This document shows, piece by piece, positions 1-55,386 of a stretch of 55,386 bases of DNA. The stretch covers positions 1 through 55,386 of the forward strand of contig CAMVRM010000017.1 in NCBI GenBank assembly GCA_947169885.1, in the 5' to 3' direction. Origin of the DNA: an uncultured Ruminococcus sp. (GTDB lineage Bacteria > Bacillota > Clostridia > Oscillospirales > Ruminococcaceae). The position numbers were made by a program, and so were the translations under genes. Position 1 is the first letter of the stretch; each line of letters opens with the position of its first letter. Under the pieces are notes generated by a model, which saw only the letters and a program-made list of their open reading frames with translations, did not search any database and was not told the origin of the DNA.

Positions 1-81
1 TTCTGCATCGGAAAGTGAGCAGTGAAACACCAAGAGCATACAAACAGCATAATGGCAGCAACCAACTAACAAAGAGACAGC

Positions 82-113
82 CACGACACGAAATTAAAAA
101 TTTTCGTGTTGTG
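82..113. repeat. Inverted repeat upstream of integrase
   Basis: Two 12-base arms (82-93 CACGACACGAAA and 102-113 TTTCGTGTTGTG) pair with one mismatch around an AT-rich spacer. It lies at the extreme left of the phage-like region, in front of the integrase promoter. It could be a terminator of upstream DNA, a protein binding site, or part of the attachment region; the sequence does not decide. The first 80 bases show no gene. Confidence 0.45.
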
Positions 114-136
114 TGCTATCTATATGCCATTATTTT

Positions 137-191
137 GTTACTTTTGCGGTACTTTTCTGTGACTTGACGTGTTTCGAGTAACAAAAGTAAC
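137..191 (+). promoter_or_regulatory. Integrase promoter with flanking inverted 10-mers
   Basis: TACTTTTG at 139-146 fits the Bacteroidota -7 box TAnnTTTG and is about 75 bases before the integrase start; no good -33 box is seen. GTTACTTTTG (137-146) recurs inverted as CAAAAGTAAC at 182-191, and GTAAC is repeated within 178-191. Such repeats near a tyrosine integrase gene may be arm-type integrase sites or autoregulatory sites; that role is inferred. Confidence 0.45.
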
Positions 192-219
192 AAGATAATC
201 AACCTAATCAACGCAACTT

Positions 220-1407
220 ATGAGAAAAAAGCAAAAGGCAAAAGAGCCTATCAGACTGCGGCAGCGAAAGCTATCAGACGGCAATATCTCGCTCTATCTT
301 GATGTCTATCGTGACGGCAAGCGCAGTTATGAGTTCTTGAAGCTCTATCTCGTGCCGGAGCGCACACGAGATGACAAAGAGCAGAACAGACAGACGATGC
401 AGCTCGCACAGTCTATCAAGGCGCAGCGCATCGTCGAGTTACAGAACGGCGAGTTCGGCTTCAAGTCGAAATTCGCAGAAGACACACTCTTTTTTGAGTT
501 CTATCGAGCCATGTGTCAAGCACGTCTCGGCGAAGAGAGCCGTGGTAATTGGGGCAATTGGCTCTCATGCTTGAAGCATCTGCAACGCTACGAGAAAAAC
601 GAGCGCATCACGTTTGCGCAGATAACGCCCGAATGGGTGCAGGGCTTCAAAGACTATCTCGAAGACGCAGCCTATACTAACGACGGTCACTATAAAGAGA
701 ACGGTGTCGTGCGCAAGCTCTCTCGCAACAGCAAAGTGTCGTACTTCAACAAGCTGCGAGCGTGCTTGAACGAAGCGTTTGAGAGACGCATCATCGCATT
801 CAACCCGATGCGTGGCATCGACAACTTCAAGGCTGAAGAGGGCAAGAGAATGTATCTCACTATCGACGAAGTGCGACTGCTCGCACAGACACCGTGCCGC
901 AGCGAAGAAGTCAAGACTGCATTCTTGTTCTCATGCTTGACCGGCTTGCGTCGCAGCGACATCGCAAAACTCACATGGGGCGAAGTGCATCATCAAGGCG
1001 GCTTCACTCGCATCATCTTTCGTCAGAAAAAGACCGGCGGTCAAGAGTATCTCGACATCACGCAGCAAGCAGCGCAGCTCATGGGCGAGCGTGGCGCAGA
1101 CAACGAGCGTGTGTTCAAGTGGTTCAATTCGCCCGGCTCGACGAATGACATCATTCGTGTGTGGGTCGCCAATGCAGGTATCAAGAAAGACATCACGTTT
1201 CATTGCGGTCGGCACACGTTTGCGACTATGATGCTCGACCTCGGTACAGACATCTACACAGTCAGCAAGCTGCTCGGTCACTCTGACATATCAACGACAC
1301 AGATTTATGCGAAAGTGCTTGACAAGAACAAGCAGGCTGCTGTCGCAGCGATACCCGACGTGTTCGGCACGACTGAAACACAAAACGAGACAGAACAGAC
1401 AAAGTGA
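220..1407 (+). CDS. int: Tyrosine recombinase / phage integrase
   Basis: This 395-residue protein should integrate and excise the phage by cutting and rejoining attachment sites through a catalytic tyrosine. The N-terminal third resembles the arm-binding and SAM-like core-binding domains of Bacteroidetes-type integrases. The catalytic domain shows the family residues in order: Arg in TGLRRSDIAKLTW, Lys in RQKKTGG, the H-x-x-R box in FHCGRHTFAT, then LLGHSDISTTQIYAKV with the nucleophilic Tyr. Length is normal for the family. It is the leftmost gene, reads rightward and ends before a strong hairpin terminator, so it is a single-gene unit. Its edge position is what one expects of a prophage integrase next to attL. 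Confidence 0.95.
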   Translation: MRKKQKAKEPIRLRQRKLSDGNISLYLDVYRDGKRSYEFLKLYLVPERTRDDKEQNRQTMQLAQSIKAQRIVELQNGEFGFKSKFAEDTLFFEFYRAMCQARLGEESRGNWGNWLSCLKHLQRYEKNERITFAQITPEWVQGFKDYLEDAAYTNDGHYKENGVVRKLSRNSKVSYFNKLRACLNEAFERRIIAFNPMRGIDNFKAEEGKRMYLTIDEVRLLAQTPCRSEEVKTAFLFSCLTGLRRSDIAKLTWGEVHHQGGFTRIIFRQKKTGGQEYLDITQQAAQLMGERGADNERVFKWFNSPGSTNDIIRVWVANAGIKKDITFHCGRHTFATMMLDLGTDIYTVSKLLGHSDISTTQIYAKVLDKNKQAAVAAIPDVFGTTETQNETEQTK

Positions 1408-1506
1408 GAGAACATATTGCTGCACGCATAAAAAACGGCAACATTTGCGCATAAAATATTCCAAAAAATGTCAACAAAGTACTGAAAAATATTCCTATTG
1501 CATAAA

Positions 1507-1546
1507 GAGCGCAGCGAGATTGATTGATTTCTCGCTGCGCTTTTCT
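1507..1546 (+). terminator. Rho-independent terminator after integrase
   Basis: A perfect 11-base stem (1509-1519 GCGCAGCGAGA with 1530-1540 TCTCGCTGCGC) is followed by TTTTCTT. It lies about 100 bases after the integrase stop and separates that gene from the convergent lysogeny operon. Confidence 0.85.
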
Positions 1547-1580
1547 TGTTGTGGAGGAAATTAACTTCCCTCACAATAGC

Positions 1581-1614
1581 ATTTTGCTCACGTCACATTT
1601 GCGGTGAGCAAAAT
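1581..1614. repeat. 11-base inverted repeat between convergent terminators
   Basis: ATTTTGCTCAC (1581-1591) and GTGAGCAAAAT (1604-1614) are perfect inverted arms around a 12-base spacer. Neither strand has a T run after it, so it is unlikely to be a terminator. It sits in the gene-free stretch 1408-1682 between the integrase terminator and the terminator of the leftward operon. A protein-binding site is possible. Confidence 0.5.
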
Positions 1615-1650
1615 TCAAGTGTCTGTATCTTACAATCTTACGCTATCATA

Positions 1651-1686
1651 AAAATATATGACAGTTGCAGAACGTGCAACTGTCAT
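1651..1686 (-). terminator. Terminator of leftward lysogeny operon
   Basis: A perfect 12-base inverted repeat (1658-1669 ATGACAGTTGCA with 1675-1686 TGCAACTGTCAT) overlaps the last codon of the leftward gene. On the minus strand it is followed by ATATATTTTTATG, a T-rich tail. It would end transcription of the lysogeny operon before it meets integrase transcripts. Confidence 0.8.
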
Positions 1687-1952
1687 TTGCAGAACATCGT
1701 GCCACGACCCGTGAGCAGCCAATCTGCACTGACACCGTAATTACGCACGAGCGGCACGCACCAACCAATCTCAAAGAAACCTTTGTTCAAGTCTTTGCGC
1801 TGCGTGTATAGATGCGGCATATCAATCTCTGTGTCTCGGCAGTACTGCGACACACTCTTGATGCGGTTCGTGTTCTTGCACTCTTGCAGAGCGACGAAGA
1901 AGCGTGTCATCACTTGCAGCGTGTCGCTGCTGTAATTTCTGCGCTTGCTCAT
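1683..1952 (-). CDS. Small HTH-type regulator, repressor-like C-terminus
   Basis: An 89-residue basic protein starting MSKRRNYSS. Its C-terminal stretch NYGVSADWLLTGRG is the segment seen in many Bacteroidota phage repressor-like helix-turn-helix proteins, where the helix is followed by a WLLTGRG turn. A DNA-binding regulatory role is therefore likely, though no target is visible. It is last in the leftward lysogeny operon; its ATG overlaps the stop of the preceding gene by four bases (ATGA). The reading frame continues upstream from non-ATG codons, but the coupled ATG at 1952 is the better start. Confidence 0.7.
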   Translation of the reverse strand: MSKRRNYSSDTLQVMTRFFVALQECKNTNRIKSVSQYCRDTEIDMPHLYTQRKDLNKGFFEIGWCVPLVRNYGVSADWLLTGRGTMFCK

Positions 1953-2155
1953 AGTGCGAGATTTGCACGCAACCACAATACATCGTCGTAGAGACGCTGT
2001 ATCTCATCGGTTGAGCGATTATATACTTTGCATCTGTCAAGCTCAAATCCAAGCTGTTTCTGCACGTCTGCGAGCGTCTGTGCGCTCGTGTCACGATGCG
2101 TGAGCGCAGCTTTCAGTGTATCAATAACTTTACGATATAATAATGTGTCACTCAT
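1949..2155 (-). CDS. Small hypothetical protein in lysogeny operon
   Basis: A 68-residue, mostly helical, charged protein starting MSDTLLYRKVIDTL. No family is recognised. Its start lies eight bases inside the end of the lipoprotein gene and its stop overlaps the next gene, so it is translationally coupled on both sides and belongs to the repressor operon. It would be expressed from the prophage. An upstream TTG in frame could extend it by two residues, but the ATG at 2155 is preferred. Confidence 0.65.
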   Translation of the reverse strand: MSDTLLYRKVIDTLKAALTHRDTSAQTLADVQKQLGFELDRCKVYNRSTDEIQRLYDDVLWLRANLAL

Positions 2156-2681
2156 CTTCAATAGTTTTTATAGTCGCTTTGTTCAGCAACAGAATACCAA
2201 AATCTATTGTCGCAGTGGTCGAGATACCCATATAGAGGTCGTTCTCGCCCCAATCATCAAGCGTGCCGGCGATAGCGTACTTACGTTGACCGTCTAACGT
2301 GGCCGCTGTCTCATCATCAACGACACACATAACGTGCATCAAGATGTCAGAGTACATAGACTGCTTGCCGTCAACATCATTGAACGTGCTAACATTCGCA
2401 TCAAAGAGAGCGGCACGTTGGCCGCCATTCTCGACGATACGTCTGAAGCCAAATTTCACATCTTGCAGTTCGACACACGGCTTGCCGACAGCAGCTCTCA
2501 TGTGCAGCGTCACGCTGTCTTTGACGGCGGCTCTCGCAATGTCGTTTGTCTCATAGTTAGGGTACATCTTGACAAGTGTCTCGACGTATTTCTCAACGGG
2601 TGTCTTGACACGCTCTTTCGAGCATGACAGTGCAATCACGCACAGCAGCAACAGAGCTGCGAAGTTCATGGTTCTGCTCAT
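2148..2681 (-). CDS. Prophage-expressed lipoprotein
   Basis: A 177-residue protein with a lipoprotein signal: a hydrophobic segment (NFAALLLLCVIAL) ends in the lipobox LSCS, with Cys near residue 20 as the lipidation site. The mature part is soluble-looking and has no recognised domain. The gene follows the repressor by seven bases, so it should be made in the lysogen and exported to an envelope membrane. Phage lipoproteins in lysogeny operons often block superinfection or alter the host surface (established for several phages); for this one that is inference. An internal Met at residue 5 is a possible alternative start. Confidence 0.75.
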   Translation of the reverse strand: MSRTMNFAALLLLCVIALSCSKERVKTPVEKYVETLVKMYPNYETNDIARAAVKDSVTLHMRAAVGKPCVELQDVKFGFRRIVENGGQRAALFDANVSTFNDVDGKQSMYSDILMHVMCVVDDETAATLDGQRKYAIAGTLDDWGENDLYMGISTTATIDFGILLLNKATIKTIEDE

Positions 2682-2688
2682 AATCTTA

Positions 2689-3123
2689 TCAGTTTTTATC
2701 TTTGTCCGTTATCTTTTCAATCACAGTGAGCAGTCGGTCAATCTGCGCATCACGTCTCTTGATGATTTGCAGATGCTCATCTGTCTGCTCTTGCTGTCTT
2801 TCAAGCAGAGTGATGAGACGTGCGGTCTCGCCGCCGACACTCACGCTGTTGTGATTGCCACCAACATTGCTATTGGTGATTTGCTGTGCCTGCGCATTCA
2901 CAACAGAACGTATCATCTCACCTTCGCCGGTCATAAGCCAACCGGGATTGAGTTCGGGAAATTGCAGAGCGATTTTCTGCAATTTTTCGGGCGTTATAGA
3001 CTTGCGAATGTTGTTCACATAACCATTCGCAAGACCACATTTTTTCTCAAACTTCGCCTGCCCAATGCCCAAGAAAGCAATGAAAGAGAGCAAGCGAGCC
3101 TTAATTGTTTGGTTGTCAGTCAT
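2689..3123 (-). CDS. Phage repressor-like HTH protein
   Basis: A 144-residue protein beginning MTDNQTIKARLLSFIAF. Residues 1-50 look like an XRE-type helix-turn-helix (LGIGQAKFEKKCGLANGYVN), followed by FPELNPGWLMTGEGEM, a signature of Bacteroidota phage repressors. The C-terminal half holds NSNVGGNHNSVSVGG and a helical coil (LERQQEQTDEHLQIIKRR), suited to oligomer formation rather than a LexA-like peptidase. First gene of the leftward operon, it is the best candidate for the lysogeny repressor. The open frame extends 32 codons upstream through the promoter region; the ATG at 3123 fits the HTH start. Confidence 0.85.
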   Translation of the reverse strand: MTDNQTIKARLLSFIAFLGIGQAKFEKKCGLANGYVNNIRKSITPEKLQKIALQFPELNPGWLMTGEGEMIRSVVNAQAQQITNSNVGGNHNSVSVGGETARLITLLERQQEQTDEHLQIIKRRDAQIDRLLTVIEKITDKDKN

Positions 3124-3179
3124 AAATGCAATTATTAAAAAAATAGGGTGAATTTTTACCGCAATTTTTTCTGTAATTT

Positions 3180-3211
3180 TTTGGTGGTTACAGAAATTTG
3201 CTCTAACTTTG
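3180..3211 (+). promoter_or_regulatory. Rightward early promoter
   Basis: TTTG at 3180-3183 and TAACTTTG at 3204-3211 are 20 bases apart, a near-perfect Bacteroidota promoter. Transcription should start near 3218 and read rightward into the Cro-like gene and the early operon. Confidence 0.75.
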
Positions 3212-3215
3212 CAGC

Positions 3216-3237
3216 GCAATAGTTAATTTACTATTGC
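3216..3237. promoter_or_regulatory. Operator-like palindrome in lysogeny switch
   Basis: GCAATAGT (3216-3223) and ACTATTGC (3230-3237) form a perfect palindrome with a 6-base AT spacer. It covers the expected start of the rightward transcript and lies just downstream of the leftward start. It is the best candidate binding site for the repressor or the Cro-like protein. The core GCAATAG/CTATTGC recurs at 26442-26482. Confidence 0.6.
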
Positions 3238-3260
3238 CGCAACACCTTAAAAATTGCGTG

Positions 3261-3292
3261 CAAAAGTAAATAATTAGTGCGTAACAAGCAAA
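3261..3292 (-). promoter_or_regulatory. Leftward repressor-operon promoter
   Basis: On the minus strand TTTG (3292-3289) is followed after 20 bases by TACTTTTG (3268-3261), again an excellent Bacteroidota promoter. It points at the repressor gene and faces the rightward promoter, so the two transcripts would overlap for a few tens of bases. Confidence 0.7.
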
Positions 3293-3311
3293 TTTTCACA
3301 ACATTTTTAAT

Positions 3312-3554
3312 ATGAAAGCGAAGAAAAAGTCATTAAAAGAACTCTACAATGAGCGTAAGCAGATGCCTACGCACGCAGAAATGTTCATCACCGAAGTTGC
3401 AGAATTGACACATCGCTCTGCAAACACGGTCAAGATGTGGTTACTCGGTCGGCAAGTTCCCGACGAGCTGACGCAAAGCGTCATCGCCGACCATTTCAAT
3501 GTAGATATTAACGGTCTCTTCCCTATTGAGACGCTAAAAGCAACAGCACTATGA
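3312..3554 (+). CDS. Cro-like HTH regulator
   Basis: An 80-residue basic protein. Residues about 28-60 (VAELTHRSANTVKMWLLGRQVPDELTQSVIADHF) have the spacing of a helix-turn-helix in the Cro/CI superfamily. It is the first gene of the rightward early transcript, directly opposite the repressor, which is the usual place for a Cro-type early repressor. It overlaps the next gene by four bases. The function is inferred from position and helix-turn-helix pattern. Confidence 0.65.
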   Translation: MKAKKKSLKELYNERKQMPTHAEMFITEVAELTHRSANTVKMWLLGRQVPDELTQSVIADHFNVDINGLFPIETLKATAL

Positions 3555-3787
3555 AAGCATTACTAACTAATTGGCGCAGCTATGCGCTCGCAGTCATCGC
3601 AATCGTCGGTCTCGCACTCTTATTGAGCGAGCCGGCTGAAGACACAAACTTTCTGCTCACAATCTTGTGGACGAAGACGCTCGGTTTCGCAGCACTATAT
3701 GCGTGCTTCAAGCTCTCGAACTATTGGGAGCGCACCGGCGCAATCGACTTCACCTCACTCACTAACATTGATGACGCATGGGAGTAG
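3551..3787 (+). CDS. Small inner-membrane protein
   Basis: A 78-residue protein with two predicted membrane segments: YALAVIAIVGLALLLS (about 11-27) and LLTILWTKTLGFAALYACFKL (about 35-55), followed by a polar tail. No family is recognised. It overlaps the Cro-like gene at its start (ATGA) and the excisionase-like gene at its end, so it belongs to the first early operon. A role in superinfection immunity or host membrane modification is possible but unsupported. Confidence 0.65.
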   Translation: MKALLTNWRSYALAVIAIVGLALLLSEPAEDTNFLLTILWTKTLGFAALYACFKLSNYWERTGAIDFTSLTNIDDAWE

Positions 3788-4059
3788 AAGAACGACTTGA
3801 ACGCATCGAGCGACTTATGCTTATCAGCTCAAAGTCAGTTCTCGACACACAAGAAGTCGCTCTGTTGCTCGGCATCAGCGAGAGCCGGGTGCGCCACTTG
3901 ACAGCAGCTCGTGACATACCTCACTACAAGCAGGGAAAGTCAGTGTACTTCAAGAAGTCAGAGATTGAGCAGTGGCAACTCGCTCAACGCATACCGACAA
4001 ACGATGAGATTAGAAGTCAAGCAGTGACACACGTCGCTAAATCAAGACTAACAGTGTAA
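3778..4059 (+). CDS. Excisionase-like MerR/HTH_17 DNA-binding protein
   Basis: A 93-residue protein. An N-terminal helix (EERLERIERLMLISSK) precedes a winged helix-turn-helix: VLDTQEVALLLGISESRVRHLTAARDIPHYKQGKSVYFKKSEIEQW, about residues 23-67. The LGIS...R.L...IPHYK.GK..YF pattern is that of the HTH_17/excisionase family. With an integrase close by, a directionality factor (Xis) is the likeliest role; an early transcription regulator of the same fold is the alternative. It starts ten bases inside the end of the membrane-protein gene. Confidence 0.75.
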   Translation: MGVEERLERIERLMLISSKSVLDTQEVALLLGISESRVRHLTAARDIPHYKQGKSVYFKKSEIEQWQLAQRIPTNDEIRSQAVTHVAKSRLTV

Positions 4060-4077
4060 CTAATTTATAACAACGCA

Positions 4078-4689
4078 ATGCAACAGCAAGAAATTTGGAA
4101 ACCGATAACAGACTACGAAGGTCTGTATGAGGTGAGCAATCTTGGCAGAGTTCGTTCTGTTGCTCGCACGATAACGCAATTAAATCGTTGGGGTGGCTCT
4201 CATACGGCGAAAATCAATGGCAAGCTATTAAAGCAAGTGTGTCAACGTCACGGCTATTTAATTGTAAGTCTTTCAAAAAGTGGGAGTGCAAGGCAGTATC
4301 TTGTTCATCGTCTTGTTGCCACCGCATTTATTGAAAGACCGACAGACGCTAACACTGTCAATCATCTTAACGAGTGTAAGACAGACAATCGAGCGAGTAA
4401 TCTTGAATGGCTCTCATTACAAGATAATATTCACTATGGAACAGGTGTTTATCGTGGTCACGCAAATCGTGACAGACAATGGCACAGAGAGCATCGAGGC
4501 GGCTTAAATCCAGCCGCAAAAGCTGTAAAACAACTGTCGCTTGACGGTGAAGTCATCAACACTTTTGACAGTATAATTGACGCAGCCAAAGCGAGCGGTG
4601 TTTGTTATTCTTCAATCTGTGCAGCCGCAAAGGGAAAAACCAAAACCGCAGGCGGTTTCAAATGGGCTTATATAATGACGAATTTCTAA
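4078..4689 (+). CDS. HNH homing endonuclease (NUMOD4-HNH-NUMOD1)
   Basis: A 203-residue protein with three modules: NUMOD4 at the N-terminus (EIWKPITDYEGLYEVSNLGRVRS), a central HNH nuclease (VNHLNECKTDNRASNLEWLS), and a NUMOD1-type DNA-binding segment near the C-terminus (AKAVKQLSLDGEVINTFDSIIDAAKASGV). Freestanding enzymes of this kind cut DNA to copy their own gene into alleles that lack it. Codon choice is more AT-rich than in neighbouring recombination genes, consistent with recent arrival. It separates the lysogeny switch from the recombination operon and is probably a selfish insertion without a structural role. Confidence 0.9.
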   Translation: MQQQEIWKPITDYEGLYEVSNLGRVRSVARTITQLNRWGGSHTAKINGKLLKQVCQRHGYLIVSLSKSGSARQYLVHRLVATAFIERPTDANTVNHLNECKTDNRASNLEWLSLQDNIHYGTGVYRGHANRDRQWHREHRGGLNPAAKAVKQLSLDGEVINTFDSIIDAAKASGVCYSSICAAAKGKTKTAGGFKWAYIMTNF

Positions 4690-4700
4690 TTTTTATATCT

Positions 4701-6692
4701 ATGAAAAAGATTATATTAAAGAAGCTCTCGCTGCTAAATTTCAAGGGTCTGCGAGACTACTCAATCGAGTTCAACGCTGACATCACGAGAGTGCTTGGTC
4801 GCAACGGCAGCGGCAAGACAACTATCTTTGACGGCTTCACTTGGTTGCTCTTTGGCAAAGACAGTGAAGACCGACAGACATTCAACATCAAGACGCTTGA
4901 CGAGAACGGCATCGCAATTCCGCAGATACCGCACGAAGTGAGCGCAGTCATCAACGTGGACGGCACCGACATCACGCTGCGTCGTGTCTATGCAGAGAAA
5001 TGGGTCAAACGTCGTGGCACAGTGAGCGCAGAGTTCACCGGTCACACTGAAGAACGCTACTACAACGACGTTCCCTGCACAATGAAAGATTATAACGAGA
5101 AAATCGCAGAGCTGTGCAGCGAGCAAGTATTCAAGTTCATCACGAACCCGACCTATTTCTCACGTCAGAAAACAGACGTGCAGCGTGCGATGCTCATTCG
5201 CATGGCCGGCGGCATCAGTGACGAAGACATCGCAGCCGGTAACGACGATTTCACTGCCCTACTCGCACAGCTCACCGGCAAGACGCTCGCAGAGTACAAG
5301 CGTGAAATCGCAGTGAAAAAGAGCAAGCTGCGTGCAGAGATTGACACGCTGCCCGACCGCATTGATGAGCGCAAGCGTGACGTTCCCGAAGTCGAAGATT
5401 GGGCGGCTCTCGAAGCTCAAATCAAGCAGCTCACGAGCGAAAAGTTTGAGATTGACGCAGAGATTGCAGACGCAGCGAAAGCGATGCGCAAAGCGAGTGA
5501 CGCTCGCATGGCTGTAATCGCAGAGCTTAACAACGTGCGCTCACAGAAGATGCGCCGTGAGTATGAAGTCAAAGAGATTGCTCTCGCAGCATGGCGCAAG
5601 CGCAAGAGCGAGCATCAAGCACTGCTCGCAAGCATCGACAGCGACAGCAGGGAGATTACTCGCTTGCAGCAACAGCAAAGCAGCAATGCCAACACGCTGC
5701 ACAGACTGCTTAACGAGCGTGAGCAACTTGTCGCAGAGTATCGTGCTATCAAAGCAGAGACGCTCAACTTCAGCGAGAGCGACTTTGTTTGCCCGACGTG
5801 TCATCGTCGCTATGAAGTGAGCGAGATTGAGAGCAGAGAGCAAGAGATAACCGCCGCATTCAACGAGCGTCGTGCAAAGCGTCTCGAAGAGAACAAGCGC
5901 AAAGGTCTCGCAGTGCGCTCGCAGATAGACACGCTCAATGAGCAGCAGCAGATGATTGAAGACAAAATCGCACAGCTGCAAGAGACTATTATCAAGAGCA
6001 AGCAGCAACCGCTCTACAACGAGAGTTTTGACGTTGAGCCGCCGACGCACGATGCGATTGCGAGCGATAGCGAGTACATCGCTTTGTGCGAGCGTGAAAC
6101 GTCGCTGCAAGAGCAGAGTGACAGCTCGCTGCAAGAGCAGAGTGACAGCTCGCTGCAAGAGCAGAGCAACACGCTTGCCGACAAGATTGCAGAGCTGCGT
6201 GTGCGTCTCTCGAAGCGTGAAATCATTGAGCGCAACAACGCTCGTATTGCAGAGCTTGAAGAGCAGTTGAAGACACAGAACGCAGAGCTTGCTCGCTTGG
6301 AGGGTATCGAGTTCACTATCTCGGAGTTCTCAAAAGCTCGCATCAACGCAGTTGAGCAGCGCATCAATGCAATGTTCAAGATAGTGCGCTTTAAGATGTT
6401 CGCAAAGCAAATCAACGGCGGCGAAGTCGAGACGTGTGAAGCCACCGTCAACGGTGTACCGTACAACAACGGTCTCAACAACGCAATGCGCATCATCGCC
6501 GGTCTCGACATCATCAACGCAATCTGCAAGTTCGAGGGTGTGACAGCACCAATCTTCATCGACAACGCAGAGAGTGTGAATGACATTCCCGAAACAGTGT
6601 CGCAGCTCATCGCTCTCGTAGTGACAGACGATGCTACACTTACTATCGACAACAAGAAACACAGCGCAGCACAGACTACGCTTTTCAACTAA
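4701..6692 (+). CDS. SbcC/Rad50-like AAA ATPase
   Basis: A 663-residue SMC-like ATPase. Walker A is GRNGSGKTT (about 33-41); the middle is long coiled coil with a CPTC pair near residue 364 that resembles half of a Rad50 zinc hook; the C-terminal Walker B-like segment is APIFIDNAESV near 617-627. Such proteins tether DNA ends and gate a nuclease during recombination. Directly followed by RecT and an MBL-fold enzyme, it probably serves phage recombination. The coiled coil contains a tandem 24-base repeat. The frame extends upstream into the HNH gene; the ATG at 4701, where SbcC-like homology begins, is chosen. Confidence 0.85.
   Translation: MKKIILKKLSLLNFKGLRDYSIEFNADITRVLGRNGSGKTTIFDGFTWLLFGKDSEDRQTFNIKTLDENGIAIPQIPHEVSAVINVDGTDITLRRVYAEKWVKRRGTVSAEFTGHTEERYYNDVPCTMKDYNEKIAELCSEQVFKFITNPTYFSRQKTDVQRAMLIRMAGGISDEDIAAGNDDFTALLAQLTGKTLAEYKREIAVKKSKLRAEIDTLPDRIDERKRDVPEVEDWAALEAQIKQLTSEKFEIDAEIADAAKAMRKASDARMAVIAELNNVRSQKMRREYEVKEIALAAWRKRKSEHQALLASIDSDSREITRLQQQQSSNANTLHRLLNEREQLVAEYRAIKAETLNFSESDFVCPTCHRRYEVSEIESREQEITAAFNERRAKRLEENKRKGLAVRSQIDTLNEQQQMIEDKIAQLQETIIKSKQQPLYNESFDVEPPTHDAIASDSEYIALCERETSLQEQSDSSLQEQSDSSLQEQSNTLADKIAELRVRLSKREIIERNNARIAELEEQLKTQNAELARLEGIEFTISEFSKARINAVEQRINAMFKIVRFKMFAKQINGGEVETCEATVNGVPYNNGLNNAMRIIAGLDIINAICKFEGVTAPIFIDNAESVNDIPETVSQLIALVVTDDATLTIDNKKHSAAQTTLFN
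6102..6173 (+). repeat. Three tandem 24-base repeats in SbcC-like gene
   Basis: Three adjacent units beginning TCGCTGCAAGAGCAGAG (6102, 6126, 6150), the third diverging at its end, encode the peptide SLQEQSDS repeated. They lengthen the coiled coil in frame and could gain or lose units by slippage without breaking the gene. Confidence 0.85.
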
Positions 6693-6717
6693 TTATAAAT
6701 CTTAAAATTTTGTGACT

Positions 6718-7707
6718 ATGCAACAGCAAAATCAACCAACAGCGCAACCGCAGACAGCTATCGCAAAGCAGTCTCGTCCGGTTGACATCTTGAAGTCTAT
6801 GCTCAAAGCAGACAGCGTGCAAGAGCAGTTCACCAATGCGCTCGGCAAGCACCGTGACGCATTCATCGCAAGCGTGATAGACCTATACACGAGCGACAAG
6901 TCATTGCAGACTTGCAAGCCGCAAGACATCATCGCACAAGCACTCAAAGCTGCGTCGATGCAGCTGCCTATCAACAAAGCACTCGGCTTCGCTTACATCG
7001 TCGTTTACAACAACAACGTGAAAGTGAAAGATGAGCATGGAGATGACAAGTGGATTAAAGTGCCGACACCGACATTCATTCCCGGTTACAAGGGTTACAT
7101 TCAGCTCGCAATGCGCACCGGTCAATATCGCTACATCAACGCAGATTTCGTCTATGAGGGCGAACTGCGCACAGTGAACCGCCTGACCGGCGAAGTCGCA
7201 CTCGACGGCGAGCGCAAGAGCGACAAGATAGTCGGCTACTTCTGCTACATCGAGCTGCTCAACGGCTTCAGCAAGACGCTCTACATGAGTGTCGATGATA
7301 TGGCGAAGTACGCAAAGCGATATGCGTCGTCGCTCGGCAAAGGTACGACTATCGAAGCTCTCATCAAGCTCGCCAACACAGAGCAGAGCAGCAAGCAGGT
7401 CGGTTGGCTCGGCAACTTCAACGACATGGCTCTGAAGACCGTCATACGTCGCTTGCTCTCGAAGTACGGCTATCTCTCTGTCGAGATGCAGGTCGCATTC
7501 GCAGATGACGTCGCAGTCAACGAGCAGCGCAACGACTTGCTCGCAGAGAACGCTAACAGCGTCGAGTTTAACGCTAACGAGGTCGAGTTTGAAGAAGTCG
7601 TTGACAAAGAGACCGGCGAAGTGATGCAGCAGAGCACAGCAGAGCAACCGGCACAGAGCGAGAGCGCAGCGAGTGAGAGTAACACAGACGATGACCCAGG
7701 CTATTAA
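6718..7707 (+). CDS. recT: RecT-family single-strand annealing protein
   Basis: A 329-residue RecT. It should bind single-stranded DNA and anneal it to a complementary strand in phage recombination. The family core is clear: NALGKHRDAFIASVIDLYTSD, QDIIAQALKAASMQLPINKALGFAYIV, and PTFIPGYKGYIQLAMRTGQY. The C-terminal 60 residues are acidic and repetitive (ANSVEFNANEVEFEEVVDKETGE), as in many phage RecT proteins. An in-frame GTG lies two codons upstream, but ATG in the common ACTATG context is chosen. No RecE or YqaJ exonuclease is next to it; the SbcC-like ATPase and MBL-fold enzyme flank it instead. Confidence 0.93.
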   Translation: MQQQNQPTAQPQTAIAKQSRPVDILKSMLKADSVQEQFTNALGKHRDAFIASVIDLYTSDKSLQTCKPQDIIAQALKAASMQLPINKALGFAYIVVYNNNVKVKDEHGDDKWIKVPTPTFIPGYKGYIQLAMRTGQYRYINADFVYEGELRTVNRLTGEVALDGERKSDKIVGYFCYIELLNGFSKTLYMSVDDMAKYAKRYASSLGKGTTIEALIKLANTEQSSKQVGWLGNFNDMALKTVIRRLLSKYGYLSVEMQVAFADDVAVNEQRNDLLAENANSVEFNANEVEFEEVVDKETGEVMQQSTAEQPAQSESAASESNTDDDPGY

Positions 7708-7718
7708 ATCGCTTACAG

Positions 7719-8450
7719 ATGAAACTCACGGTTCTTGGTTCATCATCGCACGGCAACTGCTATCTCTTTGAGAGCAGTGACAGCGTGCTTGTGCTTGAAG
7801 CCGGTGTGCCGATGCAGCAAGTGAAACGAGCTTTGCATTGGGACATCACGAAGATAGCAGCTTGCATCGTGACGCACCGCCACAAAGACCATGCCGGCTT
7901 TGTGCGAGAGTTCTTGAAATGTGGCATTCGAGTGCTTGCACTTGATGACGTGTTCGACGCTCTCGACATCAAGAACCGTGTGTTTTGCAAGACAGTAGAG
8001 CCGCAACACGGCTACATCGTGGGCGATTGGAAAGTCATCGCACTGCGTGTTGTTCACGATGTGCCGTGTGTCGGTTACATCATCGAGCATCGTGAAATGG
8101 GCAAGACGCTATTCATCACTGACACGATGATGCTTGAATATCGTATCGCCGGCATACGTCACTTTATGCTCGAATGTAACTATGCAGATGACATCTTGCA
8201 AGACAATATCGACGCAGGCATTGAGCTGCCGTCAAAGCGTGGCCGCTTGCTCGAAACGCACATGGAGCTTGATACGACAAAGCAGATTATTCGAGACAAC
8301 GACACGAGCAATCTTGATGATGTCATTCTCGTGCATCTGTCTGACAACAATAGTGACGCAGAGCGGGTCGAGCGTGAAGTGCGTGCTGTGGCCGGTGTGC
8401 CTACCTATATCGCAGACGCAGGTCGTATGTTCACACTATCTAACAACTGA
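7719..8450 (+). CDS. MBL-fold metallohydrolase
   Basis: A 243-residue metallo-beta-lactamase-fold enzyme. The metal-binding motif THRHKDHAG (residues 52-60) gives the H-x-H-x-D-H signature; further candidate ligands are His in ALRVVHDVPCVGY, Asp in LFITDTMM, and His in VILVHLSD near the C-terminus. MBL-fold enzymes of the YycJ/WalJ type include DNA exonucleases. Eleven bases after RecT and with no other exonuclease nearby, this could make the 3' overhangs RecT needs; that is inference. The fold assignment is firm, the substrate is not known. Confidence 0.85.
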   Translation: MKLTVLGSSSHGNCYLFESSDSVLVLEAGVPMQQVKRALHWDITKIAACIVTHRHKDHAGFVREFLKCGIRVLALDDVFDALDIKNRVFCKTVEPQHGYIVGDWKVIALRVVHDVPCVGYIIEHREMGKTLFITDTMMLEYRIAGIRHFMLECNYADDILQDNIDAGIELPSKRGRLLETHMELDTTKQIIRDNDTSNLDDVILVHLSDNNSDAERVEREVRAVAGVPTYIADAGRMFTLSNN

Positions 8451-8455
8451 CAGCG

Positions 8456-8629
8456 ATGCGACTTATACCTAACAACGTACTGTCAACGCTCGTGAGATGC
8501 TTGCCGCTTGTACTCAACAACGTGCAGAGCAACAATCTGCGAGTTGTGAATGCAGTACGACAACTCAAAATCATTCACAGAAAACTTAAAAAGATTAACG
8601 ATGAACAACAATCTAACAATCAGTCGTGA
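8456..8629 (+). CDS. Short basic protein before DGR target 2
   Basis: A 57-residue open frame starting six bases after the MBL-fold gene stop: MRLIPNNVLSTLVRCL, ending INDEQQSNNQS. It is rich in Arg, Lys and Asn and looks helical. No family is recognised. Its spacing fits the tightly packed operon and it fills what would otherwise be a 150-base gap; its last 29 bases overlap the start of the next gene in another frame. Being short, it may also be chance. Confidence 0.45.
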   Translation: MRLIPNNVLSTLVRCLPLVLNNVQSNNLRVVNAVRQLKIIHRKLKKINDEQQSNNQS

Positions 8630-9185
8630 GAATGCTCTCGCAGCTTACGACAACACAGATGCTAACGGACGTGAGCTGTTAGAGCATCTGTTCGGCAAAG
8701 AACTATTCGTAAAGAAAGACATCACAGAGCGTGTCAAGACGTTTGTGGACGCTTGTAAAGTGCTTGGAAGTCAACACCCGTATGTCGAGCAATATGTTGC
8801 CACCGAAGCGGCATTCCGTGGTGAAGAGAAAACAGGAGATTTTCTATCATATCTCAAACTGCGCATCATCACCGCTGCGCTCAACGAGGGTTGGGAGCCG
8901 CAGTTCACAGAAGATGAGTGTCGCTATTATCCGTGGTTTGAGTTCTTCACACAGAGCGAGCTTAACGAGATGAGTGACGATGAAAAGGGTCGTGTGGTCG
9001 GTCGTGCCTACTACAACTCGTTTGCGAACGGCGGTCTCGCCTTTGCGAGTGCGAACAACGCATCGTCGCACTCGAACGGCTACTACGGCTCTCGGCTCGC
9101 CTTCAAGACCCGTGAACTCGCAGAATACGCAGGGCGACAATTCGTCGAGCTGTATGCGGACTTCGTGTTTCCCGAAAAAGCGTAA
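8601..9185 (+). CDS. Small DGR target protein with variable repeat VR2
   Basis: A 194-residue protein of unknown function whose residues 130-167 are encoded by VR2, a copy of the DGR template altered only at template adenines. The variable part (GRVVGRAYYNSFANGG, then LAFASANNASS, then YGSRLAF) resembles the end of the 2697-residue tail protein, a C-type-lectin-like surface in other DGR targets. The N-terminal 125 residues are helical and acidic. Unlike that protein it continues 28 residues beyond the repeat (ELAEYAGRQFVELYADFVF). Its place among recombination and replication genes argues that it is not a virion tail part. An in-frame ATG at 8550 would add 17 residues. Confidence 0.85.
   Translation: MNNNLTISRENALAAYDNTDANGRELLEHLFGKELFVKKDITERVKTFVDACKVLGSQHPYVEQYVATEAAFRGEEKTGDFLSYLKLRIITAALNEGWEPQFTEDECRYYPWFEFFTQSELNEMSDDEKGRVVGRAYYNSFANGGLAFASANNASSHSNGYYGSRLAFKTRELAEYAGRQFVELYADFVFPEKA
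8988..9100 (+). other. DGR variable repeat VR2
   Basis: This 113-base stretch aligns without gaps to the template 48945-49057. Nine bases differ, all at template A: seven A-to-T, one A-to-G and one A-to-C. The flanks GGTCGTGTGGTCGGTCGTGCC (split: GGTCGTGTGG, TCGGTCGTGCC) and GGCTCTCGGCTCGC are identical and mark the limits; the second is the probable initiation site of mutagenic homing. It is about 40 kb from the template. Confidence 0.95.
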
Positions 9186-9210
9186 AGCGTAAAGCGAAAA
9201 GCGAAGCGAT

Positions 9211-10095
9211 ATGCAAGGCTATATAAGCATACATCGAAAAATCAAAGAGTGGCGACACTACAAAGAGCCGGCTGTCAAAGCTGTGTTTCTCGACTTGTTG
9301 CTCGATGCTGCGCACAAAACGACTGTGCAGAGCGGTGTGCGTCTCGCAGTCGGTGAGTGCATCTCATCGACACGCACTCTCGCTGCTAATAATGGCCTTA
9401 CAGTAAACACTGTGACGAAAGTCATCAGACTGCTTGTTGAGAGTGGTGAGATAGCTCGCCGACGTGTCGGCAACACGACTATCTTCACCATTCTCAAATA
9501 TGCAGACTATCAAGACAAAAGCAGTGAGGGTGTCGCAAAAGGAAATACACCTAAATCAAGTGTCGCAAAAAGCGTAACACCACCCGTGCAGGTGTCTCAA
9601 AATGAGATACACCACAATGATGCAGGTGTCGCAAAAGAAGATACACCGGTGTCGCAAAATGAGATACACTGTGTCGCAAAAAGCGTAACACCACCACATT
9701 ATAATATAACAATAAAAAAAGATAACAATAATCTCGGCGGCGATATGCGTGTGCGTGCGCAAGAGCGTGTAGATAATTTGAGATGTCAAGTTTTAGACAG
9801 TTGGAGCATCGAGCAAGCGTGTTATCTCAATCACATCACAGAAGAGCAGTACAAACAGCTCGCAGAAGAAATCTTCAGCGATTGGCTCTTTGCGCTTGAT
9901 GAGAGCAAGCCGGAGCAGCCGCAACTTGACGAAATCAACAAAAAACACTTTCTCGCAGTATTACGCATCAAAGCACAGATACTTGTAAAATCTCAACGCA
10001 ATGGAACTGAAAACATTCAACAAAACAGAAACATTCAACGAAGAGGTGTTGACACAAAAGCTGTTAAGTCGGAAGACTACGATACAGCGTTTTAG
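9211..10095 (+). CDS. Phage replication initiator (O-like winged helix)
   Basis: A 294-residue protein. Residues 1-95 (GYISIHRKIKEWRHYKEPAV, then TVNTVTKVIRLLVESGEIARR and IFTILKYADYQ) are the N-terminal winged helix of phage replisome organisers, which binds origin DNA. A low-complexity middle (about 106-165) is encoded by the iteron repeats. The C-terminal part (LDSWSIEQACYLNHITEEQYKQLAEEIFSDW) is helical, likely for contact with the helicase loader. Followed by a DnaC-like ATPase it parallels lambda O/P. Its last 95 bases overlap the loader frame. Confidence 0.85.
   Translation: MQGYISIHRKIKEWRHYKEPAVKAVFLDLLLDAAHKTTVQSGVRLAVGECISSTRTLAANNGLTVNTVTKVIRLLVESGEIARRRVGNTTIFTILKYADYQDKSSEGVAKGNTPKSSVAKSVTPPVQVSQNEIHHNDAGVAKEDTPVSQNEIHCVAKSVTPPHYNITIKKDNNNLGGDMRVRAQERVDNLRCQVLDSWSIEQACYLNHITEEQYKQLAEEIFSDWLFALDESKPEQPQLDEINKKHFLAVLRIKAQILVKSQRNGTENIQQNRNIQRRGVDTKAVKSEDYDTAF
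9529..9735. repeat. Candidate replication origin: six iterons plus AT-rich stretch
   Basis: Six 23-base units start at 9529, 9559, 9591, 9625, 9648 and 9670. The pattern is GGTGTCGCAAAA, six less constant bases, then ACACC; the ends GGTGT/ACACC are inverted. Units 4 to 6 are contiguous, with a one-base overlap between 5 and 6. Because 23 is not a multiple of three, they are read in two frames (GVAKGNTP and VSQNEIH), so the repeat is conserved as DNA. An AT-rich stretch (9697-9732) follows. Iterons plus AT-rich DNA inside the initiator gene match lambda-type origins. Confidence 0.8.
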
Positions 10096-10684
10096 ACTGC
10101 CGATGACCGTTGTGCAGGCGCAGACTTTTCTCAAAGCGTCATACGTCGCTGAAGTCAAGTTTCGCAACCGTACATTCATCGAAGATGAACGTATCAACGC
10201 TCACATCGCACGTCTCGCAACCTTCTTGACTGACAACAACTCGAAGTTCGGTGTGATGCTCTGCGGCACATACGGCAACGGCAAAACGACTTTGCTCTAT
10301 GCTCTGCGTGCAGTTGTCAGTCTGCTGTCAGATTGTGGCTACATCGAACACGGCTCAAAATTGGTTGTCTATGACGCACGAGAGCTGTCAAAGCTCTACA
10401 AAGACCGTGACCCGGAGACTTTCAACGATGCGTGTCGTGAGCGACTGCTCGCTATCGAAGACATGGGAAAAGAGCCGACTGAAGAGCTGAACTACGGCAG
10501 CATCATCTCGCCGGTGACAGAACTGCTCGAATACCGCTACAACAATCAGAAGTTCACTGTCATCACAACCAATCTCACACCGAAAGAAATCCGTGAGAAG
10601 TACGGCAACCGCATCGCAGACCGCTTCAACGAGATGATGTGCGTGCTGAATTTCGGCGCAGCAGATACTTTCAGAACGAGATAA
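10001..10684 (+). CDS. DnaC-like helicase loader ATPase
   Basis: A 227-residue AAA+ ATPase. Walker A is GTYGNGKTT (89-97) and Walker B LLAIEDMG (149-156); sensor-like TTNLTPKEIREKYGNRIADRF follows, as in DnaC/IstB loaders. It should deliver the replicative helicase to the origin with the upstream initiator. No phage DnaB is seen, so the host helicase is the probable partner. The ATG at 10001 overlaps the initiator by 95 bases; an ATG at 10103 (MTVVQAQT), eight bases past the initiator stop, is a possible alternative giving 193 residues. Confidence 0.85.
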   Translation: MELKTFNKTETFNEEVLTQKLLSRKTTIQRFRLPMTVVQAQTFLKASYVAEVKFRNRTFIEDERINAHIARLATFLTDNNSKFGVMLCGTYGNGKTTLLYALRAVVSLLSDCGYIEHGSKLVVYDARELSKLYKDRDPETFNDACRERLLAIEDMGKEPTEELNYGSIISPVTELLEYRYNNQKFTVITTNLTPKEIREKYGNRIADRFNEMMCVLNFGAADTFRTR

Positions 10685-10809
10685 ATCGAAAATAAGCTGT
10701 TTTCCGTGCGTCTCGCTCATGCAGACGATAAATCACTCAACCGAAAGTTTTGCGTGCAGCAGGGCGCAAGGGAGACACGAAATCCGCAATTTTAACAATG
10801 ACATTAGAC

Positions 10810-11169
10810 ATGAGAACAATTATCTTTCGAGGAAAATCTCTTAATAATCGTTGGGTTTTCGGTGACCTCGAAGTCAACAGACTTGAAGAGCGAACACTCA
10901 TTCACACCTACGATGACAACAATCGCTATCATCGTCAATTTGACGTGAGAGCAGACACGGTGGGTCAGTTCACCGGCATCTACGACAAGTTCGGCACTGC
11001 AATCTACGAGGGTGACATCGTGCGCACGAACAAGTATGTCACATCTGTAATCTATCACGAAGCCGGCTTCAGACTTCAAGTGATAGACAACAAGAAAATC
11101 TCACCGCTCTTCATGCGTGGTGAGCTTGAAGTAATCGGAAATATCTACGACGATGAACAGCTTGTTTGA
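10810..11169 (+). CDS. YopX-family protein
   Basis: A 119-residue protein with the YopX pattern: MRTIIFRGKSLNNRWVFGDL at the start, a middle VGQFTGIYDKFGTAIYEGDIV, and the end LEVIGNIYDDEQL. The family is common in phages of Bacillota and Bacteroidota; its role is unknown. The frame is open upstream to 10750, but YopX proteins normally begin at the MRxxxFRGK segment, so 10810 is preferred. The stretch 10685-10809 has no gene I can support. It overlaps the following gene by 17 bases. Confidence 0.85.
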   Translation: MRTIIFRGKSLNNRWVFGDLEVNRLEERTLIHTYDDNNRYHRQFDVRADTVGQFTGIYDKFGTAIYEGDIVRTNKYVTSVIYHEAGFRLQVIDNKKISPLFMRGELEVIGNIYDDEQLV

Positions 11170-11368
11170 CGATGTGCCGGCGATACCTGACTGCACAGAC
11201 TTACTGAACTACGAGCCAATCAAGCGCAAGTATGGAACACCCGACAAGATTGCGAGTGAGATGCTCGACGAAGCAAAGCGTTGGCAGCGACAGCACCCGG
11301 ACAAAAACGTGCTTGAAATCGTTACACCGACATGGCGAGAGTACATCAAATTCAATTTACAGCTATGA
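11153..11368 (+). CDS. Hypothetical early protein
   Basis: A 71-residue protein (MNSLFDDVPAIPDCTDLL) with a helical, charged C-terminal half (KIASEMLDEAKRWQRQHPD). No family is recognised. It starts inside the end of the YopX gene and is part of the run of small early genes. Similar small proteins are frequent in phage replication regions, but nothing visible gives a function. Confidence 0.65.
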   Translation: MNSLFDDVPAIPDCTDLLNYEPIKRKYGTPDKIASEMLDEAKRWQRQHPDKNVLEIVTPTWREYIKFNLQL

Positions 11369-11459
11369 CACAACAAAAGCTAACGCACAGCATGAAATTT
11401 CGCAAAGAAGAATTGTGTAAACAGTTTTCACAATGACAGCAGAAGAGAGACATTCGATA

Positions 11460-12440
11460 ATGAAAATTGAACTTAACACTATCTACAACATGGACTGCCT
11501 AAAAGGTCTTCGGAATATGGCGGACAATTCTGTGGACTGTTGCATCACGTCACCACCTTACTTCGGACTTCGTGACTACGGTGTCGATGGGCAGATAGGT
11601 TTGGAGAAATCGCCAGACGAGTATGTGGCAAAGTTAACAGATGTTTTTCGTGAAGTGTATCGTGTACTGAAACCAACAGGCACAATGTGGCTGATTATCG
11701 GCGACAGCTATGCTGGCAGTAACAAAGGAGCAGCAAACTATCCTGATAATGCAAACAAGTATAAGCAGGGAACGAACAAAGGCACATTAGAGAACAGAAC
11801 GGCATACAAGTATCAGACTACCTGCAAAGATAAAGACCTCATAGGAATACCCTGGATGCTCGCTTTCGCTCTGCGTGATAAGGTTGGTTTCTATCTGCGG
11901 CAAGATATAATATGGCACAAGCCAAACCCGATGCCGGAAAGTGTTCTTGACCGCTGCACAAAGGCACATGAATACATTTTCCTATTCTCAAAGTCCAGTC
12001 GCTATTATTTCAACCATGAGGAAATGCAGGAGCAAGCGGTGTACGCTGCCGTTGAACGACGAGAGAACTCACATCGCTATGGTGGCAATAAATACACGGC
12101 TACGCCCGACAAGTTCAACCGCACAAAAAGTGCTAATGCCTACGCCTATACAGGCAAGCGAAACAAACGTGACGTGTGGACTGTCAGCACTAAGCCCGAA
12201 AAGAGTGCGCACTTTGCAGCCTATCCGAAAGAACTGATTGAGCCTTGCGTCCTTGCTGGCTGTCCTAATGGCGGTGTCGTTCTTGACCCTTTTATGGGAA
12301 CAGGCACTACGGCCATGGTAGCAAGAATATACGGACGCAACTTTATCGGCTTTGAACTAAATGCCGATTACATGAGTATCATAAACAAGAAAATTCAAGT
12401 AACACCAAATATGTTTTATTATGAGGTCGGAAGTGTATAA
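11460..12440 (+). CDS. DNA methyltransferase (SPPY type)
   Basis: A 326-residue site-specific DNA methyltransferase of the beta order: catalytic motif IV CITSPPYFGLRDYG comes first (about 28-41) and the AdoMet-binding motif I VVLDPFMGTGTTAM near the C-terminus. SPPY is most often found in N4-cytosine enzymes, so N4-methylcytosine is likely but N6-adenine cannot be excluded. No restriction enzyme gene is adjacent, so it probably protects phage DNA. Codon use is more AT-rich than its neighbours. An ATG at 11433 would add nine residues. It overlaps the next methyltransferase by 20 bases. Confidence 0.9.
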   Translation: MKIELNTIYNMDCLKGLRNMADNSVDCCITSPPYFGLRDYGVDGQIGLEKSPDEYVAKLTDVFREVYRVLKPTGTMWLIIGDSYAGSNKGAANYPDNANKYKQGTNKGTLENRTAYKYQTTCKDKDLIGIPWMLAFALRDKVGFYLRQDIIWHKPNPMPESVLDRCTKAHEYIFLFSKSSRYYFNHEEMQEQAVYAAVERRENSHRYGGNKYTATPDKFNRTKSANAYAYTGKRNKRDVWTVSTKPEKSAHFAAYPKELIEPCVLAGCPNGGVVLDPFMGTGTTAMVARIYGRNFIGFELNADYMSIINKKIQVTPNMFYYEVGSV

Positions 12441-13136
12441 CATAGATTGTATGGAGTATATGCGCACGCTGCCTGACAAGTTCTTTGACTTGGTGATAGC
12501 AGACCCACCGTATGGCATCGCAGCAGACGCACGACAGCAGAACCGTGCCAACAAGCGGCACGGCAACGCTGCTGCTGCGTCTCGTGACTACGGCACAGCT
12601 GCATCGTGGGACTTGCAAGCACCGGCGCAAGAAGTCTTTGATGAGATATTTCGTGTGTCACGACATCAAGTAATCTTCGGCGCAAATCACTTCATCTCAC
12701 GAATGCCATACGATGCAAGCTGTTGGCTCGTGTGGGACAAAGACAACGGCAATAACGGCTATGCAGACTGCGAGCTTGCTTGGACTTCGTTCCCGTCTGC
12801 TGTGCGCAAGTATCGCTATACTTGGCACGGCATGATACAAGAAGACATGAAGCACAAAGAGCAGCGCATTCACCCGACGCAAAAGCCGGTATCGCTATAT
12901 CGTTGGATAATAGAAACTTACCTACCGAAAATAGGGGGGGTAAAATCTTCGACCCTTTTCTCGGCAGTGGCTCATCACGTCTCGCAGCATACAGTCTCGA
13001 CGTTGACTTCTACGGCTGCGAGCTTGATACGAGATATTACGAGATGCAGCAAGAACGCTTCGAGCGTGAGTGTCTCAACATCATCTCGCTGAACGGAAAG
13101 AAAATCAAACAACCAACATTATTTGACAATTTTTGA
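12421..13136 (+). CDS. DNA adenine methyltransferase split by a G7 frameshift
   Basis: The first frame encodes MRSEVYNIDC, catalytic DPPYG (28-32) and the target region up to YLPKIGG, then runs into unrelated sequence and stops at 13092. The missing part (GKIFDPFLGSGSS AdoMet motif I and the rest) continues in the -1 frame to 13136. The break lies exactly at seven G residues, 12934-12940. One added G would restore a normal beta-class enzyme of about 239 residues. DPPY suggests N6-adenine. As given the gene is off or depends on slippage; sequencing error at the homopolymer is the alternative. Confidence 0.85.
12934..12940 (+). repeat. G7 tract at methyltransferase frameshift
   Basis: Seven G in the context AAATA-G7-TAAAA lie precisely where the methyltransferase reading frame changes. 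Such tracts gain and lose bases readily and are known phase-variation switches in other bacteria. Confidence 0.8.
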
Positions 13137-13138
13137 AT

Positions 13139-13438
13139 ATGGGAAAAAGACCTCGCATTACAGACGAACAACGCAAACAAGTGTTGCAGTATCGTGAAGA
13201 AGGCTTTTGTTTTGAAGACATCGCAGAGCTTGTCGGGTGTGGACGTGAGACTGCAAGACGCATCTGTCACGGCAAAGACTATCCCGATTATCAGAGACAA
13301 AGCAGACGCAAGAAGAAGCGCATTGAGCTTAACGAGACACTTGGCAAGTTCAAGCCGGAGCAGATAATTGACTATCTGCGACATCTCGGTTACAAAGGAG
13401 AGTTAACATTGACAACGACACAAACAATCAAGCTATGA
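13139..13438 (+). CDS. Helix-turn-helix protein
   Basis: A 99-residue basic protein starting MGKRPRITDEQRKQVLQ. Residues about 10-45 (QVLQYREEGFCFEDIAELVGCGRETARRICHGK) form a resolvase-like helix-turn-helix, followed by a lysine/arginine-rich stretch and a C-terminal helix. It likely binds DNA; its target is unknown. The ATG lies just after the methyltransferase stop; the upstream TTG in frame is less likely. Its stop overlaps the next gene by four bases. Confidence 0.75.
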   Translation: MGKRPRITDEQRKQVLQYREEGFCFEDIAELVGCGRETARRICHGKDYPDYQRQSRRKKKRIELNETLGKFKPEQIIDYLRHLGYKGELTLTTTQTIKL

Positions 13439-13665
13439 ACATCAACTACAATGCAGAGAGCAGCGCATCACAATGCGCTCAAATCAAAGATTGGCTTCTG
13501 TCGGGCAAGACGCTCACGTCGCTCGAAGCACTGAAGCACTTTGGTTGTATGCGCTTGGCGAGCCGCATTCACGATTTGCGTGAGCGTGGTCTCGACATTC
13601 GCAAAGAGAGAATTAAAGTCGCAAGCGGCAAGTATGTAACCCGGTACAGTGTGAAAACAACATGA
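13435..13665 (+). CDS. HTH_39-type helix-turn-helix protein
   Basis: A 76-residue protein matching a small phage helix-turn-helix family: QIKDWLLSGKTLTSLEALKHFGCMRLASRIHDLRERGLDI, then a beta hairpin IRKERIKVASGKYVTRYSV. In other phages such proteins sit in replication regions and their role is unsettled. It overlaps the upstream gene by four bases (ATGA) and probably the next gene's first ATG. Confidence 0.85.
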   Translation: MNINYNAESSASQCAQIKDWLLSGKTLTSLEALKHFGCMRLASRIHDLRERGLDIRKERIKVASGKYVTRYSVKTT

Positions 13666-13667
13666 CT

Positions 13668-13883
13668 ATGACAACAGCAGAAATCATCTTGACTGTGTTT
13701 CTCGCAATCTCGTGCATCATCGGCGGCATTCTGCTCTATCGTCTCGAACACGTCACCGCTCTCAACATCGACTTGAAGCGAGAGAATGAGATGCTGCGCA
13801 AGCAGATTGCAGAGATTGACAACTACATCAGAGAGCAGATTGACAGAGTGCTTAAAGCGAGAGAGCAGAACGACAAACAGTAA
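13668..13883 (+). CDS. Small membrane-anchored coiled-coil protein
   Basis: A 71-residue protein with one membrane segment (IILTVFLAISCIIGGILLYRL, about 5-25) and a charged coiled-coil tail (LNIDLKRENEMLRKQIAEID). The tail should lie on one face of the inner membrane and may dimerise. No family is recognised. The ATG at 13668 lies in the ACTATG context used by many genes here; the ATG at 13662 overlapping the previous stop is the alternative. Confidence 0.7.
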   Translation: MTTAEIILTVFLAISCIIGGILLYRLEHVTALNIDLKRENEMLRKQIAEIDNYIREQIDRVLKAREQNDKQ

Positions 13884-13888
13884 CGACT

Positions 13889-14224
13889 ATGACACTCGAA
13901 CAACGTAAAGACATCATGCGTCAAGCATCAAGAACGGCAATGAGCCGCTACGATGACACAGAGCGGCAAGCGGCATTCGCCGAAGGCTATGTGATTTGCG
14001 CATTCAACATCGACATCGACTTGATGACGATAAAAGACATCAGCGAGAAAGAACCGGCAGTCGGTGAGCGTGTGTTCGCCGTATCAGTTGAGTATCGCAC
14101 AGATGATGACTTCGACATCGACGTGCAGGCACTCAACTACGACAAAGAGCTTTTCACAAAGCTCGGTGTGCGCTACTGGTTGCCATTTGCAATTAACGTA
14201 TCATATAAAACAGAGACAAAATGA
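13889..14224 (+). CDS. Hypothetical early protein
   Basis: A 111-residue acidic protein. The N-terminal half is helical (QASRTAMSRYDDTERQAAFAEGYVICAF), the C-terminal half looks like beta strands (VFAVSVEYRTDDDFDIDVQ). No family is recognised. It starts five bases after the membrane-protein gene in an ACTATG context and overlaps the next gene by four bases. Confidence 0.7.
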   Translation: MTLEQRKDIMRQASRTAMSRYDDTERQAAFAEGYVICAFNIDIDLMTIKDISEKEPAVGERVFAVSVEYRTDDDFDIDVQALNYDKELFTKLGVRYWLPFAINVSYKTETK

Positions 14225-14544
14225 ATTTCGACATCAGACCAAACGAAGAGACGAATGCGATAGAAAGTCGCATTCACAAGCAATGTAAAGAGATGACATC
14301 ATTTGTGCAAGAGCATCAAGTGTCGCTCATCATCTTGGCAGAGTACAAAGAAGTAGATAACGGTATTCGATGCGCTGCAACATCGAGCCTTACTCTTATT
14401 GAAGACCAACACAAGAGAAGCATTCTCGCATTAGCAGGTGCTATTGCCGATAATATGATGCAAAATAAAGAATTTGCTGAAATCATCTGCAACGCAATGG
14501 GTGTCTTCGTTAAACGAGTTGAACAGCAAGCATCACAGAACTGA
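14221..14544 (+). CDS. Hypothetical early protein
   Basis: A 107-residue protein. The middle SSLTLIEDQHKRSILALAGAIADNMMQ looks like a strand followed by a long helix. No family is recognised. It overlaps the upstream gene by four bases and ends one base before the DnaA-like gene, so it is in the same early operon. Confidence 0.7.
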   Translation: MNFDIRPNEETNAIESRIHKQCKEMTSFVQEHQVSLIILAEYKEVDNGIRCAATSSLTLIEDQHKRSILALAGAIADNMMQNKEFAEIICNAMGVFVKRVEQQASQN

Positions 14545-14545
14545 C

Positions 14546-14878
14546 ATGGAGCGGCGCATAGAGATAGCAACTTACGTCGTGTGCAGCGACTACGGCATCA
14601 CGACAGAGCAGCTCACGGCACCCGGTCACGAGTGGCATCAAGCCGACGCACGAGCTATTTTGAGCTACATCTTGCGCACGCAGTGTGAAATGACATTCAT
14701 GCAGATTGGTCGCTTGATACACCGGCATCATTCGACTGTCATCTGCAACGTCCGCAAGGTTGATTTGTGGCTTCACAATCCTAAAATCTTTGCAAAAGAG
14801 AACTACAAGTTTGAGAGTATCATTGAACGATTTAACACTTTGACAAATGAAGCAGAAAGAGCAACAACTTTCAAATGA
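14546..14878 (+). CDS. DnaA domain IV-like DNA-binding protein
   Basis: A 110-residue protein that resembles only the C-terminal DNA-binding domain of DnaA. The stretch DARAILSYILRTQCEMTFMQIGRLIHRHHSTVICNVRKV shows the long helix, turn and the H-S-T-V signature that reads DnaA boxes. There is no AAA+ part, so it cannot open origins by itself. It might bind phage or host DnaA boxes as a regulator or a competitor of host initiation; neither is shown. The ATG at 14546 follows directly on the previous stop; an earlier in-frame ATG lies inside that gene. Confidence 0.8.
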   Translation: MERRIEIATYVVCSDYGITTEQLTAPGHEWHQADARAILSYILRTQCEMTFMQIGRLIHRHHSTVICNVRKVDLWLHNPKIFAKENYKFESIIERFNTLTNEAERATTFK

Positions 14879-15218
14879 GCTTGTCAAGCAAGAGCTTCAG
14901 ACGCTCATCGACAACATCGACGAGCGCAACGAGAACTTGTTGAGCGCAGCTCGCAAGGGCAAGAGCATTGAGCAGCAGAACAACATTCGTCTGCGCTCGA
15001 CACCGTATCTGTCGCTGCAACGTCGTGGTCTCATCACGGTTGACTATCTCATCGCAGAGTTCGACCGCATTCAAGAGCGCACGACACGTCACAGCAGCGC
15101 AGAGCGCAAGTGCATTGTAAATCTTGTGCTTACAGCGGTGCATAATGCTGCTGTCAAGCAGGCAAAACAGCAAGAGAGTAATGACAACAAAAAAGACACA
15201 GAACATGACACTGAATGA
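14847..15218 (+). CDS. Hypothetical early protein
   Basis: A 123-residue, largely helical protein. Two charged helices (VKQELQTLIDNIDERNENLL and VDYLIAEFDRIQERTT) flank a basic loop (RSTPYLSLQRRGLI). No family is recognised. It starts 32 bases inside the DnaA-like gene and its end overlaps the MazG-like gene. Confidence 0.7.
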   Translation: MKQKEQQLSNELVKQELQTLIDNIDERNENLLSAARKGKSIEQQNNIRLRSTPYLSLQRRGLITVDYLIAEFDRIQERTTRHSSAERKCIVNLVLTAVHNAAVKQAKQQESNDNKKDTEHDTE

Positions 15219-15558
15219 ATATCAACATGAAGCACTCTCGACGGCAATCTACGACCGTCAGTTTGCAGTAATCTACCCGGCACTCGGCATCGCCGGTGAA
15301 GCCGGTGAGTGCGCCGACAAAGTGAAAAAGATACTGCGTGACACTCGCATAGTGCGCAATGCAGACACCGGCGCAATCATGCTTGACACAGAGCAGCAGC
15401 ACGCTCTCGCTCTCGAAATCGGTGACGTGCTGTGGTACTGTGCGACGCTCGCTCGTGACATCTGCATGACGCTCGATGAAGTGGCACAGATGAACATCGA
15501 CAAGCTCGCATCACGCAAGCAGCGTGGCAAGCTCGGCGGCAGCGGTGACAACAGATAA
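15205..15558 (+). CDS. MazG-like nucleotide pyrophosphohydrolase
   Basis: A 117-residue protein of the all-alpha NTP pyrophosphatase superfamily: MTLNEYQHEALSTAIYD, then ALGIAGEAGECADKVKKILRD with the E-x-x-E metal-binding helix, and HALALEIGDVLWYCATLA with the second E-x-x-D helix. Phage MazG-like enzymes hydrolyse nucleoside triphosphates or alarmones and may ease host stress responses. The ATG at 15205 gives the usual family start; the ATG at 15181 would add eight residues. Confidence 0.9.
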   Translation: MTLNEYQHEALSTAIYDRQFAVIYPALGIAGEAGECADKVKKILRDTRIVRNADTGAIMLDTEQQHALALEIGDVLWYCATLARDICMTLDEVAQMNIDKLASRKQRGKLGGSGDNR

Positions 15559-15590
15559 TTTTTATCAACATCAAAAATCACAGAACAATT

Positions 15591-16028
15591 ATGACGAATT
15601 ATTTTGAATGTCGTGTAAGCTACGACAAGACGCTTGAAAGCGGTGCTATCAAGCAAGTGACAGAGAGTTATCTCGTGGAAGCCATGAGCTTCACAGAAGC
15701 AGAAGCACGCATCACTCAACAGATGCAGCCGTACATGAGCGGCGAGTTCTCTGTCTCGGCGGTCAACCGCCGCAAGTACGAAGACGTGTTGCTCGACGAT
15801 GACAGAGACAAGCTCTACCACGTCAAGCTCATGTTTATCACGATTGATGAGAAGACAGCCGCAGAGAAGCGCAAGCCGTCTTATCTGCTTGTGCAAGCTC
15901 GTGACATCGCAGATGTGTTAAGTCAAGTTGAGATACTTATGAGCGACAGCGTGACAGACTACGACATCGTGTCTGTGAGCGAGAGCCGCATTCTCGACGT
16001 GTTCGTGTGTAACGACAAAGCAGAGTGA
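15591..16028 (+). CDS. DUF4494-like protein
   Basis: A 145-residue protein with the pattern FECRVSYDKTLESGAIKQVT, then ESYLVEAMSFTEAEARITQQMQPYMSGEF, which I recognise as DUF4494, a family of Bacteroidota plasmids, phages and conjugative elements. Its biochemical role is unknown. It begins after a 32-base AT-rich gap. The match supports a Bacteroidota host. Confidence 0.85.
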   Translation: MTNYFECRVSYDKTLESGAIKQVTESYLVEAMSFTEAEARITQQMQPYMSGEFSVSAVNRRKYEDVLLDDDRDKLYHVKLMFITIDEKTAAEKRKPSYLLVQARDIADVLSQVEILMSDSVTDYDIVSVSESRILDVFVCNDKAE

Positions 16029-16069
16029 CTATGAGCAGAGCAGATGAAATCAAGCAGCGTTTTTGAGCC

Positions 16070-16276
16070 ATGAGCAACGATAGAGCAAGGTGGTTCTTCG
16101 GTAAAGTGACAGCGATGCGTCAAGCGCAACGTGAGTACTTCAAGACACGCTCGCAGTCTGCGCTGCGACAGAGCAAGGCTCTTGAACGTGAAGTCGATGC
16201 AGAGATAGAGCGTGTAAACAAGATTTTGGGCGCACCCACAGCGTTCCCGACGCAGGGTGATATATTTTCTCAATGA
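16070..16276 (+). CDS. Hypothetical early protein
   Basis: A 68-residue basic protein with one long helix (RQAQREYFKTRSQSALRQSK) and a polar C-terminus ending GDIFSQ. No family is recognised. It lies between the DUF4494-like gene and an unknown gene in the same direction. Confidence 0.6.
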   Translation: MSNDRARWFFGKVTAMRQAQREYFKTRSQSALRQSKALEREVDAEIERVNKILGAPTAFPTQGDIFSQ

Positions 16277-16341
16277 GACAATCAGACGCTCGCAGGGCGC
16301 AAATCTGTGCGCTCTACGAGCATTCTAAACACGAAACAGAT

Positions 16342-16833
16342 ATGAAAGCTAACAAGAAAGTGGTTCTCACTCTTTCGAGAGTGTTCCCGAAGCCGCACCC
16401 ACGGCACGGCGAGCCGACGCTTTTCAAAGAGCATCTCGGCAACACGCTCTGCAATCGTCATGGCAAGCGCAAGCTGCACACGATACGCAAGAACTTTGAC
16501 CGGTGGGCGCACAACATCGACAAAATCAACAAAGGTGACTTTTATTTGAGCGTGCGACAATGGAAAGACAAGCCGTATCGCTCGCATCAAGTCGAAATCT
16601 ATGAGATACGCAAGCACGTCGGCTATCAGCGCATCACGCTCATCTACGACAATAAGACCGATGAGTTGAGCTGCTATATCGACGGCATGGCTCACAACGA
16701 CATCGTGCAGCTCGCAGCGAATGACGGTCTCTCGCTTGAAGACTTCAAAGCGTGGTTCTTTCCACCGGCGACACGAGCAGAGCGCAACGTCATTCACGGT
16801 GTAATCATTCATTTCACCGACTTCAGATATTAG
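16342..16833 (+). CDS. ASCH/PUA-like hypothetical protein
   Basis: A 163-residue protein, MKANKKVVLTLSRVFPKPHP. The segment HTIRKNFDRWAHNIDKINKGDFYLSVRQWKDKPYRSHQVEIYEI resembles the small beta-barrel ASCH/PUA fold seen in RNA-associated proteins and common in Bacteroidota mobile elements. The assignment rests on pattern only. The ATG at 16342 is chosen because the conserved part begins there; the frame is open back to 16273. Confidence 0.7.
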   Translation: MKANKKVVLTLSRVFPKPHPRHGEPTLFKEHLGNTLCNRHGKRKLHTIRKNFDRWAHNIDKINKGDFYLSVRQWKDKPYRSHQVEIYEIRKHVGYQRITLIYDNKTDELSCYIDGMAHNDIVQLAANDGLSLEDFKAWFFPPATRAERNVIHGVIIHFTDFRY

Positions 16834-16885
16834 TAGTATAATATAATAGCATAGTAGTAACATAACACAGTACAAAATAACTTCT

Positions 16886-17293
16886 ATGGCAGTATCATTC
16901 AATCAAGCGACAGTTGTCGGCTATGTCGGTGCAGAGCCGAAGTCAACGACAACGCAGAACGGACATCTGCTGACAACATTTAGCGTCGCAACGACAGAGC
17001 GCATCGGCAACGGCAACGAGCAGACAGAGTGGCACAACATCGTCACTTGGAGCAAGCTCGCAGAAGTCGCATCGAAATTTTTGCACAAAGGCTCGTGCAT
17101 ACTCATACAAGGTCGCTTGCGCACACGAAATTATCTCGATAACAATAACGTCAAACACTATGTCACAGAAATCATCGCAGACAGACTGCAACTGCTCGAC
17201 AAGCGCAGCGACACCGGCACGAATGACGGTGCAGCAGCTTCGGGAGCTTTCACGGCAGCGAGCAATCAAGTCGAAGACGAAGTGCCGTTCTAA
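16886..17293 (+). CDS. ssb: Single-stranded DNA-binding protein
   Basis: A 135-residue SSB with a full OB fold: NQATVVGYVGAEPKSTTTQNG, FSVATTERIGNGNEQTEWHNIV, and GSCILIQGRLRTRNYLDNNNV. The disordered tail ends EDEVPF, the acidic tip that recruits replication and repair partners. It should coat phage single-stranded DNA during replication and recombination. A short AT-rich stretch precedes it (16834-16885). Its end overlaps the nuclease gene by about 70 bases in another frame. Confidence 0.95.
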   Translation: MAVSFNQATVVGYVGAEPKSTTTQNGHLLTTFSVATTERIGNGNEQTEWHNIVTWSKLAEVASKFLHKGSCILIQGRLRTRNYLDNNNVKHYVTEIIADRLQLLDKRSDTGTNDGAAASGAFTAASNQVEDEVPF

Positions 17294-17663
17294 ACACCCA
17301 CGGCACGAGGAAAGCTCGCTGCAAGTCGAGTGTGTCAAGTGGTTTCGTCTGCAATACCCACAACTCGCACGCTTGCTCATCGCAGTGCCTAACGGCGGCG
17401 CACGCAACGCAGCGACGGGGCGCATTCTCAAAGCTGAAGGTGTAGTCGCAGGTGTCGCAGACTTGGTGCTGTTTGTCGCAGCGCACAGTTATCACGCTCT
17501 GTGCATCGAGATGAAGACGCAGAAAGGGCGACAGCAAGACACGCAACGAGAGTGGCAACGAGCAGTCGAAGCGCAACGCTACAAATACATCATTTGTCGC
17601 TCATTTGAGCAGTTTCAAAAAGAGATTTGCTCGTATCTGTGGGGTGCAGACATCGGTCTGTAA
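17223..17663 (+). CDS. VRR-NUC domain nuclease
   Basis: A 146-residue protein. After a basic N-terminus (LSRQRAIKSKTKCRSKHP) comes the VRR-NUC domain: ESSLQVECVKWFRLQYP, VPNGGARNAATGRILKAEGV, then GVADLVLF with the catalytic Asp and CIEMKTQKGRQQDTQREW with Glu and Lys of the PD-(D/E)XK site. Such phage enzymes are thought to resolve or trim replication intermediates. It is the last gene before the early/late terminator. The start at 17223 lies inside ssb; a later start is possible. Confidence 0.88.
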   Translation: MTVQQLRELSRQRAIKSKTKCRSKHPRHEESSLQVECVKWFRLQYPQLARLLIAVPNGGARNAATGRILKAEGVVAGVADLVLFVAAHSYHALCIEMKTQKGRQQDTQREWQRAVEAQRYKYIICRSFEQFQKEICSYLWGADIGL

Positions 17664-17699
17664 CCGTCACTTACTAACAACTTTATTTTTTTATCAATG

Positions 17700-17728
17700 A
17701 TTGGTGCGTATCACGCACCAATTTTTTT
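17700..17728 (+). terminator. Terminator closing the early region
   Basis: A perfect 9-base stem (ATTGGTGCG with CGCACCAAT, loop TATCA) is followed by a run of seven T. It closes the long early transcript after the VRR-NUC gene. Confidence 0.9.
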
Positions 17729-17729
17729 A

Positions 17730-17737
17730 TACTTTTG
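17730..17737 (+). promoter_or_regulatory. Promoter for ParB-like/Mom/packaging genes
   Basis: TACTTTTG directly after the terminator T run fits the Bacteroidota -7 box. No clear TTTG lies 20 bases upstream, so it may need an activator. It is 27 bases before the ParB-like gene start and would open a new transcription unit. Confidence 0.6.
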
Positions 17738-17763
17738 CCGTAGATTAGACAAGTTGTATCATT

Positions 17764-18372
17764 ATGTTAGACGCAGATTTTCTAAATAACACAACTCGCA
17801 AGATGATAGAACTTGCGAGATTGCAACCGAATGAGGGTCAGTTGCCCGGCTTGCCGAAGAACCCACGAGAGATTGACAAAGACAAGTTCGAGCTGCTGAA
17901 GCAGAACTTGCGCAAGTACCCGAAGCTGCTCAAACATTGCACGCTGCTCGTGTATGCACTCGACGATGCAGAGACTAATTACATCATCATCGGCGGCAAT
18001 ATGCGCTATCTCGCACTCGCAGAGCTTGGCGAGCAACTCGCACCGTGTGACGTGATAGAGCGACCGACAGACGTTGAGACGCTGCAAGCCTACGTCGCAC
18101 TGCACAACAGCTCTTTCGGTCGTTGGGACATGGACTTACTCGCAAATGAGTGGGACATCGACGATTTGCAGTCGTGGGGTCTTGACTTGGACTTCAAACT
18201 CGACGATGAGCCGACAGATGATGAGCTTAACGGTGACAATAGAAACAAGCCGTTCACTGCAAAACTCACATTCAGCAGTGAAACGATGTTGAAGAAGTTT
18301 ATTAAAGAGCAAGAACAGATGCTTGCCGATGACTACGGTTGCACTGTCTCTTACAGCGGTGGTGAGTTATGA
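17764..18372 (+). CDS. ParB-like nuclease-domain protein
   Basis: A 202-residue protein with a ParB/Srx-fold N-terminal domain: LPKNPREIDKDKFELLKQNL, YALDDAETNYIIIGGNMRYLALAELG (the GGNxRxxA box), then CDVIERPTD. No DNA-partition helix-turn-helix follows; the C-terminus is acidic. Proteins of this type often stand next to DNA-modification genes in phages. Its stop overlaps the Mom-like gene by four bases, so the two are coupled and may act together; how is not known. It is the first gene after the promoter at 17730. Confidence 0.85.
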   Translation: MLDADFLNNTTRKMIELARLQPNEGQLPGLPKNPREIDKDKFELLKQNLRKYPKLLKHCTLLVYALDDAETNYIIIGGNMRYLALAELGEQLAPCDVIERPTDVETLQAYVALHNSSFGRWDMDLLANEWDIDDLQSWGLDLDFKLDDEPTDDELNGDNRNKPFTAKLTFSSETMLKKFIKEQEQMLADDYGCTVSYSGGEL

Positions 18373-19058
18373 GATTGACAAAAGCATCAGCGAAAGCAGT
18401 GCGCTATGCGTGTATGCACTTCCACTATGCGAAAGCGGTGCCGGTGAACACGCTCGGCTACAACATCTATAACGACGATGACGAATGGTGCGGTGTAGTG
18501 CTATTCGGCAGCGGCTCTAACAACAACATCGGCAACGAGTACAAGTTGAAGCAAGGGCAAGTGTTAGAGCTTGTGCGTGTCGCTCTCAACGGCAAACAAT
18601 CTCGCACATCACAATGCGTCGCTATGGCTCTGAAAGCATTGCGCCGTGACTGCCCATTATGTCGGCTCGTGGTCTCTTATGCAGATTGCGACCAAAATCA
18701 TCTCGGCACAATCTATCAAGCGACGAATTGGCTCTATGTCGGCACGATGATGCAGAACGAACATGACAGTTCGTGGATAATACACGGCAAGCGTTATCAC
18801 GGTCGCATTATAAGCGATTGGGTGCGTAATAGGGGGGGGTTACAAGGACTTACACGTTTGCAGTTCTTACAGAAATACTATGACAGCAACGCAAAGCCGT
18901 ACATCACGAAAGGTAAGAGAAAATATCTCATGCCAATGGATAGAGCGATGCGCAGACAGATTGAACCGCTGCGCAGACCATACCCGAAAGACGATGCAGA
19001 TTGGCACAAGATAGACCGCTCGCAGTTCAAGCGCAATGACACAGCGTCTCAACAATAA
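18369..19058 (+). CDS. Mom-like DNA modification protein
   Basis: A 229-residue protein of the Mom family, a GNAT-fold group that in phage Mu converts adenine to a carbamoylmethyl derivative and blocks restriction. Family segments are clear: MHFHYAKAVPVNTLGYNIYN, EWCGVVLFG, VLELVRVALNGKQSRTSQCV and LVVSYADCDQNHLGTIYQATNW. It is coupled to the ParB-like gene. A tract of eight G encodes Arg-Gly-Gly (155-157) in frame, so the gene is intact here, but a change in tract length would break it. In Mu, mom is expressed late; here it follows a new promoter before the packaging genes. Confidence 0.88.
   Translation: MRLTKASAKAVRYACMHFHYAKAVPVNTLGYNIYNDDDEWCGVVLFGSGSNNNIGNEYKLKQGQVLELVRVALNGKQSRTSQCVAMALKALRRDCPLCRLVVSYADCDQNHLGTIYQATNWLYVGTMMQNEHDSSWIIHGKRYHGRIISDWVRNRGGLQGLTRLQFLQKYYDSNAKPYITKGKRKYLMPMDRAMRRQIEPLRRPYPKDDADWHKIDRSQFKRNDTASQQ
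18832..18839 (+). repeat. G8 tract in Mom-like gene
   Basis: Eight G in the context TAATA-G8-TTACA keep the Mom-like frame open. The context resembles that of the G7 tract in the methyltransferase at 12934. Confidence 0.85.
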
Positions 19059-19125
19059 ACGAATATAGCACTATATCATACAAGTATAGTGTAATAGTAG
19101 ATAATAAATAATATAGCACAATATT

Positions 19126-19689
19126 ATGGCACAGATTTACCCCGACATCAAGCGTCTCTTCGATAGCGTCACGACCGGTCGCACACCGAAGTACACACCG
19201 CTCGACATCATTAGAGAGTTCTGCGAGTATGTCGAGAGCTTGCGCAACACACCGCTCGAAGTCGAGACAGAGTACCGTCAAAGCAGCGCATCAGGCGAGA
19301 GCAGCGCACGCAAAGCGCAAGTGCGCAAGCAGCGATTTGACCGACCGCCGAAAGTGTATGACTTCGTGGTTCGGTGGCTCGGCATGAGCGAGAGTTGGTG
19401 GCGAATGCTCGGTACACTGAAGCGACACAGCAAACTCTTCTTGACGGTCAAAGAAAAGATTGAGCGTTACTGCTACGACTGCAAGTTCGACGGCGCAGTC
19501 ATCGGTGTTTACAACGCAAGCATCATCGCCCGTGACCTGGGTCTCAAAGACCGTGTGGAGTACGAGACAACAAAGAGCGAAGACAACATGACGCTTGAAG
19601 AAATCAACGCAGAGATTGCACGCTTGCAGAAGCTCGACAGCGCAGCTCACACCGACGGCTCGCTTGATGATGCAGACGATGAGTTGTGA
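19126..19689 (+). CDS. terS: Terminase small subunit
   Basis: A 187-residue protein immediately upstream of the large terminase. The DNA-binding N-terminal part (TPLDIIREFCEYVESLRNTP) precedes a helical core, with KEKIERYCYDCKFDGAVIGVYNASIIARDLGLKDR matching a small-subunit family common in Bacteroidota phages, and an acidic C-terminal tail. It should recognise the packaging site and regulate the large subunit. The AT-rich gap 19059-19125 before it holds no clear promoter. Confidence 0.85.
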   Translation: MAQIYPDIKRLFDSVTTGRTPKYTPLDIIREFCEYVESLRNTPLEVETEYRQSSASGESSARKAQVRKQRFDRPPKVYDFVVRWLGMSESWWRMLGTLKRHSKLFLTVKEKIERYCYDCKFDGAVIGVYNASIIARDLGLKDRVEYETTKSEDNMTLEEINAEIARLQKLDSAAHTDGSLDDADDEL

Positions 19690-19721
19690 CGCAGTTGTGA
19701 CATCACTTTTGACAGCGAGCT

Positions 19722-21209
19722 ATGGCACGACGTTCACACATAGAGATACGAGAGCGGTTGATGCAGTTGAGACAAGCGAAGCTACGTCTCGAAGCACCAA
19801 CGACGTTCTCGTGCTTTCTCGGCTATGTGAACCCGAAGTATGAGCTTGAATGGTTTCACAAGCTCATCGCAGACTACTGTCAGATGCTGCTCGAAGGCAA
19901 GATAAAAAACTTAATGGTCTTCGTGCCGCCGCAGCACGGCAAGAGCGAGATTGTGTCTCGCAACTTCCCTGCTTGGGCATTGGGCAAGAACCCCGACTTG
20001 AAGATTGCCGGCTGCTCATACAGCGCAGACTTGGCAGAGCAGTTCTCTCGCTCGATACAGCGCACGATTGACAGCAGAGAGTATCAGCGCATCTTCCCGG
20101 ACACATTTCTCGCCGGCAAGAACACAGAGATTGATAGTCGTGGCTATCTTCGGCAAGTGTCGCTATTCGAGACTGTCGGTCATCGTGGCTTTTACAAAGC
20201 CGTCGGTGTCGGCGGCTCATTGACCGGCACACCGGTTGACATCGCAATCATTGATGACCCGGTTAAAGATGCAGCGGAAGCGTACAGCTTGACGTATCGT
20301 GCGAAAGTGTGGGATTGGTACAACACAGTACTCACAACACGTCTGCACAACAACTCACGACAACTGTTCATTATGACACGTTGGCACGACGATGATTTAG
20401 CAGGGCGACTGCTGAAGACAGAGCCGCAAGAATGGACTGTTCTCTCGATACCGGCTATCTGTGAGCGTGAGCATGACGGCTCGTTTCGCAGCGAGCGCAA
20501 AGTTGGTGATGCGCTGTGGCCGTCACATCACGACATCAACAAGCTCAACAAGCAGCGTGAGCGTGCGCCACGAGAGTTCAACGCACTTTATCAGCAGCAC
20601 CCGGTCATTGAGGGCGGCAACATCGTCAAGCGTGATTGGTTTCAGACTATCTCGCTCGCAGAGTTCACTGCGCTGCGCTTCAACGAGCCGATGCACTTCT
20701 ATCTCGATACTGCTTACGGCAAGAAGAAGCCTACGAGCGACAACGACCCATCGGGCATTCTCGCAGCGTGCCGCATCGGCAAGAACATCTATCTCTACAA
20801 CGCTCAACGAGTGTGGAAAGAGATGCCCGACTTGCTGCGCTTTCTACCCGACTACATCGCTGCGCATGGCGGCGACAGCGAGAGCAAGCTGCACGTCGAG
20901 CCGAAAGCCAACGGCGAGAGCGTCGTGCAGATGCTGCGTGAAATCTCAACGCTCAACGTCAAGCGCACACCGACACCGACCGACAGCAAAGAGACACGTC
21001 TGCGTGTCGTTTCACCTCGCATTGAGTGCGGTCGTGTTTTTATCGTGCAAGGCTCGTGGAATGATGATTTTCTCGACGAAGTGTGCGGCTTCCCTGCAAT
21101 GCCGCACGATGAGTTCGTTGACATTCTCGGCTATGCTGTGAATGACTTATACGACGATGACGATGACATCGACTATGATAATCTCTCGAAATCAATGTTC
21201 GGACTTTAA
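19722..21209 (+). CDS. terL: Terminase large subunit
   Basis: A 495-residue packaging motor. The ATPase part has Walker A VPPQHGKS (68-75) and Walker B IAIIDDP (174-180); the C-terminal RNase H-like nuclease shows FYLDTAYG and HDEFVDILGYAVN with acidic residues. It docks on the portal, drives DNA into the head and cuts concatemers. Complete in length for the family, 32 bases after the small subunit and 23 bases before the portal. Confidence 0.95.
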   Translation: MARRSHIEIRERLMQLRQAKLRLEAPTTFSCFLGYVNPKYELEWFHKLIADYCQMLLEGKIKNLMVFVPPQHGKSEIVSRNFPAWALGKNPDLKIAGCSYSADLAEQFSRSIQRTIDSREYQRIFPDTFLAGKNTEIDSRGYLRQVSLFETVGHRGFYKAVGVGGSLTGTPVDIAIIDDPVKDAAEAYSLTYRAKVWDWYNTVLTTRLHNNSRQLFIMTRWHDDDLAGRLLKTEPQEWTVLSIPAICEREHDGSFRSERKVGDALWPSHHDINKLNKQRERAPREFNALYQQHPVIEGGNIVKRDWFQTISLAEFTALRFNEPMHFYLDTAYGKKKPTSDNDPSGILAACRIGKNIYLYNAQRVWKEMPDLLRFLPDYIAAHGGDSESKLHVEPKANGESVVQMLREISTLNVKRTPTPTDSKETRLRVVSPRIECGRVFIVQGSWNDDFLDEVCGFPAMPHDEFVDILGYAVNDLYDDDDDIDYDNLSKSMFGL

Positions 21210-21232
21210 CAACACAAAAAAACGATACGACT

Positions 21233-22774
21233 ATGTTTCTAATCGACTACTTTCGCAACTATGTGAATGCGCTCGTTGGGCGCAATCAAGAGTTTGAAGA
21301 ACTGCTCGCAGCCGGTGACATCGACGCAGCGAAGCAGAAAATGGTGCATCGTCAGCCGCTCATCGAAGATGCGATGCGTGACTACGATGTGAGTAAGCAC
21401 GAAGTGATGAAGCGTGAAGACAAAATCATCACCAACACGAAAGGCGAGCGCACCGGCACGGAGCCGGTTCACAAGCTGCCAATTCCGTATCAAGTCTATA
21501 TCAACGAGATTTCGCTTGTGTTTCTCTACGGTCGCCCGGTCAAGTGGACGCAGCAGAGCGACAACACAGATGACGCATTCGCAGCGTTTCTCGACATCAT
21601 TAAGCGCACGCACTTCAACAGCAAGATACGTCAGTGCAAGCGTATCGCAGGCGCAGAGACAGAGAGTGCGATGCTCTTTCGCTGCTTCAAGCACGATGAT
21701 GACGGCAAACCCGATGTGCAAATCAGAGTGCTTGCAGCAAGCAAGGGCGATGAGATTTACACTCGTTGGGACAACTTCGAGAACTTGATTTCATTCGCAT
21801 GGGGCTACTATGTGCGTGAGACTGAAGATGACATCGTGTATCATCTTGACATTTACACGGCGCAGATGATTTATCACTGCTCAAAGAAGCGCATCGGTTG
21901 GGAAGTCGTTCCCGAACAGAACTTCATCGGCAAGATACCCGTCATTCTCTTTTGGCAAGACAAAGAGTGGAAAGGTGTAGAGCGTCTCATCGAGCGTGAA
22001 GAGATGATTGCGTCACGCACAGCAGACACAAACGACTACTTCGCTGACCCAATCGCCATAATGAGTGCAGATGTCATCAAGAGCATACCGAAGAAGAACG
22101 ACAACGGCAAGCTCATTATCACAAACGACAGCGAGGGAGTTGACAAAGCGGCTCGTTATCTGACATGGGACAGCGCACCCGAAAGCAAGAAGCAAGAGAT
22201 TGAGTGGCTGCAAGAGCAAATCTTGTCGAAGTCGTTCACACCGAAAATCTCGCTCGACAGCTTGCAGTCAATCTCGCAGCTCTCGGCGAAAGCACTGCGC
22301 ACGGTGATGATGCTCGCCGACATCAAAGCGAGCAAGCACAAAGAAGTGCATGATGAGCTGCTTGACCGCACCGCATCGCTGCTCACGTCAATCATCGGCA
22401 ATGTTCTCGACACATCGCTGCACGCACAGTGTGAGCAGCTCGTTATCGGTCACGAGTTTCAAGAGCCGTTCGGTGAAGACATCGCCGATGACCTGAACAA
22501 CATCTCGAAAGCAGTTGACGCAGGCATACTCTCAACAGAGGGCGCAATCGAGCTTAACCCATTGCCCATTGACAAGCAGCGTGAGAAAGAGCGTCTCGCT
22601 GAAGAAGCCGAAGAGCGTCAGCGCACGCAAGCGAGCATCTTCGGCGACATCGCCGGCGCAGGTGCGCAGTCATACGGCGACGGCAGCTCTCGTGATGATG
22701 ATGACGATGATGCAGACGAAGACGATGAGAGCAACAAGTCACAGAACAAGAAAAGCGACAAAACAAAGAAGTAA
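21233..22774 (+). CDS. Portal protein (SPP1 gp6-like)
   Basis: A 513-residue portal that should form the dodecameric ring at one head vertex. It has the gp6-type features: HKLPIPYQVYINEISLVFLYGRPVKW, a central beta region, GKIPVILFWQDKEWKGVERLIEREE, and the helical KISLDSLQSISQLSAKALR segment. The C-terminal tail is highly acidic (DDDDDDADEDDE) then lysine-rich. It lies between terminase and the head morphogenesis gene, the standard order. Confidence 0.93.
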   Translation: MFLIDYFRNYVNALVGRNQEFEELLAAGDIDAAKQKMVHRQPLIEDAMRDYDVSKHEVMKREDKIITNTKGERTGTEPVHKLPIPYQVYINEISLVFLYGRPVKWTQQSDNTDDAFAAFLDIIKRTHFNSKIRQCKRIAGAETESAMLFRCFKHDDDGKPDVQIRVLAASKGDEIYTRWDNFENLISFAWGYYVRETEDDIVYHLDIYTAQMIYHCSKKRIGWEVVPEQNFIGKIPVILFWQDKEWKGVERLIEREEMIASRTADTNDYFADPIAIMSADVIKSIPKKNDNGKLIITNDSEGVDKAARYLTWDSAPESKKQEIEWLQEQILSKSFTPKISLDSLQSISQLSAKALRTVMMLADIKASKHKEVHDELLDRTASLLTSIIGNVLDTSLHAQCEQLVIGHEFQEPFGEDIADDLNNISKAVDAGILSTEGAIELNPLPIDKQREKERLAEEAEERQRTQASIFGDIAGAGAQSYGDGSSRDDDDDDADEDDESNKSQNKKSDKTKK

Positions 22775-22796
22775 CACAATCAAGCAAGCGTGACAA

Positions 22797-25760
22797 ATGG
22801 CAAAGAAGCAGACACCGCAGCAACACACGCAAGCACGCATCGCTCGCACTGAAGCCTACGCAGAGAAAGTGCGGCGGCTCTTTGCGTACACTGTCAATCA
22901 GATATGCGAGATGAACAAGCGTATGCCGGACATCGACAACGGCATAATGTACTCGTTTGACGGCGACAGCAAGAAAGTGCAGCAAGAAGTCGAGATGCTG
23001 CTGCGGCAACTGCACGCAGTCACTACTGCTGCAATCAAGCAGGGCATCGAGCTTGAATGGGAGCAAGCTAACGAAGAGTGCGACAAGCTCGTTCAATCGT
23101 GCTTCGGTCGTGAAGTGCTAAAAGACCCGATGTTCGACGCATACACGACGCACAACGAGCGTGCGATGAATGCTTTTATCGCTCGCAGCGAGCGTGGTCT
23201 CAATCTCTCTGACAGAGTGTGGAAGTCAGTGCGGCAACTGCGTGACGAAATGGAAGTCGCTATCACTGTCTCGGTCGGTGAGGGAGCATCAGCGCAACAG
23301 ATGTCACGTCGAGTGCGTCAGTATCTTGATGACCCGGACTTGATGTTTCGCCGTTTTCGCTATAAAGCCGGTGTCAAGCAAATCAAAGACGAACACGGCA
23401 ACGTCATCGGCGAAGAGCCGGTCTATGGTCGCAAGTGGAAGAAGCGCATCAAGAAAGATGACGGCTCTTATGGGTGGATTGACTACGACCGTGACAGCTA
23501 TCGCACCGGCGCAGGTGTCTATAAGTCGAGCGCAAAGAACGCAATGCGACTGACACGCACAGAGACCAACATCGCCTATCGCCGCAGCGACAATGAGCGT
23601 TGGCAGCAAATGGACTTTGTGCTTGGGCAGCGCATTCAGCTATCACGTCAGCACCCGAAAGAAGACATCTGCGATGACTTGCAGGGCGACTACCCGGTTG
23701 AGTTTGTCTTTGAGGGTTGGCACCCACAATGCTTCTGCTTTGTGACACCCATTCTCATGGACGCAGCAGAGATGCGCAAAGCACGTCAAGCTCGCTTGCG
23801 TGGCGAGACGTACACACCACGAGGCAAGCGCATCACTGACTATCCGCAAGCGTTCAAAGATTGGGTGAGCGACAACGCAGACAAGATTGCGCTCTCGCAC
23901 GATGTAGGTCAAGACCCATACTTCGTGCGTCACAACTACGACATCGTGCAGCGCATACTCAACCCGAAAGCAGAGCCGACGCTGTTTGAGAAGCAGACAG
24001 AGCAAATCGACAAGCTGCAACAGTATCTGCAAGACGGTTTCTTGCCGAAAGAGACTACTGCGACACTCGACAAGCTGCGCTCTCTCGCTGAAGCCGGCGA
24101 TGATGCAGCCGCCGCAGAGTTCGAGCGCAGAGCGACGTTATTGCAGACGGCAGCAGAGCGGCACGCTGCACGCACACCCGAAAAGATTGCCGACATCAAG
24201 CAGCGGTGGCAAGAGCGTAACGAGTTCAACGCTGCAAGCGCACAAGCAGAGCAGCTCTCGCAGCTCGCTCACGGCACGCACATCGACACGTCAGCACTCG
24301 CACAAGCCATTCAGCAGCGTGACACAGCGCAAATCAAGCTACTTGCTGCACAAGTCAAGCAGAAGCTCGAACACATCAAGCTCGCTGCAAGCAACGTGTC
24401 GAAACTCGCACATGACTACGGCGAAGTCGATGCTACTGCGCTTGATGACTTGCTGTCGGCCGATGAGTTCAACTACGCATCAGTGCAAGCAGCAACACGC
24501 AAGCTCGCACAAGACATTCTCGCTCAAAAGAAAGCAGAGCAAGCACTCACCGACTTGATACCCGATGCGCACAAGTGGCATCAGCAGTTCTCGATGAAAG
24601 ACCTACAAGCTGCGCATACTGCAATTAAGAAAACTTTCGCTCGTTGGACTTGGGACTTAACAACCGACAAGTCGCTTGATTTCTTAAAAGGTCGATTAGA
24701 ACGAGAAATCAGTATTGTAGAAAATAGCAGCTATGCGACAAAAGAGATTGCGAAACAAGCATATCAAAAACGACTTGACTTGGTGAATAAGCGCATTGAT
24801 ATGAAGAAAATAGGCGATACTCTGACATCTGAATTGCAATTTGGCGCAACTACACGAAGCAAAATAGTCATTCAGCTATGTGATGAAATAAAAGCACTGT
24901 TGAATGACAATAATACAGACATCGCTATTTTACGAGCAAAAGCGACATCACTAAAACAGAAAGTCGCCCAACTGCAAAGACAAGCTCAACGACGCAAAGT
25001 TTGTAGCGTTGCAGTCATGTCTGACACAGAGATAAAGGATAAAGTTTGTGACTTGTTTGCTCGACATGGTATTATCATTAAGTCAAGCGAGATAAAAGTT
25101 GTTGACGGTGCTGTTAACTTGACAGCAGACCAATTTGCTAAACTCGGCAAGTTTACAGATATAACCGATGCAGAGAAACGAATTATAATGTCGAATAGCA
25201 GTGGGGGATATATTGGCACATCAAATAGCTTCACGATAAATGGTGCTTTGCGAGATATTAAGGGCTGCGGCAATCATGCAATTCATGGCAAAGTGCGAGG
25301 CAACCCAAATGTCAAGAAAGCACAAGATAAATACGGTTCACCGCTATCAAATAATGACATCACGACTATCGAAACTCTTGATGCTGTTATTGCTCGCAAT
25401 TCACTTCCATTCCCTATAAGACTAACTCGCAATCTCGACAGTGATGCAATCATCAATATTTTTGGTCTGCCTATAACTTGCAGAGCTGTCTCTGCGGTTG
25501 ATGCTGCATTAAGCAGCAGCAGTAATGTCGTTATGCAAAAAGACTGTGGCTATATGTCTGCATCGGCAGTGCCAAAAGCAAATGTGTTTAGTCATAGACA
25601 ATTCACATTGGAGATTGAAGTGCCGGCAGATGCAAATATATATGTCTCACATCATACTTATGAGAGTGAATGTATTTTGGGACGAGAAGTTCCATTGCAA
25701 TATATATCACACAATGTCGTTGGTGGACGTTTGATAATCAAATGTAGAGTACAACCATAA
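22797..25760 (+). CDS. Minor head protein with C-terminal ADP-ribosyltransferase
   Basis: A 987-residue fusion. Residues about 100-330 contain the SPP1 gp7-type head morphogenesis domain (AMRLTRTETNIAYRRSDNERW, then HPKEDICDDLQGDYP). A long helical linker follows. The last 180 residues look like a mono-ADP-ribosyltransferase: Arg875/878 in PIRLTRNLD, the S-x-S box GYMSASA (918-924), and the E-x-E pair ESE (956-958) in YESECILGREVP. From about 24630 the DNA is visibly more AT-rich, as if the module was acquired. A head-borne enzyme would enter the cell with the DNA and could modify host proteins, as T4 Alt does; that is inference. Confidence 0.85.
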   Translation: MAKKQTPQQHTQARIARTEAYAEKVRRLFAYTVNQICEMNKRMPDIDNGIMYSFDGDSKKVQQEVEMLLRQLHAVTTAAIKQGIELEWEQANEECDKLVQSCFGREVLKDPMFDAYTTHNERAMNAFIARSERGLNLSDRVWKSVRQLRDEMEVAITVSVGEGASAQQMSRRVRQYLDDPDLMFRRFRYKAGVKQIKDEHGNVIGEEPVYGRKWKKRIKKDDGSYGWIDYDRDSYRTGAGVYKSSAKNAMRLTRTETNIAYRRSDNERWQQMDFVLGQRIQLSRQHPKEDICDDLQGDYPVEFVFEGWHPQCFCFVTPILMDAAEMRKARQARLRGETYTPRGKRITDYPQAFKDWVSDNADKIALSHDVGQDPYFVRHNYDIVQRILNPKAEPTLFEKQTEQIDKLQQYLQDGFLPKETTATLDKLRSLAEAGDDAAAAEFERRATLLQTAAERHAARTPEKIADIKQRWQERNEFNAASAQAEQLSQLAHGTHIDTSALAQAIQQRDTAQIKLLAAQVKQKLEHIKLAASNVSKLAHDYGEVDATALDDLLSADEFNYASVQAATRKLAQDILAQKKAEQALTDLIPDAHKWHQQFSMKDLQAAHTAIKKTFARWTWDLTTDKSLDFLKGRLEREISIVENSSYATKEIAKQAYQKRLDLVNKRIDMKKIGDTLTSELQFGATTRSKIVIQLCDEIKALLNDNNTDIAILRAKATSLKQKVAQLQRQAQRRKVCSVAVMSDTEIKDKVCDLFARHGIIIKSSEIKVVDGAVNLTADQFAKLGKFTDITDAEKRIIMSNSSGGYIGTSNSFTINGALRDIKGCGNHAIHGKVRGNPNVKKAQDKYGSPLSNNDITTIETLDAVIARNSLPFPIRLTRNLDSDAIINIFGLPITCRAVSAVDAALSSSSNVVMQKDCGYMSASAVPKANVFSHRQFTLEIEVPADANIYVSHHTYESECILGREVPLQYISHNVVGGRLIIKCRVQP

Positions 25761-25796
25761 ATTAAGCAGTGCATTACTTGCACTGCTTAATTTTAT
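25761..25796. terminator. Bidirectional terminator
   Basis: A perfect 13-base stem (25761-25773 with 25779-25791, loop TTACT) has TTTTATT on the plus side. It lies between the rightward head gene and the end of the leftward block, so it can end both transcripts. Confidence 0.88.
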
Positions 25797-26011
25797 TCGA
25801 GCTTGTCATCACAAGCATTTGAACCAATTATGGCACTTTGTTCTGCGTGTGAAAAAATGTCGCACGTTCCATCATCACGTTCATTCAAACAACCATTGCA
25901 GATGCGTGATGACGTTTGTTGTTGATTTTGTTTCCATTTTTGCCACCATTGTTCGTCATGGTTGCTGAACGCAGGGTCATCTTCAAAAGAAAAGTGTTTG
26001 TCACGTTTCAT
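25793..26011 (-). CDS. Small Cys-containing hypothetical protein
   Basis: A 72-residue protein. C-x-x-C and further Cys residues in CNGCLNERDDGTCDIF suggest a bound zinc ion. No family is recognised. It is the last of three overlapping leftward genes (26412 to 25793) and stops inside the bidirectional terminator. Its ATG overlaps the end of the preceding gene by 11 bases. Confidence 0.65.
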   Translation of the reverse strand: MKRDKHFSFEDDPAFSNHDEQWWQKWKQNQQQTSSRICNGCLNERDDGTCDIFSHAEQSAIIGSNACDDKLE

Positions 26012-26183
26012 ATCGTTTCTTGTTTTCAGTTAGTCTAATACATCTCACTTTACATCGTCTCTCATCGCCTATAACGAGAAAGCAAAGGTCTCTCTCGATG
26101 AGATAGCGCAGAGCTTGGCGAATGAGAACCGGCTTGACATGGCTGCACGACTTCGGCAGCTCTAAATCAAATGTCACTCTCAT
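26001..26183 (-). CDS. Small hypothetical protein
   Basis: A 60-residue basic protein, MRVTFDLELPKSCSHVKPVL, with two further Cys in DERRCKVRCIRL. No family is recognised. It overlaps its leftward neighbours on both sides by 11 to 17 bases. The start at 26183 is chosen over an upstream codon because it fits the overlap pattern. Confidence 0.6.
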   Translation of the reverse strand: MRVTFDLELPKSCSHVKPVLIRQALRYLIERDLCFLVIGDERRCKVRCIRLTENKKRYET

Positions 26184-26412
26184 CACGTTGTCGCTTTTTG
26201 GGCATCGACAGCAGCGTGCCGATGCGAATGACACATAGCTTGTTCTCATAGCTCTTGCCGTCTTCATAGAGCTTCAGTGTCGTGAGATACTTGTAAGAGC
26301 AGCCGACTTCATCACGAGAGAGCGTGTTGAAGATAGCTTTCAGTGAGCTGAAATAGTGGTGCGTCTGTGTCGCTTTCAGCTCGACGTGTACGATTTTGTT
26401 GCGTCGTTTCAT
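26167..26412 (-). CDS. Small hypothetical protein
   Basis: An 81-residue basic protein, MKRRNKIVHVELKATQTHHYF, with a probable beta/helix mix (FNTLSRDEVGCSYKYLTTLKLYEDGKSYENKLCVIRIG). No family is recognised. It is the first gene after the leftward promoter at 26427-26458, which should express it and the two genes after it. Confidence 0.65.
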   Translation of the reverse strand: MKRRNKIVHVELKATQTHHYFSSLKAIFNTLSRDEVGCSYKYLTTLKLYEDGKSYENKLCVIRIGTLLSMPKKRQRDESDI

Positions 26413-26426
26413 ATCGTTTCAAAGTG

Positions 26427-26458
26427 CAAAGTTACGCATTTTTGCCGCAATAGACAAG
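26427..26458 (-). promoter_or_regulatory. Leftward promoter of the 26.4 kb operon
   Basis: On the minus strand CTTG (26458-26455) and TAACTTTG (26434-26427) stand 20 bases apart, an excellent Bacteroidota promoter 15 bases before the start codon. The spacer between the boxes overlaps one arm of a 13-base inverted repeat. Confidence 0.75.
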
Positions 26459-26482
26459 ATTTGTGCATATCTATTGCGGCAA
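26442..26482. promoter_or_regulatory. Operator-like inverted repeat at leftward promoter
   Basis: TTGCCGCAATAGA (26442-26454) and TCTATTGCGGCAA (26470-26482) are perfect 13-base arms around a 15-base spacer. They cover the promoter's spacer, -33 box and upstream DNA, a typical repressor position. The core GCAATAG/CTATTGC is the same as at 3216-3237. Confidence 0.7.
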
Positions 26483-26498
26483 TCTGCACATTGTGATT

Positions 26499-26732
26499 TT
26501 ACTTGTCTTTCAGTCGTGAGTAGAAGCTGGCATCAGTGGCGCACTTCGGCACGTTGTGCGAGCCGGTGAAGATGCGAGCGTTGTTTGCGACTTGACGCTG
26601 CGCAAACTCAATCTCGCTCAATAGATGTGTGTACTGCTCTTTCGCCATTGCTTCTGCAAGCTCAACGACTTGCAGCAAGTGCGACATCGTGATTTCGTCG
26701 ATGACGATATAACGGTTGAAATCTTGTGTCAT
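26499..26732 (-). CDS. Small helical hypothetical protein
   Basis: A 77-residue protein starting MTQDFNRYIVIDEITMSHLL. The middle is a long amphipathic helix (QVVELAEAMAKEQYTHLLSE). No family is recognised. The frame is open further upstream, but that part overlaps the next gene; the ATG at 26732 leaves a 13-base gap and is preferred. It ends just before the operator-like repeat of the next promoter. Confidence 0.65.
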   Translation of the reverse strand: MTQDFNRYIVIDEITMSHLLQVVELAEAMAKEQYTHLLSEIEFAQRQVANNARIFTGSHNVPKCATDASFYSRLKDK

Positions 26733-26745
26733 AGTCGTGTCAGTT

Positions 26746-26985
26746 TTAGAAGCCGATGTTACAGTCTGCTGCGGTCTCGTTGATTTCGCATTGCAGCTCA
26801 TATTTCTCTCGTTCTGTGAGTGACGGCACGTCGATGTCATCTTCTTCGTAGTAGTCGCACGCAGCAGTGTCAACGTCGTGGTCACCGTTCTCACTCTCGT
26901 AGTGCGCCGCAAAAGCTGCGCATTTCATGCAGTCAGGTCTCTCGCAGTTGGCGCAGAAACGCTCTTGAAGTTCAATCTCTGTCAT
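26746..26985 (-). CDS. Cys-rich acidic hypothetical protein
   Basis: A 79-residue protein with four Cys at the N-terminus (ERFCANCERPDCMKCAAF) followed by an acidic stretch (DYYEEDDIDVPS). The Cys spacing suggests a small zinc-binding fold. No family is recognised. It lies two bases after the preceding leftward gene. Confidence 0.7.
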   Translation of the reverse strand: MTEIELQERFCANCERPDCMKCAAFAAHYESENGDHDVDTAACDYYEEDDIDVPSLTEREKYELQCEINETAADCNIGF

Positions 26986-26987
26986 AG

Positions 26988-27260
26988 TTATGCAGGGTAA
27001 TGTTTGTCAATATAGTTCTTGAATGCGTCTTCAAGACAAGCACGCATCAGTCTGTTACGCTCGCTTTGCAGTGCTTTGACGCTGTAATCTTCGAGCCATG
27101 CGAAACGACCCGAAGCGTAGTCGGGGTGATTGACACCGCCGTCGTGCAGATAGCAGTCGATGTCATCTATCGCTGCAATCTCATCGCTGTGATAGTAGTC
27201 TGTCATGTAGAGTTCGAGAAAAGACCTATCGACGAACTCGAAAGTCTTGTTCTGTGTCAT
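26988..27260 (-). CDS. Hypothetical protein
   Basis: A 90-residue acidic protein, MTQNKTFEFVDRSFLELYMT, ending in a helix (RLMRACLEDAFKNYIDKHYPA). No family is recognised. It follows the 301-residue gene after a 127-base gap that holds a stem-loop, so it may be a separate transcript or read-through. Confidence 0.65.
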   Translation of the reverse strand: MTQNKTFEFVDRSFLELYMTDYYHSDEIAAIDDIDCYLHDGGVNHPDYASGRFAWLEDYSVKALQSERNRLMRACLEDAFKNYIDKHYPA

Positions 27261-27337
27261 GTCGTTATTTTTGATTTTAGACGCTGTGAGAGCGTCAAAG
27301 TTATTAAGATGATAAGTTAGTCGTTTGCGAGATTAGA

Positions 27338-27372
27338 GAGCGAGAGAGCGCAAGCAGATGCGTCTCTCGCTC
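27338..27372 (-). terminator. Stem-loop after 301-residue gene
   Basis: A 10-base stem (27338-27347 with 27363-27372, GAGCGAGAGA with TCTCTCGCTC) lies 16 bases beyond the stop of the 301-residue leftward gene. No T run follows on the minus strand, so it may be an attenuator or RNA stabiliser rather than a true terminator. Confidence 0.4.
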
Positions 27373-27387
27373 ATTCTCGCTGTTGTG

Positions 27388-28293
27388 TCACACTTCGAGC
27401 GTTTCAAGATTGAACTGCTCATCGAGGAAGCGAACCATTGCCCGGTTCTGCGGCATCAGTGACGGAATGTCCATCGTGTTCGCTTTGTAAAGCTCGGTCG
27501 CTGCGTCGTAGATGTCCCATGCCGTGATGATGCGCTTTGCATCGTAGCGAATGAGCATCTGCTCTGTGAAGTCGCTTATCTGCGATTGATTGAGCGGATA
27601 GACACGGTTCTCGTGTATCTGCTTGTTGCGGCTGTCGCACTTCACACGGATAGTCGTGAGCATACCGATGAGCATAAACATCTGCTCTGCGCTCACAGTT
27701 ATCTGCTTCATGCGCTCAATCTTGGCACGCTCTGTCACGATGCGATGCTCTGCGTCAAAGAGCCACGACTTGACGGTCTGCATCACTTCTTCGAGCGTCA
27801 CCTGCTGCGGTGAGCGACCGTTGCCACGCTCGCTGTAAGTAGAGATGTACTGCGTCGGGCAAAGCATACATTGATTGTGGCAAATCTTGACCATGTTGCC
27901 GAAGCCGACTTGTATTCCCTTTTGGTGGAAAGCGACTGCGAGATTGGTCGTGTAGCTCTCATCGTCCCAATTCGTGAGACGAATGTTTGCGAACACACGG
28001 CGCAAGATGTGAGCTTCGACTGCTCGCTCGCCGTACTGCGCTTCGACTTGCGGCAGCAGCACGACACCGGGAGTGTTGCGGTCTCTGTTCTGCGCTGCGA
28101 ACAAGTCGTACACTTCGACATCGTAGTGATGCTCTTGGCACATCTCGATGAGCTGTTGCAGCAGTGCATAGTGGTAGATGCCACGCAGAGGGTTGCCGTA
28201 GATGTCATTCTCTTTGTGAGTGCGCTCTAACGTGTCAAGTGTGAGCGACTGCACTTTCTCTTTTTCGAAACTGAAAAATTTGTTATCTGTCAT
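27388..28293 (-). CDS. Conserved phage protein, possibly DUF932-like
   Basis: A 301-residue protein, the largest of the leftward block. The middle segment LAVAFHQKGIQVGFGNMVKICHNQCML, followed by a long helical region (SWLFDAEHRIVTERAKIERMKQITV), recalls the DUF932 phage/plasmid family, whose role is unknown; the match is weak. Three Cys in CHNQCMLC could bind metal. Long leaders with stem-loops precede and follow it. No catalytic motif is visible. Confidence 0.7.
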   Translation of the reverse strand: MTDNKFFSFEKEKVQSLTLDTLERTHKENDIYGNPLRGIYHYALLQQLIEMCQEHHYDVEVYDLFAAQNRDRNTPGVVLLPQVEAQYGERAVEAHILRRVFANIRLTNWDDESYTTNLAVAFHQKGIQVGFGNMVKICHNQCMLCPTQYISTYSERGNGRSPQQVTLEEVMQTVKSWLFDAEHRIVTERAKIERMKQITVSAEQMFMLIGMLTTIRVKCDSRNKQIHENRVYPLNQSQISDFTEQMLIRYDAKRIITAWDIYDAATELYKANTMDIPSLMPQNRAMVRFLDEQFNLETLEV

Positions 28294-28309
28294 AGTTGCG
28301 TTGTTTTGT

Positions 28310-28346
28310 GTGGGCGGCTCTCGCCGATGAGCGACGCACCGCCCAC
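28310..28346. repeat. Stem-loop in leader of 301-residue gene
   Basis: GTGGGCGG (28310-28317) and CCGCCCAC (28339-28346) are perfect 8-base arms just upstream of the leftward start at 28293. It would form a leader hairpin; no function can be assigned. Confidence 0.4.
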
Positions 28347-28435
28347 GAGTTATTAAATTAGTAGATTGTTTCGTCGATGTTGTCTTTGATGTTGCGATAT
28401 TCGTCTATGAGTAAATCATAGCTTGATAGTGTTAA

Positions 28436-28463
28436 GAGAGCGCAGCGCAATGACTGCGCTCTC
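28436..28463 (-). terminator. Possible terminator after 77-residue gene
   Basis: GAGAGCGCAG with CTGCGCTCTC (10-base stem, 8-base loop) stands 10 bases past the stop of the gene at 28474. On the minus strand only TTAACACT follows, so termination would be weak. The gap 28294-28473 otherwise shows no gene. Confidence 0.45.
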
Positions 28464-28473
28464 ATGGTTGGTG

Positions 28474-28707
28474 TTACAGTAGATTGTTCTTTCGTTTACA
28501 CTCTTGATAGAAAGCGTTAAGTGCTTGACGTAAGGTGTAGTCACACTCGACAGTCAACGGCGATACGTCAGAGCTTAATCGGTCATAAGCGAGTGAGTTG
28601 TTACTGCGGCAGTGATATTGCTTGCCTTGGTAGATAATGGTGACACGATAGCTACCACGTCCACACGATTGTACTGTTGTTCTTGATGCTAATTGTTCTG
28701 TGTTCAT
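28474..28707 (-). CDS. Small hypothetical protein
   Basis: A 77-residue protein, MNTEQLASRTTVQSCGRGSY, with a beta-rich first half (YRVTIIYQGKQYHCRSNN) and helical C-terminus. No family is recognised. It is the second gene of the leftward block, 71 bases after the first. Confidence 0.6.
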   Translation of the reverse strand: MNTEQLASRTTVQSCGRGSYRVTIIYQGKQYHCRSNNSLAYDRLSSDVSPLTVECDYTLRQALNAFYQECKRKNNLL

Positions 28708-28778
28708 TGCTGTTGAAATTATGAGTTATACAGTTGCGTTAAAGTTGCCCGTCTCGCCGATAGCGCAGCGTGTTGTTG

Positions 28779-29183
28779 TTATGCGATTTCCTTAATCTCG
28801 TTATTGTAAGCGTCGATGCGTGCCATTATCTCTGCTCTCACGGAAGCCGGTTGTTTGAAGAAGATGTCGATGCCGTTAGTTTCGAGCAAGCTATCAATCG
28901 CATTGTTAGTGAAGTTGCTCATAAATTGAATGTTGCGCTCTTCCCATGTGAGACGCTCAATCATGTTGACCACATTCAAGAGCTTGTCAATCATCTTGCG
29001 CAGCTCGCCGACACGCTTTGCGGCTGCTTTCGCTTGCTTGACACGGCTGCTGTTCATCTTGCGCCACATTGCGCAGAACGTGTCTTTGTCAACGTCGCTC
29101 GCCATATAGACGGTGTTAATTGCGTTGAACTCATCGTCACTCACTTTGACGATTGCTCTTTGGATAAATTCTTGCTTTGTCAT
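28779..29183 (-). CDS. Helical hypothetical protein, first of leftward block
   Basis: A 134-residue protein, MTKQEFIQRAIVKVSDDEFN, mainly helical and basic in the middle (RVKQAKAAAKRVGELRKMIDKL). No family is recognised. It is the first gene behind the leftward promoter at 29257-29287. An upstream in-frame ATG at 29210 would add nine residues and lies nearer the predicted transcript start. Confidence 0.7.
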   Translation of the reverse strand: MTKQEFIQRAIVKVSDDEFNAINTVYMASDVDKDTFCAMWRKMNSSRVKQAKAAAKRVGELRKMIDKLLNVVNMIERLTWEERNIQFMSNFTNNAIDSLLETNGIDIFFKQPASVRAEIMARIDAYNNEIKEIA

Positions 29184-29223
29184 ATCAGTTGCGTTTTGAT
29201 TGTTAAACATTCGATTTTTGCTT

Positions 29224-29252
29224 GTAGTTAGTGCTTGCTAAGTACTAACTAC
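29224..29252. promoter_or_regulatory. Palindrome site A in leader of leftward block
   Basis: GTAGTTAGT (29224-29232) and ACTAACTAC (29244-29252) are perfect 9-base arms. The centre contains TTAGTGCTTGCTAAGTA, the same palindromic element found at 29389-29412 and 54433-54457. It lies at or just after the leftward transcription start, where a bound protein would repress. Confidence 0.6.
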
Positions 29253-29256
29253 ACTG

Positions 29257-29287
29257 CAAAATTATAGCCTATTGTTGATATAGGCAA
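29257..29287 (-). promoter_or_regulatory. Leftward promoter of accessory block
   Basis: On the minus strand CTTG/TTG (29287-29285) and TAATTTTG (29264-29257) are 20 bases apart. The spacer holds a smaller inverted repeat (GCCTAT...ATAGGC, 29267-29285). Transcription should start near 29250 and read leftward. Confidence 0.65.
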
Positions 29288-29388
29288 GTTTTTGAGCAAA
29301 AAAGTGGCGATTTTTTCTGTTAAAAAATGTTGCATTTTTGTAACCGCTTGATTTACAACAACACCACTTTTCCACAAAATCGAGATTT

Positions 29389-29434
29389 TTGCTACTTAAT
29401 AAGCACTAAAACTAAAAAGTTTTCTCTACATTTG
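29389..29434 (+). promoter_or_regulatory. Rightward head-operon promoter with palindrome site B
   Basis: TACATTTG at 29427-29434 is a good -7 box 36 bases before the scaffold-like gene. No -33 TTTG is present. Instead, the palindromic element (29389-29412, on the minus strand TTAGTGCTTATTAAGTA) lies upstream, as if an activator replaced the -33 contact. Confidence 0.6.
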
Positions 29435-29469
29435 CAGCAGGTTTTTCAACTAAATTTATCAATCAAGAC

Positions 29470-30099
29470 ATGAAGAAGAAATTACTGAAGGCTCTGTCAG
29501 AGCGATGCAAAGACATGGGACTTACAAGCAAGGCACTCGACGAACTCGTTGAAATCGGCTCGGAGGGTCTCGCAACCGATGCTTCAGACGAAGACATCGA
29601 CAAATCGGCGATTGCTCTCGCTCGCTATGCGAAGCTCACGCAAGCGGAGATTACTCGCAAAACGAGCGGCAAGCGCAACAAGTCACAATCACAGCAAGCA
29701 CAATCGGGCAACGAGGGTGATGAGGGTGACGACAACACGACCGCTGCAAACGACATTCAAGCTATGATTGACGCTCGCTTCAAGAAGTATGATGAGCGTG
29801 TACTCGCTCTCGAAAGCGAGAACGCTGCTCTCAAAAAGGAGAAAGCGCAAGCAGAGCGCAGTGCAACGATTGCAGAGAAAGCCAAGAAGCTCGGCATTCC
29901 CGACTATCTTGTCAGACGTATGTCATTCGCAGATGATGCAGACATCGACAAGGAGCTTGAAGCCGTGCGTCAGGAAATGGTCAACGACAATCTCATGCCA
30001 AAGAGTGCAGCGCATGAGAGCGGCAAGATTGAAGAAGCGATGAAAGCCGACGCTCAAAGTTGGGCGAAGTCGCTGCCGTCTGCTGTGCCGCAGTCGTAA
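29470..30099 (+). CDS. Probable scaffolding protein
   Basis: A 209-residue acidic, helical protein. A glutamine/glycine-rich middle (SQSQQAQSGNEGDEGDD) precedes a coiled coil (DERVLALESENAALKKEKAQAERSA) and a helical C-terminus. Composition, coiled coil and position just before the decoration-like and capsid genes are those of a phage scaffold, which guides capsid assembly and is then released. No sequence signature proves it. Confidence 0.7.
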   Translation: MKKKLLKALSERCKDMGLTSKALDELVEIGSEGLATDASDEDIDKSAIALARYAKLTQAEITRKTSGKRNKSQSQQAQSGNEGDEGDDNTTAANDIQAMIDARFKKYDERVLALESENAALKKEKAQAERSATIAEKAKKLGIPDYLVRRMSFADDADIDKELEAVRQEMVNDNLMPKSAAHESGKIEEAMKADAQSWAKSLPSAVPQS

Positions 30100-30148
30100 G
30101 ACATCGCACTCTAACTCACTCATTGTTTAACTCAAAATTCGCATTACA

Positions 30149-30772
30149 ATGGCTATCGAATTTCAGAAAACTGCCTATTCGGGACGCTTTCCCGAATTTT
30201 GGCGAGGTGAAGCGAAAGTTCTGCCGGGCGGTTTCAAACCCGACCAAACTATCGCTAACGGCACTGTTGTTCGTCGTGGCACACCTTTGTATGTAGATTT
30301 CGCCACTCGCAAGGCATACATCTGCAAGAGCGGTGTTGTGCTTGCCGGCGGTACTACAACGAAGCCTCGTGTTGCAAAGGGCAACTACTTCGCAGTCGGT
30401 GACAAGGTGTCGAAAGTCGGTCATTACGGTGCATCGCCTTCTATCAGTGCGATTGACACGAGCAATGCAGACTACGACGTTCTCACTCTTTCGTCTGCTT
30501 ACACCGGTCTCGCTGCCGATGACGTGCTTGTCGAGAGTTCAGAGTACACTGCCGCAACGCAGAGCGCAGAAGCAGTGCCTGCTGCACCGAAGTACGCACC
30601 CAACGCAGTACTCGCTGCCGATGAAGAGTTCAACGGCAAGGGTCTGCCCACTTTCGACGCTGCTTATGATGCAGTCGTTCTCTATCCTGCTCTCTCGTTC
30701 CCAATCGTCGCAGATTGGCTCAACGGTTTCACGCTGAAGTCTAACCCGAACATCTTGTTCATCAAACAGTAA
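30149..30772 (+). CDS. Probable head decoration protein
   Basis: A 207-residue beta-rich protein (MAIEFQKTAYSGRFPEFWRG). It has the layout of capsid decoration or head-fibre proteins encoded just before the capsid gene: GTVVRRGTPLYVDFATRKAYIC, then alternating strands and an Ala/Thr-rich stretch. It should bind the outside of the head. It lies six bases before the capsid gene. Function is inferred from place and composition. Confidence 0.65.
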   Translation: MAIEFQKTAYSGRFPEFWRGEAKVLPGGFKPDQTIANGTVVRRGTPLYVDFATRKAYICKSGVVLAGGTTTKPRVAKGNYFAVGDKVSKVGHYGASPSISAIDTSNADYDVLTLSSAYTGLAADDVLVESSEYTAATQSAEAVPAAPKYAPNAVLAADEEFNGKGLPTFDAAYDAVVLYPALSFPIVADWLNGFTLKSNPNILFIKQ

Positions 30773-30777
30773 TCGCC

Positions 30778-31893
30778 ATGCCTGAATTTGTTTTTAGTTC
30801 AATCTTTGGCGAGCTGACACGCAACGTGCAGCTTCGCTTTGACGCTGTTTCTGAACTGAACAAGCGTCTGTTTGACAACGTGATTTTCGAGGACTATCTG
30901 ACTTGGGACACACCGCAAATCGGTCTCACCTTTGAAGAGTTGATTGGTCAGTACAACATCTCTGTTGCTGCACCCACCATTGGTGACAGCTCGAAAGAAG
31001 CTATTCTCGGCACCAACGGTCTTGAAACTCTGTCAGAGAGCATTCTCGTTCACGCTATCACGCTGCCCATGGCAATTCAAGACTACCGCAAAGTGCTTGC
31101 GTTGCTCGACAGCAAGTCTATTCCCGACAAGACGAAGGCGCAGCAGCTCGTTACTCTCATGTGGGGCAACGTCGAGACTGTTGTCAAGTCTGTACTCGGT
31201 AAACTCGACCTCATCTTCTTGAAGGCTCTCTCTAACGAGGGAACTGTCACACTCGATGAGACTACGAACCCCGAAGGCGGTGTGCGTGGCTCGATTTCCT
31301 ACAATCAGCCTGCCGACAACATCGCTACAAGCACGACCGCTTGGACACCTGCCAACATCGCCACTGTCGATTGCTTCGATGACATTCGCAGCATCATCGA
31401 CGCTGCGCAAGACAAGGTTGTGTTCAGCGAAATTCTCTGCTCGCCACAGCTCATCTCTTATATGTGCCGCAGCACTCTCATCAAGAAGATGATTTGGGGC
31501 AGCGACAAGTCTGCACGCATGGTCATGCCAAAAGACTTGAACGCTTATATGCAAGAGAACGGCTTCCCGGTGTTCAAGCCTATCCGTCGCACTGTGATGA
31601 TACAAGACCACGGCAACCGCACACCGCTCAACCCATGGAACGTGCAGAACATGGTCTTCGTGCCTGCCGGCAAGCTCGGTGTCGTGAAGAACGCTTTCAC
31701 CAACAACGAGCTTAAACCCGAACCTGGTGTCGCTTACTCTAACTACGGTCGCATTCGTGTGTCGCAGTGGGGTGTCGGCGAGACGCAGAACAGCAACGGT
31801 GTCGAGTTCACGAAAGCAGAAGCATTCGCTCTGCCCGTGATTACGGAGATGAACGGTATCTACACTCTCAAAACCCAATTCTCTGCATCGTGA
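30778..31893 (+). CDS. Major capsid protein
   Basis: A 371-residue protein that should form the icosahedral shell. It shows the pattern of HK97-fold gpE-like capsid proteins: LFDNVIFEDYLTWDTPQIGLTFEELIG at the start, a central helix (FDDIRSIIDAAQDKVVFSEILCSPQLI), and PVFKPIRRTVMIQDHGNRTPLNPW near the loop regions. Position between decoration protein and head-tail connector supports it. Its stop overlaps the GTG start of the next gene. Confidence 0.9.
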   Translation: MPEFVFSSIFGELTRNVQLRFDAVSELNKRLFDNVIFEDYLTWDTPQIGLTFEELIGQYNISVAAPTIGDSSKEAILGTNGLETLSESILVHAITLPMAIQDYRKVLALLDSKSIPDKTKAQQLVTLMWGNVETVVKSVLGKLDLIFLKALSNEGTVTLDETTNPEGGVRGSISYNQPADNIATSTTAWTPANIATVDCFDDIRSIIDAAQDKVVFSEILCSPQLISYMCRSTLIKKMIWGSDKSARMVMPKDLNAYMQENGFPVFKPIRRTVMIQDHGNRTPLNPWNVQNMVFVPAGKLGVVKNAFTNNELKPEPGVAYSNYGRIRVSQWGVGETQNSNGVEFTKAEAFALPVITEMNGIYTLKTQFSAS

Positions 31894-32222
31894 ACAATCT
31901 AACTGCATTGAAACGGCTGTGTAACGCTATTGCGAACACATTCTACCCGGACAACGGCACGCTTGAACTCGTGTTGTTCAATGCCGGTCTCGATGCGCAA
32001 GCTACGGCGCAGCCGAAAGACGTTGAAATCTTTCGGCTCGCTGTTCGGCTTGTCTTCGGCTACATTGAGCAGTCACGCAGCGAGAACGGTGTCTCAACGT
32101 CTGTGCGTGAAGACGCAATCAAAGAAAGTCTCGCAATGTGGTGCAATGAGTACGGTGTAGATGCAGATGAGATTATTCCCGACGCTTTGAGAGTAGTGCG
32201 AAACGGCACAAATCTGTGGTGA
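31890..32222 (+). CDS. Head-tail connector protein
   Basis: A 110-residue protein, VNNLTALKRLCNAIANTFYP, helical at first and acidic later (ALRVVRNGTNLW at the end). Small proteins of this form follow the capsid gene and form the adaptor ring on the portal (SPP1 gp15-like). The GTG at 31890 overlaps the capsid stop; no ATG gives the N-terminal helix. The role is inferred mainly from order. Confidence 0.75.
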   Translation: MNNLTALKRLCNAIANTFYPDNGTLELVLFNAGLDAQATAQPKDVEIFRLAVRLVFGYIEQSRSENGVSTSVREDAIKESLAMWCNEYGVDADEIIPDALRVVRNGTNLW

Positions 32223-32223
32223 T

Positions 32224-32541
32224 ATGAGAACGAATGGAACGCTGCAATATGCAATCATCGACGATGACGCTGTGACGTTGAACGAGTACGGCGAGCCGGT
32301 CGCTAACGAGCAATCGTGGAGCGAGCCGATTGACTGCTCTATCAATGTCAACAACGACAACCGTCTCGGTGCGTATGAAGACGGCGAGTTTCATACTGCA
32401 TCGTACACTGTACTCGTTGAGACGATGACGTTTGAACACAGCCGCATTCTGCTCACTCGTGACGGCACATCGCTCGGCGAGCATCGTGTCATCTCGGTTC
32501 AGCCGCTCACGACTGTTGGCCGTGTGCAGATACTTGTGTAG
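32224..32541 (+). CDS. Head closure / stopper protein
   Basis: A 105-residue beta-rich protein: MRTNGTLQYAIIDDDAVTLN, GEPVANEQSWSEPIDCSINVN, then VETMTFEHSRILLTRDGTSLGEHRVISVQPL. This is the form of SPP1 gp16-like stoppers that close the portal channel after packaging. It starts one base after the connector gene. Confidence 0.75.
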   Translation: MRTNGTLQYAIIDDDAVTLNEYGEPVANEQSWSEPIDCSINVNNDNRLGAYEDGEFHTASYTVLVETMTFEHSRILLTRDGTSLGEHRVISVQPLTTVGRVQILV

Positions 32542-32543
32542 TC

Positions 32544-33041
32544 ATGGCGCAGAGCAAGCAATATCACAGCAAGTACAAAGGTGTACTCGTGTCGAGCTTC
32601 ACGCTGAAGAAGTTTCAGTCAGCTATACAAAAGAAGCGAGATGAGCTTGTGCAAGAGCTTGCAGACGAATTGTCTTACATCGGCGAAGAATGCGTCAAGA
32701 TTGCTCGTGAAGAACACCCGAATAATTGGGGCGATGTGACCGGCAATCTGCGCAGCTCAATCGGCTACGAAGTTCTCTACAACGGCAAGCCCATATACGA
32801 GGGCGCAGTCAAGCAGTACAAGGGCAAGAGCGGCAACGGCGAGAAAGGCGCACCGGCTGCACGAGCATTGCTCGACAAGCTCGCAGCAGAGTTCCCGTAT
32901 GGTGTCGTGCTTATCGTCTGCGCAGGTATGCACTACGCTGCTTATGTCGAAGCGATACACCACAAAGACGTGCTATCAAGCGCACAGATGAGAGCAGAAC
33001 AACTCATTCAAGAATTACTCGACGATTACAAGAACGCATGA
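32544..33041 (+). CDS. HK97 gp10-like tail completion protein
   Basis: A 165-residue protein with the HK97 gp10 pattern: a basic helical start (KKFQSAIQKKRDELVQELADEL), DVTGNLRSSIGYEVLYNGKPIYEG, then GMHYAAYVEAIHHKDVLSSAQMRAEQLI. It should take part in joining the tail to the head. The stop overlaps the next gene by four bases (ATGA). Confidence 0.85.
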   Translation: MAQSKQYHSKYKGVLVSSFTLKKFQSAIQKKRDELVQELADELSYIGEECVKIAREEHPNNWGDVTGNLRSSIGYEVLYNGKPIYEGAVKQYKGKSGNGEKGAPAARALLDKLAAEFPYGVVLIVCAGMHYAAYVEAIHHKDVLSSAQMRAEQLIQELLDDYKNA

Positions 33042-33448
33042 AGACAGAGAAACAGATAGAGCGTGACTTTTACTTGCTCATCAAGCAGAGCAATCTCGGT
33101 GCCGCCATTCGTGGCTCAATCTATCGCAGCGAGATGCGCCCGGCAGATGCGACAAGTGAAGACATCATCGTCAAATTTCTGTCGGGTCTCGACGGACAAG
33201 TGCAGCAGGGTGTAGTTATCTTGAACATCTACGTTCCTGACATCACGCTGCGCACAGACGGTCGCAAAGTCGAAGACAAAGAGCGTGTCGCAGAGCTTGA
33301 AGCGTTGGTCATCGACTTCATCGAGCATCACGGCTCGACAGAGTATCTCATCGAAAGCGACTTGACACCGACATCTATGCTCAACGAAGAGTTGGAGCAG
33401 CATCTCATTTATGCGAGATTGCGATTTCAGAGACTTTCACAAGATTAA
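33038..33448 (+). CDS. Tail terminator-like protein
   Basis: A 136-residue protein, MKTEKQIERDFYLLIKQSNL. The pattern of helix, strands (DIIVKFLSGLDGQVQQGVVILNIYVPDI) and C-terminal helices resembles SPP1 gp17-like tail terminators, which cap the tail tube. Position between gp10-like and tail tube genes agrees. The frame extends upstream; the ATG coupled to the previous stop is chosen. Confidence 0.75.
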   Translation: MKTEKQIERDFYLLIKQSNLGAAIRGSIYRSEMRPADATSEDIIVKFLSGLDGQVQQGVVILNIYVPDITLRTDGRKVEDKERVAELEALVIDFIEHHGSTEYLIESDLTPTSMLNEELEQHLIYARLRFQRLSQD

Positions 33449-33470
33449 CAACTACTAAAACACTACAACT

Positions 33471-33974
33471 ATGTCGAAAATTGTAATGTCATGGTCGAAG
33501 TGCAAGATTGAGATTGGCAAGACCGGCGAAAACGACGCTATGGCCGCATCGCTGACCGACATCGGCACTATCAACGACAAATCGACAACGCTCGCAACAG
33601 AAGACGGCGAGACGTTGACCGCAACTGCAACCGGCGGCATTGTTGTCGCAGAGGAAGAGGGCGAACCCACTGTCACTATCACTACTCGTGTGAAAGAGCC
33701 GTCGTTTTCGCTTGAAACTCTGTTGACCGGCAACGCTGTCGCTGACAACGAGCTTACTGTGAAGACCAACGTCGTGAGCGATGACTTCAGCGTGAAACTG
33801 ACACCGAAGAACATCGGTGCTATTGGCATCAAGGCACGTCGCACTCACGTTAGTTGGCGACCCGGAAGCAGCGAGGAAGAGGGTCACTATGTTGACATCA
33901 CTTTCAAAATTCTCGCTTGCGCCGACGGCGAGCTTTACAAGAAGTTCCGTGTCGCTCAAACCGATTGGGCGTGA
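33471..33974 (+). CDS. Major tail tube protein
   Basis: A 167-residue beta-rich protein, MSKIVMSWSKCKIEIGKTGE, with strands such as GETLTATATGGIVVAEEEGEPTVTITTRVKEPSFSLETL. Length, composition and place before the tail assembly chaperone fit the major subunit of a long non-contractile tail. It starts in an ACTATG context. Confidence 0.85.
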   Translation: MSKIVMSWSKCKIEIGKTGENDAMAASLTDIGTINDKSTTLATEDGETLTATATGGIVVAEEEGEPTVTITTRVKEPSFSLETLLTGNAVADNELTVKTNVVSDDFSVKLTPKNIGAIGIKARRTHVSWRPGSSEEEGHYVDITFKILACADGELYKKFRVAQTDWA

Positions 33975-34052
33975 CGCTCTCTCGTGGTTATGCAATCCTT
34001 TTGACGTGTGGAAAGACACCCCTTCGCAGTTCGGTAGGTTAGAATTGCTCAT

Positions 34053-34124
34053 AGCGAGATAGAGCAGCGGTAGCTCATTGCGCTCATAACGCAAAGGTCG
34101 CAGGTTCGAGTCCTGCTCTCGCCA
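34053..34124 (+). tRNA. tRNA with CAT anticodon (Met or Ile2)
   Basis: A full cloverleaf: acceptor 5' AGCGAGA with 3' TCTCGCC (first pair A-C mismatched), D stem GAGC/GCTC, anticodon stem TTGCG/CGCAA with loop CTCATAA (anticodon CAT), variable AGGTC, T stem GCAGG/CCTGC with TTCGAGT, discriminator A. CCA is not encoded. Anticodon stem lacks the three G-C pairs of initiator tRNAs, so elongator Met or lysidine-modified Ile is likely. It lies inside the tail operon. The 78 bases before it (33975-34052) show no gene. Confidence 0.88.
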
Positions 34125-34136
34125 CACAGAACATCA

Positions 34137-34667
34137 ATGACAGAGACAATGAGCAACGAAACAAGAACAGTCGAGCAGCGTGTTGCGTCTGCGATACTTG
34201 AACGCAAGCTCGCATCAATAGAGATAGACGGTGTGACGTATGACATCGCACCGCCTTCTGTTGGTACACTAATACTCGTGAGCGAACTCGCATCGACATT
34301 GCCGGTGATACCAAACGTAGAACACGATAAACAAGTCTATGCTGTGCTGCGCTTTGCGAAAGATTACAGAGCGATTGCAGACATCGCAGCGACGTTAATT
34401 CTCGGTGCTAATAATCTTACTCGAACCGAAGAGAAAACGCTCACAGAGCGCAAATGGTGGCTTTTCAAGCGCACTCGCAAAGTGAGCGTCACTATCGACG
34501 CACGAGCGGAGCTTGCCGACAAGATACTGCGCTATGTGTCGCCGTCAACAATGTTCAAAGTCATCGTCAAACGTCTCGAAGATATGGAAGTCGGCTATTT
34601 TTTCGGCATTACCACTTCCCTAAACGAAGTAAACATACTGAAGCCGACAAAGGAAGTGGAGATGTAA
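34137..34667 (+). CDS. Tail assembly chaperone, zero-frame product
   Basis: A 176-residue protein, MTETMSNETRTVEQRVASAI, containing GVTYDIAPPSVGTLILVSELAS and a helical C-terminal half. It stands directly before the tape measure gene and has the length of the short chaperone (lambda gpG analog) that coats the tape measure during tail assembly. In its reading frame TTTTTTC (34598-34604) forms a perfect -1 slippery heptamer, and an open -1 frame continues to 34909. Confidence 0.8.
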   Translation: MTETMSNETRTVEQRVASAILERKLASIEIDGVTYDIAPPSVGTLILVSELASTLPVIPNVEHDKQVYAVLRFAKDYRAIADIAATLILGANNLTRTEEKTLTERKWWLFKRTRKVSVTIDARAELADKILRYVSPSTMFKVIVKRLEDMEVGYFFGITTSLNEVNILKPTKEVEM

Positions 34668-34909
34668 AGAATGACAGCATTTGGGCAACAGTACTCGGCA
34701 TCGCTCGCATCTTCAATGTAACTGAAAAGTATGTACTCTATGAGATGAGCTATCTGAATGCTTTGATGTATAGTCGTGCGATGCCTATGCCGGGAGACGT
34801 GAGCGAGACAAGCGACAGACCGCTCTACGATGATGCGCTTGACGCAAACAACCCACAGAATTTCGACAAGTTCAACGAAGAAACAATAACGGTATATGGC
34901 ACAAAATAA
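34605..34909 (+). CDS. Tail chaperone extension reached by -1 frameshift
   Basis: After slippage at T-TTT-TTC (34598-34604) ribosomes would read RHYHFPKRSKHTEADKG, then SIWATVLGIARIFNVTEKYVLYEMSYLNALMYS to the stop at 34909, giving a fusion of about 257 residues (lambda gpGT analog). The extension has no start codon of its own near its beginning, so frameshifting is the natural way to make it. It overlaps the tape measure start by 14 bases. Confidence 0.75.
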
Positions 34910-37900
34910 CAGCGACGGCACATTGAGCATTGGCACTGCGATAGACCTCACCGGCTTCGATGAGGGAGTAGAGCAGATGATAGAACACGTCAATCAAGCA
35001 GGTGACACAATCGAGCAGCAGTCGGCTCGCATTCAGTCGCTGCTTACCGATGTGCCGGCACTGCACATTGACATGAGTACTGTCATCAACGACTTCGACA
35101 GTGCTTTTGCAGAGATAGACCGCATCGTTGACACTAACGAGAGCGCAATCAAAGAGCTTGAAGCAGAGTGGAAGCGTCTCGCAGAGCAGCAGAAAGTTGC
35201 TCTCAACACCGGCGATGACAAGCAAGCGAAGCAGCTCTACGACCAAGCGAAAGCTATCAGAGAGAACGTCAAGCTGCGCAAGGAAGTTGTGAGCGAAGCC
35301 AAAAAGCAAGCCGATGCGCTGCTCAAACTCGAACAACAGCATAAAGCCGATGCTGAAGCGAGCAAGCAAGACAACGAGCAAAAGAAGACGCTGAAGCAGA
35401 CTATCAGAGAGCTGCAAGAAGCGATGCAGCAGTATGTGCTTGCCGGCGGTTCTGAAAAGAGCGAAGAGTATCGTGCAATGGCCGAAGAACTCGGTCGCTT
35501 GCGTGATGTGCGTGGCGACATTCAGCAGCAAGGTAGCGTCTTCGCAAATGATGAGAACCAAATCGCCGGTGTCATTCAAGGCTTGTCAGGTCTATCGGGC
35601 GCATTCAGCGCAGCGCAGGGTGTGGTCGCTCTCTTTGGTGGCGAGAACGAGCATCTGCAACAGATAATGTTGCGAGTGCAAGCTCTCATGTCTATCACTA
35701 TGGGTCTGCAACAGCTTCAGCAGGCTCTAAACAAAGACAGCACATTTCAACTTGTGACGATGAACAAGTTGAAAGAAGTGTGGAACAAGCTCATGGGCGA
35801 CGGCAACAAAGCCGAAGAAGCAGCTGTCGCAACGAAAGAAGCCGATGTCGCAGTCACAGAGCAGCAAGCAACAATGACAGCAGCAGAGACTGCTGCTGAA
35901 GAAGCTAATACTGCTGCAACCGAAATGGGTGCGACAGCCGACAAGTCGGCAGCTGCGGCAAAAGAACTGTCTGCTGCATCATCGGGCAAGCTCTCAATCG
36001 CTGAATATGCGACAGCAGCAGCGACAAAAGCAGCGTCTCTCGCAATGAAAGGCTTCAAGCTCGCACTCATCTCAACCGGCATCGGCGCAATCATTTGGGC
36101 ATTGGGTGAAGTAATCTCGCTCTTTGTCGAGTGGGTCGGCTCATCGGAAGAAGCAACGCAGGCGCAGAAAGCGCAAGAGCAAGCGACTGAAGATGGTGCA
36201 AAAGCCTACGCAAAAGCCTACGCTAACGTGCAGCTCTACACAGATAGGCTCAACAATTTCAACGGCACAAAGAAGCAAGAAGAGCAGCTTGTCAAGGCTT
36301 GCAACGACCAATTCGGCAAAGAAATGGGCTACTGCAAGAGCGTTGATGAGTGGAAACAGCGTCTCACACAAAAGAGTGCAGACTATTGCACGGCACTTCG
36401 TCTCGAAGCTGAAGCGCAAGCAATATTGAATGCGTACACCGAAGCATATTTGCTCGTAGTCAAAGCTCGCAACAAAGCAGCAAGCGAGTATGGTAATTGG
36501 TTTACGACAAAAGCCGGTGACGAAGAGCGTAAAGCAAAAGCAGTTGCATCTGCGCAAGCTGAAGCCGATGAGTTGATGAACCAATATCTTGCGAAAGCGA
36601 AAGAAGCACAAGCATTACGAGATAAAGCAGATTTAGGCGGTCACAAAGACCCGTCAACCGGCGGTGGTGGTGGCGGTCGCAGCCGTCGTGGTGGAAGCCG
36701 TGGTAGTGGCGGCGGTGGCGGTTCTACGTTTGACCAAAAAGCAGCAGCTCGTGCAGAGCGAAAAGCCATTGAAGAATGGGTTGAAGCAAAAGCAGAGATG
36801 CGCAAAGACGCATACGACAAGCTCGCTGACCTCGATGTGCAGCACGAGAGCGACGCAACAACACGAGAAATCAATCAGATTTCACTCGATACAAAACGAA
36901 AAATTACAGCGTGGGAAGACCAATTAAAGCAACTCGCAGAACAGTACATCGAGACGCAGCACAAAATCTTTATGTCAAAGAAAGGTGCGAATGAAAACAA
37001 GTGGGAAGACTACGCAAAGCAAAATGGTCTTGATGATGTCGATAAAGTGATAGCGATGCTCACTGACGCTAACGGCAAGTTCGCAGATGTCGCAAAGTAC
37101 TACAACAGCGTGCGCACAGCAATCACTGAAGACGGCAATCGTCGTGAGCGTGAAGCACGTCAAAAGCACTACGACCAACTCGTTGAAGATTACGGCAACT
37201 TCGAGCAGAAGTTTGCCGCAATTTTGCTGCAAAACGCAGAAGCCGTCAAGTTTTTGCCGGCTGAATTTCAAGCGCAAGCAGATAAGATGTTCAACCAACA
37301 AACGAGCGACCTCGTGAGCGAGCGCATCAAGCACTTGCTGAATTGGGAAGAGCTGTTTAACGGCATGGATAACGCTTCTACTGCGTCTATTGAGTTGATG
37401 ATACAGAACACGCAGAGCAAGCTCAAAAGCTATGGTAGTTGGCTGACAGATGAGCAGCGCAAAGAGTTCACCGACGCAATAACAAAGATGCAAGATGAGA
37501 TTGCGTCACGAAATCCGTTCACGCAGATGCACAAGTCACTCACAGACTTGAAAAAAGCGCAGCAAGAAGTCACGAAAGCGACTGAAGAGTACCGTGACGC
37601 ACAAAGCGGTGTGCATGGTTGGCTCGGCTTGTATAACTCTGCTCTTGAATATCAGCGCACGCTCGAACAAGAGATTGCAGAGGGCAAGCGCAGCGAGAAC
37701 GATGAGCAGTACATTCAGCAGCAAGCGAAAGTCACAGAGATGCTCAACGGTCTCAACGCTGCTCGTGAGAAAGAGACAAACGCTTTCACGAAGCTCATCA
37801 ACGCACAAAATAAAGCGTCGCAGTCGTACAAGAACTTCGCTACCGGCTTAAAGAATGCCGGCTCGCTCATGGGTAGTGTCGGCGAGCAAGCGCAAAAGCT

Positions 37901-39311
37901 CGCAGCGTGCTTCAGCGATGACATCGCCGACAGCATCGGCATCGCTCTCGACACAATGGACGAAATCATCGAAGCGGCAGATGTCGCAATCAACGCTATC
38001 AGCGAACTCGGCAAGAAAGCCGCAAAGGGTGTTGAGACAGCGGTTGACGCAACATCGCAGGGCATGAAAGCATCGGGTCAAGCCGGAGCGAAAGCGATGT
38101 CAACAATGGAGAAAGCGTCAGCGATACTCGCAGTCATCTCTGCTGCGATGCAAGTAGCGAGCGCAATCATCAACTTGTTCAACAACGACAGCAAGCACGA
38201 GAAAGAGATAGAAGCATTGCAGCGACGCATTGACCAACTGCAATGGGAGCTTGACAACGCTAACACTGTGCGCTTGCAGAACAATCTCGGCGATGCGCTT
38301 GAACGTGTGCGCAACACTTATGCGTCAATCTACAACGAGCTGCTGCGACTGCACGCACAAGAAATCAAGAGCGGTAACTTCTTCACTCGCATCGCTATCA
38401 CGCAGCAGATGCAGACAGACGCATGGCGGCGCAGCGTAGAGAAACTCGCAGACGCTTATGCCGGCGCAGCGTACACAGCAGACAAAGCACTCGGCAGCGA
38501 GCGTTACACGAGCGCACGCAAGCAGCTCGAAAATCTTGCGGAGCAGCAGACGCTTGTCTATCGTCAAATGCAAGAAGAGGAAGCGAAGAAAAAGACTGAC
38601 CGCTCAAAAGTCGATGACTACAAGCGACAGATTGCAGAGCTTGCGCAAGAGATGGCCGACATCGTGAACGATGCGCTTGAAGAAATCATCGGCAACACGG
38701 CTGCTGACTTGGCAAGCGAGCTTGGCGATGCTTTCTTTGACGCTTGCGCAAGCGGAGAAGACGCTCTCGAAGCGTGGCACACGAAAGCGAAAGATGTCGT
38801 GCGAGACATCACAAAACGAATGCTCATCTCGAAATTTCTCGAAGAGCCGCTCGGCAAAATATTCGACAAATACAAGACACGTTGGTTCGGCGATGACGGT
38901 CGTTTTCGTGGGATAGATAACGTCATCAACTCGATGAACGACTTCAGCGCAGACATCGACGCTGTGGGCGACAGCTTCAACGACATCTTCAATCAGTTGC
39001 CCGACCAAATGAAAGAGATGTTCACCGACACGGCAGAGCGCAGCGGCACGCAGGGCGGCATCACTACTGCGTCGCAAGATAGTGTCGATGAGCTGAACGC
39101 TCGCATCACGACAATACAAGGTCACACCTACACGATAATGAACGCAGTCGTTGAGATGAACGCAACGTCGAATGCTGTGCTTGACCGCTTGACCGGCATT
39201 GAGCGCAACACCGGCGACGCAAACTCACAGCTCGCAACGATGCAGCAGCGAATGCGCAATATCGAGAGTGCGATTGATGACATAAACACGAAAGGATTGA
39301 AAGTAAGATGA
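34896..39311 (+). CDS. Tape measure protein
   Basis: A 1471-residue protein that sets tail length and is ejected with DNA. It is largely helical coiled coil, Ala/Gln/Glu-rich. A hydrophobic stretch (FKLALISTGIGAIIWALGEVISLFVEWVG, about 386-415) may insert in the host membrane. Residues about 589-608 are an unusual Gly/Arg/Ser-rich linker, and about 1070-1105 hold another hydrophobic part (AILAVISAAMQVASAIINLF). Length would predict a tail of roughly 200 nm by the usual rule. It overlaps the next gene by four bases. Confidence 0.93.
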   Translation: MAQNNSDGTLSIGTAIDLTGFDEGVEQMIEHVNQAGDTIEQQSARIQSLLTDVPALHIDMSTVINDFDSAFAEIDRIVDTNESAIKELEAEWKRLAEQQKVALNTGDDKQAKQLYDQAKAIRENVKLRKEVVSEAKKQADALLKLEQQHKADAEASKQDNEQKKTLKQTIRELQEAMQQYVLAGGSEKSEEYRAMAEELGRLRDVRGDIQQQGSVFANDENQIAGVIQGLSGLSGAFSAAQGVVALFGGENEHLQQIMLRVQALMSITMGLQQLQQALNKDSTFQLVTMNKLKEVWNKLMGDGNKAEEAAVATKEADVAVTEQQATMTAAETAAEEANTAATEMGATADKSAAAAKELSAASSGKLSIAEYATAAATKAASLAMKGFKLALISTGIGAIIWALGEVISLFVEWVGSSEEATQAQKAQEQATEDGAKAYAKAYANVQLYTDRLNNFNGTKKQEEQLVKACNDQFGKEMGYCKSVDEWKQRLTQKSADYCTALRLEAEAQAILNAYTEAYLLVVKARNKAASEYGNWFTTKAGDEERKAKAVASAQAEADELMNQYLAKAKEAQALRDKADLGGHKDPSTGGGGGGRSRRGGSRGSGGGGGSTFDQKAAARAERKAIEEWVEAKAEMRKDAYDKLADLDVQHESDATTREINQISLDTKRKITAWEDQLKQLAEQYIETQHKIFMSKKGANENKWEDYAKQNGLDDVDKVIAMLTDANGKFADVAKYYNSVRTAITEDGNRREREARQKHYDQLVEDYGNFEQKFAAILLQNAEAVKFLPAEFQAQADKMFNQQTSDLVSERIKHLLNWEELFNGMDNASTASIELMIQNTQSKLKSYGSWLTDEQRKEFTDAITKMQDEIASRNPFTQMHKSLTDLKKAQQEVTKATEEYRDAQSGVHGWLGLYNSALEYQRTLEQEIAEGKRSENDEQYIQQQAKVTEMLNGLNAAREKETNAFTKLINAQNKASQSYKNFATGLKNAGSLMGSVGEQAQKLAACFSDDIADSIGIALDTMDEIIEAADVAINAISELGKKAAKGVETAVDATSQGMKASGQAGAKAMSTMEKASAILAVISAAMQVASAIINLFNNDSKHEKEIEALQRRIDQLQWELDNANTVRLQNNLGDALERVRNTYASIYNELLRLHAQEIKSGNFFTRIAITQQMQTDAWRRSVEKLADAYAGAAYTADKALGSERYTSARKQLENLAEQQTLVYRQMQEEEAKKKTDRSKVDDYKRQIAELAQEMADIVNDALEEIIGNTAADLASELGDAFFDACASGEDALEAWHTKAKDVVRDITKRMLISKFLEEPLGKIFDKYKTRWFGDDGRFRGIDNVINSMNDFSADIDAVGDSFNDIFNQLPDQMKEMFTDTAERSGTQGGITTASQDSVDELNARITTIQGHTYTIMNAVVEMNATSNAVLDRLTGIERNTGDANSQLATMQQRMRNIESAIDDINTKGLKVR

Positions 39312-39739
39312 ACACAAAACAACTAATTTCGCAGATACACGAAGCCGCACAGCAGCTCGGAGCGTGCGACAAGTTCAAGGGCAACGAGACGATTGATGAA
39401 CTTGTTGAACTACTCTTTTCGCCGCAGGGTAGAGAGTTCTGCATCGAACACGAGTTTCCAACGCTTGACGTGCTGCGCAAGTTCAAGTGTCTCGGTGTAG
39501 AGCGTTACGGCATCTACATCGACGCAGGCGTTATTCGTCTCTGTGAGCGTGATAAAATTTTCTTGATAGGTGACAGCATTGCGAGAGTGAGATGCGCCGA
39601 CACTAAACGCTACGAAGTCTATTTGATGCACGGAGCGCACGCTCACATTGAAGCATATAACTATGCAGCGGTTCACGTCGAGCGTGATGAGCAGTCGAGT
39701 GCAGGTGTAGAACTCTTTAACCAGGCACGAGAGATATGA
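39308..39739 (+). CDS. Tail-region hypothetical protein
   Basis: A 143-residue protein, MNTKQLISQIHEAAQQLGAC. The first half is helical, with LFSPQGREFCIEHEFPTLDVLRKFK; the second half (ERYGIYIDAGVIRLCERDKIFLIGDS) looks like short beta strands. No family is named, but genes like it occur between tape measure and distal tail genes of Bacteroidota phages. Four-base overlaps on both sides show coupling to the tail operon. Confidence 0.7.
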   Translation: MNTKQLISQIHEAAQQLGACDKFKGNETIDELVELLFSPQGREFCIEHEFPTLDVLRKFKCLGVERYGIYIDAGVIRLCERDKIFLIGDSIARVRCADTKRYEVYLMHGAHAHIEAYNYAAVHVERDEQSSAGVELFNQAREI

Positions 39740-40764
39740 CACGCTCGCAGTACGGCAAATTGCTCATCGACGGTCAAGACGCATTCGCTGACTACGGTCT
39801 GTTCGTCGAGCATGGCGGTTTTAAGTCGCTCGTGCAGATGCCGTCATTCAAGACGATTGACAAGACCGATTGGCCGGAGGAAGACGGCGAAGAGTACGAC
39901 CTCGCTGCGCCGGTGCTGCAAGCGCAGAGCGTGCAGTTACAGTTCGTCATCTTGAATGTGCGCTACGCTGAAGACTTGTTCGATGAACTGTCAAACGGAG
40001 CATATCACACGTTCTACTTTGCCGACTTGAAGCGCACTTATCGTCTGCGAATGACATCTAACGGCACGTTCTCGCAGAACGTCGTGTTGGGTAAGCTCAC
40101 GCTCACGTTCAACAACGACTTCCCGGTAGTGCCAACAGCAGAGCCGTATCGTCACGGTGCAAGTGATGTCAAGCAGTTCGGTTACGAGCTTGACAACATA
40201 GATTTCTCGCAGTTCGGCGCATTCGTGCTGAAAGGTAGTGACGATGCGCTGCGCAAAGCAGCCAACGTCAAGAAAGCACTCACGATTGATGTCAAGTCGC
40301 AGGGCGGTGTCATCTACGACGATGACAGTGTGCGTTTCGCATCGAAAGACGTGCAGTTGAAGCTGCTCATCAACGCACAGAACATTGATGAGTTTTGGCG
40401 ACGCTACGACGCTCTGTTTGCCGTACTGCTGCAAGCAGATGAACGCACGTTCTACTTTGACGCTCTCGGCAACGAGTACGATTGCTTCTACAAGTCGAGC
40501 AGCGTGTCAAAGTTTGAGATATTGCACAACAATCATGTGTGGTGCGAGTTCTCTGTCACGCTCACGTTCACATCGTGGCGACCCGTCGGGCAATATATGC
40601 TGCTCGCAACTGAAGACTATGATTGGGTCGTCACAGAAGACAGTACAGAGAGCGATTACACTCGCATACGCATTCGCCCGAAGCGTGGCATTATGCTCAT
40701 CGTCACAGAAGACGGCGAGTATCTCATCACAGAAGACGAGTACAAAATATATTCTAACAGTTAA
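39736..40764 (+). CDS. Distal tail (Dit-like) protein
   Basis: A 342-residue beta-rich protein after the tape measure gene. It has the layout of Dit proteins: an N-terminal part (GFKSLVQMPSFKTIDKTDWPEEDGEEYDL), strands with NVRYAEDLFDELSNGAYHTFYFADLKRTY, and a second repeat of a similar fold (NAQNIDEFWRRYDALFAVLLQADERTFYF). It should form the hub between tail tube and tip. The last 80 residues add extra strands with repeated VTEDxxx motifs (VVTEDSTES, IVTEDGEYLITEDEY). Confidence 0.8.
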   Translation: MTRSQYGKLLIDGQDAFADYGLFVEHGGFKSLVQMPSFKTIDKTDWPEEDGEEYDLAAPVLQAQSVQLQFVILNVRYAEDLFDELSNGAYHTFYFADLKRTYRLRMTSNGTFSQNVVLGKLTLTFNNDFPVVPTAEPYRHGASDVKQFGYELDNIDFSQFGAFVLKGSDDALRKAANVKKALTIDVKSQGGVIYDDDSVRFASKDVQLKLLINAQNIDEFWRRYDALFAVLLQADERTFYFDALGNEYDCFYKSSSVSKFEILHNNHVWCEFSVTLTFTSWRPVGQYMLLATEDYDWVVTEDSTESDYTRIRIRPKRGIMLIVTEDGEYLITEDEYKIYSNS

Positions 40765-40778
40765 CAACACTTTACACT

Positions 40779-43700
40779 ATGGCAGATTTGAAAAAACGTG
40801 TATCAGAGCTACCGTCAAGCACCGACATTGACGGTCTTGTCGTACTCGGTACGACTGCACAGAACGAGAGTGTGAAAGTGCCGTTGAAGCAAGTGTTGCA
40901 AGCGACAGAGCCAACTGCGCTCGAAAGTGTGCGACAGACTGCGAACACTGCTGCACAGAAAGCGCAGCAAGCACTTGAAGATGCAGGCGATGCAGATGAC
41001 AAAGCGCAAGAAGCTCTCGATGCTGTTGCCGCACTCGCTACGACGAAAGGTCAAGCGAGCGGTATCGCATCACTCGACACAGAGGGCAAAGTGCCGCAGT
41101 CGCAGTTGCCCGACACACCGCAGTATGACGATGTGTTGGAGTTTGCCGGCATTCTCGACACGGCGACCATTCGCAGCGAAAAGAGCAGCGCAAAGTCAAC
41201 TGACAGCAACGCACAAGTGTTCTTCGTCACGCAGACACAGCAGTTCGTCATCGGTGTGCGCACAGATGTTCTCTACTCTGCGCTCGTGCAGAACGACAGC
41301 GGCTTGCTTCAAGCACCGGCGGTTGGTGAAGCTGCGTCACGACTGACAGACGCACAAGTGCAACAAGCAATCGCATTGAGCGAGTTCTCGACACTTTACA
41401 CATTCTACAACGATTGGGAAGACCGTTATTTGTTCGCTGACAGCAATCTCGTGCCGCTCTCGAACAAAATCTTCACTTGCACATCGACGAATGTCATCTA
41501 CTACTACAAGAGCAGCGAGAGCGCACTCACCGCAATCGGCAAAGACAGCAGCGCAGACATCGCAGCTATGCAGAGCGACATCACAAAGTTGCAGGGCGAT
41601 GTCACGAGCTTAAAGAGCGTGCGTCTGTTCTTCAACGGCAATGCGCTTCTCGGTCGTGACAGCGTGATTGAGCTTGCGTCATTCGCAGAGCTTACGAGCG
41701 GTGACGCATACACCGACATTCGCAAGAGTGGCGCAGTTTTCTCGCTGCTCACGTCGAAAGGTTGGAAACAATATCAGTATGACGGCGGCACATGGACTGA
41801 CACCGCTAATTGGCATGAAGCCGGCGGTTCTGCTATCGTTGGCAACTGCTTCAACGTCACTGTGAGCGAGCCGCTCGAACAAGGCTACTACACGCTCGCA
41901 CAAGCAATCAACGTCGCTTATCGTCGTGGCTACACGCTCGTAGGTATTCAAATCACGTTCTCTATCGCTGAAGGCTCGTGGAAGACGTATCAGTACATCG
42001 GCGCAAACACGACCGAAAGCAACTTCAAGAACGAAGCTAATTGGCTCGACCTCGCCGGCATGAGCGCAGGTGATGAGAGCGTCATCAACATCAACTCAAA
42101 GTGCGGCGAGCCGACAATCACAGACCACTACACGCTAACGTCTGCGCTCGCAGCATTGCAGTCGCACGAGACAACGAGCGGCATCACCTACGCAAAGCTC
42201 GGTCTCATCATCACTTATCGCAACAAAGTTGACGGTCAATTCGTGTGGGAAGTCAAGCAGTTTGTCGGTGAAGTCATCGGCGACTTCTACTCGCACCCGG
42301 AGCTGTGGCGAGACATCGCCGGCGGTGGCTCATCAGTCGAAACGAGCGACGAGCCGGAAGAAGACGGCAAAGACGCATTCTCAACCGGCGGTGCTTACAC
42401 GCACATTCCGTCTGACTTGCGCATCGACACGAGCGAAGAGGGCATTGTCAAAGTCGCTCTCATCGGTCGCAATAGCGATGTAATCGGCGATGAGCATCAG
42501 TTTGCTGTCGGCACCGGGAGCGGTGACAGCGGCGGCACAATCGTTACTATCGAAGCGAACAACACCTACACAAAAGCCGGTGGCGATGTCATACTCTCTG
42601 CTCGCATCTCATCTGTGACAAAGCGCAGCGGTCAAGCGGACATCGTGAACGACATCGAGAGTGTTGAACTGTACGACAGAGACACTAATCAACTGCTCGA
42701 AACGTACACCAATTTGCAGACGTATTACAACGCATCGACCGGCTACTACGACTTCAATCTTGCGTCATATTTCACGCAAGCTGCGTCACGTCGTTTCCGT
42801 CTCATCGCATACGACAACACCGACCACAGCGCATCACGCAATGTGACTGTTGTAGCTGTTGACGTGACTATTCGCAGCGAGCAGACGCTTGCTTACAGCG
42901 CATCAACGGTTCTCTATGTCGGTGGCGCATCAAGTCGCTCATTGCCGATGTATAGCTTCCCGAACAACGCATCACCGCAGGGCATTCGCTGCATCACTGA
43001 AATCTACATTGACGGCGCATGGCGCACGCTCGCTGAAGCTATCGTGACTGACACAAGCTCGCACAGCGTCGCAATCAACCCGACTAACTGTCTCGGCTAT
43101 GCGCTCACGCACGGCTCGTATGCGCTGCGCATTCACGGTGTAGATGTCGCATCAGGTGTTGTCGGCAACTATCTGCACACGTCTGTTATGTGCGTCGATG
43201 TCAACGACACGACACCTATTATCGTCACTCGTTGGCTCTCGGACGCTGCGACCGCCAACGTGAAGCAGTACGAGACTATATCGCTCGACTTCGCCGCTTA
43301 CAACCCGACAGCAACGAGTATGAATGTCGAGATTGTTGAGCTGAAGAACAACGTCGAGACAGTCAAGCGCACAGCTGCTGCGCAGCGTGGCACAACATAC
43401 ACTTACACGCAACGTGTGACTGACTACGACAGCGAAAACACTATCACGATAGAGCTGTTCGCTCGCAATTCATCTATCGTGTCGCAGACAGCAACCTTTG
43501 AGATTAACGACACGCTGCTGCGCATCTCGGCATTCACCGATATGCAAGAAGTTGACATTGACTTTGCGTCACGCAGCAACGACGATGCCGACAAGACGAT
43601 TGAGAGCAACGGACACGTTCTCACGCTCAACGGCTGCACATGGCGCACAACCGGCTTCGTGCGTGACAGCTTCGGCACTGCGCAGTACAACACAGAGGGC

Positions 43701-46700
43701 GACACCGGCATTATGGCTCTGCGCATCGCAGAGAACGTCACCGGCACGCTTGACTATGCGCCGTTCAATGTCGCAGCTATCGAGACAAATGGTATGGCCA
43801 TTCAGTTCCGCATTCGCACAAAGCACATCGCTAACGATGATGCTGTGTTGATGTCGTGTATCAGCGGCGGCAAAGGTTTCTACGTCACCGGCAAGAAAGT
43901 CGTTCTCACGTTTGACAACGAGCAGACTGTCGCTCACACGATTGACGCAGCTCTCAAAGAAGATGCGATTACAGATGTCGCTATCGTCATCGAGCCGTCA
44001 ACCGGCAGTCGCTCAACTGCGCCATACAGCGGTATCGGCATTGCGAAAATCTACTTCGACGGCGAGCTTATAGGTGCGTGCTACTACGACAGCGGCACAC
44101 TCACACGTCACGCAACGAAAATCACGTTTGATGGCTCGCAAGCTGACTTGTATCTCTACGACATCAAAGCGTGGGAGACATTCTACGCATTCGAGCAGTC
44201 GTTCTACAACTATCTGCTTATGCTGACTGACACCGACACGATGATTGCAGAGTACACGTTTAACGACGTGTTCGCATCGCAGAGCGCAGAGGGTGTTGTC
44301 GGCAACAGACCGCAGCGCACGGCTCTCTACAACGAGAAAATGCCATACTTCGTGCTGTGCAAGAACGCTGACACGTCGAACATCGACAGCAACTATCCCG
44401 AATATCTTGAAACGCTTGACGGCGACAAGAAGACAACTGCGACACTTGACGTGTACGCATTCTTCCCCGACCGCCCATATCAAGACTTCAAAGCGATAGC
44501 TGCGGTTGTATCAAATCAAGGTACAACATCGTCGTGGCGACCAATCAAGAACATCAAGATGAAGTTCAAGAAAGCGACACTCTCGCTGCTGCGCACTCGT
44601 GAAGAGTGTGTCGCTCTCGGCTATGACGGTGCGCTATATGATGAGTGCGCTCGCAACGCTGCAAAGCACAAAGTACAAATTCTTGATACATCTGTGCCGA
44701 CAAACATCATCACGGTGAAAGTAGATTACAGCGAGAGTGGCGGTGCTAACAACGGCGCATCAACCAACTTGTTCAACGACTTGCAGCGTGAGCTTGGCTC
44801 TAACTATCGTACACCGGCGCAGAACGCTTACATAGCGAAGAACAACGGCACACCGCCGTACACGCTCAACACGTCTATCGACAGCATTCCGGTCGCATTC
44901 TTCCGCACTGACAAGTACTGCGCAGACGCAACATCGTATCTGCAAGGCTACTTTCATGCAAAGGGTAATTGGAACCAGGACAAAGGCGATGCAGCGGTCT
45001 TCGGCTTCGAGAATGTTGACGGCTACAATGACGGCGCACTCAACTACGGCGACTTCTACGAGCTTATAGCAGCTCGCAATCAGTCGCTCGCAGACTTCTA
45101 CGCACAACAAGACACATCGACGTGGGAGTTCCCGATTGATGAGAAAGACGCATCGAAAGGCAACTTCAATGTTGTGGTACTTTCGGAGTTCTGTGGCGCA
45201 GAGCATCGTGTGTTCCGCCGTGCAGACAACAACAGCGCATGGCAAGAGACAACCGGCACTGTGACCTGCACGAATGGTGTGTGGCGCATCACGGGCGATG
45301 TCGTGAATTGGGTTGAGAACTACGAGCTGCGCACTTATAGCGGTCTCGATTGGTTTCAAGGTGTCAACAGTGTTGACGATATGCTCAAACCCGGTGCAGA
45401 CGGCAAACCGATTTGGCTCACACATTTCGAGAGCCGCTATCCCGATGACGATGCGCTGAATGCCGCTTACGAAGACGGTCGCAAAGTGCCGTATCGTCTC
45501 TATGAGTGGTTGAAGTGGTGTCAGTTCTGCAATCAGCATCTCACAGAAGACGCTGCTCACAACAGCGAGACGATAGAGATTGAGAACGAAGACGGCACAA
45601 CGTCAATCGTCGAGAAGTACCCCGGCGGCACGAATGCGCCGACAACAATCACGATTGACGGTGTAGAAGTACCCGGCACGAAAGCTAACCGTCTGCTCAA
45701 ATTCAAGCGTGAGCTGCACAAGGTGGCAAATGTCTATTCGATGATTTGCTATCACGTCTTCACTGACTACATCGCAGCTGTTGACCAACGCAGTAAAAAT
45801 ATGATGGTCGGCTTCTATCTTGACACAGACTTGCAGTGCAGAATGTATCTCAATCACTTGTATGACGGTGATACTATTCTCGGCTCTGACAACGACTGCG
45901 GTCTGACTATTCCGGCAGAGCTTGACCCGAACAACGACCCCCACGGCTACTATCAAGGACACGACAGCGTGCTATTCACGCAGCTCGCTAATAGTGACTA
46001 TCTGTGGCTCGTTGACTACACGAGCGACAGCGACACGAGCGATGTGACGAAGACAACGACAGTAGCACGCATCGCAGCCGTTATGCGCTCGTTTAGATTA
46101 GGCGACAATCTGCGCCCATTCTCGCCTGAAGGCATCGAGAAATATTGGATTAAAGACCGCTTATCAAAGTGGCCGAAGCTCGTGTCATCATTTGACGGTA
46201 TGCGCAAGTACATCACACGCTCGACAGCGCAAAGCAATTACTTCTATGCGCTGCACGGTCTCTCAATTCAGCGACTGCAAGAGTATGTGAAGACACGCTT
46301 CTTGTATCGTGACGGCTTCTATCAGTGCGGTGACATCTTGACGAAAGCAGCGCAATTCCGTGCTGTCGGCACGAACATCACTGTCACAATCAAGGCGGCG
46401 AAAGACGGCTATTTCGCACTCTCGGCTGACGGTACTATCAAAGACAGCGTGCGGTTAGCAGCCGGTGACACATACACGCTGCGCTCGTATGAGACGAACA
46501 CCGGTAGCGGCACGATGCTCTACATCTATGGTGCTGACCGCATCAGTGAGCTGAACATTCGCAACGCTACGCCGAAGTCGCAGGGTTGGAATATTTCTGA
46601 AGCAATCTTGTTGCAGAAGCTCTACATCGGCGGTGATAACTACACACCGGCGACCAACAACGGTGATGAGCTGTCGGCTCTCAATCTCGGTCAGCTTCCG

Positions 46701-48872
46701 TTCTTGACAGAGCTTGACATTCGCAACACGACAATTACGAGCGTCAATGCACAGTATTGCCCACGATTGCAGAGCATTCTCGCAAGCGGTTCTCGCTCAC
46801 GTCTGCGCACGCTCACGCTCGCAGAGACATCGCCTATCTCAACGCTCACGTTACCGGCGACGATGACAAGCATCTCGTTCGGCAATCTGCCAAATCTCGC
46901 CTACCCGAATGGCGGTCTCACGATTGACGGCTTGTCGAACATCGCAAGTCTCACACTTTTCGGCTGCAAGAACATCAACACAGCGACATTGCTCACTAAC
47001 ATCGTCGCAGCCGGTGGTCTCGGCAATGGTAGCGAAGTATTCGTCACCGGCATCGACATGACAGCATCTGTTGAAATCTTGCAGACGCTCATGGAGAACG
47101 GTGTCAAGGGCATCGGCACAGAGCTTGACAACGCTTGTGACGGCTTGCGTGGCACATGGTTGCTCACTGAACTTGTCGAAGATAATGAGTTGAGCGCACT
47201 GCAAAACTACTACCCCGAACTGACAATTCACAATGCGCAGTTTACGGGAGTGATGTTCAACGACACTATCGCTGACCCAATGAACATGACTAATCTCGAC
47301 AACGGCACGAGCGGTGAAGACTATGAGCCAAGCGGTCACATACTGCGCATTCGTGCAGGTCTTATCCCGGTCTTTGGCAAGCTCAACACAACGACCGGCA
47401 AGTTCGAGTGTGTGCCGGTAAGCGAAGAGGACTACAAGTATCTCAAAGGTGAGAGCGAGATGTTCGACTACACAGACCAGGGCGGCTCAAAGAAAGACGT
47501 TATGATGCGTGCGCCACGTTGTTGGTACAAGGGTGTCAATGACTTCAAGACGCAAAAGAAGTACATCTTTTGGAGTTCGCAGCACGATGAGCCGCTCTCT
47601 ACTGCTCACGTCGTGCGCCGTGCAACACTCTCAACGCTGACATCGTATGCAGATACAGCAGTCAAGACGCAAGCTGTGACTATCGGTGTCTCTACGATAG
47701 ACAGCGCAGGTGTTCTCGGCAGCGAGACAACATTCTCGGCTTATCGCTACGACAATCTCGCCGGTATGAAGCAAGTGCGCTTCCCTGCTGTCAACAGCGG
47801 CGAGAATGGTGCAGTCTTCTTGAACGAGCAGGGCATCATTATCGGCATCTTCAATATGGACGTGTCAGCGAGCGATATGCAAGTGGGCGATTACGTCTTC
47901 TGTGACGTGCCGGTCGGTGCTGTCTCAATCGTCTTCACTGCGCCGACATCAAGCGCAGCAGACGAACTCATTGCGGTTGATAGCAGCGAGATTGAAGCTA
48001 TCGAACCCGATTGGGTGCTTAACGAAGAGTGGCTCTGCGGTGTTTACGAAGCGTCGATTGACGGTCAAACTAATCTGCGTTCTCTGTCGGGTGTCGCAGT
48101 CAAGGTCGGCAACGGCACGTCTCGCACTAACACGAATTGGACTTACGACGCAAACGGCAGACCAACTAACACACCGTCAACGACTATCAACTACACTTGC
48201 AAGGACTTTATGAACCTCGCAATGCGTCGTGGCGCAGGCTATCAGCTCATCGACTACGAGATGAGCAAATTTGTCGCTATCTTGTTCTACTGCTACACCG
48301 GCTCTCGTGACGCACAAGACTTGTGCGGCTTCGGGCAAGGTGCAGGCGGCAACACCGGCGGCAAAGACAGTCTCGGCAACGCTAACAGTGTGCGTGGCAA
48401 CTCTAACAACGGCAACAAGGTTCTCGGCTTTGAGAACTTCATGGGTTGCACTTACGAGTGGATGGACAACATCGCAGTCAACGTGTCATCATACAATGAC
48501 TTCTTACTCGCTCACTGCGAGCAAGGCTCGTACACAGTCAATCACAAGTGGCACATCTACAATCCCCTAACCGGGACAGAGCGTGTCGTGCAAGGTGTCA
48601 ACTTCACCGGTGCAGAGATTGCTCGTGTGCGTCATGGTCGTTTCTGTGACATCATTGCGTCGAAGTCTTATAGTGACAGCAATTATGCTACTTACTACGC
48701 AGACCAACAGACGTATGCAACAACAAGTGGTCGTGTGGTCGGTCGTGCCAACTACAACTCGTATGCGGGCGGCGGTCTCGCCTTTGCGAGTGCGTACAAC
48801 GCATCGTCGGTCTCGGGCGGCAGCTACGGCTCTCGGCTCGCCTTCAGAGGCGAAATCGAGCTGAACGAATAA
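40779..48872 (+). CDS. Giant tail protein diversified by DGR (VR1)
   Basis: A 2697-residue protein, probably the receptor-binding tail tip or fibre. Order of parts: Ala-rich coiled coil (about 40-90); repeated beta modules with GxWKTYQYxG motifs; Ig-like strands (about 590-900); a LamG/concanavalin-like module (about 915-1130); a large region with CYHVFTDYIAAVDQRSKNMMVGFY and LYDGDTILGSDNDCGL (about 1300-1740), which faintly recalls CotH-type proteins; leucine-rich-like repeats (about 1920-2090); and a C-terminal C-type-lectin-like domain. Residues 2651-2688 are VR1. The lectin fold in other DGR targets displays the variable residues for ligand binding; here the ligand is presumably a host surface structure. 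Confidence 0.9.
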   Translation: MADLKKRVSELPSSTDIDGLVVLGTTAQNESVKVPLKQVLQATEPTALESVRQTANTAAQKAQQALEDAGDADDKAQEALDAVAALATTKGQASGIASLDTEGKVPQSQLPDTPQYDDVLEFAGILDTATIRSEKSSAKSTDSNAQVFFVTQTQQFVIGVRTDVLYSALVQNDSGLLQAPAVGEAASRLTDAQVQQAIALSEFSTLYTFYNDWEDRYLFADSNLVPLSNKIFTCTSTNVIYYYKSSESALTAIGKDSSADIAAMQSDITKLQGDVTSLKSVRLFFNGNALLGRDSVIELASFAELTSGDAYTDIRKSGAVFSLLTSKGWKQYQYDGGTWTDTANWHEAGGSAIVGNCFNVTVSEPLEQGYYTLAQAINVAYRRGYTLVGIQITFSIAEGSWKTYQYIGANTTESNFKNEANWLDLAGMSAGDESVININSKCGEPTITDHYTLTSALAALQSHETTSGITYAKLGLIITYRNKVDGQFVWEVKQFVGEVIGDFYSHPELWRDIAGGGSSVETSDEPEEDGKDAFSTGGAYTHIPSDLRIDTSEEGIVKVALIGRNSDVIGDEHQFAVGTGSGDSGGTIVTIEANNTYTKAGGDVILSARISSVTKRSGQADIVNDIESVELYDRDTNQLLETYTNLQTYYNASTGYYDFNLASYFTQAASRRFRLIAYDNTDHSASRNVTVVAVDVTIRSEQTLAYSASTVLYVGGASSRSLPMYSFPNNASPQGIRCITEIYIDGAWRTLAEAIVTDTSSHSVAINPTNCLGYALTHGSYALRIHGVDVASGVVGNYLHTSVMCVDVNDTTPIIVTRWLSDAATANVKQYETISLDFAAYNPTATSMNVEIVELKNNVETVKRTAAAQRGTTYTYTQRVTDYDSENTITIELFARNSSIVSQTATFEINDTLLRISAFTDMQEVDIDFASRSNDDADKTIESNGHVLTLNGCTWRTTGFVRDSFGTAQYNTEGDTGIMALRIAENVTGTLDYAPFNVAAIETNGMAIQFRIRTKHIANDDAVLMSCISGGKGFYVTGKKVVLTFDNEQTVAHTIDAALKEDAITDVAIVIEPSTGSRSTAPYSGIGIAKIYFDGELIGACYYDSGTLTRHATKITFDGSQADLYLYDIKAWETFYAFEQSFYNYLLMLTDTDTMIAEYTFNDVFASQSAEGVVGNRPQRTALYNEKMPYFVLCKNADTSNIDSNYPEYLETLDGDKKTTATLDVYAFFPDRPYQDFKAIAAVVSNQGTTSSWRPIKNIKMKFKKATLSLLRTREECVALGYDGALYDECARNAAKHKVQILDTSVPTNIITVKVDYSESGGANNGASTNLFNDLQRELGSNYRTPAQNAYIAKNNGTPPYTLNTSIDSIPVAFFRTDKYCADATSYLQGYFHAKGNWNQDKGDAAVFGFENVDGYNDGALNYGDFYELIAARNQSLADFYAQQDTSTWEFPIDEKDASKGNFNVVVLSEFCGAEHRVFRRADNNSAWQETTGTVTCTNGVWRITGDVVNWVENYELRTYSGLDWFQGVNSVDDMLKPGADGKPIWLTHFESRYPDDDALNAAYEDGRKVPYRLYEWLKWCQFCNQHLTEDAAHNSETIEIENEDGTTSIVEKYPGGTNAPTTITIDGVEVPGTKANRLLKFKRELHKVANVYSMICYHVFTDYIAAVDQRSKNMMVGFYLDTDLQCRMYLNHLYDGDTILGSDNDCGLTIPAELDPNNDPHGYYQGHDSVLFTQLANSDYLWLVDYTSDSDTSDVTKTTTVARIAAVMRSFRLGDNLRPFSPEGIEKYWIKDRLSKWPKLVSSFDGMRKYITRSTAQSNYFYALHGLSIQRLQEYVKTRFLYRDGFYQCGDILTKAAQFRAVGTNITVTIKAAKDGYFALSADGTIKDSVRLAAGDTYTLRSYETNTGSGTMLYIYGADRISELNIRNATPKSQGWNISEAILLQKLYIGGDNYTPATNNGDELSALNLGQLPFLTELDIRNTTITSVNAQYCPRLQSILASGSRSRLRTLTLAETSPISTLTLPATMTSISFGNLPNLAYPNGGLTIDGLSNIASLTLFGCKNINTATLLTNIVAAGGLGNGSEVFVTGIDMTASVEILQTLMENGVKGIGTELDNACDGLRGTWLLTELVEDNELSALQNYYPELTIHNAQFTGVMFNDTIADPMNMTNLDNGTSGEDYEPSGHILRIRAGLIPVFGKLNTTTGKFECVPVSEEDYKYLKGESEMFDYTDQGGSKKDVMMRAPRCWYKGVNDFKTQKKYIFWSSQHDEPLSTAHVVRRATLSTLTSYADTAVKTQAVTIGVSTIDSAGVLGSETTFSAYRYDNLAGMKQVRFPAVNSGENGAVFLNEQGIIIGIFNMDVSASDMQVGDYVFCDVPVGAVSIVFTAPTSSAADELIAVDSSEIEAIEPDWVLNEEWLCGVYEASIDGQTNLRSLSGVAVKVGNGTSRTNTNWTYDANGRPTNTPSTTINYTCKDFMNLAMRRGAGYQLIDYEMSKFVAILFYCYTGSRDAQDLCGFGQGAGGNTGGKDSLGNANSVRGNSNNGNKVLGFENFMGCTYEWMDNIAVNVSSYNDFLLAHCEQGSYTVNHKWHIYNPLTGTERVVQGVNFTGAEIARVRHGRFCDIIASKSYSDSNYATYYADQQTYATTSGRVVGRANYNSYAGGGLAFASAYNASSVSGGSYGSRLAFRGEIELNE
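48729..48841 (+). other. DGR variable repeat VR1
   Basis: This 113-base stretch ends 31 bases before the stop of the giant tail gene. It aligns without gaps to the template 48945-49057 and differs at 13 positions, all template A (six to T, seven to G). Asn codons become Tyr, Gly, Val or Ser. The closing GGCTCTCGGCTCGC is identical and should be the homing initiation site. Confidence 0.96.
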
Positions 48873-48884
48873 GCGGAAAGCGTC

Positions 48885-48921
48885 AGAGCGAGAGCGGCGA
48901 TTTTTCGCCGCTGCTCGCTCT
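48885..48921. repeat. Strong hairpin between VR1 and TR
   Basis: AGAGCGAGAGCGGCGA (48885-48900) pairs with TCGCCGCTGCTCGCTCT (48905-48921): 16 base pairs with one bulged G and a TTTT loop. It begins 43 bases after VR1. Hairpins downstream of the variable repeat aid homing in the Bordetella phage DGR; here it could also stabilise or separate transcripts. No T run follows. Confidence 0.75.
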
Positions 48922-48944
48922 CTATCACGGTAGAGTGTCTCAAA

Positions 48945-49057
48945 GGTCGTGTGGTCGGTCGTGCCAACAACAACTCGAATGCGAACGGCGGTCTCGCCTA
49001 TGCGAATGCGAACAACGCATCGTCGAACTCGAACGGCAACAACGGCTCTCGGCTCGC
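48945..49057 (+). other. DGR template repeat (TR)
   Basis: The 113-base template holds 26 adenines, mostly in 11 AAC/AAT codons that match variable codons in the targets. It starts GGTCGTGTGGTCGG and ends GGCTCTCGGCTCGC, after which the sequence (AAACAG) departs from both targets (CTTCA), as expected for the changed homing signal that protects the template. It would be transcribed and copied to cDNA with random changes at A. The open frame across it is a by-product of its likeness to the targets. Confidence 0.95.
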
Positions 49058-49268
49058 AAACAGTCAAAGCATCACAAATCGTCTCTACGGCACAGCGCAC
49101 GAGATGCGCACAGCAGAGGGCGAGAGACACGAGCCGCAGTAACAGCGAAACATTCAAATGTTGACAAAACTTGAATGTTTTGAAAACTGAAAAATCACGA
49201 ACACGCAGAGAGATTGGTAGGTTAACTCTCGAACATCTCGGCTGCGAGGAACTGAAGGCATAATAACA
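49058..49268 (+). ncRNA. TR-RT spacer, probable structured DGR RNA part
   Basis: The 211 bases between template and reverse transcriptase have no supported gene. They include a perfect 10-base hairpin (AAACATTCAA 49148-49157 with TTGAATGTTT 49171-49180) and shorter stems near 49208-49258. In studied DGRs the RNA downstream of the template folds and primes cDNA synthesis, so this spacer is likely part of that RNA. Ends are not defined. Confidence 0.55.
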
Positions 49269-50579
49269 ATGAAACGCATCGGCTACGTCATAGAAGAAAT
49301 CATTGAGCAGAGCAACCTCGACAACTCTTTCGATACTGTGCTGCGTGGTAATCACCGCAAGCGATTGAGAGAGGGCAAGTGGCTGCTCGCACATCGTCGA
49401 GAGTTTCTTGACAAGCTGCGAGAGCGCATCATAGCGGCTGACTTGTCGAAGTATATGCGCTTTCACCCGAAGCTCGTGTATGAGGGCGCAAAGTGGCGCA
49501 ACATACAAGTCTTCCCGATGTCGGCTCGCATTGCTATCAATGCCGTGATGTCGGTCGTTGACCGTCATCTGAAACAACGCTTCATTCGTACTACCGGCGC
49601 ATCAATCAAAGGTCGTGGACTGCACGACTTGAAGCACTACATCGAGCGAGACATAGCTAACGACCCAATCGGCACACGCTATGTCTATAAGTTCGACATT
49701 CGCAAGTTCTACGAGAGTGTCAAGCAAGATTACATCAAGTATTGTGTGCGACGTGTGTTCAAAGACAAACGACTAATCAAGCTGCTTGATGACTTCGTGT
49801 CGCTGCTCGACAGCGGCATATCAATGGGAATGCGCTCTTCGCAAGGTCTCGGCAATCTGTTGCTCTCAACGTATCTTGACCACTACTTGAAAGACCGCTT
49901 CGCAGTGCGCTACTATTATCGCTATTGCGATGACGGTGTTATTCTCGCAGGTGACAAGCGTACTCTGTGGCGCATTCGTGACATCGTGCATGAGTGCGCA
50001 GCACGCTGCGAGTTGTATGTCAAAGATAGCGAGAGCGTATTCCCGATTGAGCAGGGCATTGACTTTCTCGGTTTTGTCATCACACCGACACACTCACGAC
50101 TGCGCAAGCGTGTCAAGAAAGCATTCGCACGCAAGCTGAAGCGAGTGAAGTCACGCAAGCGCAGAGTTGAAATCATAGGCTCGTTCTATGGACTTGCGAA
50201 ACATGGCAACTGCCGTAATTTAATGAAGACATTACTAACAAGAAAAGAAATGAACAAGTTTAGCGAACTCGGTGTAACTTACACACCGCCTGACGGAAAG
50301 AAACGATTTCTCGGTAAAACTGTGCGGCTCGGCTCAATCGTCAACAGTCGCATCGAGATACATGACTATGAGCGAGACATCAAGACGGCGCACGGCACAG
50401 ACCGATATGTCGTGCAGTTTCGCTACCCGGACACCCACGAGTACGGCAAGTTCTTCACAGCATCAGAAGAGATGAAGTCGATACTCGACCAAATAGCAGA
50501 GAAAGGCGCATTTCCTTTCGAGACAATCATCAGAAGCGAATGTTTTGACGGTAACAAATACAAATACATTTTCACATGA
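49269..50579 (+). CDS. DGR reverse transcriptase
   Basis: A 436-residue reverse transcriptase that should copy the template RNA with errors at adenine. Motifs in order: QVFPMSARIAINAV (about 80-93), FDIRKFYESV (142-151), GMRSSQGLGN (187-196), YCDD (219-222) and FLGFVIT. Absence of maturase and endonuclease domains, and the template just upstream, mark it as the DGR class. The C-terminal 110 residues are an extension (DYERDIKTAHGTDRYVVQF). No accessory Avd gene is seen nearby. Its stop overlaps the next tail gene by four bases, so it is made with the late tail genes. Confidence 0.96.
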   Translation: MKRIGYVIEEIIEQSNLDNSFDTVLRGNHRKRLREGKWLLAHRREFLDKLRERIIAADLSKYMRFHPKLVYEGAKWRNIQVFPMSARIAINAVMSVVDRHLKQRFIRTTGASIKGRGLHDLKHYIERDIANDPIGTRYVYKFDIRKFYESVKQDYIKYCVRRVFKDKRLIKLLDDFVSLLDSGISMGMRSSQGLGNLLLSTYLDHYLKDRFAVRYYYRYCDDGVILAGDKRTLWRIRDIVHECAARCELYVKDSESVFPIEQGIDFLGFVITPTHSRLRKRVKKAFARKLKRVKSRKRRVEIIGSFYGLAKHGNCRNLMKTLLTRKEMNKFSELGVTYTPPDGKKRFLGKTVRLGSIVNSRIEIHDYERDIKTAHGTDRYVVQFRYPDTHEYGKFFTASEEMKSILDQIAEKGAFPFETIIRSECFDGNKYKYIFT

Positions 50580-51079
50580 TTACATCAGATTTTTTCAAAG
50601 TGTACGGCGCAGAAGAGCGTGAAGACGCACTTGTCAAGCTGCGCAGCAACAAGTACTTTGTCGTGTTCGGTCTATACAGCGACGATGACGGCTCTTATCG
50701 TTGGCGCAAGTACTACGACCACAAGCCGACGCTCGCAGAGATGAAAAGCGACATCAACGCTCTCATCAACTCGATGACAGATGCGACTATCATCAACGGC
50801 TTCTCGTGGAACGGCAAGCCGGTGTATCTCTCGCAAGAGAACCAAATCAACTTCAAGGCTGCTTACGACCTCGCTGTGCAGACAGAGGGCGCAATCTTGC
50901 CTATCAAGTTCAAGCTCGGCGAAGACAGCGACGGCGAGCCGGTGTATCACACATTCACGTCTCTCAACGCTTTCAGCGACTTCTACACTCGTGCCGTGTC
51001 GTTCATCACGACTGCGCTTGCCAACGGTTGGGAGCAAAAAGACAGCGTTGACTACACTGTGTTCAACTGCGATGAGTAA
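50576..51079 (+). CDS. Tail-associated protein, DUF4376-like pattern
   Basis: A 167-residue protein. The part from about residue 60 (INGFSWNGKPVYLSQENQINFKAAYDLAVQTEGA, then PVYHTFTSLNAFSDFYTRAVSFI) resembles the DUF4376-type proteins found in tail regions of phages; the match is by pattern only. It is coupled to the reverse transcriptase upstream and to the phospholipase-like gene downstream by short overlaps. A structural or assembly role is likely. Confidence 0.7.
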   Translation: MITSDFFKVYGAEEREDALVKLRSNKYFVVFGLYSDDDGSYRWRKYYDHKPTLAEMKSDINALINSMTDATIINGFSWNGKPVYLSQENQINFKAAYDLAVQTEGAILPIKFKLGEDSDGEPVYHTFTSLNAFSDFYTRAVSFITTALANGWEQKDSVDYTVFNCDE

Positions 51080-51353
51080 CGGTTGCGGCTGCGAGCGTGG
51101 CATATTGCGGTACATCAAGCCACCATACGCACAGAGATACTATGTGCCGTGTGTCATACACGATGACGCTTACGAGAGAGGGGGCGGTCGTGCAGAGCGC
51201 AAAGAAGCAGACATCGACTTGTTCAACAATATGCAGCGTGTGTCAAGCACTTGCAGCCGAAAACCGTTCACGCTCGCATGGTTCACGCTCATCGCACTGC
51301 TCTACTATGTAAGCATCAGAATTTTTGGCAGATTTTATTTCAACTACAAATGA
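51072..51353 (+). CDS. Small protein with phospholipase A2-like motif
   Basis: A 93-residue protein with CVIHDDAYERGGGRAERKEAD in the first half, a form of the C-x-x-H-D-x-x-Y active-site helix of phospholipases A2, and a C-terminal membrane segment (FTLAWFTLIALLYYVSIRIF). Virion phospholipases A2 are known in parvoviruses; a phage protein of this kind could act on membrane lipids at entry or lysis. Only the motif supports that. ATGA overlaps join it to both neighbours in the tail operon. It is in a frame whose open stretch begins earlier; the coupled ATG is chosen. Confidence 0.65.
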   Translation: MSNGCGCERGILRYIKPPYAQRYYVPCVIHDDAYERGGGRAERKEADIDLFNNMQRVSSTCSRKPFTLAWFTLIALLYYVSIRIFGRFYFNYK

Positions 51354-54300
51354 TTACTCTAAACTTCAATGGTACTACACTTTCGGTGCAAGAGAGCGAC
51401 ACGTCGTATCTGTACCGAAAGCTGCAAGACAAGCCGCAGCTCGTGTTGAAATTCTCGCTCACGAGCTACGTTGACATACCCGTCGGCGCATGGTGCGAGT
51501 ACAAGGGTGTGCGTTACACGATGTGGACTGCTGCGACTTTCAAGAAGCAGGGTGAGCGCAATATCGAGTACACACTGACACTATGCACAGACCAAGAGCT
51601 GCTATCGCACTACATTCTGCGCAACACTGTTGACCGCCGTCTGAAGTGGTCTATGTGTGCGAGACCGCATGAGTTCGCCGAAGAGATAGTCAACAATCTC
51701 AATGCTCGTGCAGGTGCGCAACTGTGGTCTGTCGGCTCGTGTCTCGAAAGCACTGAAAAGACCGTCGAGTTCAGTCACACGACAATCGCAGAAGCGGTGT
51801 CGCAGGTGGCAGAGACATTCGAGACAGAGTGGGAAATCGACAACTACACGCTATCGTTCAAGAAAGTCGAGTACAACAAAGACAACCCGATTGAGCTATC
51901 TTACGGTCGTGGCAACGGCTTCGTTCCTGGCGTCGGTCGTACTGCCGTCAACGACAAGCCGCCGATTGATGTCTTGTTCGTGCAGGGCGGTGACAGAAAC
52001 ATCGACCGCTCGAAGTACGGCGCAAAAGAGCTGCTACTGCCGAAAAATCAGACGTTAGGCTTTGACGGCACATATTTCGACGATGAGCAAGGCTACGACG
52101 CTACGAAAGCGAAAATCTTTGCGAGTGACGAAGACGGCTACTCTGTGCATCGTGTCGGGAACACTCGCACTACACAGTATGAGGAAAGTCTTGATTGCTC
52201 GGAAATCTATCCGTCTCGTGTCGGCACAGTCACGTCGGTTGAAGTCATCAACGAAAGCAAGCACTTCTATGACATCATCGACAACACGATACCTGCTGCT
52301 CTCAACTTCAATGACTACATCATCGGCGATGAGAGCATGACGCTCATCTTTCAGAGCGGTATGCTCGCAGGTCGTGAGTTTGAGATACAGTACAAGCACA
52401 GCGAGCGACGCTTCCGTCTCGTGCCTGACACGTTTGATGATGTCGAAATGCCAAGCTCGACATTCGCACCGGCTGTCGGTGACACTTACGCAATCTTTGG
52501 CTGTATGCTGCCCGATGCGTACATCTGCGACAATCAAAGCAAGAGCGGTGCATCGTGGGACATGATGCGTGAAGCTGTGCGTTATCTCTATGACCACGAA
52601 GACCAAGAGTTCACGTTCAGCGGCACGCTGCAATCGAAATGGGCGAGAGACAATTGGCTCTCTATCGGTGGCAAGCTCAAAGTCGGCGGCTATGTCGAGT
52701 TCTCTGACACGCAGTTTGCGCCCGACGGTGTGCTTATTCGCATCGTCGGCATCAAAGAGTTTCTCACGGCACCGTACAGCATCACTCTCGAAATCTCTAA
52801 CTCTACGCAGGGCGGCGGTTTCAGCTCTACGATGCGCAATCTCGAAGGTCTCGAAGTCGTGATTGACGATACGAAGCAACAGCTTGTGCAGTACACAAAG
52901 CGCAGATTTCGAGACGCACAAGAAACGATGTCGATGCTCGAAAACTCGCTGCTCGGCTATGCTAACAGCGTGAACCCTATAACTGTGCAGACAATGGCTC
53001 TACTCATCGGCGACGAAAGTCTGCAATTCCGCTTCATCACAGCTCGTGACAATGATACTATCGTTAACAACGTAGTAAACTATAATCAGCAGACGAAAGT
53101 CTTGACGTGCGCAGCTACGTTCTTGCAGCACATGACGCTCGATGTGTCTATGTCATCGTCTCACGCTCTGTCAGAGTACAAGATTTGGCAAATGCGCTCG
53201 TACACGTCACCGGCTCTCGACACAGCAGAGCAAGCATACTATCTCTATGCGAAAGTCGCTCGTGAAGACACGACAGCAGTTGGTGAGTTCGTTCTCTCGA
53301 CAACCGCAATCGCTATGCAAGCAGTCGCAGGTTACTATCATCTGCTCGTTGGCATCTTGAACAGCGAGTATGACGATGAACGCTCGTTTGCGACAATGCA
53401 CGGCTTTACAGAGATATTGCCCGGTCGTGTGACTACACAGCGCATCGTCTCTGAAGACGGCAAAACATACTTCGACTTGGCTAAAGGCGAGATTGGCGGC
53501 ATCATCAAGTTTCTCAACGGCAGCAACGAGTACACGACACTCATCGACGGCGGCTATATCAAGACAGAACTCATCAATGCTCAACTGCTTGAAGTAGCTC
53601 GTGTGCTTGCCGGCGATGCAGACGGCAAGCGAGTTGTCATCAATCCCGATGACAAGTCAGTGTATATCTACGATGAGAACAACGTGCTTGTGACCGTCTT
53701 TGAGGGCAACAGCTTCAGCAGCATCAACGAGCTGTTCGGTGATGTGTCGGGCGATGCGACAATGATTGCGGCGACACAGAGCCACGAGTGGGACTATCAC
53801 GCAGAAGAACACGGTGACGTTAGCGGTGGTACTGTTGATGTGAGCGATGTGCTACAAACCACGACACCGGCAATCATCGACATCGGCGGCTCATTGCACT
53901 GTTGGGGTTATACTAACGAAGACCACAAGGGCGAAGGCTACAATGAAGCTCAACTTGACTTGTATCTTGACACATATAGCGATGCCGCTTGCACACAGCT
54001 CGTGCAGCGTCAACTCATCGACTATTGCTATCTCACAATCAATGCGACTGAAGAAGAAGTAGAGACCGGCTCTCGCAGTAAGGCGGTGAGCAAGAAAGTC
54101 AACGTCGCAGCAGGCTATCACAAGCTGTGGGTGCATTGGCGACTATTCGTCAACTACTTGCAGAACGGCGATTATATGGCTCTTGATTGGAGCAATCTCG
54201 CAGCTCACTACAACACGCAGTTCTACATCAGTCGCTTCTTTGCTAACGGCTTTGTCATCGGCTCACGTCGAGATAACTATGTGCTTGCTCTCAATGATGC

Positions 54301-54412
54301 GACTACCGGCATGACTTTCAGTGTTAACAACGGCGGTCGTGAGTTTGAAGTCGGCGCAAACGGCATACGTTACAAGACATCAAGTCAAGACACATGGCAC
54401 AATTTAGCTTGA
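51350..54412 (+). CDS. Tail-associated tip protein (Tal-like)
   Basis: A 1020-residue protein. The first 380 residues have the hub fold of Tal/gp27-like tail proteins (LVLKFSLTSYVDIPVGAWCEYKGVRYTM, AEAVSQVAETFETEWEIDNYTLSF, PPIDVLFVQGGDRNI). A middle helical part follows (ETMSMLENSLLGYANSV), then a beta-rich region and a fibre-like C-terminus (ITFLNGSNEYTTLIDGGYIKT-type strands, HGDVSGGTVDVSD). It probably forms the baseplate hub with the Dit-like protein. It is the last structural gene before the lysis promoter. Confidence 0.8.
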   Translation: MITLNFNGTTLSVQESDTSYLYRKLQDKPQLVLKFSLTSYVDIPVGAWCEYKGVRYTMWTAATFKKQGERNIEYTLTLCTDQELLSHYILRNTVDRRLKWSMCARPHEFAEEIVNNLNARAGAQLWSVGSCLESTEKTVEFSHTTIAEAVSQVAETFETEWEIDNYTLSFKKVEYNKDNPIELSYGRGNGFVPGVGRTAVNDKPPIDVLFVQGGDRNIDRSKYGAKELLLPKNQTLGFDGTYFDDEQGYDATKAKIFASDEDGYSVHRVGNTRTTQYEESLDCSEIYPSRVGTVTSVEVINESKHFYDIIDNTIPAALNFNDYIIGDESMTLIFQSGMLAGREFEIQYKHSERRFRLVPDTFDDVEMPSSTFAPAVGDTYAIFGCMLPDAYICDNQSKSGASWDMMREAVRYLYDHEDQEFTFSGTLQSKWARDNWLSIGGKLKVGGYVEFSDTQFAPDGVLIRIVGIKEFLTAPYSITLEISNSTQGGGFSSTMRNLEGLEVVIDDTKQQLVQYTKRRFRDAQETMSMLENSLLGYANSVNPITVQTMALLIGDESLQFRFITARDNDTIVNNVVNYNQQTKVLTCAATFLQHMTLDVSMSSSHALSEYKIWQMRSYTSPALDTAEQAYYLYAKVAREDTTAVGEFVLSTTAIAMQAVAGYYHLLVGILNSEYDDERSFATMHGFTEILPGRVTTQRIVSEDGKTYFDLAKGEIGGIIKFLNGSNEYTTLIDGGYIKTELINAQLLEVARVLAGDADGKRVVINPDDKSVYIYDENNVLVTVFEGNSFSSINELFGDVSGDATMIAATQSHEWDYHAEEHGDVSGGTVDVSDVLQTTTPAIIDIGGSLHCWGYTNEDHKGEGYNEAQLDLYLDTYSDAACTQLVQRQLIDYCYLTINATEEEVETGSRSKAVSKKVNVAAGYHKLWVHWRLFVNYLQNGDYMALDWSNLAAHYNTQFYISRFFANGFVIGSRRDNYVLALNDATTGMTFSVNNGGREFEVGANGIRYKTSSQDTWHNLA

Positions 54413-54432
54413 TTGTTGATAAGACACGAAAG

Positions 54433-54470
54433 TTTTAGTGCTTGACAAGTACCAAAAACACCTATCTTTG
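54433..54470 (+). promoter_or_regulatory. Lysis promoter with palindrome site C
   Basis: TATCTTTG at 54463-54470 is a good -7 box, 20 bases before the holin start. CTTG (54441-54444) may serve as -33 with an 18-base spacer. The overlapping element TTAGTGCTTGACAAGTA matches sites at 29224-29252 and 29389-29412. Confidence 0.65.
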
Positions 54471-54489
54471 CAACAAAAAGAAGTACATT

Positions 54490-55002
54490 ATGCAAGAAGT
54501 ATCAAACATCTGTAAAGCTATTTGGTTGGCTATCGGCGGCGCAGTTGGTTGGCTCGTCGATGAGTTCGAGCCAACATTCCCACTCATCATTGTGATGATA
54601 TTGTTTGTCGTGTACGACGCAGTTACAGCATTTCAGCTCGACAAGCGAGTGCGAGCGGCGCACCCGGAGCAAGTCAAAGAGCGAAAGAGCAAGTTCAGCT
54701 CATACTTGTTCGGCAAGGTCGTGCGAGAGACAATCCCGAAACGTCTCGCACTCATTCTGCTCGCTTTTCTATGCGAGAAATACGTCTGCGTTCACGTCAA
54801 AATACCGCTGTCTTACATCATCACCGGTGTTATCTGTTTCGAGCAGTTTTGGTCAGTGCTTGAAAACGAGAGTTCGTGTCGTGATGAGAACGAGAGCCGC
54901 TTTTGGAAGATACTTCAGCGCATTATGATAGACAAGACAGAGCGACACTTTGATGTCGAGCTTGATGAGCTTAAAGACAAGAACAAGGAAAAAGAGAAAT
55001 GA
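54490..55002 (+). CDS. Holin-like membrane protein
   Basis: A 170-residue protein with three probable membrane segments: ICKAIWLAIGGAVGWLV (about 6-24), FPLIIVMILFVVYDAVTAF (about 29-47) and LALILLAFLCEKYVCVHVKIPLSYIITGVICF (about 86-118), and a charged C-terminal tail (ELDELKDKNKEKEK). This is the form of the Bacteroidota phage holin family, which permeabilises the inner membrane for lysis. It has its own promoter and overlaps the peptidase gene by four bases. Confidence 0.85.
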   Translation: MQEVSNICKAIWLAIGGAVGWLVDEFEPTFPLIIVMILFVVYDAVTAFQLDKRVRAAHPEQVKERKSKFSSYLFGKVVRETIPKRLALILLAFLCEKYVCVHVKIPLSYIITGVICFEQFWSVLENESSCRDENESRFWKILQRIMIDKTERHFDVELDELKDKNKEKEK

Positions 55003-55386
55003 AGTACTTTACAATTTCCGAACTGACGAAATCAGCGACAGCGAGCAGACGAAAGATTGACAACACACCGTCTGCTACTGTCATTGCAAATTTGACTGCG
55101 CTCGTTGACAACATACTCGACCCATTGCGTGAAGCGTGGGGCGCACCGATTATTGTCACGAGCGGTTACAGATGCGTTCGGCTCAACGCTGCTGTCGGCG
55201 GTGTGAAGACAAGTCAACACACGCTCGGTCAGGCGGCAGACATACGCACTGTGAGCGACAAACCGGCAGACAACAAACGTCTGTTTGACTTGATAGTGAA
55301 GCTCGGTCTTCACTACGACCAACTCATTGATGAGTATGGCTATAATTGGGTTCATGTTAGTTATAGTTCGAGAAACAGACGACAAA
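54999..55386 (+). CDS. Peptidase M15 endolysin (cut by window end)
   Basis: The first 129 residues of a gene that runs off the window: MKYFTISELTKSATASRRK. It has the D-Ala-D-Ala carboxypeptidase/M15 metal site: GYRCVRLNAAVGGVKTSQH, then GQAADIR (His and Asp of the S-x-H-x6-D motif), and WVHVSYS with the third zinc ligand. It should cut peptidoglycan cross-links at lysis, working with the holin it overlaps. Little if anything beyond the C-terminal end is missing. Confidence 0.92.
   Translation, partial: MKYFTISELTKSATASRRKIDNTPSATVIANLTALVDNILDPLREAWGAPIIVTSGYRCVRLNAAVGGVKTSQHTLGQAADIRTVSDKPADNKRLFDLIVKLGLHYDQLIDEYGYNWVHVSYSSRNRRQ

Follow-up and report, generated by a model that had tools for sequence, protein, structure and literature searches.

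The usual explanation for diversity-generating retroelements (DGRs) in phages is host range. At this locus one template appears to serve both a protein of the tail module and a protein of the DNA-recombination module. In the window (the whole 55,386-nucleotide stretch of DNA analysed here) a template repeat (TR) and a reverse transcriptase (RT) lie beside one variable repeat (VR1), and a second variable repeat (VR2) lies about 40 kb from this core (Table 1).

Table 1. Coordinates of the repeats, RNA elements and genes discussed in the text, in order of position in the window
Feature	Position	Strand	Description
SbcC-like ATPase	4602..6692	+	phrog_77; upstream of second target
RecT-like annealing protein	6712..7707	+	phrog_148
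Metal-dependent hydrolase	7719..8450	+	phrog_392
Second target gene	8550..9185	+	211 aa, phrog_11581 (PHROG label: function unknown); flanked by metal-dependent hydrolase and DnaD-like genes
VR2	8988..9105	+	inside 211-aa ORF; 12/12 differences from TR at adenines over 118 bases
DnaD-like helicase loader	9211..10095	+	phrog_2514
DnaC-like helicase loader	10001..10684	+	phrog_50
First target gene	40779..48872	+	2697 aa, phrog_14959 (PHROG label: function unknown), tail region
VR1	48729..48846	+	C-terminal end of 2697-aa tail-region ORF; 16/16 differences from TR at adenines
Strong hairpin just 3' of VR1	48886..48920	+	RNA folding
TR	48945..49062	+	30 adenines in 118 bases
Rfam RT-3 RNA (RF03068)	49077..49246	+	84.5 bits; between TR and RT
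RT	49269..50579	+	436 aa, DGR class (GMRSSQ, YCDD)
RT C-terminal extension, residues 328-433	50250..50567	+	phrog_19665 (PHROG label: function unknown)
Small protein after RT, 167 aa	50576..51079	+	phrog_19239; DUF4376-like, below Pfam cut-off

VR1, TR and RT follow one another in that order on the forward strand. Over a gap-free core of 113 bases (VR1 48729-48841 against TR 48945-49057) there were 13 mismatches, all of them among the 26 adenines of the TR (P = 2.7e-10, hypergeometric), which bears out both the counts and the coordinates that a first-pass annotation had given for a template, a DGR-class RT and variable repeats. At offsets 113-115 the TR reads AAA and both VRs read CTT, and because this triplet adds to the 13 core mismatches the full 118-base comparison gives the 16 differences of Table 1. 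The same AAA/CTT difference was present in five related loci (L004, L005, L006, L008, L015), with Hankyphage (L017) differing. This 3'-terminal difference can be read as an IMH-like homing boundary by analogy with BPP-1, in which we take a 3'-end TR/VR difference to be the homing initiation site. A search of the 3.1 Mb genome found three copies of the repeat only (TR, VR1 and VR2).

The RT ORF matched PF00078 (RVT_1; E 3.2e-12) and phrog_1423 (E 1.2e-85). Its best solved relative was 8ub7_A 'Reverse transcriptase' (9.6e-14, over RT residues 17-318), which we take to be the BPP-1 enzyme, and in this alignment GMRSSQ stood opposite GSLTSQ and YCDD opposite YMDD. The accessory protein Avd is common in DGRs, not universal; a search for bAvd (PF22296) found nothing on this contig at E 0.001 and one sub-cutoff match on contig C33. 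Among 38 related RT loci, RT-3 was matched at gathering score in 19, RT-17 in four and neither in 15. The motif started 10-74 nt past the TR in all 24 loci with a match, the window included, which suggests that RT-3 and RT-17 may form the 3' portion of the template RNA in these DGRs. RNA folding placed a strong hairpin just downstream of VR1, and the stretch after VR2 gave a less stable fold with no such stem.

The ORF of 2697 residues that carries VR1 at its C-terminal end was present as first annotated, and upstream of it lie a tail protein gene (phrog_6305) and a tape-measure gene (phrog_9959; gene start 34896). These tail genes, together with a weak structural match of the first target to a DGR variable protein, make its proposed identity as a tail protein plausible.

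Scanning the entire window for repeats located VR2. Over the 113-base core all nine of its differences from the TR were at adenines (P = 5.2e-7); VR1 and VR2 differed from one another at 11 of the 113 bases, all at TR adenines, and share a reading frame. The position of the VR2 gene among recombination and replication genes points to a distal non-structural target. The host-range benefit proposed in the first-pass annotation therefore accounts for one half of the element only, since a second target, not described there, is served by the same template.

Judged from its sequence, the locus is very probably a two-target DGR on one phage or prophage contig. In the proposed mechanism, the RT would make an adenine-mutagenised cDNA copy of RNA from the TR and RT-3 region, and this cDNA would replace VR1 at the end of the large tail-region protein. 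The same cDNA would also replace VR2, in the 211-aa protein of the recombination and replication cluster 40 kb off, and homing into VR2 by the same machinery may be ongoing. Receptor choice would be set by VR1, and the VR2 protein may act as a variable intracellular binder.

The adenine-only pattern could alternatively be the relic of an old DGR that is now inactive. We give this explanation very little weight, as the RT reading frame is open with YCDD and motif 4 present, and in close relatives VR1 and VR2 were all different while the template was constant. A comparison of VR1 among relatives, suggested as a check when the locus was first annotated, gave one such case: in three related contigs (L004, L005 and L006; RT 99% identical) the TR was identical at 118 of 118 positions and the VR1s all differed, which supports a complete, apparently intact DGR. 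Of four close relatives of VR2, three had 0 or 1 non-adenine difference from the window TR and the fourth (L010) had a short deletion.

We then asked how general the second target is. Homologues of the 211-aa protein, recognised by peptide patterns outside the VR, were found at 68 loci on viral contigs and at 10 in bacterial genomes, and phrog_11581 was matched by all 59 alignment members. A phrog_1423 RT was present in 33 of 50 homologue records and, among them, in 30 of the 35 of at least 40 kb; the five long records with no RT match include one of 139.7 kb (G409), for which a further search also came up empty. In a second set of homologue records an RT was found in 10 of 25, which is partly expected because all ten are whole bacterial genomes. 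The converse did not hold: a full homologue was present in four of 27 RT contigs of at least 35 kb (from 80 RT contigs), which may be fragments, and none was seen on a contig that may likewise be a fragment (G467), whose RT is 99% identical to that of the window.

Templates were sought in the RT neighbourhoods of 44 homologues, the window included, with no adenine filter, and a match was counted when the TR, at its best position in the homologue gene, scored over 10 identities higher than in the best-scoring of 30 shuffles. For two bacterial genomes with many RTs (L030, L032) the LoVEphage-like RT was used, and in two records (L024, L027) the RT lay on a different contig from the homologue. 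A template/repeat pair was found in 43 of the 44, and the TR matched the homologue gene in 42 of these 43. Adenines, which make up 24% of the TR, accounted for 607 of the 721 mismatches. The window and four records (L073, L082, L083, L086) were then left out, their TR having been found via the phrog_11581 gene itself (L082, L086 and the window, where VR2 had served as the repeat) or via a neighbouring paralogue (L073, L083). Among the 38 remaining relatives the TR matched the phrog_11581 gene in 37 (544 of 649 mismatches at TR adenines), and in the single miss (L094) the gene was cut by the contig end. In the record with no template/repeat pair (L026), all 17 mismatches between TR and VR2 were at adenines in an adenine-filtered search. 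Two records were weaker over the whole segment (L046, 18 of 39 mismatches at adenines; L092, 21 of 41), and in an adenine-filtered search their shorter cores gave 17 of 18 and 13 of 13, respectively.

In the 38 relatives the TR was revealed by a different, longer gene beside the RT (259-472 aa seen, with the gene extending beyond the analysed segment in 35 of 38). The ends of 24 of these genes, or of their close kin, aligned with the tail-region domain of the window at 23-86% identity, and all 38 may be tail genes. In the four records left out, the two repeats lay in adjacent small genes of phrog_11581 type next to the RT, with no sign of a tail target. From the 37 template matches and these tandem-pair records it follows, at the level of sequence, that the phrog_11581 family is a regular DGR client, usually with a second target alongside and sometimes as a tandem pair.

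Relatives of the element were found in Bacteroides and Phocaeicola phages and in Bacteroidales and Prevotella genomes, in agreement with the Bacteroidota phage named at first annotation. Among 394 genomes of the assembly's order, a single-protein query (P0001) found the window's own genome only, the phrog_11581 profile found one other genome, weakly and over part of the profile, and RT-3 was matched in the window's own genome with two further sub-cutoff matches.

VR2 might be a bystander that takes up cDNA and varies without benefit, as its mutational outcomes are the same as those of VR1: at 306 AAY codons (27 of 44 records) the amino-acid outcomes of VR1 and VR2 were indistinguishable (P = 0.72) and no difference in selection between them was seen in these records. 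The two repeats are not fully independent: they carried the same residue at 65 of these codons, where 43.8 would be expected. The template match is, however, kept in 37 of 38 independent relatives, and VR1 and VR2 stand in the same frame in all 27 records used. The gene around the repeat is also strongly conserved in one group of six near-identical contigs (L054, shifted out of register by an indel, was left out of this comparison). Pairwise, 15-23 of 110 VR bases differed, 14-21 of them at TR adenines, compared to 2-36 of 790 bases outside the VR; between L059 and L060, 21 of 110 VR bases differed and two of 790 outside it. The pN/pS of the phrog_11581 gene outside the VR was 0.08 and pN inside the VR was 0.213, and on these alignments the second target gene is under strong purifying selection outside the VR in this one group. 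A bystander is accordingly a highly improbable account of VR2.

For the second target protein, in which, as in the first, a C-type-lectin scaffold is a candidate fold, an AlphaFold2 model from 59 sequences gave block means of at least 86 at residues 21-90 and 101-120, which are helical, and pLDDT below 50 over the VR2 region (residues 149-180). Foldseek found a single PDB structure (E 8.6) and matched five viral proteins, all uncharacterised, with E values of at most 0.001, and a PDB sequence search gave two matches (E 0.22 and 2.1). The 211-aa protein of the window had no Pfam (at E 1), NCBIfam or PADLOC match, and a defence library searched against the 59 family members gave nothing below E 0.009. 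The Tad2-like domain PF11195, with no match at E 1 in the window's own protein, was detected in one of the 59 members (E 2.4e-7, clear of all other matches), and an N-terminal Tad2-like domain scored above the Pfam cut-off in all seven members of one subgroup, among 10 proteins scanned. Tad2 proteins are described as sequestering defence signals (PMC12043709).

As the main rival explanation, the protein that carries VR2 would belong to the virion as a minor component (a second adhesin or decoration), and both targets would serve adsorption. It draws on the Bacuni phages, described as having two adhesin-like targets of which one is distant (PMC8143477), on a homologue in phage Versailles annotated 'tail protein', and on the four tandem-pair records, in which the gene lies at most about 1.1 kb from the RT. 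A match to phrog_5302 'tail protein' in 26 of the 59 members would point the same way; it was rejected as evidence of a tail role because in the four proteins with printed coordinates it spans approximately the VR cassette alone. Similarity between the second target and the tail domain was likewise confined to this 41-column cassette. Across 29 records the distance between the gene and the RT ranged from 0.7 to 54 kb (median 15 kb) and was at least 10 kb in 22, and recombination and replication genes are its neighbours in the window and in many relatives. When neighbours were clustered at 60 of 74 loci (12 near-duplicates and two loci with no called gene were dropped), the five commonest clusters occurred at 17, 16, 15, 14 and 12 of the 60 and can be read, by the likeness of their representatives to window genes, as metal hydrolase, RecT, DnaD-like, SbcC-like and DnaC-like proteins. 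In LoVEphage the homologue adjoins a DUF2400 protein, and methyltransferases and RtcB are encoded close by. A virion component is on balance unlikely.

We tentatively favour a hypervariable intracellular binder for the VR2 protein, the likeliest role of which would be to counter variable host defences or to bind host factors. A bolder and somewhat more doubtful reading is that phrog_11581 proteins are DGR-diversified intracellular counter-defence binders, whereby one template would retune both the tail, for entry, and a cytoplasmic inhibitor, for survival after entry; equally speculative, and tied to that reading, is an antibody-like inhibitor arm that is sometimes built onto a Tad2-like sponge. 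As a single recognisable family, phrog_11581 would offer a concrete protein for testing whether phages diversify their counter-defence proteins, as has been proposed.

In the open-licence literature we did not find a remote target described as one recurring family, a Tad2-like fusion of a DGR target or a link of RT-3/RT-17 to DGR template RNA, and no paper among the matches listed there combined 'diversity-generating retroelement' with 'Tad2'. By its own statement, the method of a large survey was unable to pick up remote targets (PMC8144416); their number is therefore probably underestimated.

The two-target architecture itself has precedent in the parts of two published accounts consulted here (PMC8008677; PMC12629997). 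Quimbyvirus has one structural VR and another in a distal gene that was judged not to be structural (Benler 2021, PMC8008677); in the window the second VR lies about 40 kb away. Its second target lies near methyltransferases and a tRNA ligase, with a role in phage-host conflict suggested, and C-type lectin domains are reported for both targets (PMC8008677). In Quimbyvirus, however, the RT is in three frames and the second target is on the opposite strand, whereas the window has one RT ORF and a second target on the same strand within a recombination and replication cluster; the consulted part of that account does not identify the target as a member of a family common to many phages (PMC8008677). 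By analogy with LoVEphage, which has a Quimbyvirus-like neighbourhood and a phrog_11581 gene that matches its TR, the protein targeted in Quimbyvirus is probably the same. In four gut prophage species described in 2025 the second VR is likewise remote from the RT and has counter-defence genes nearby, for instance one for a DNA methyltransferase, with the target family again not named in the part consulted (PMC12629997). The Bacuni phages share two target genes, one of them distant from the RT, but both are described as adhesin-like and Avd is present (PMC8143477), whereas bAvd was not matched on this contig. Hankyphage p00 (BK010646; PMC6199706) has a large tail-region ORF with a C-terminal VR followed, as here, by TR, RT (56% identical) and a small downstream ORF, but an adenine-filtered search found a single TR/VR pair in the whole record. 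In the Bacteroides phage BT-TP2 (PQ571279; RT 48% identical to that of the window), one TR differs at adenines only from each of two VRs, of which one is next to the RT and the other lies in a phrog_11581 homologue, an unannotated gene that lies just after HTH genes and appears to span the ends of the record.

Two Rfam RNA families, RT-3 (RF03068) and RT-17, were found beside the templates of diversity-generating retroelements (DGRs). At 24 reverse transcriptase (RT) loci with a match to either family (the window, L099, L102, L103, L127 and 19 others), the motif began 10-74 nt 3' of the DGR template, and this position suggests that both families are parts of the DGR template RNA.

Features of the window
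Feature	Position	Remark
tRNA-Met (CAT) gene	34053-34125	within the phage region
Rfam RT-3 match	49077-49246	
RT C-terminal extension	50250-50567	matches phrog_19665

Homologues of the 211-aa second DGR target of the window (phrog_11581) varied in arrangement and architecture. At four loci (L073, L082, L083, L086) two small genes of this type lay side by side, each with one variable repeat (VR), adjoining the template repeat and RT, and no tail target was seen at these loci. In seven homologues (L026, L054, L055, L057, L059, L060, L064) the DGR-diversified domain was fused to a domain resembling the anti-Thoeris protein Tad2. A second type of N-terminal extension, of approximately 110 residues, was common to L028, L031, L056, L074, L078, L081 and L090; in L078, the member scanned, it received no Pfam or PHROG label. 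The L079 homologue (3914-4360) contained a frame shift inside its VR region that was absent from its near twin L048.

In five RT contigs (G470, G473, G477, G484, G490) a VR-bearing long ORF was located approximately 25 kb from the VR-like match near the RT and on the opposite strand, an arrangement that inversion, circular permutation or assembly could explain.

The family matched by the C-terminal extension of the window RT is a stand-alone phage family of unknown function. This extension possibly replaces the DGR accessory protein Avd.
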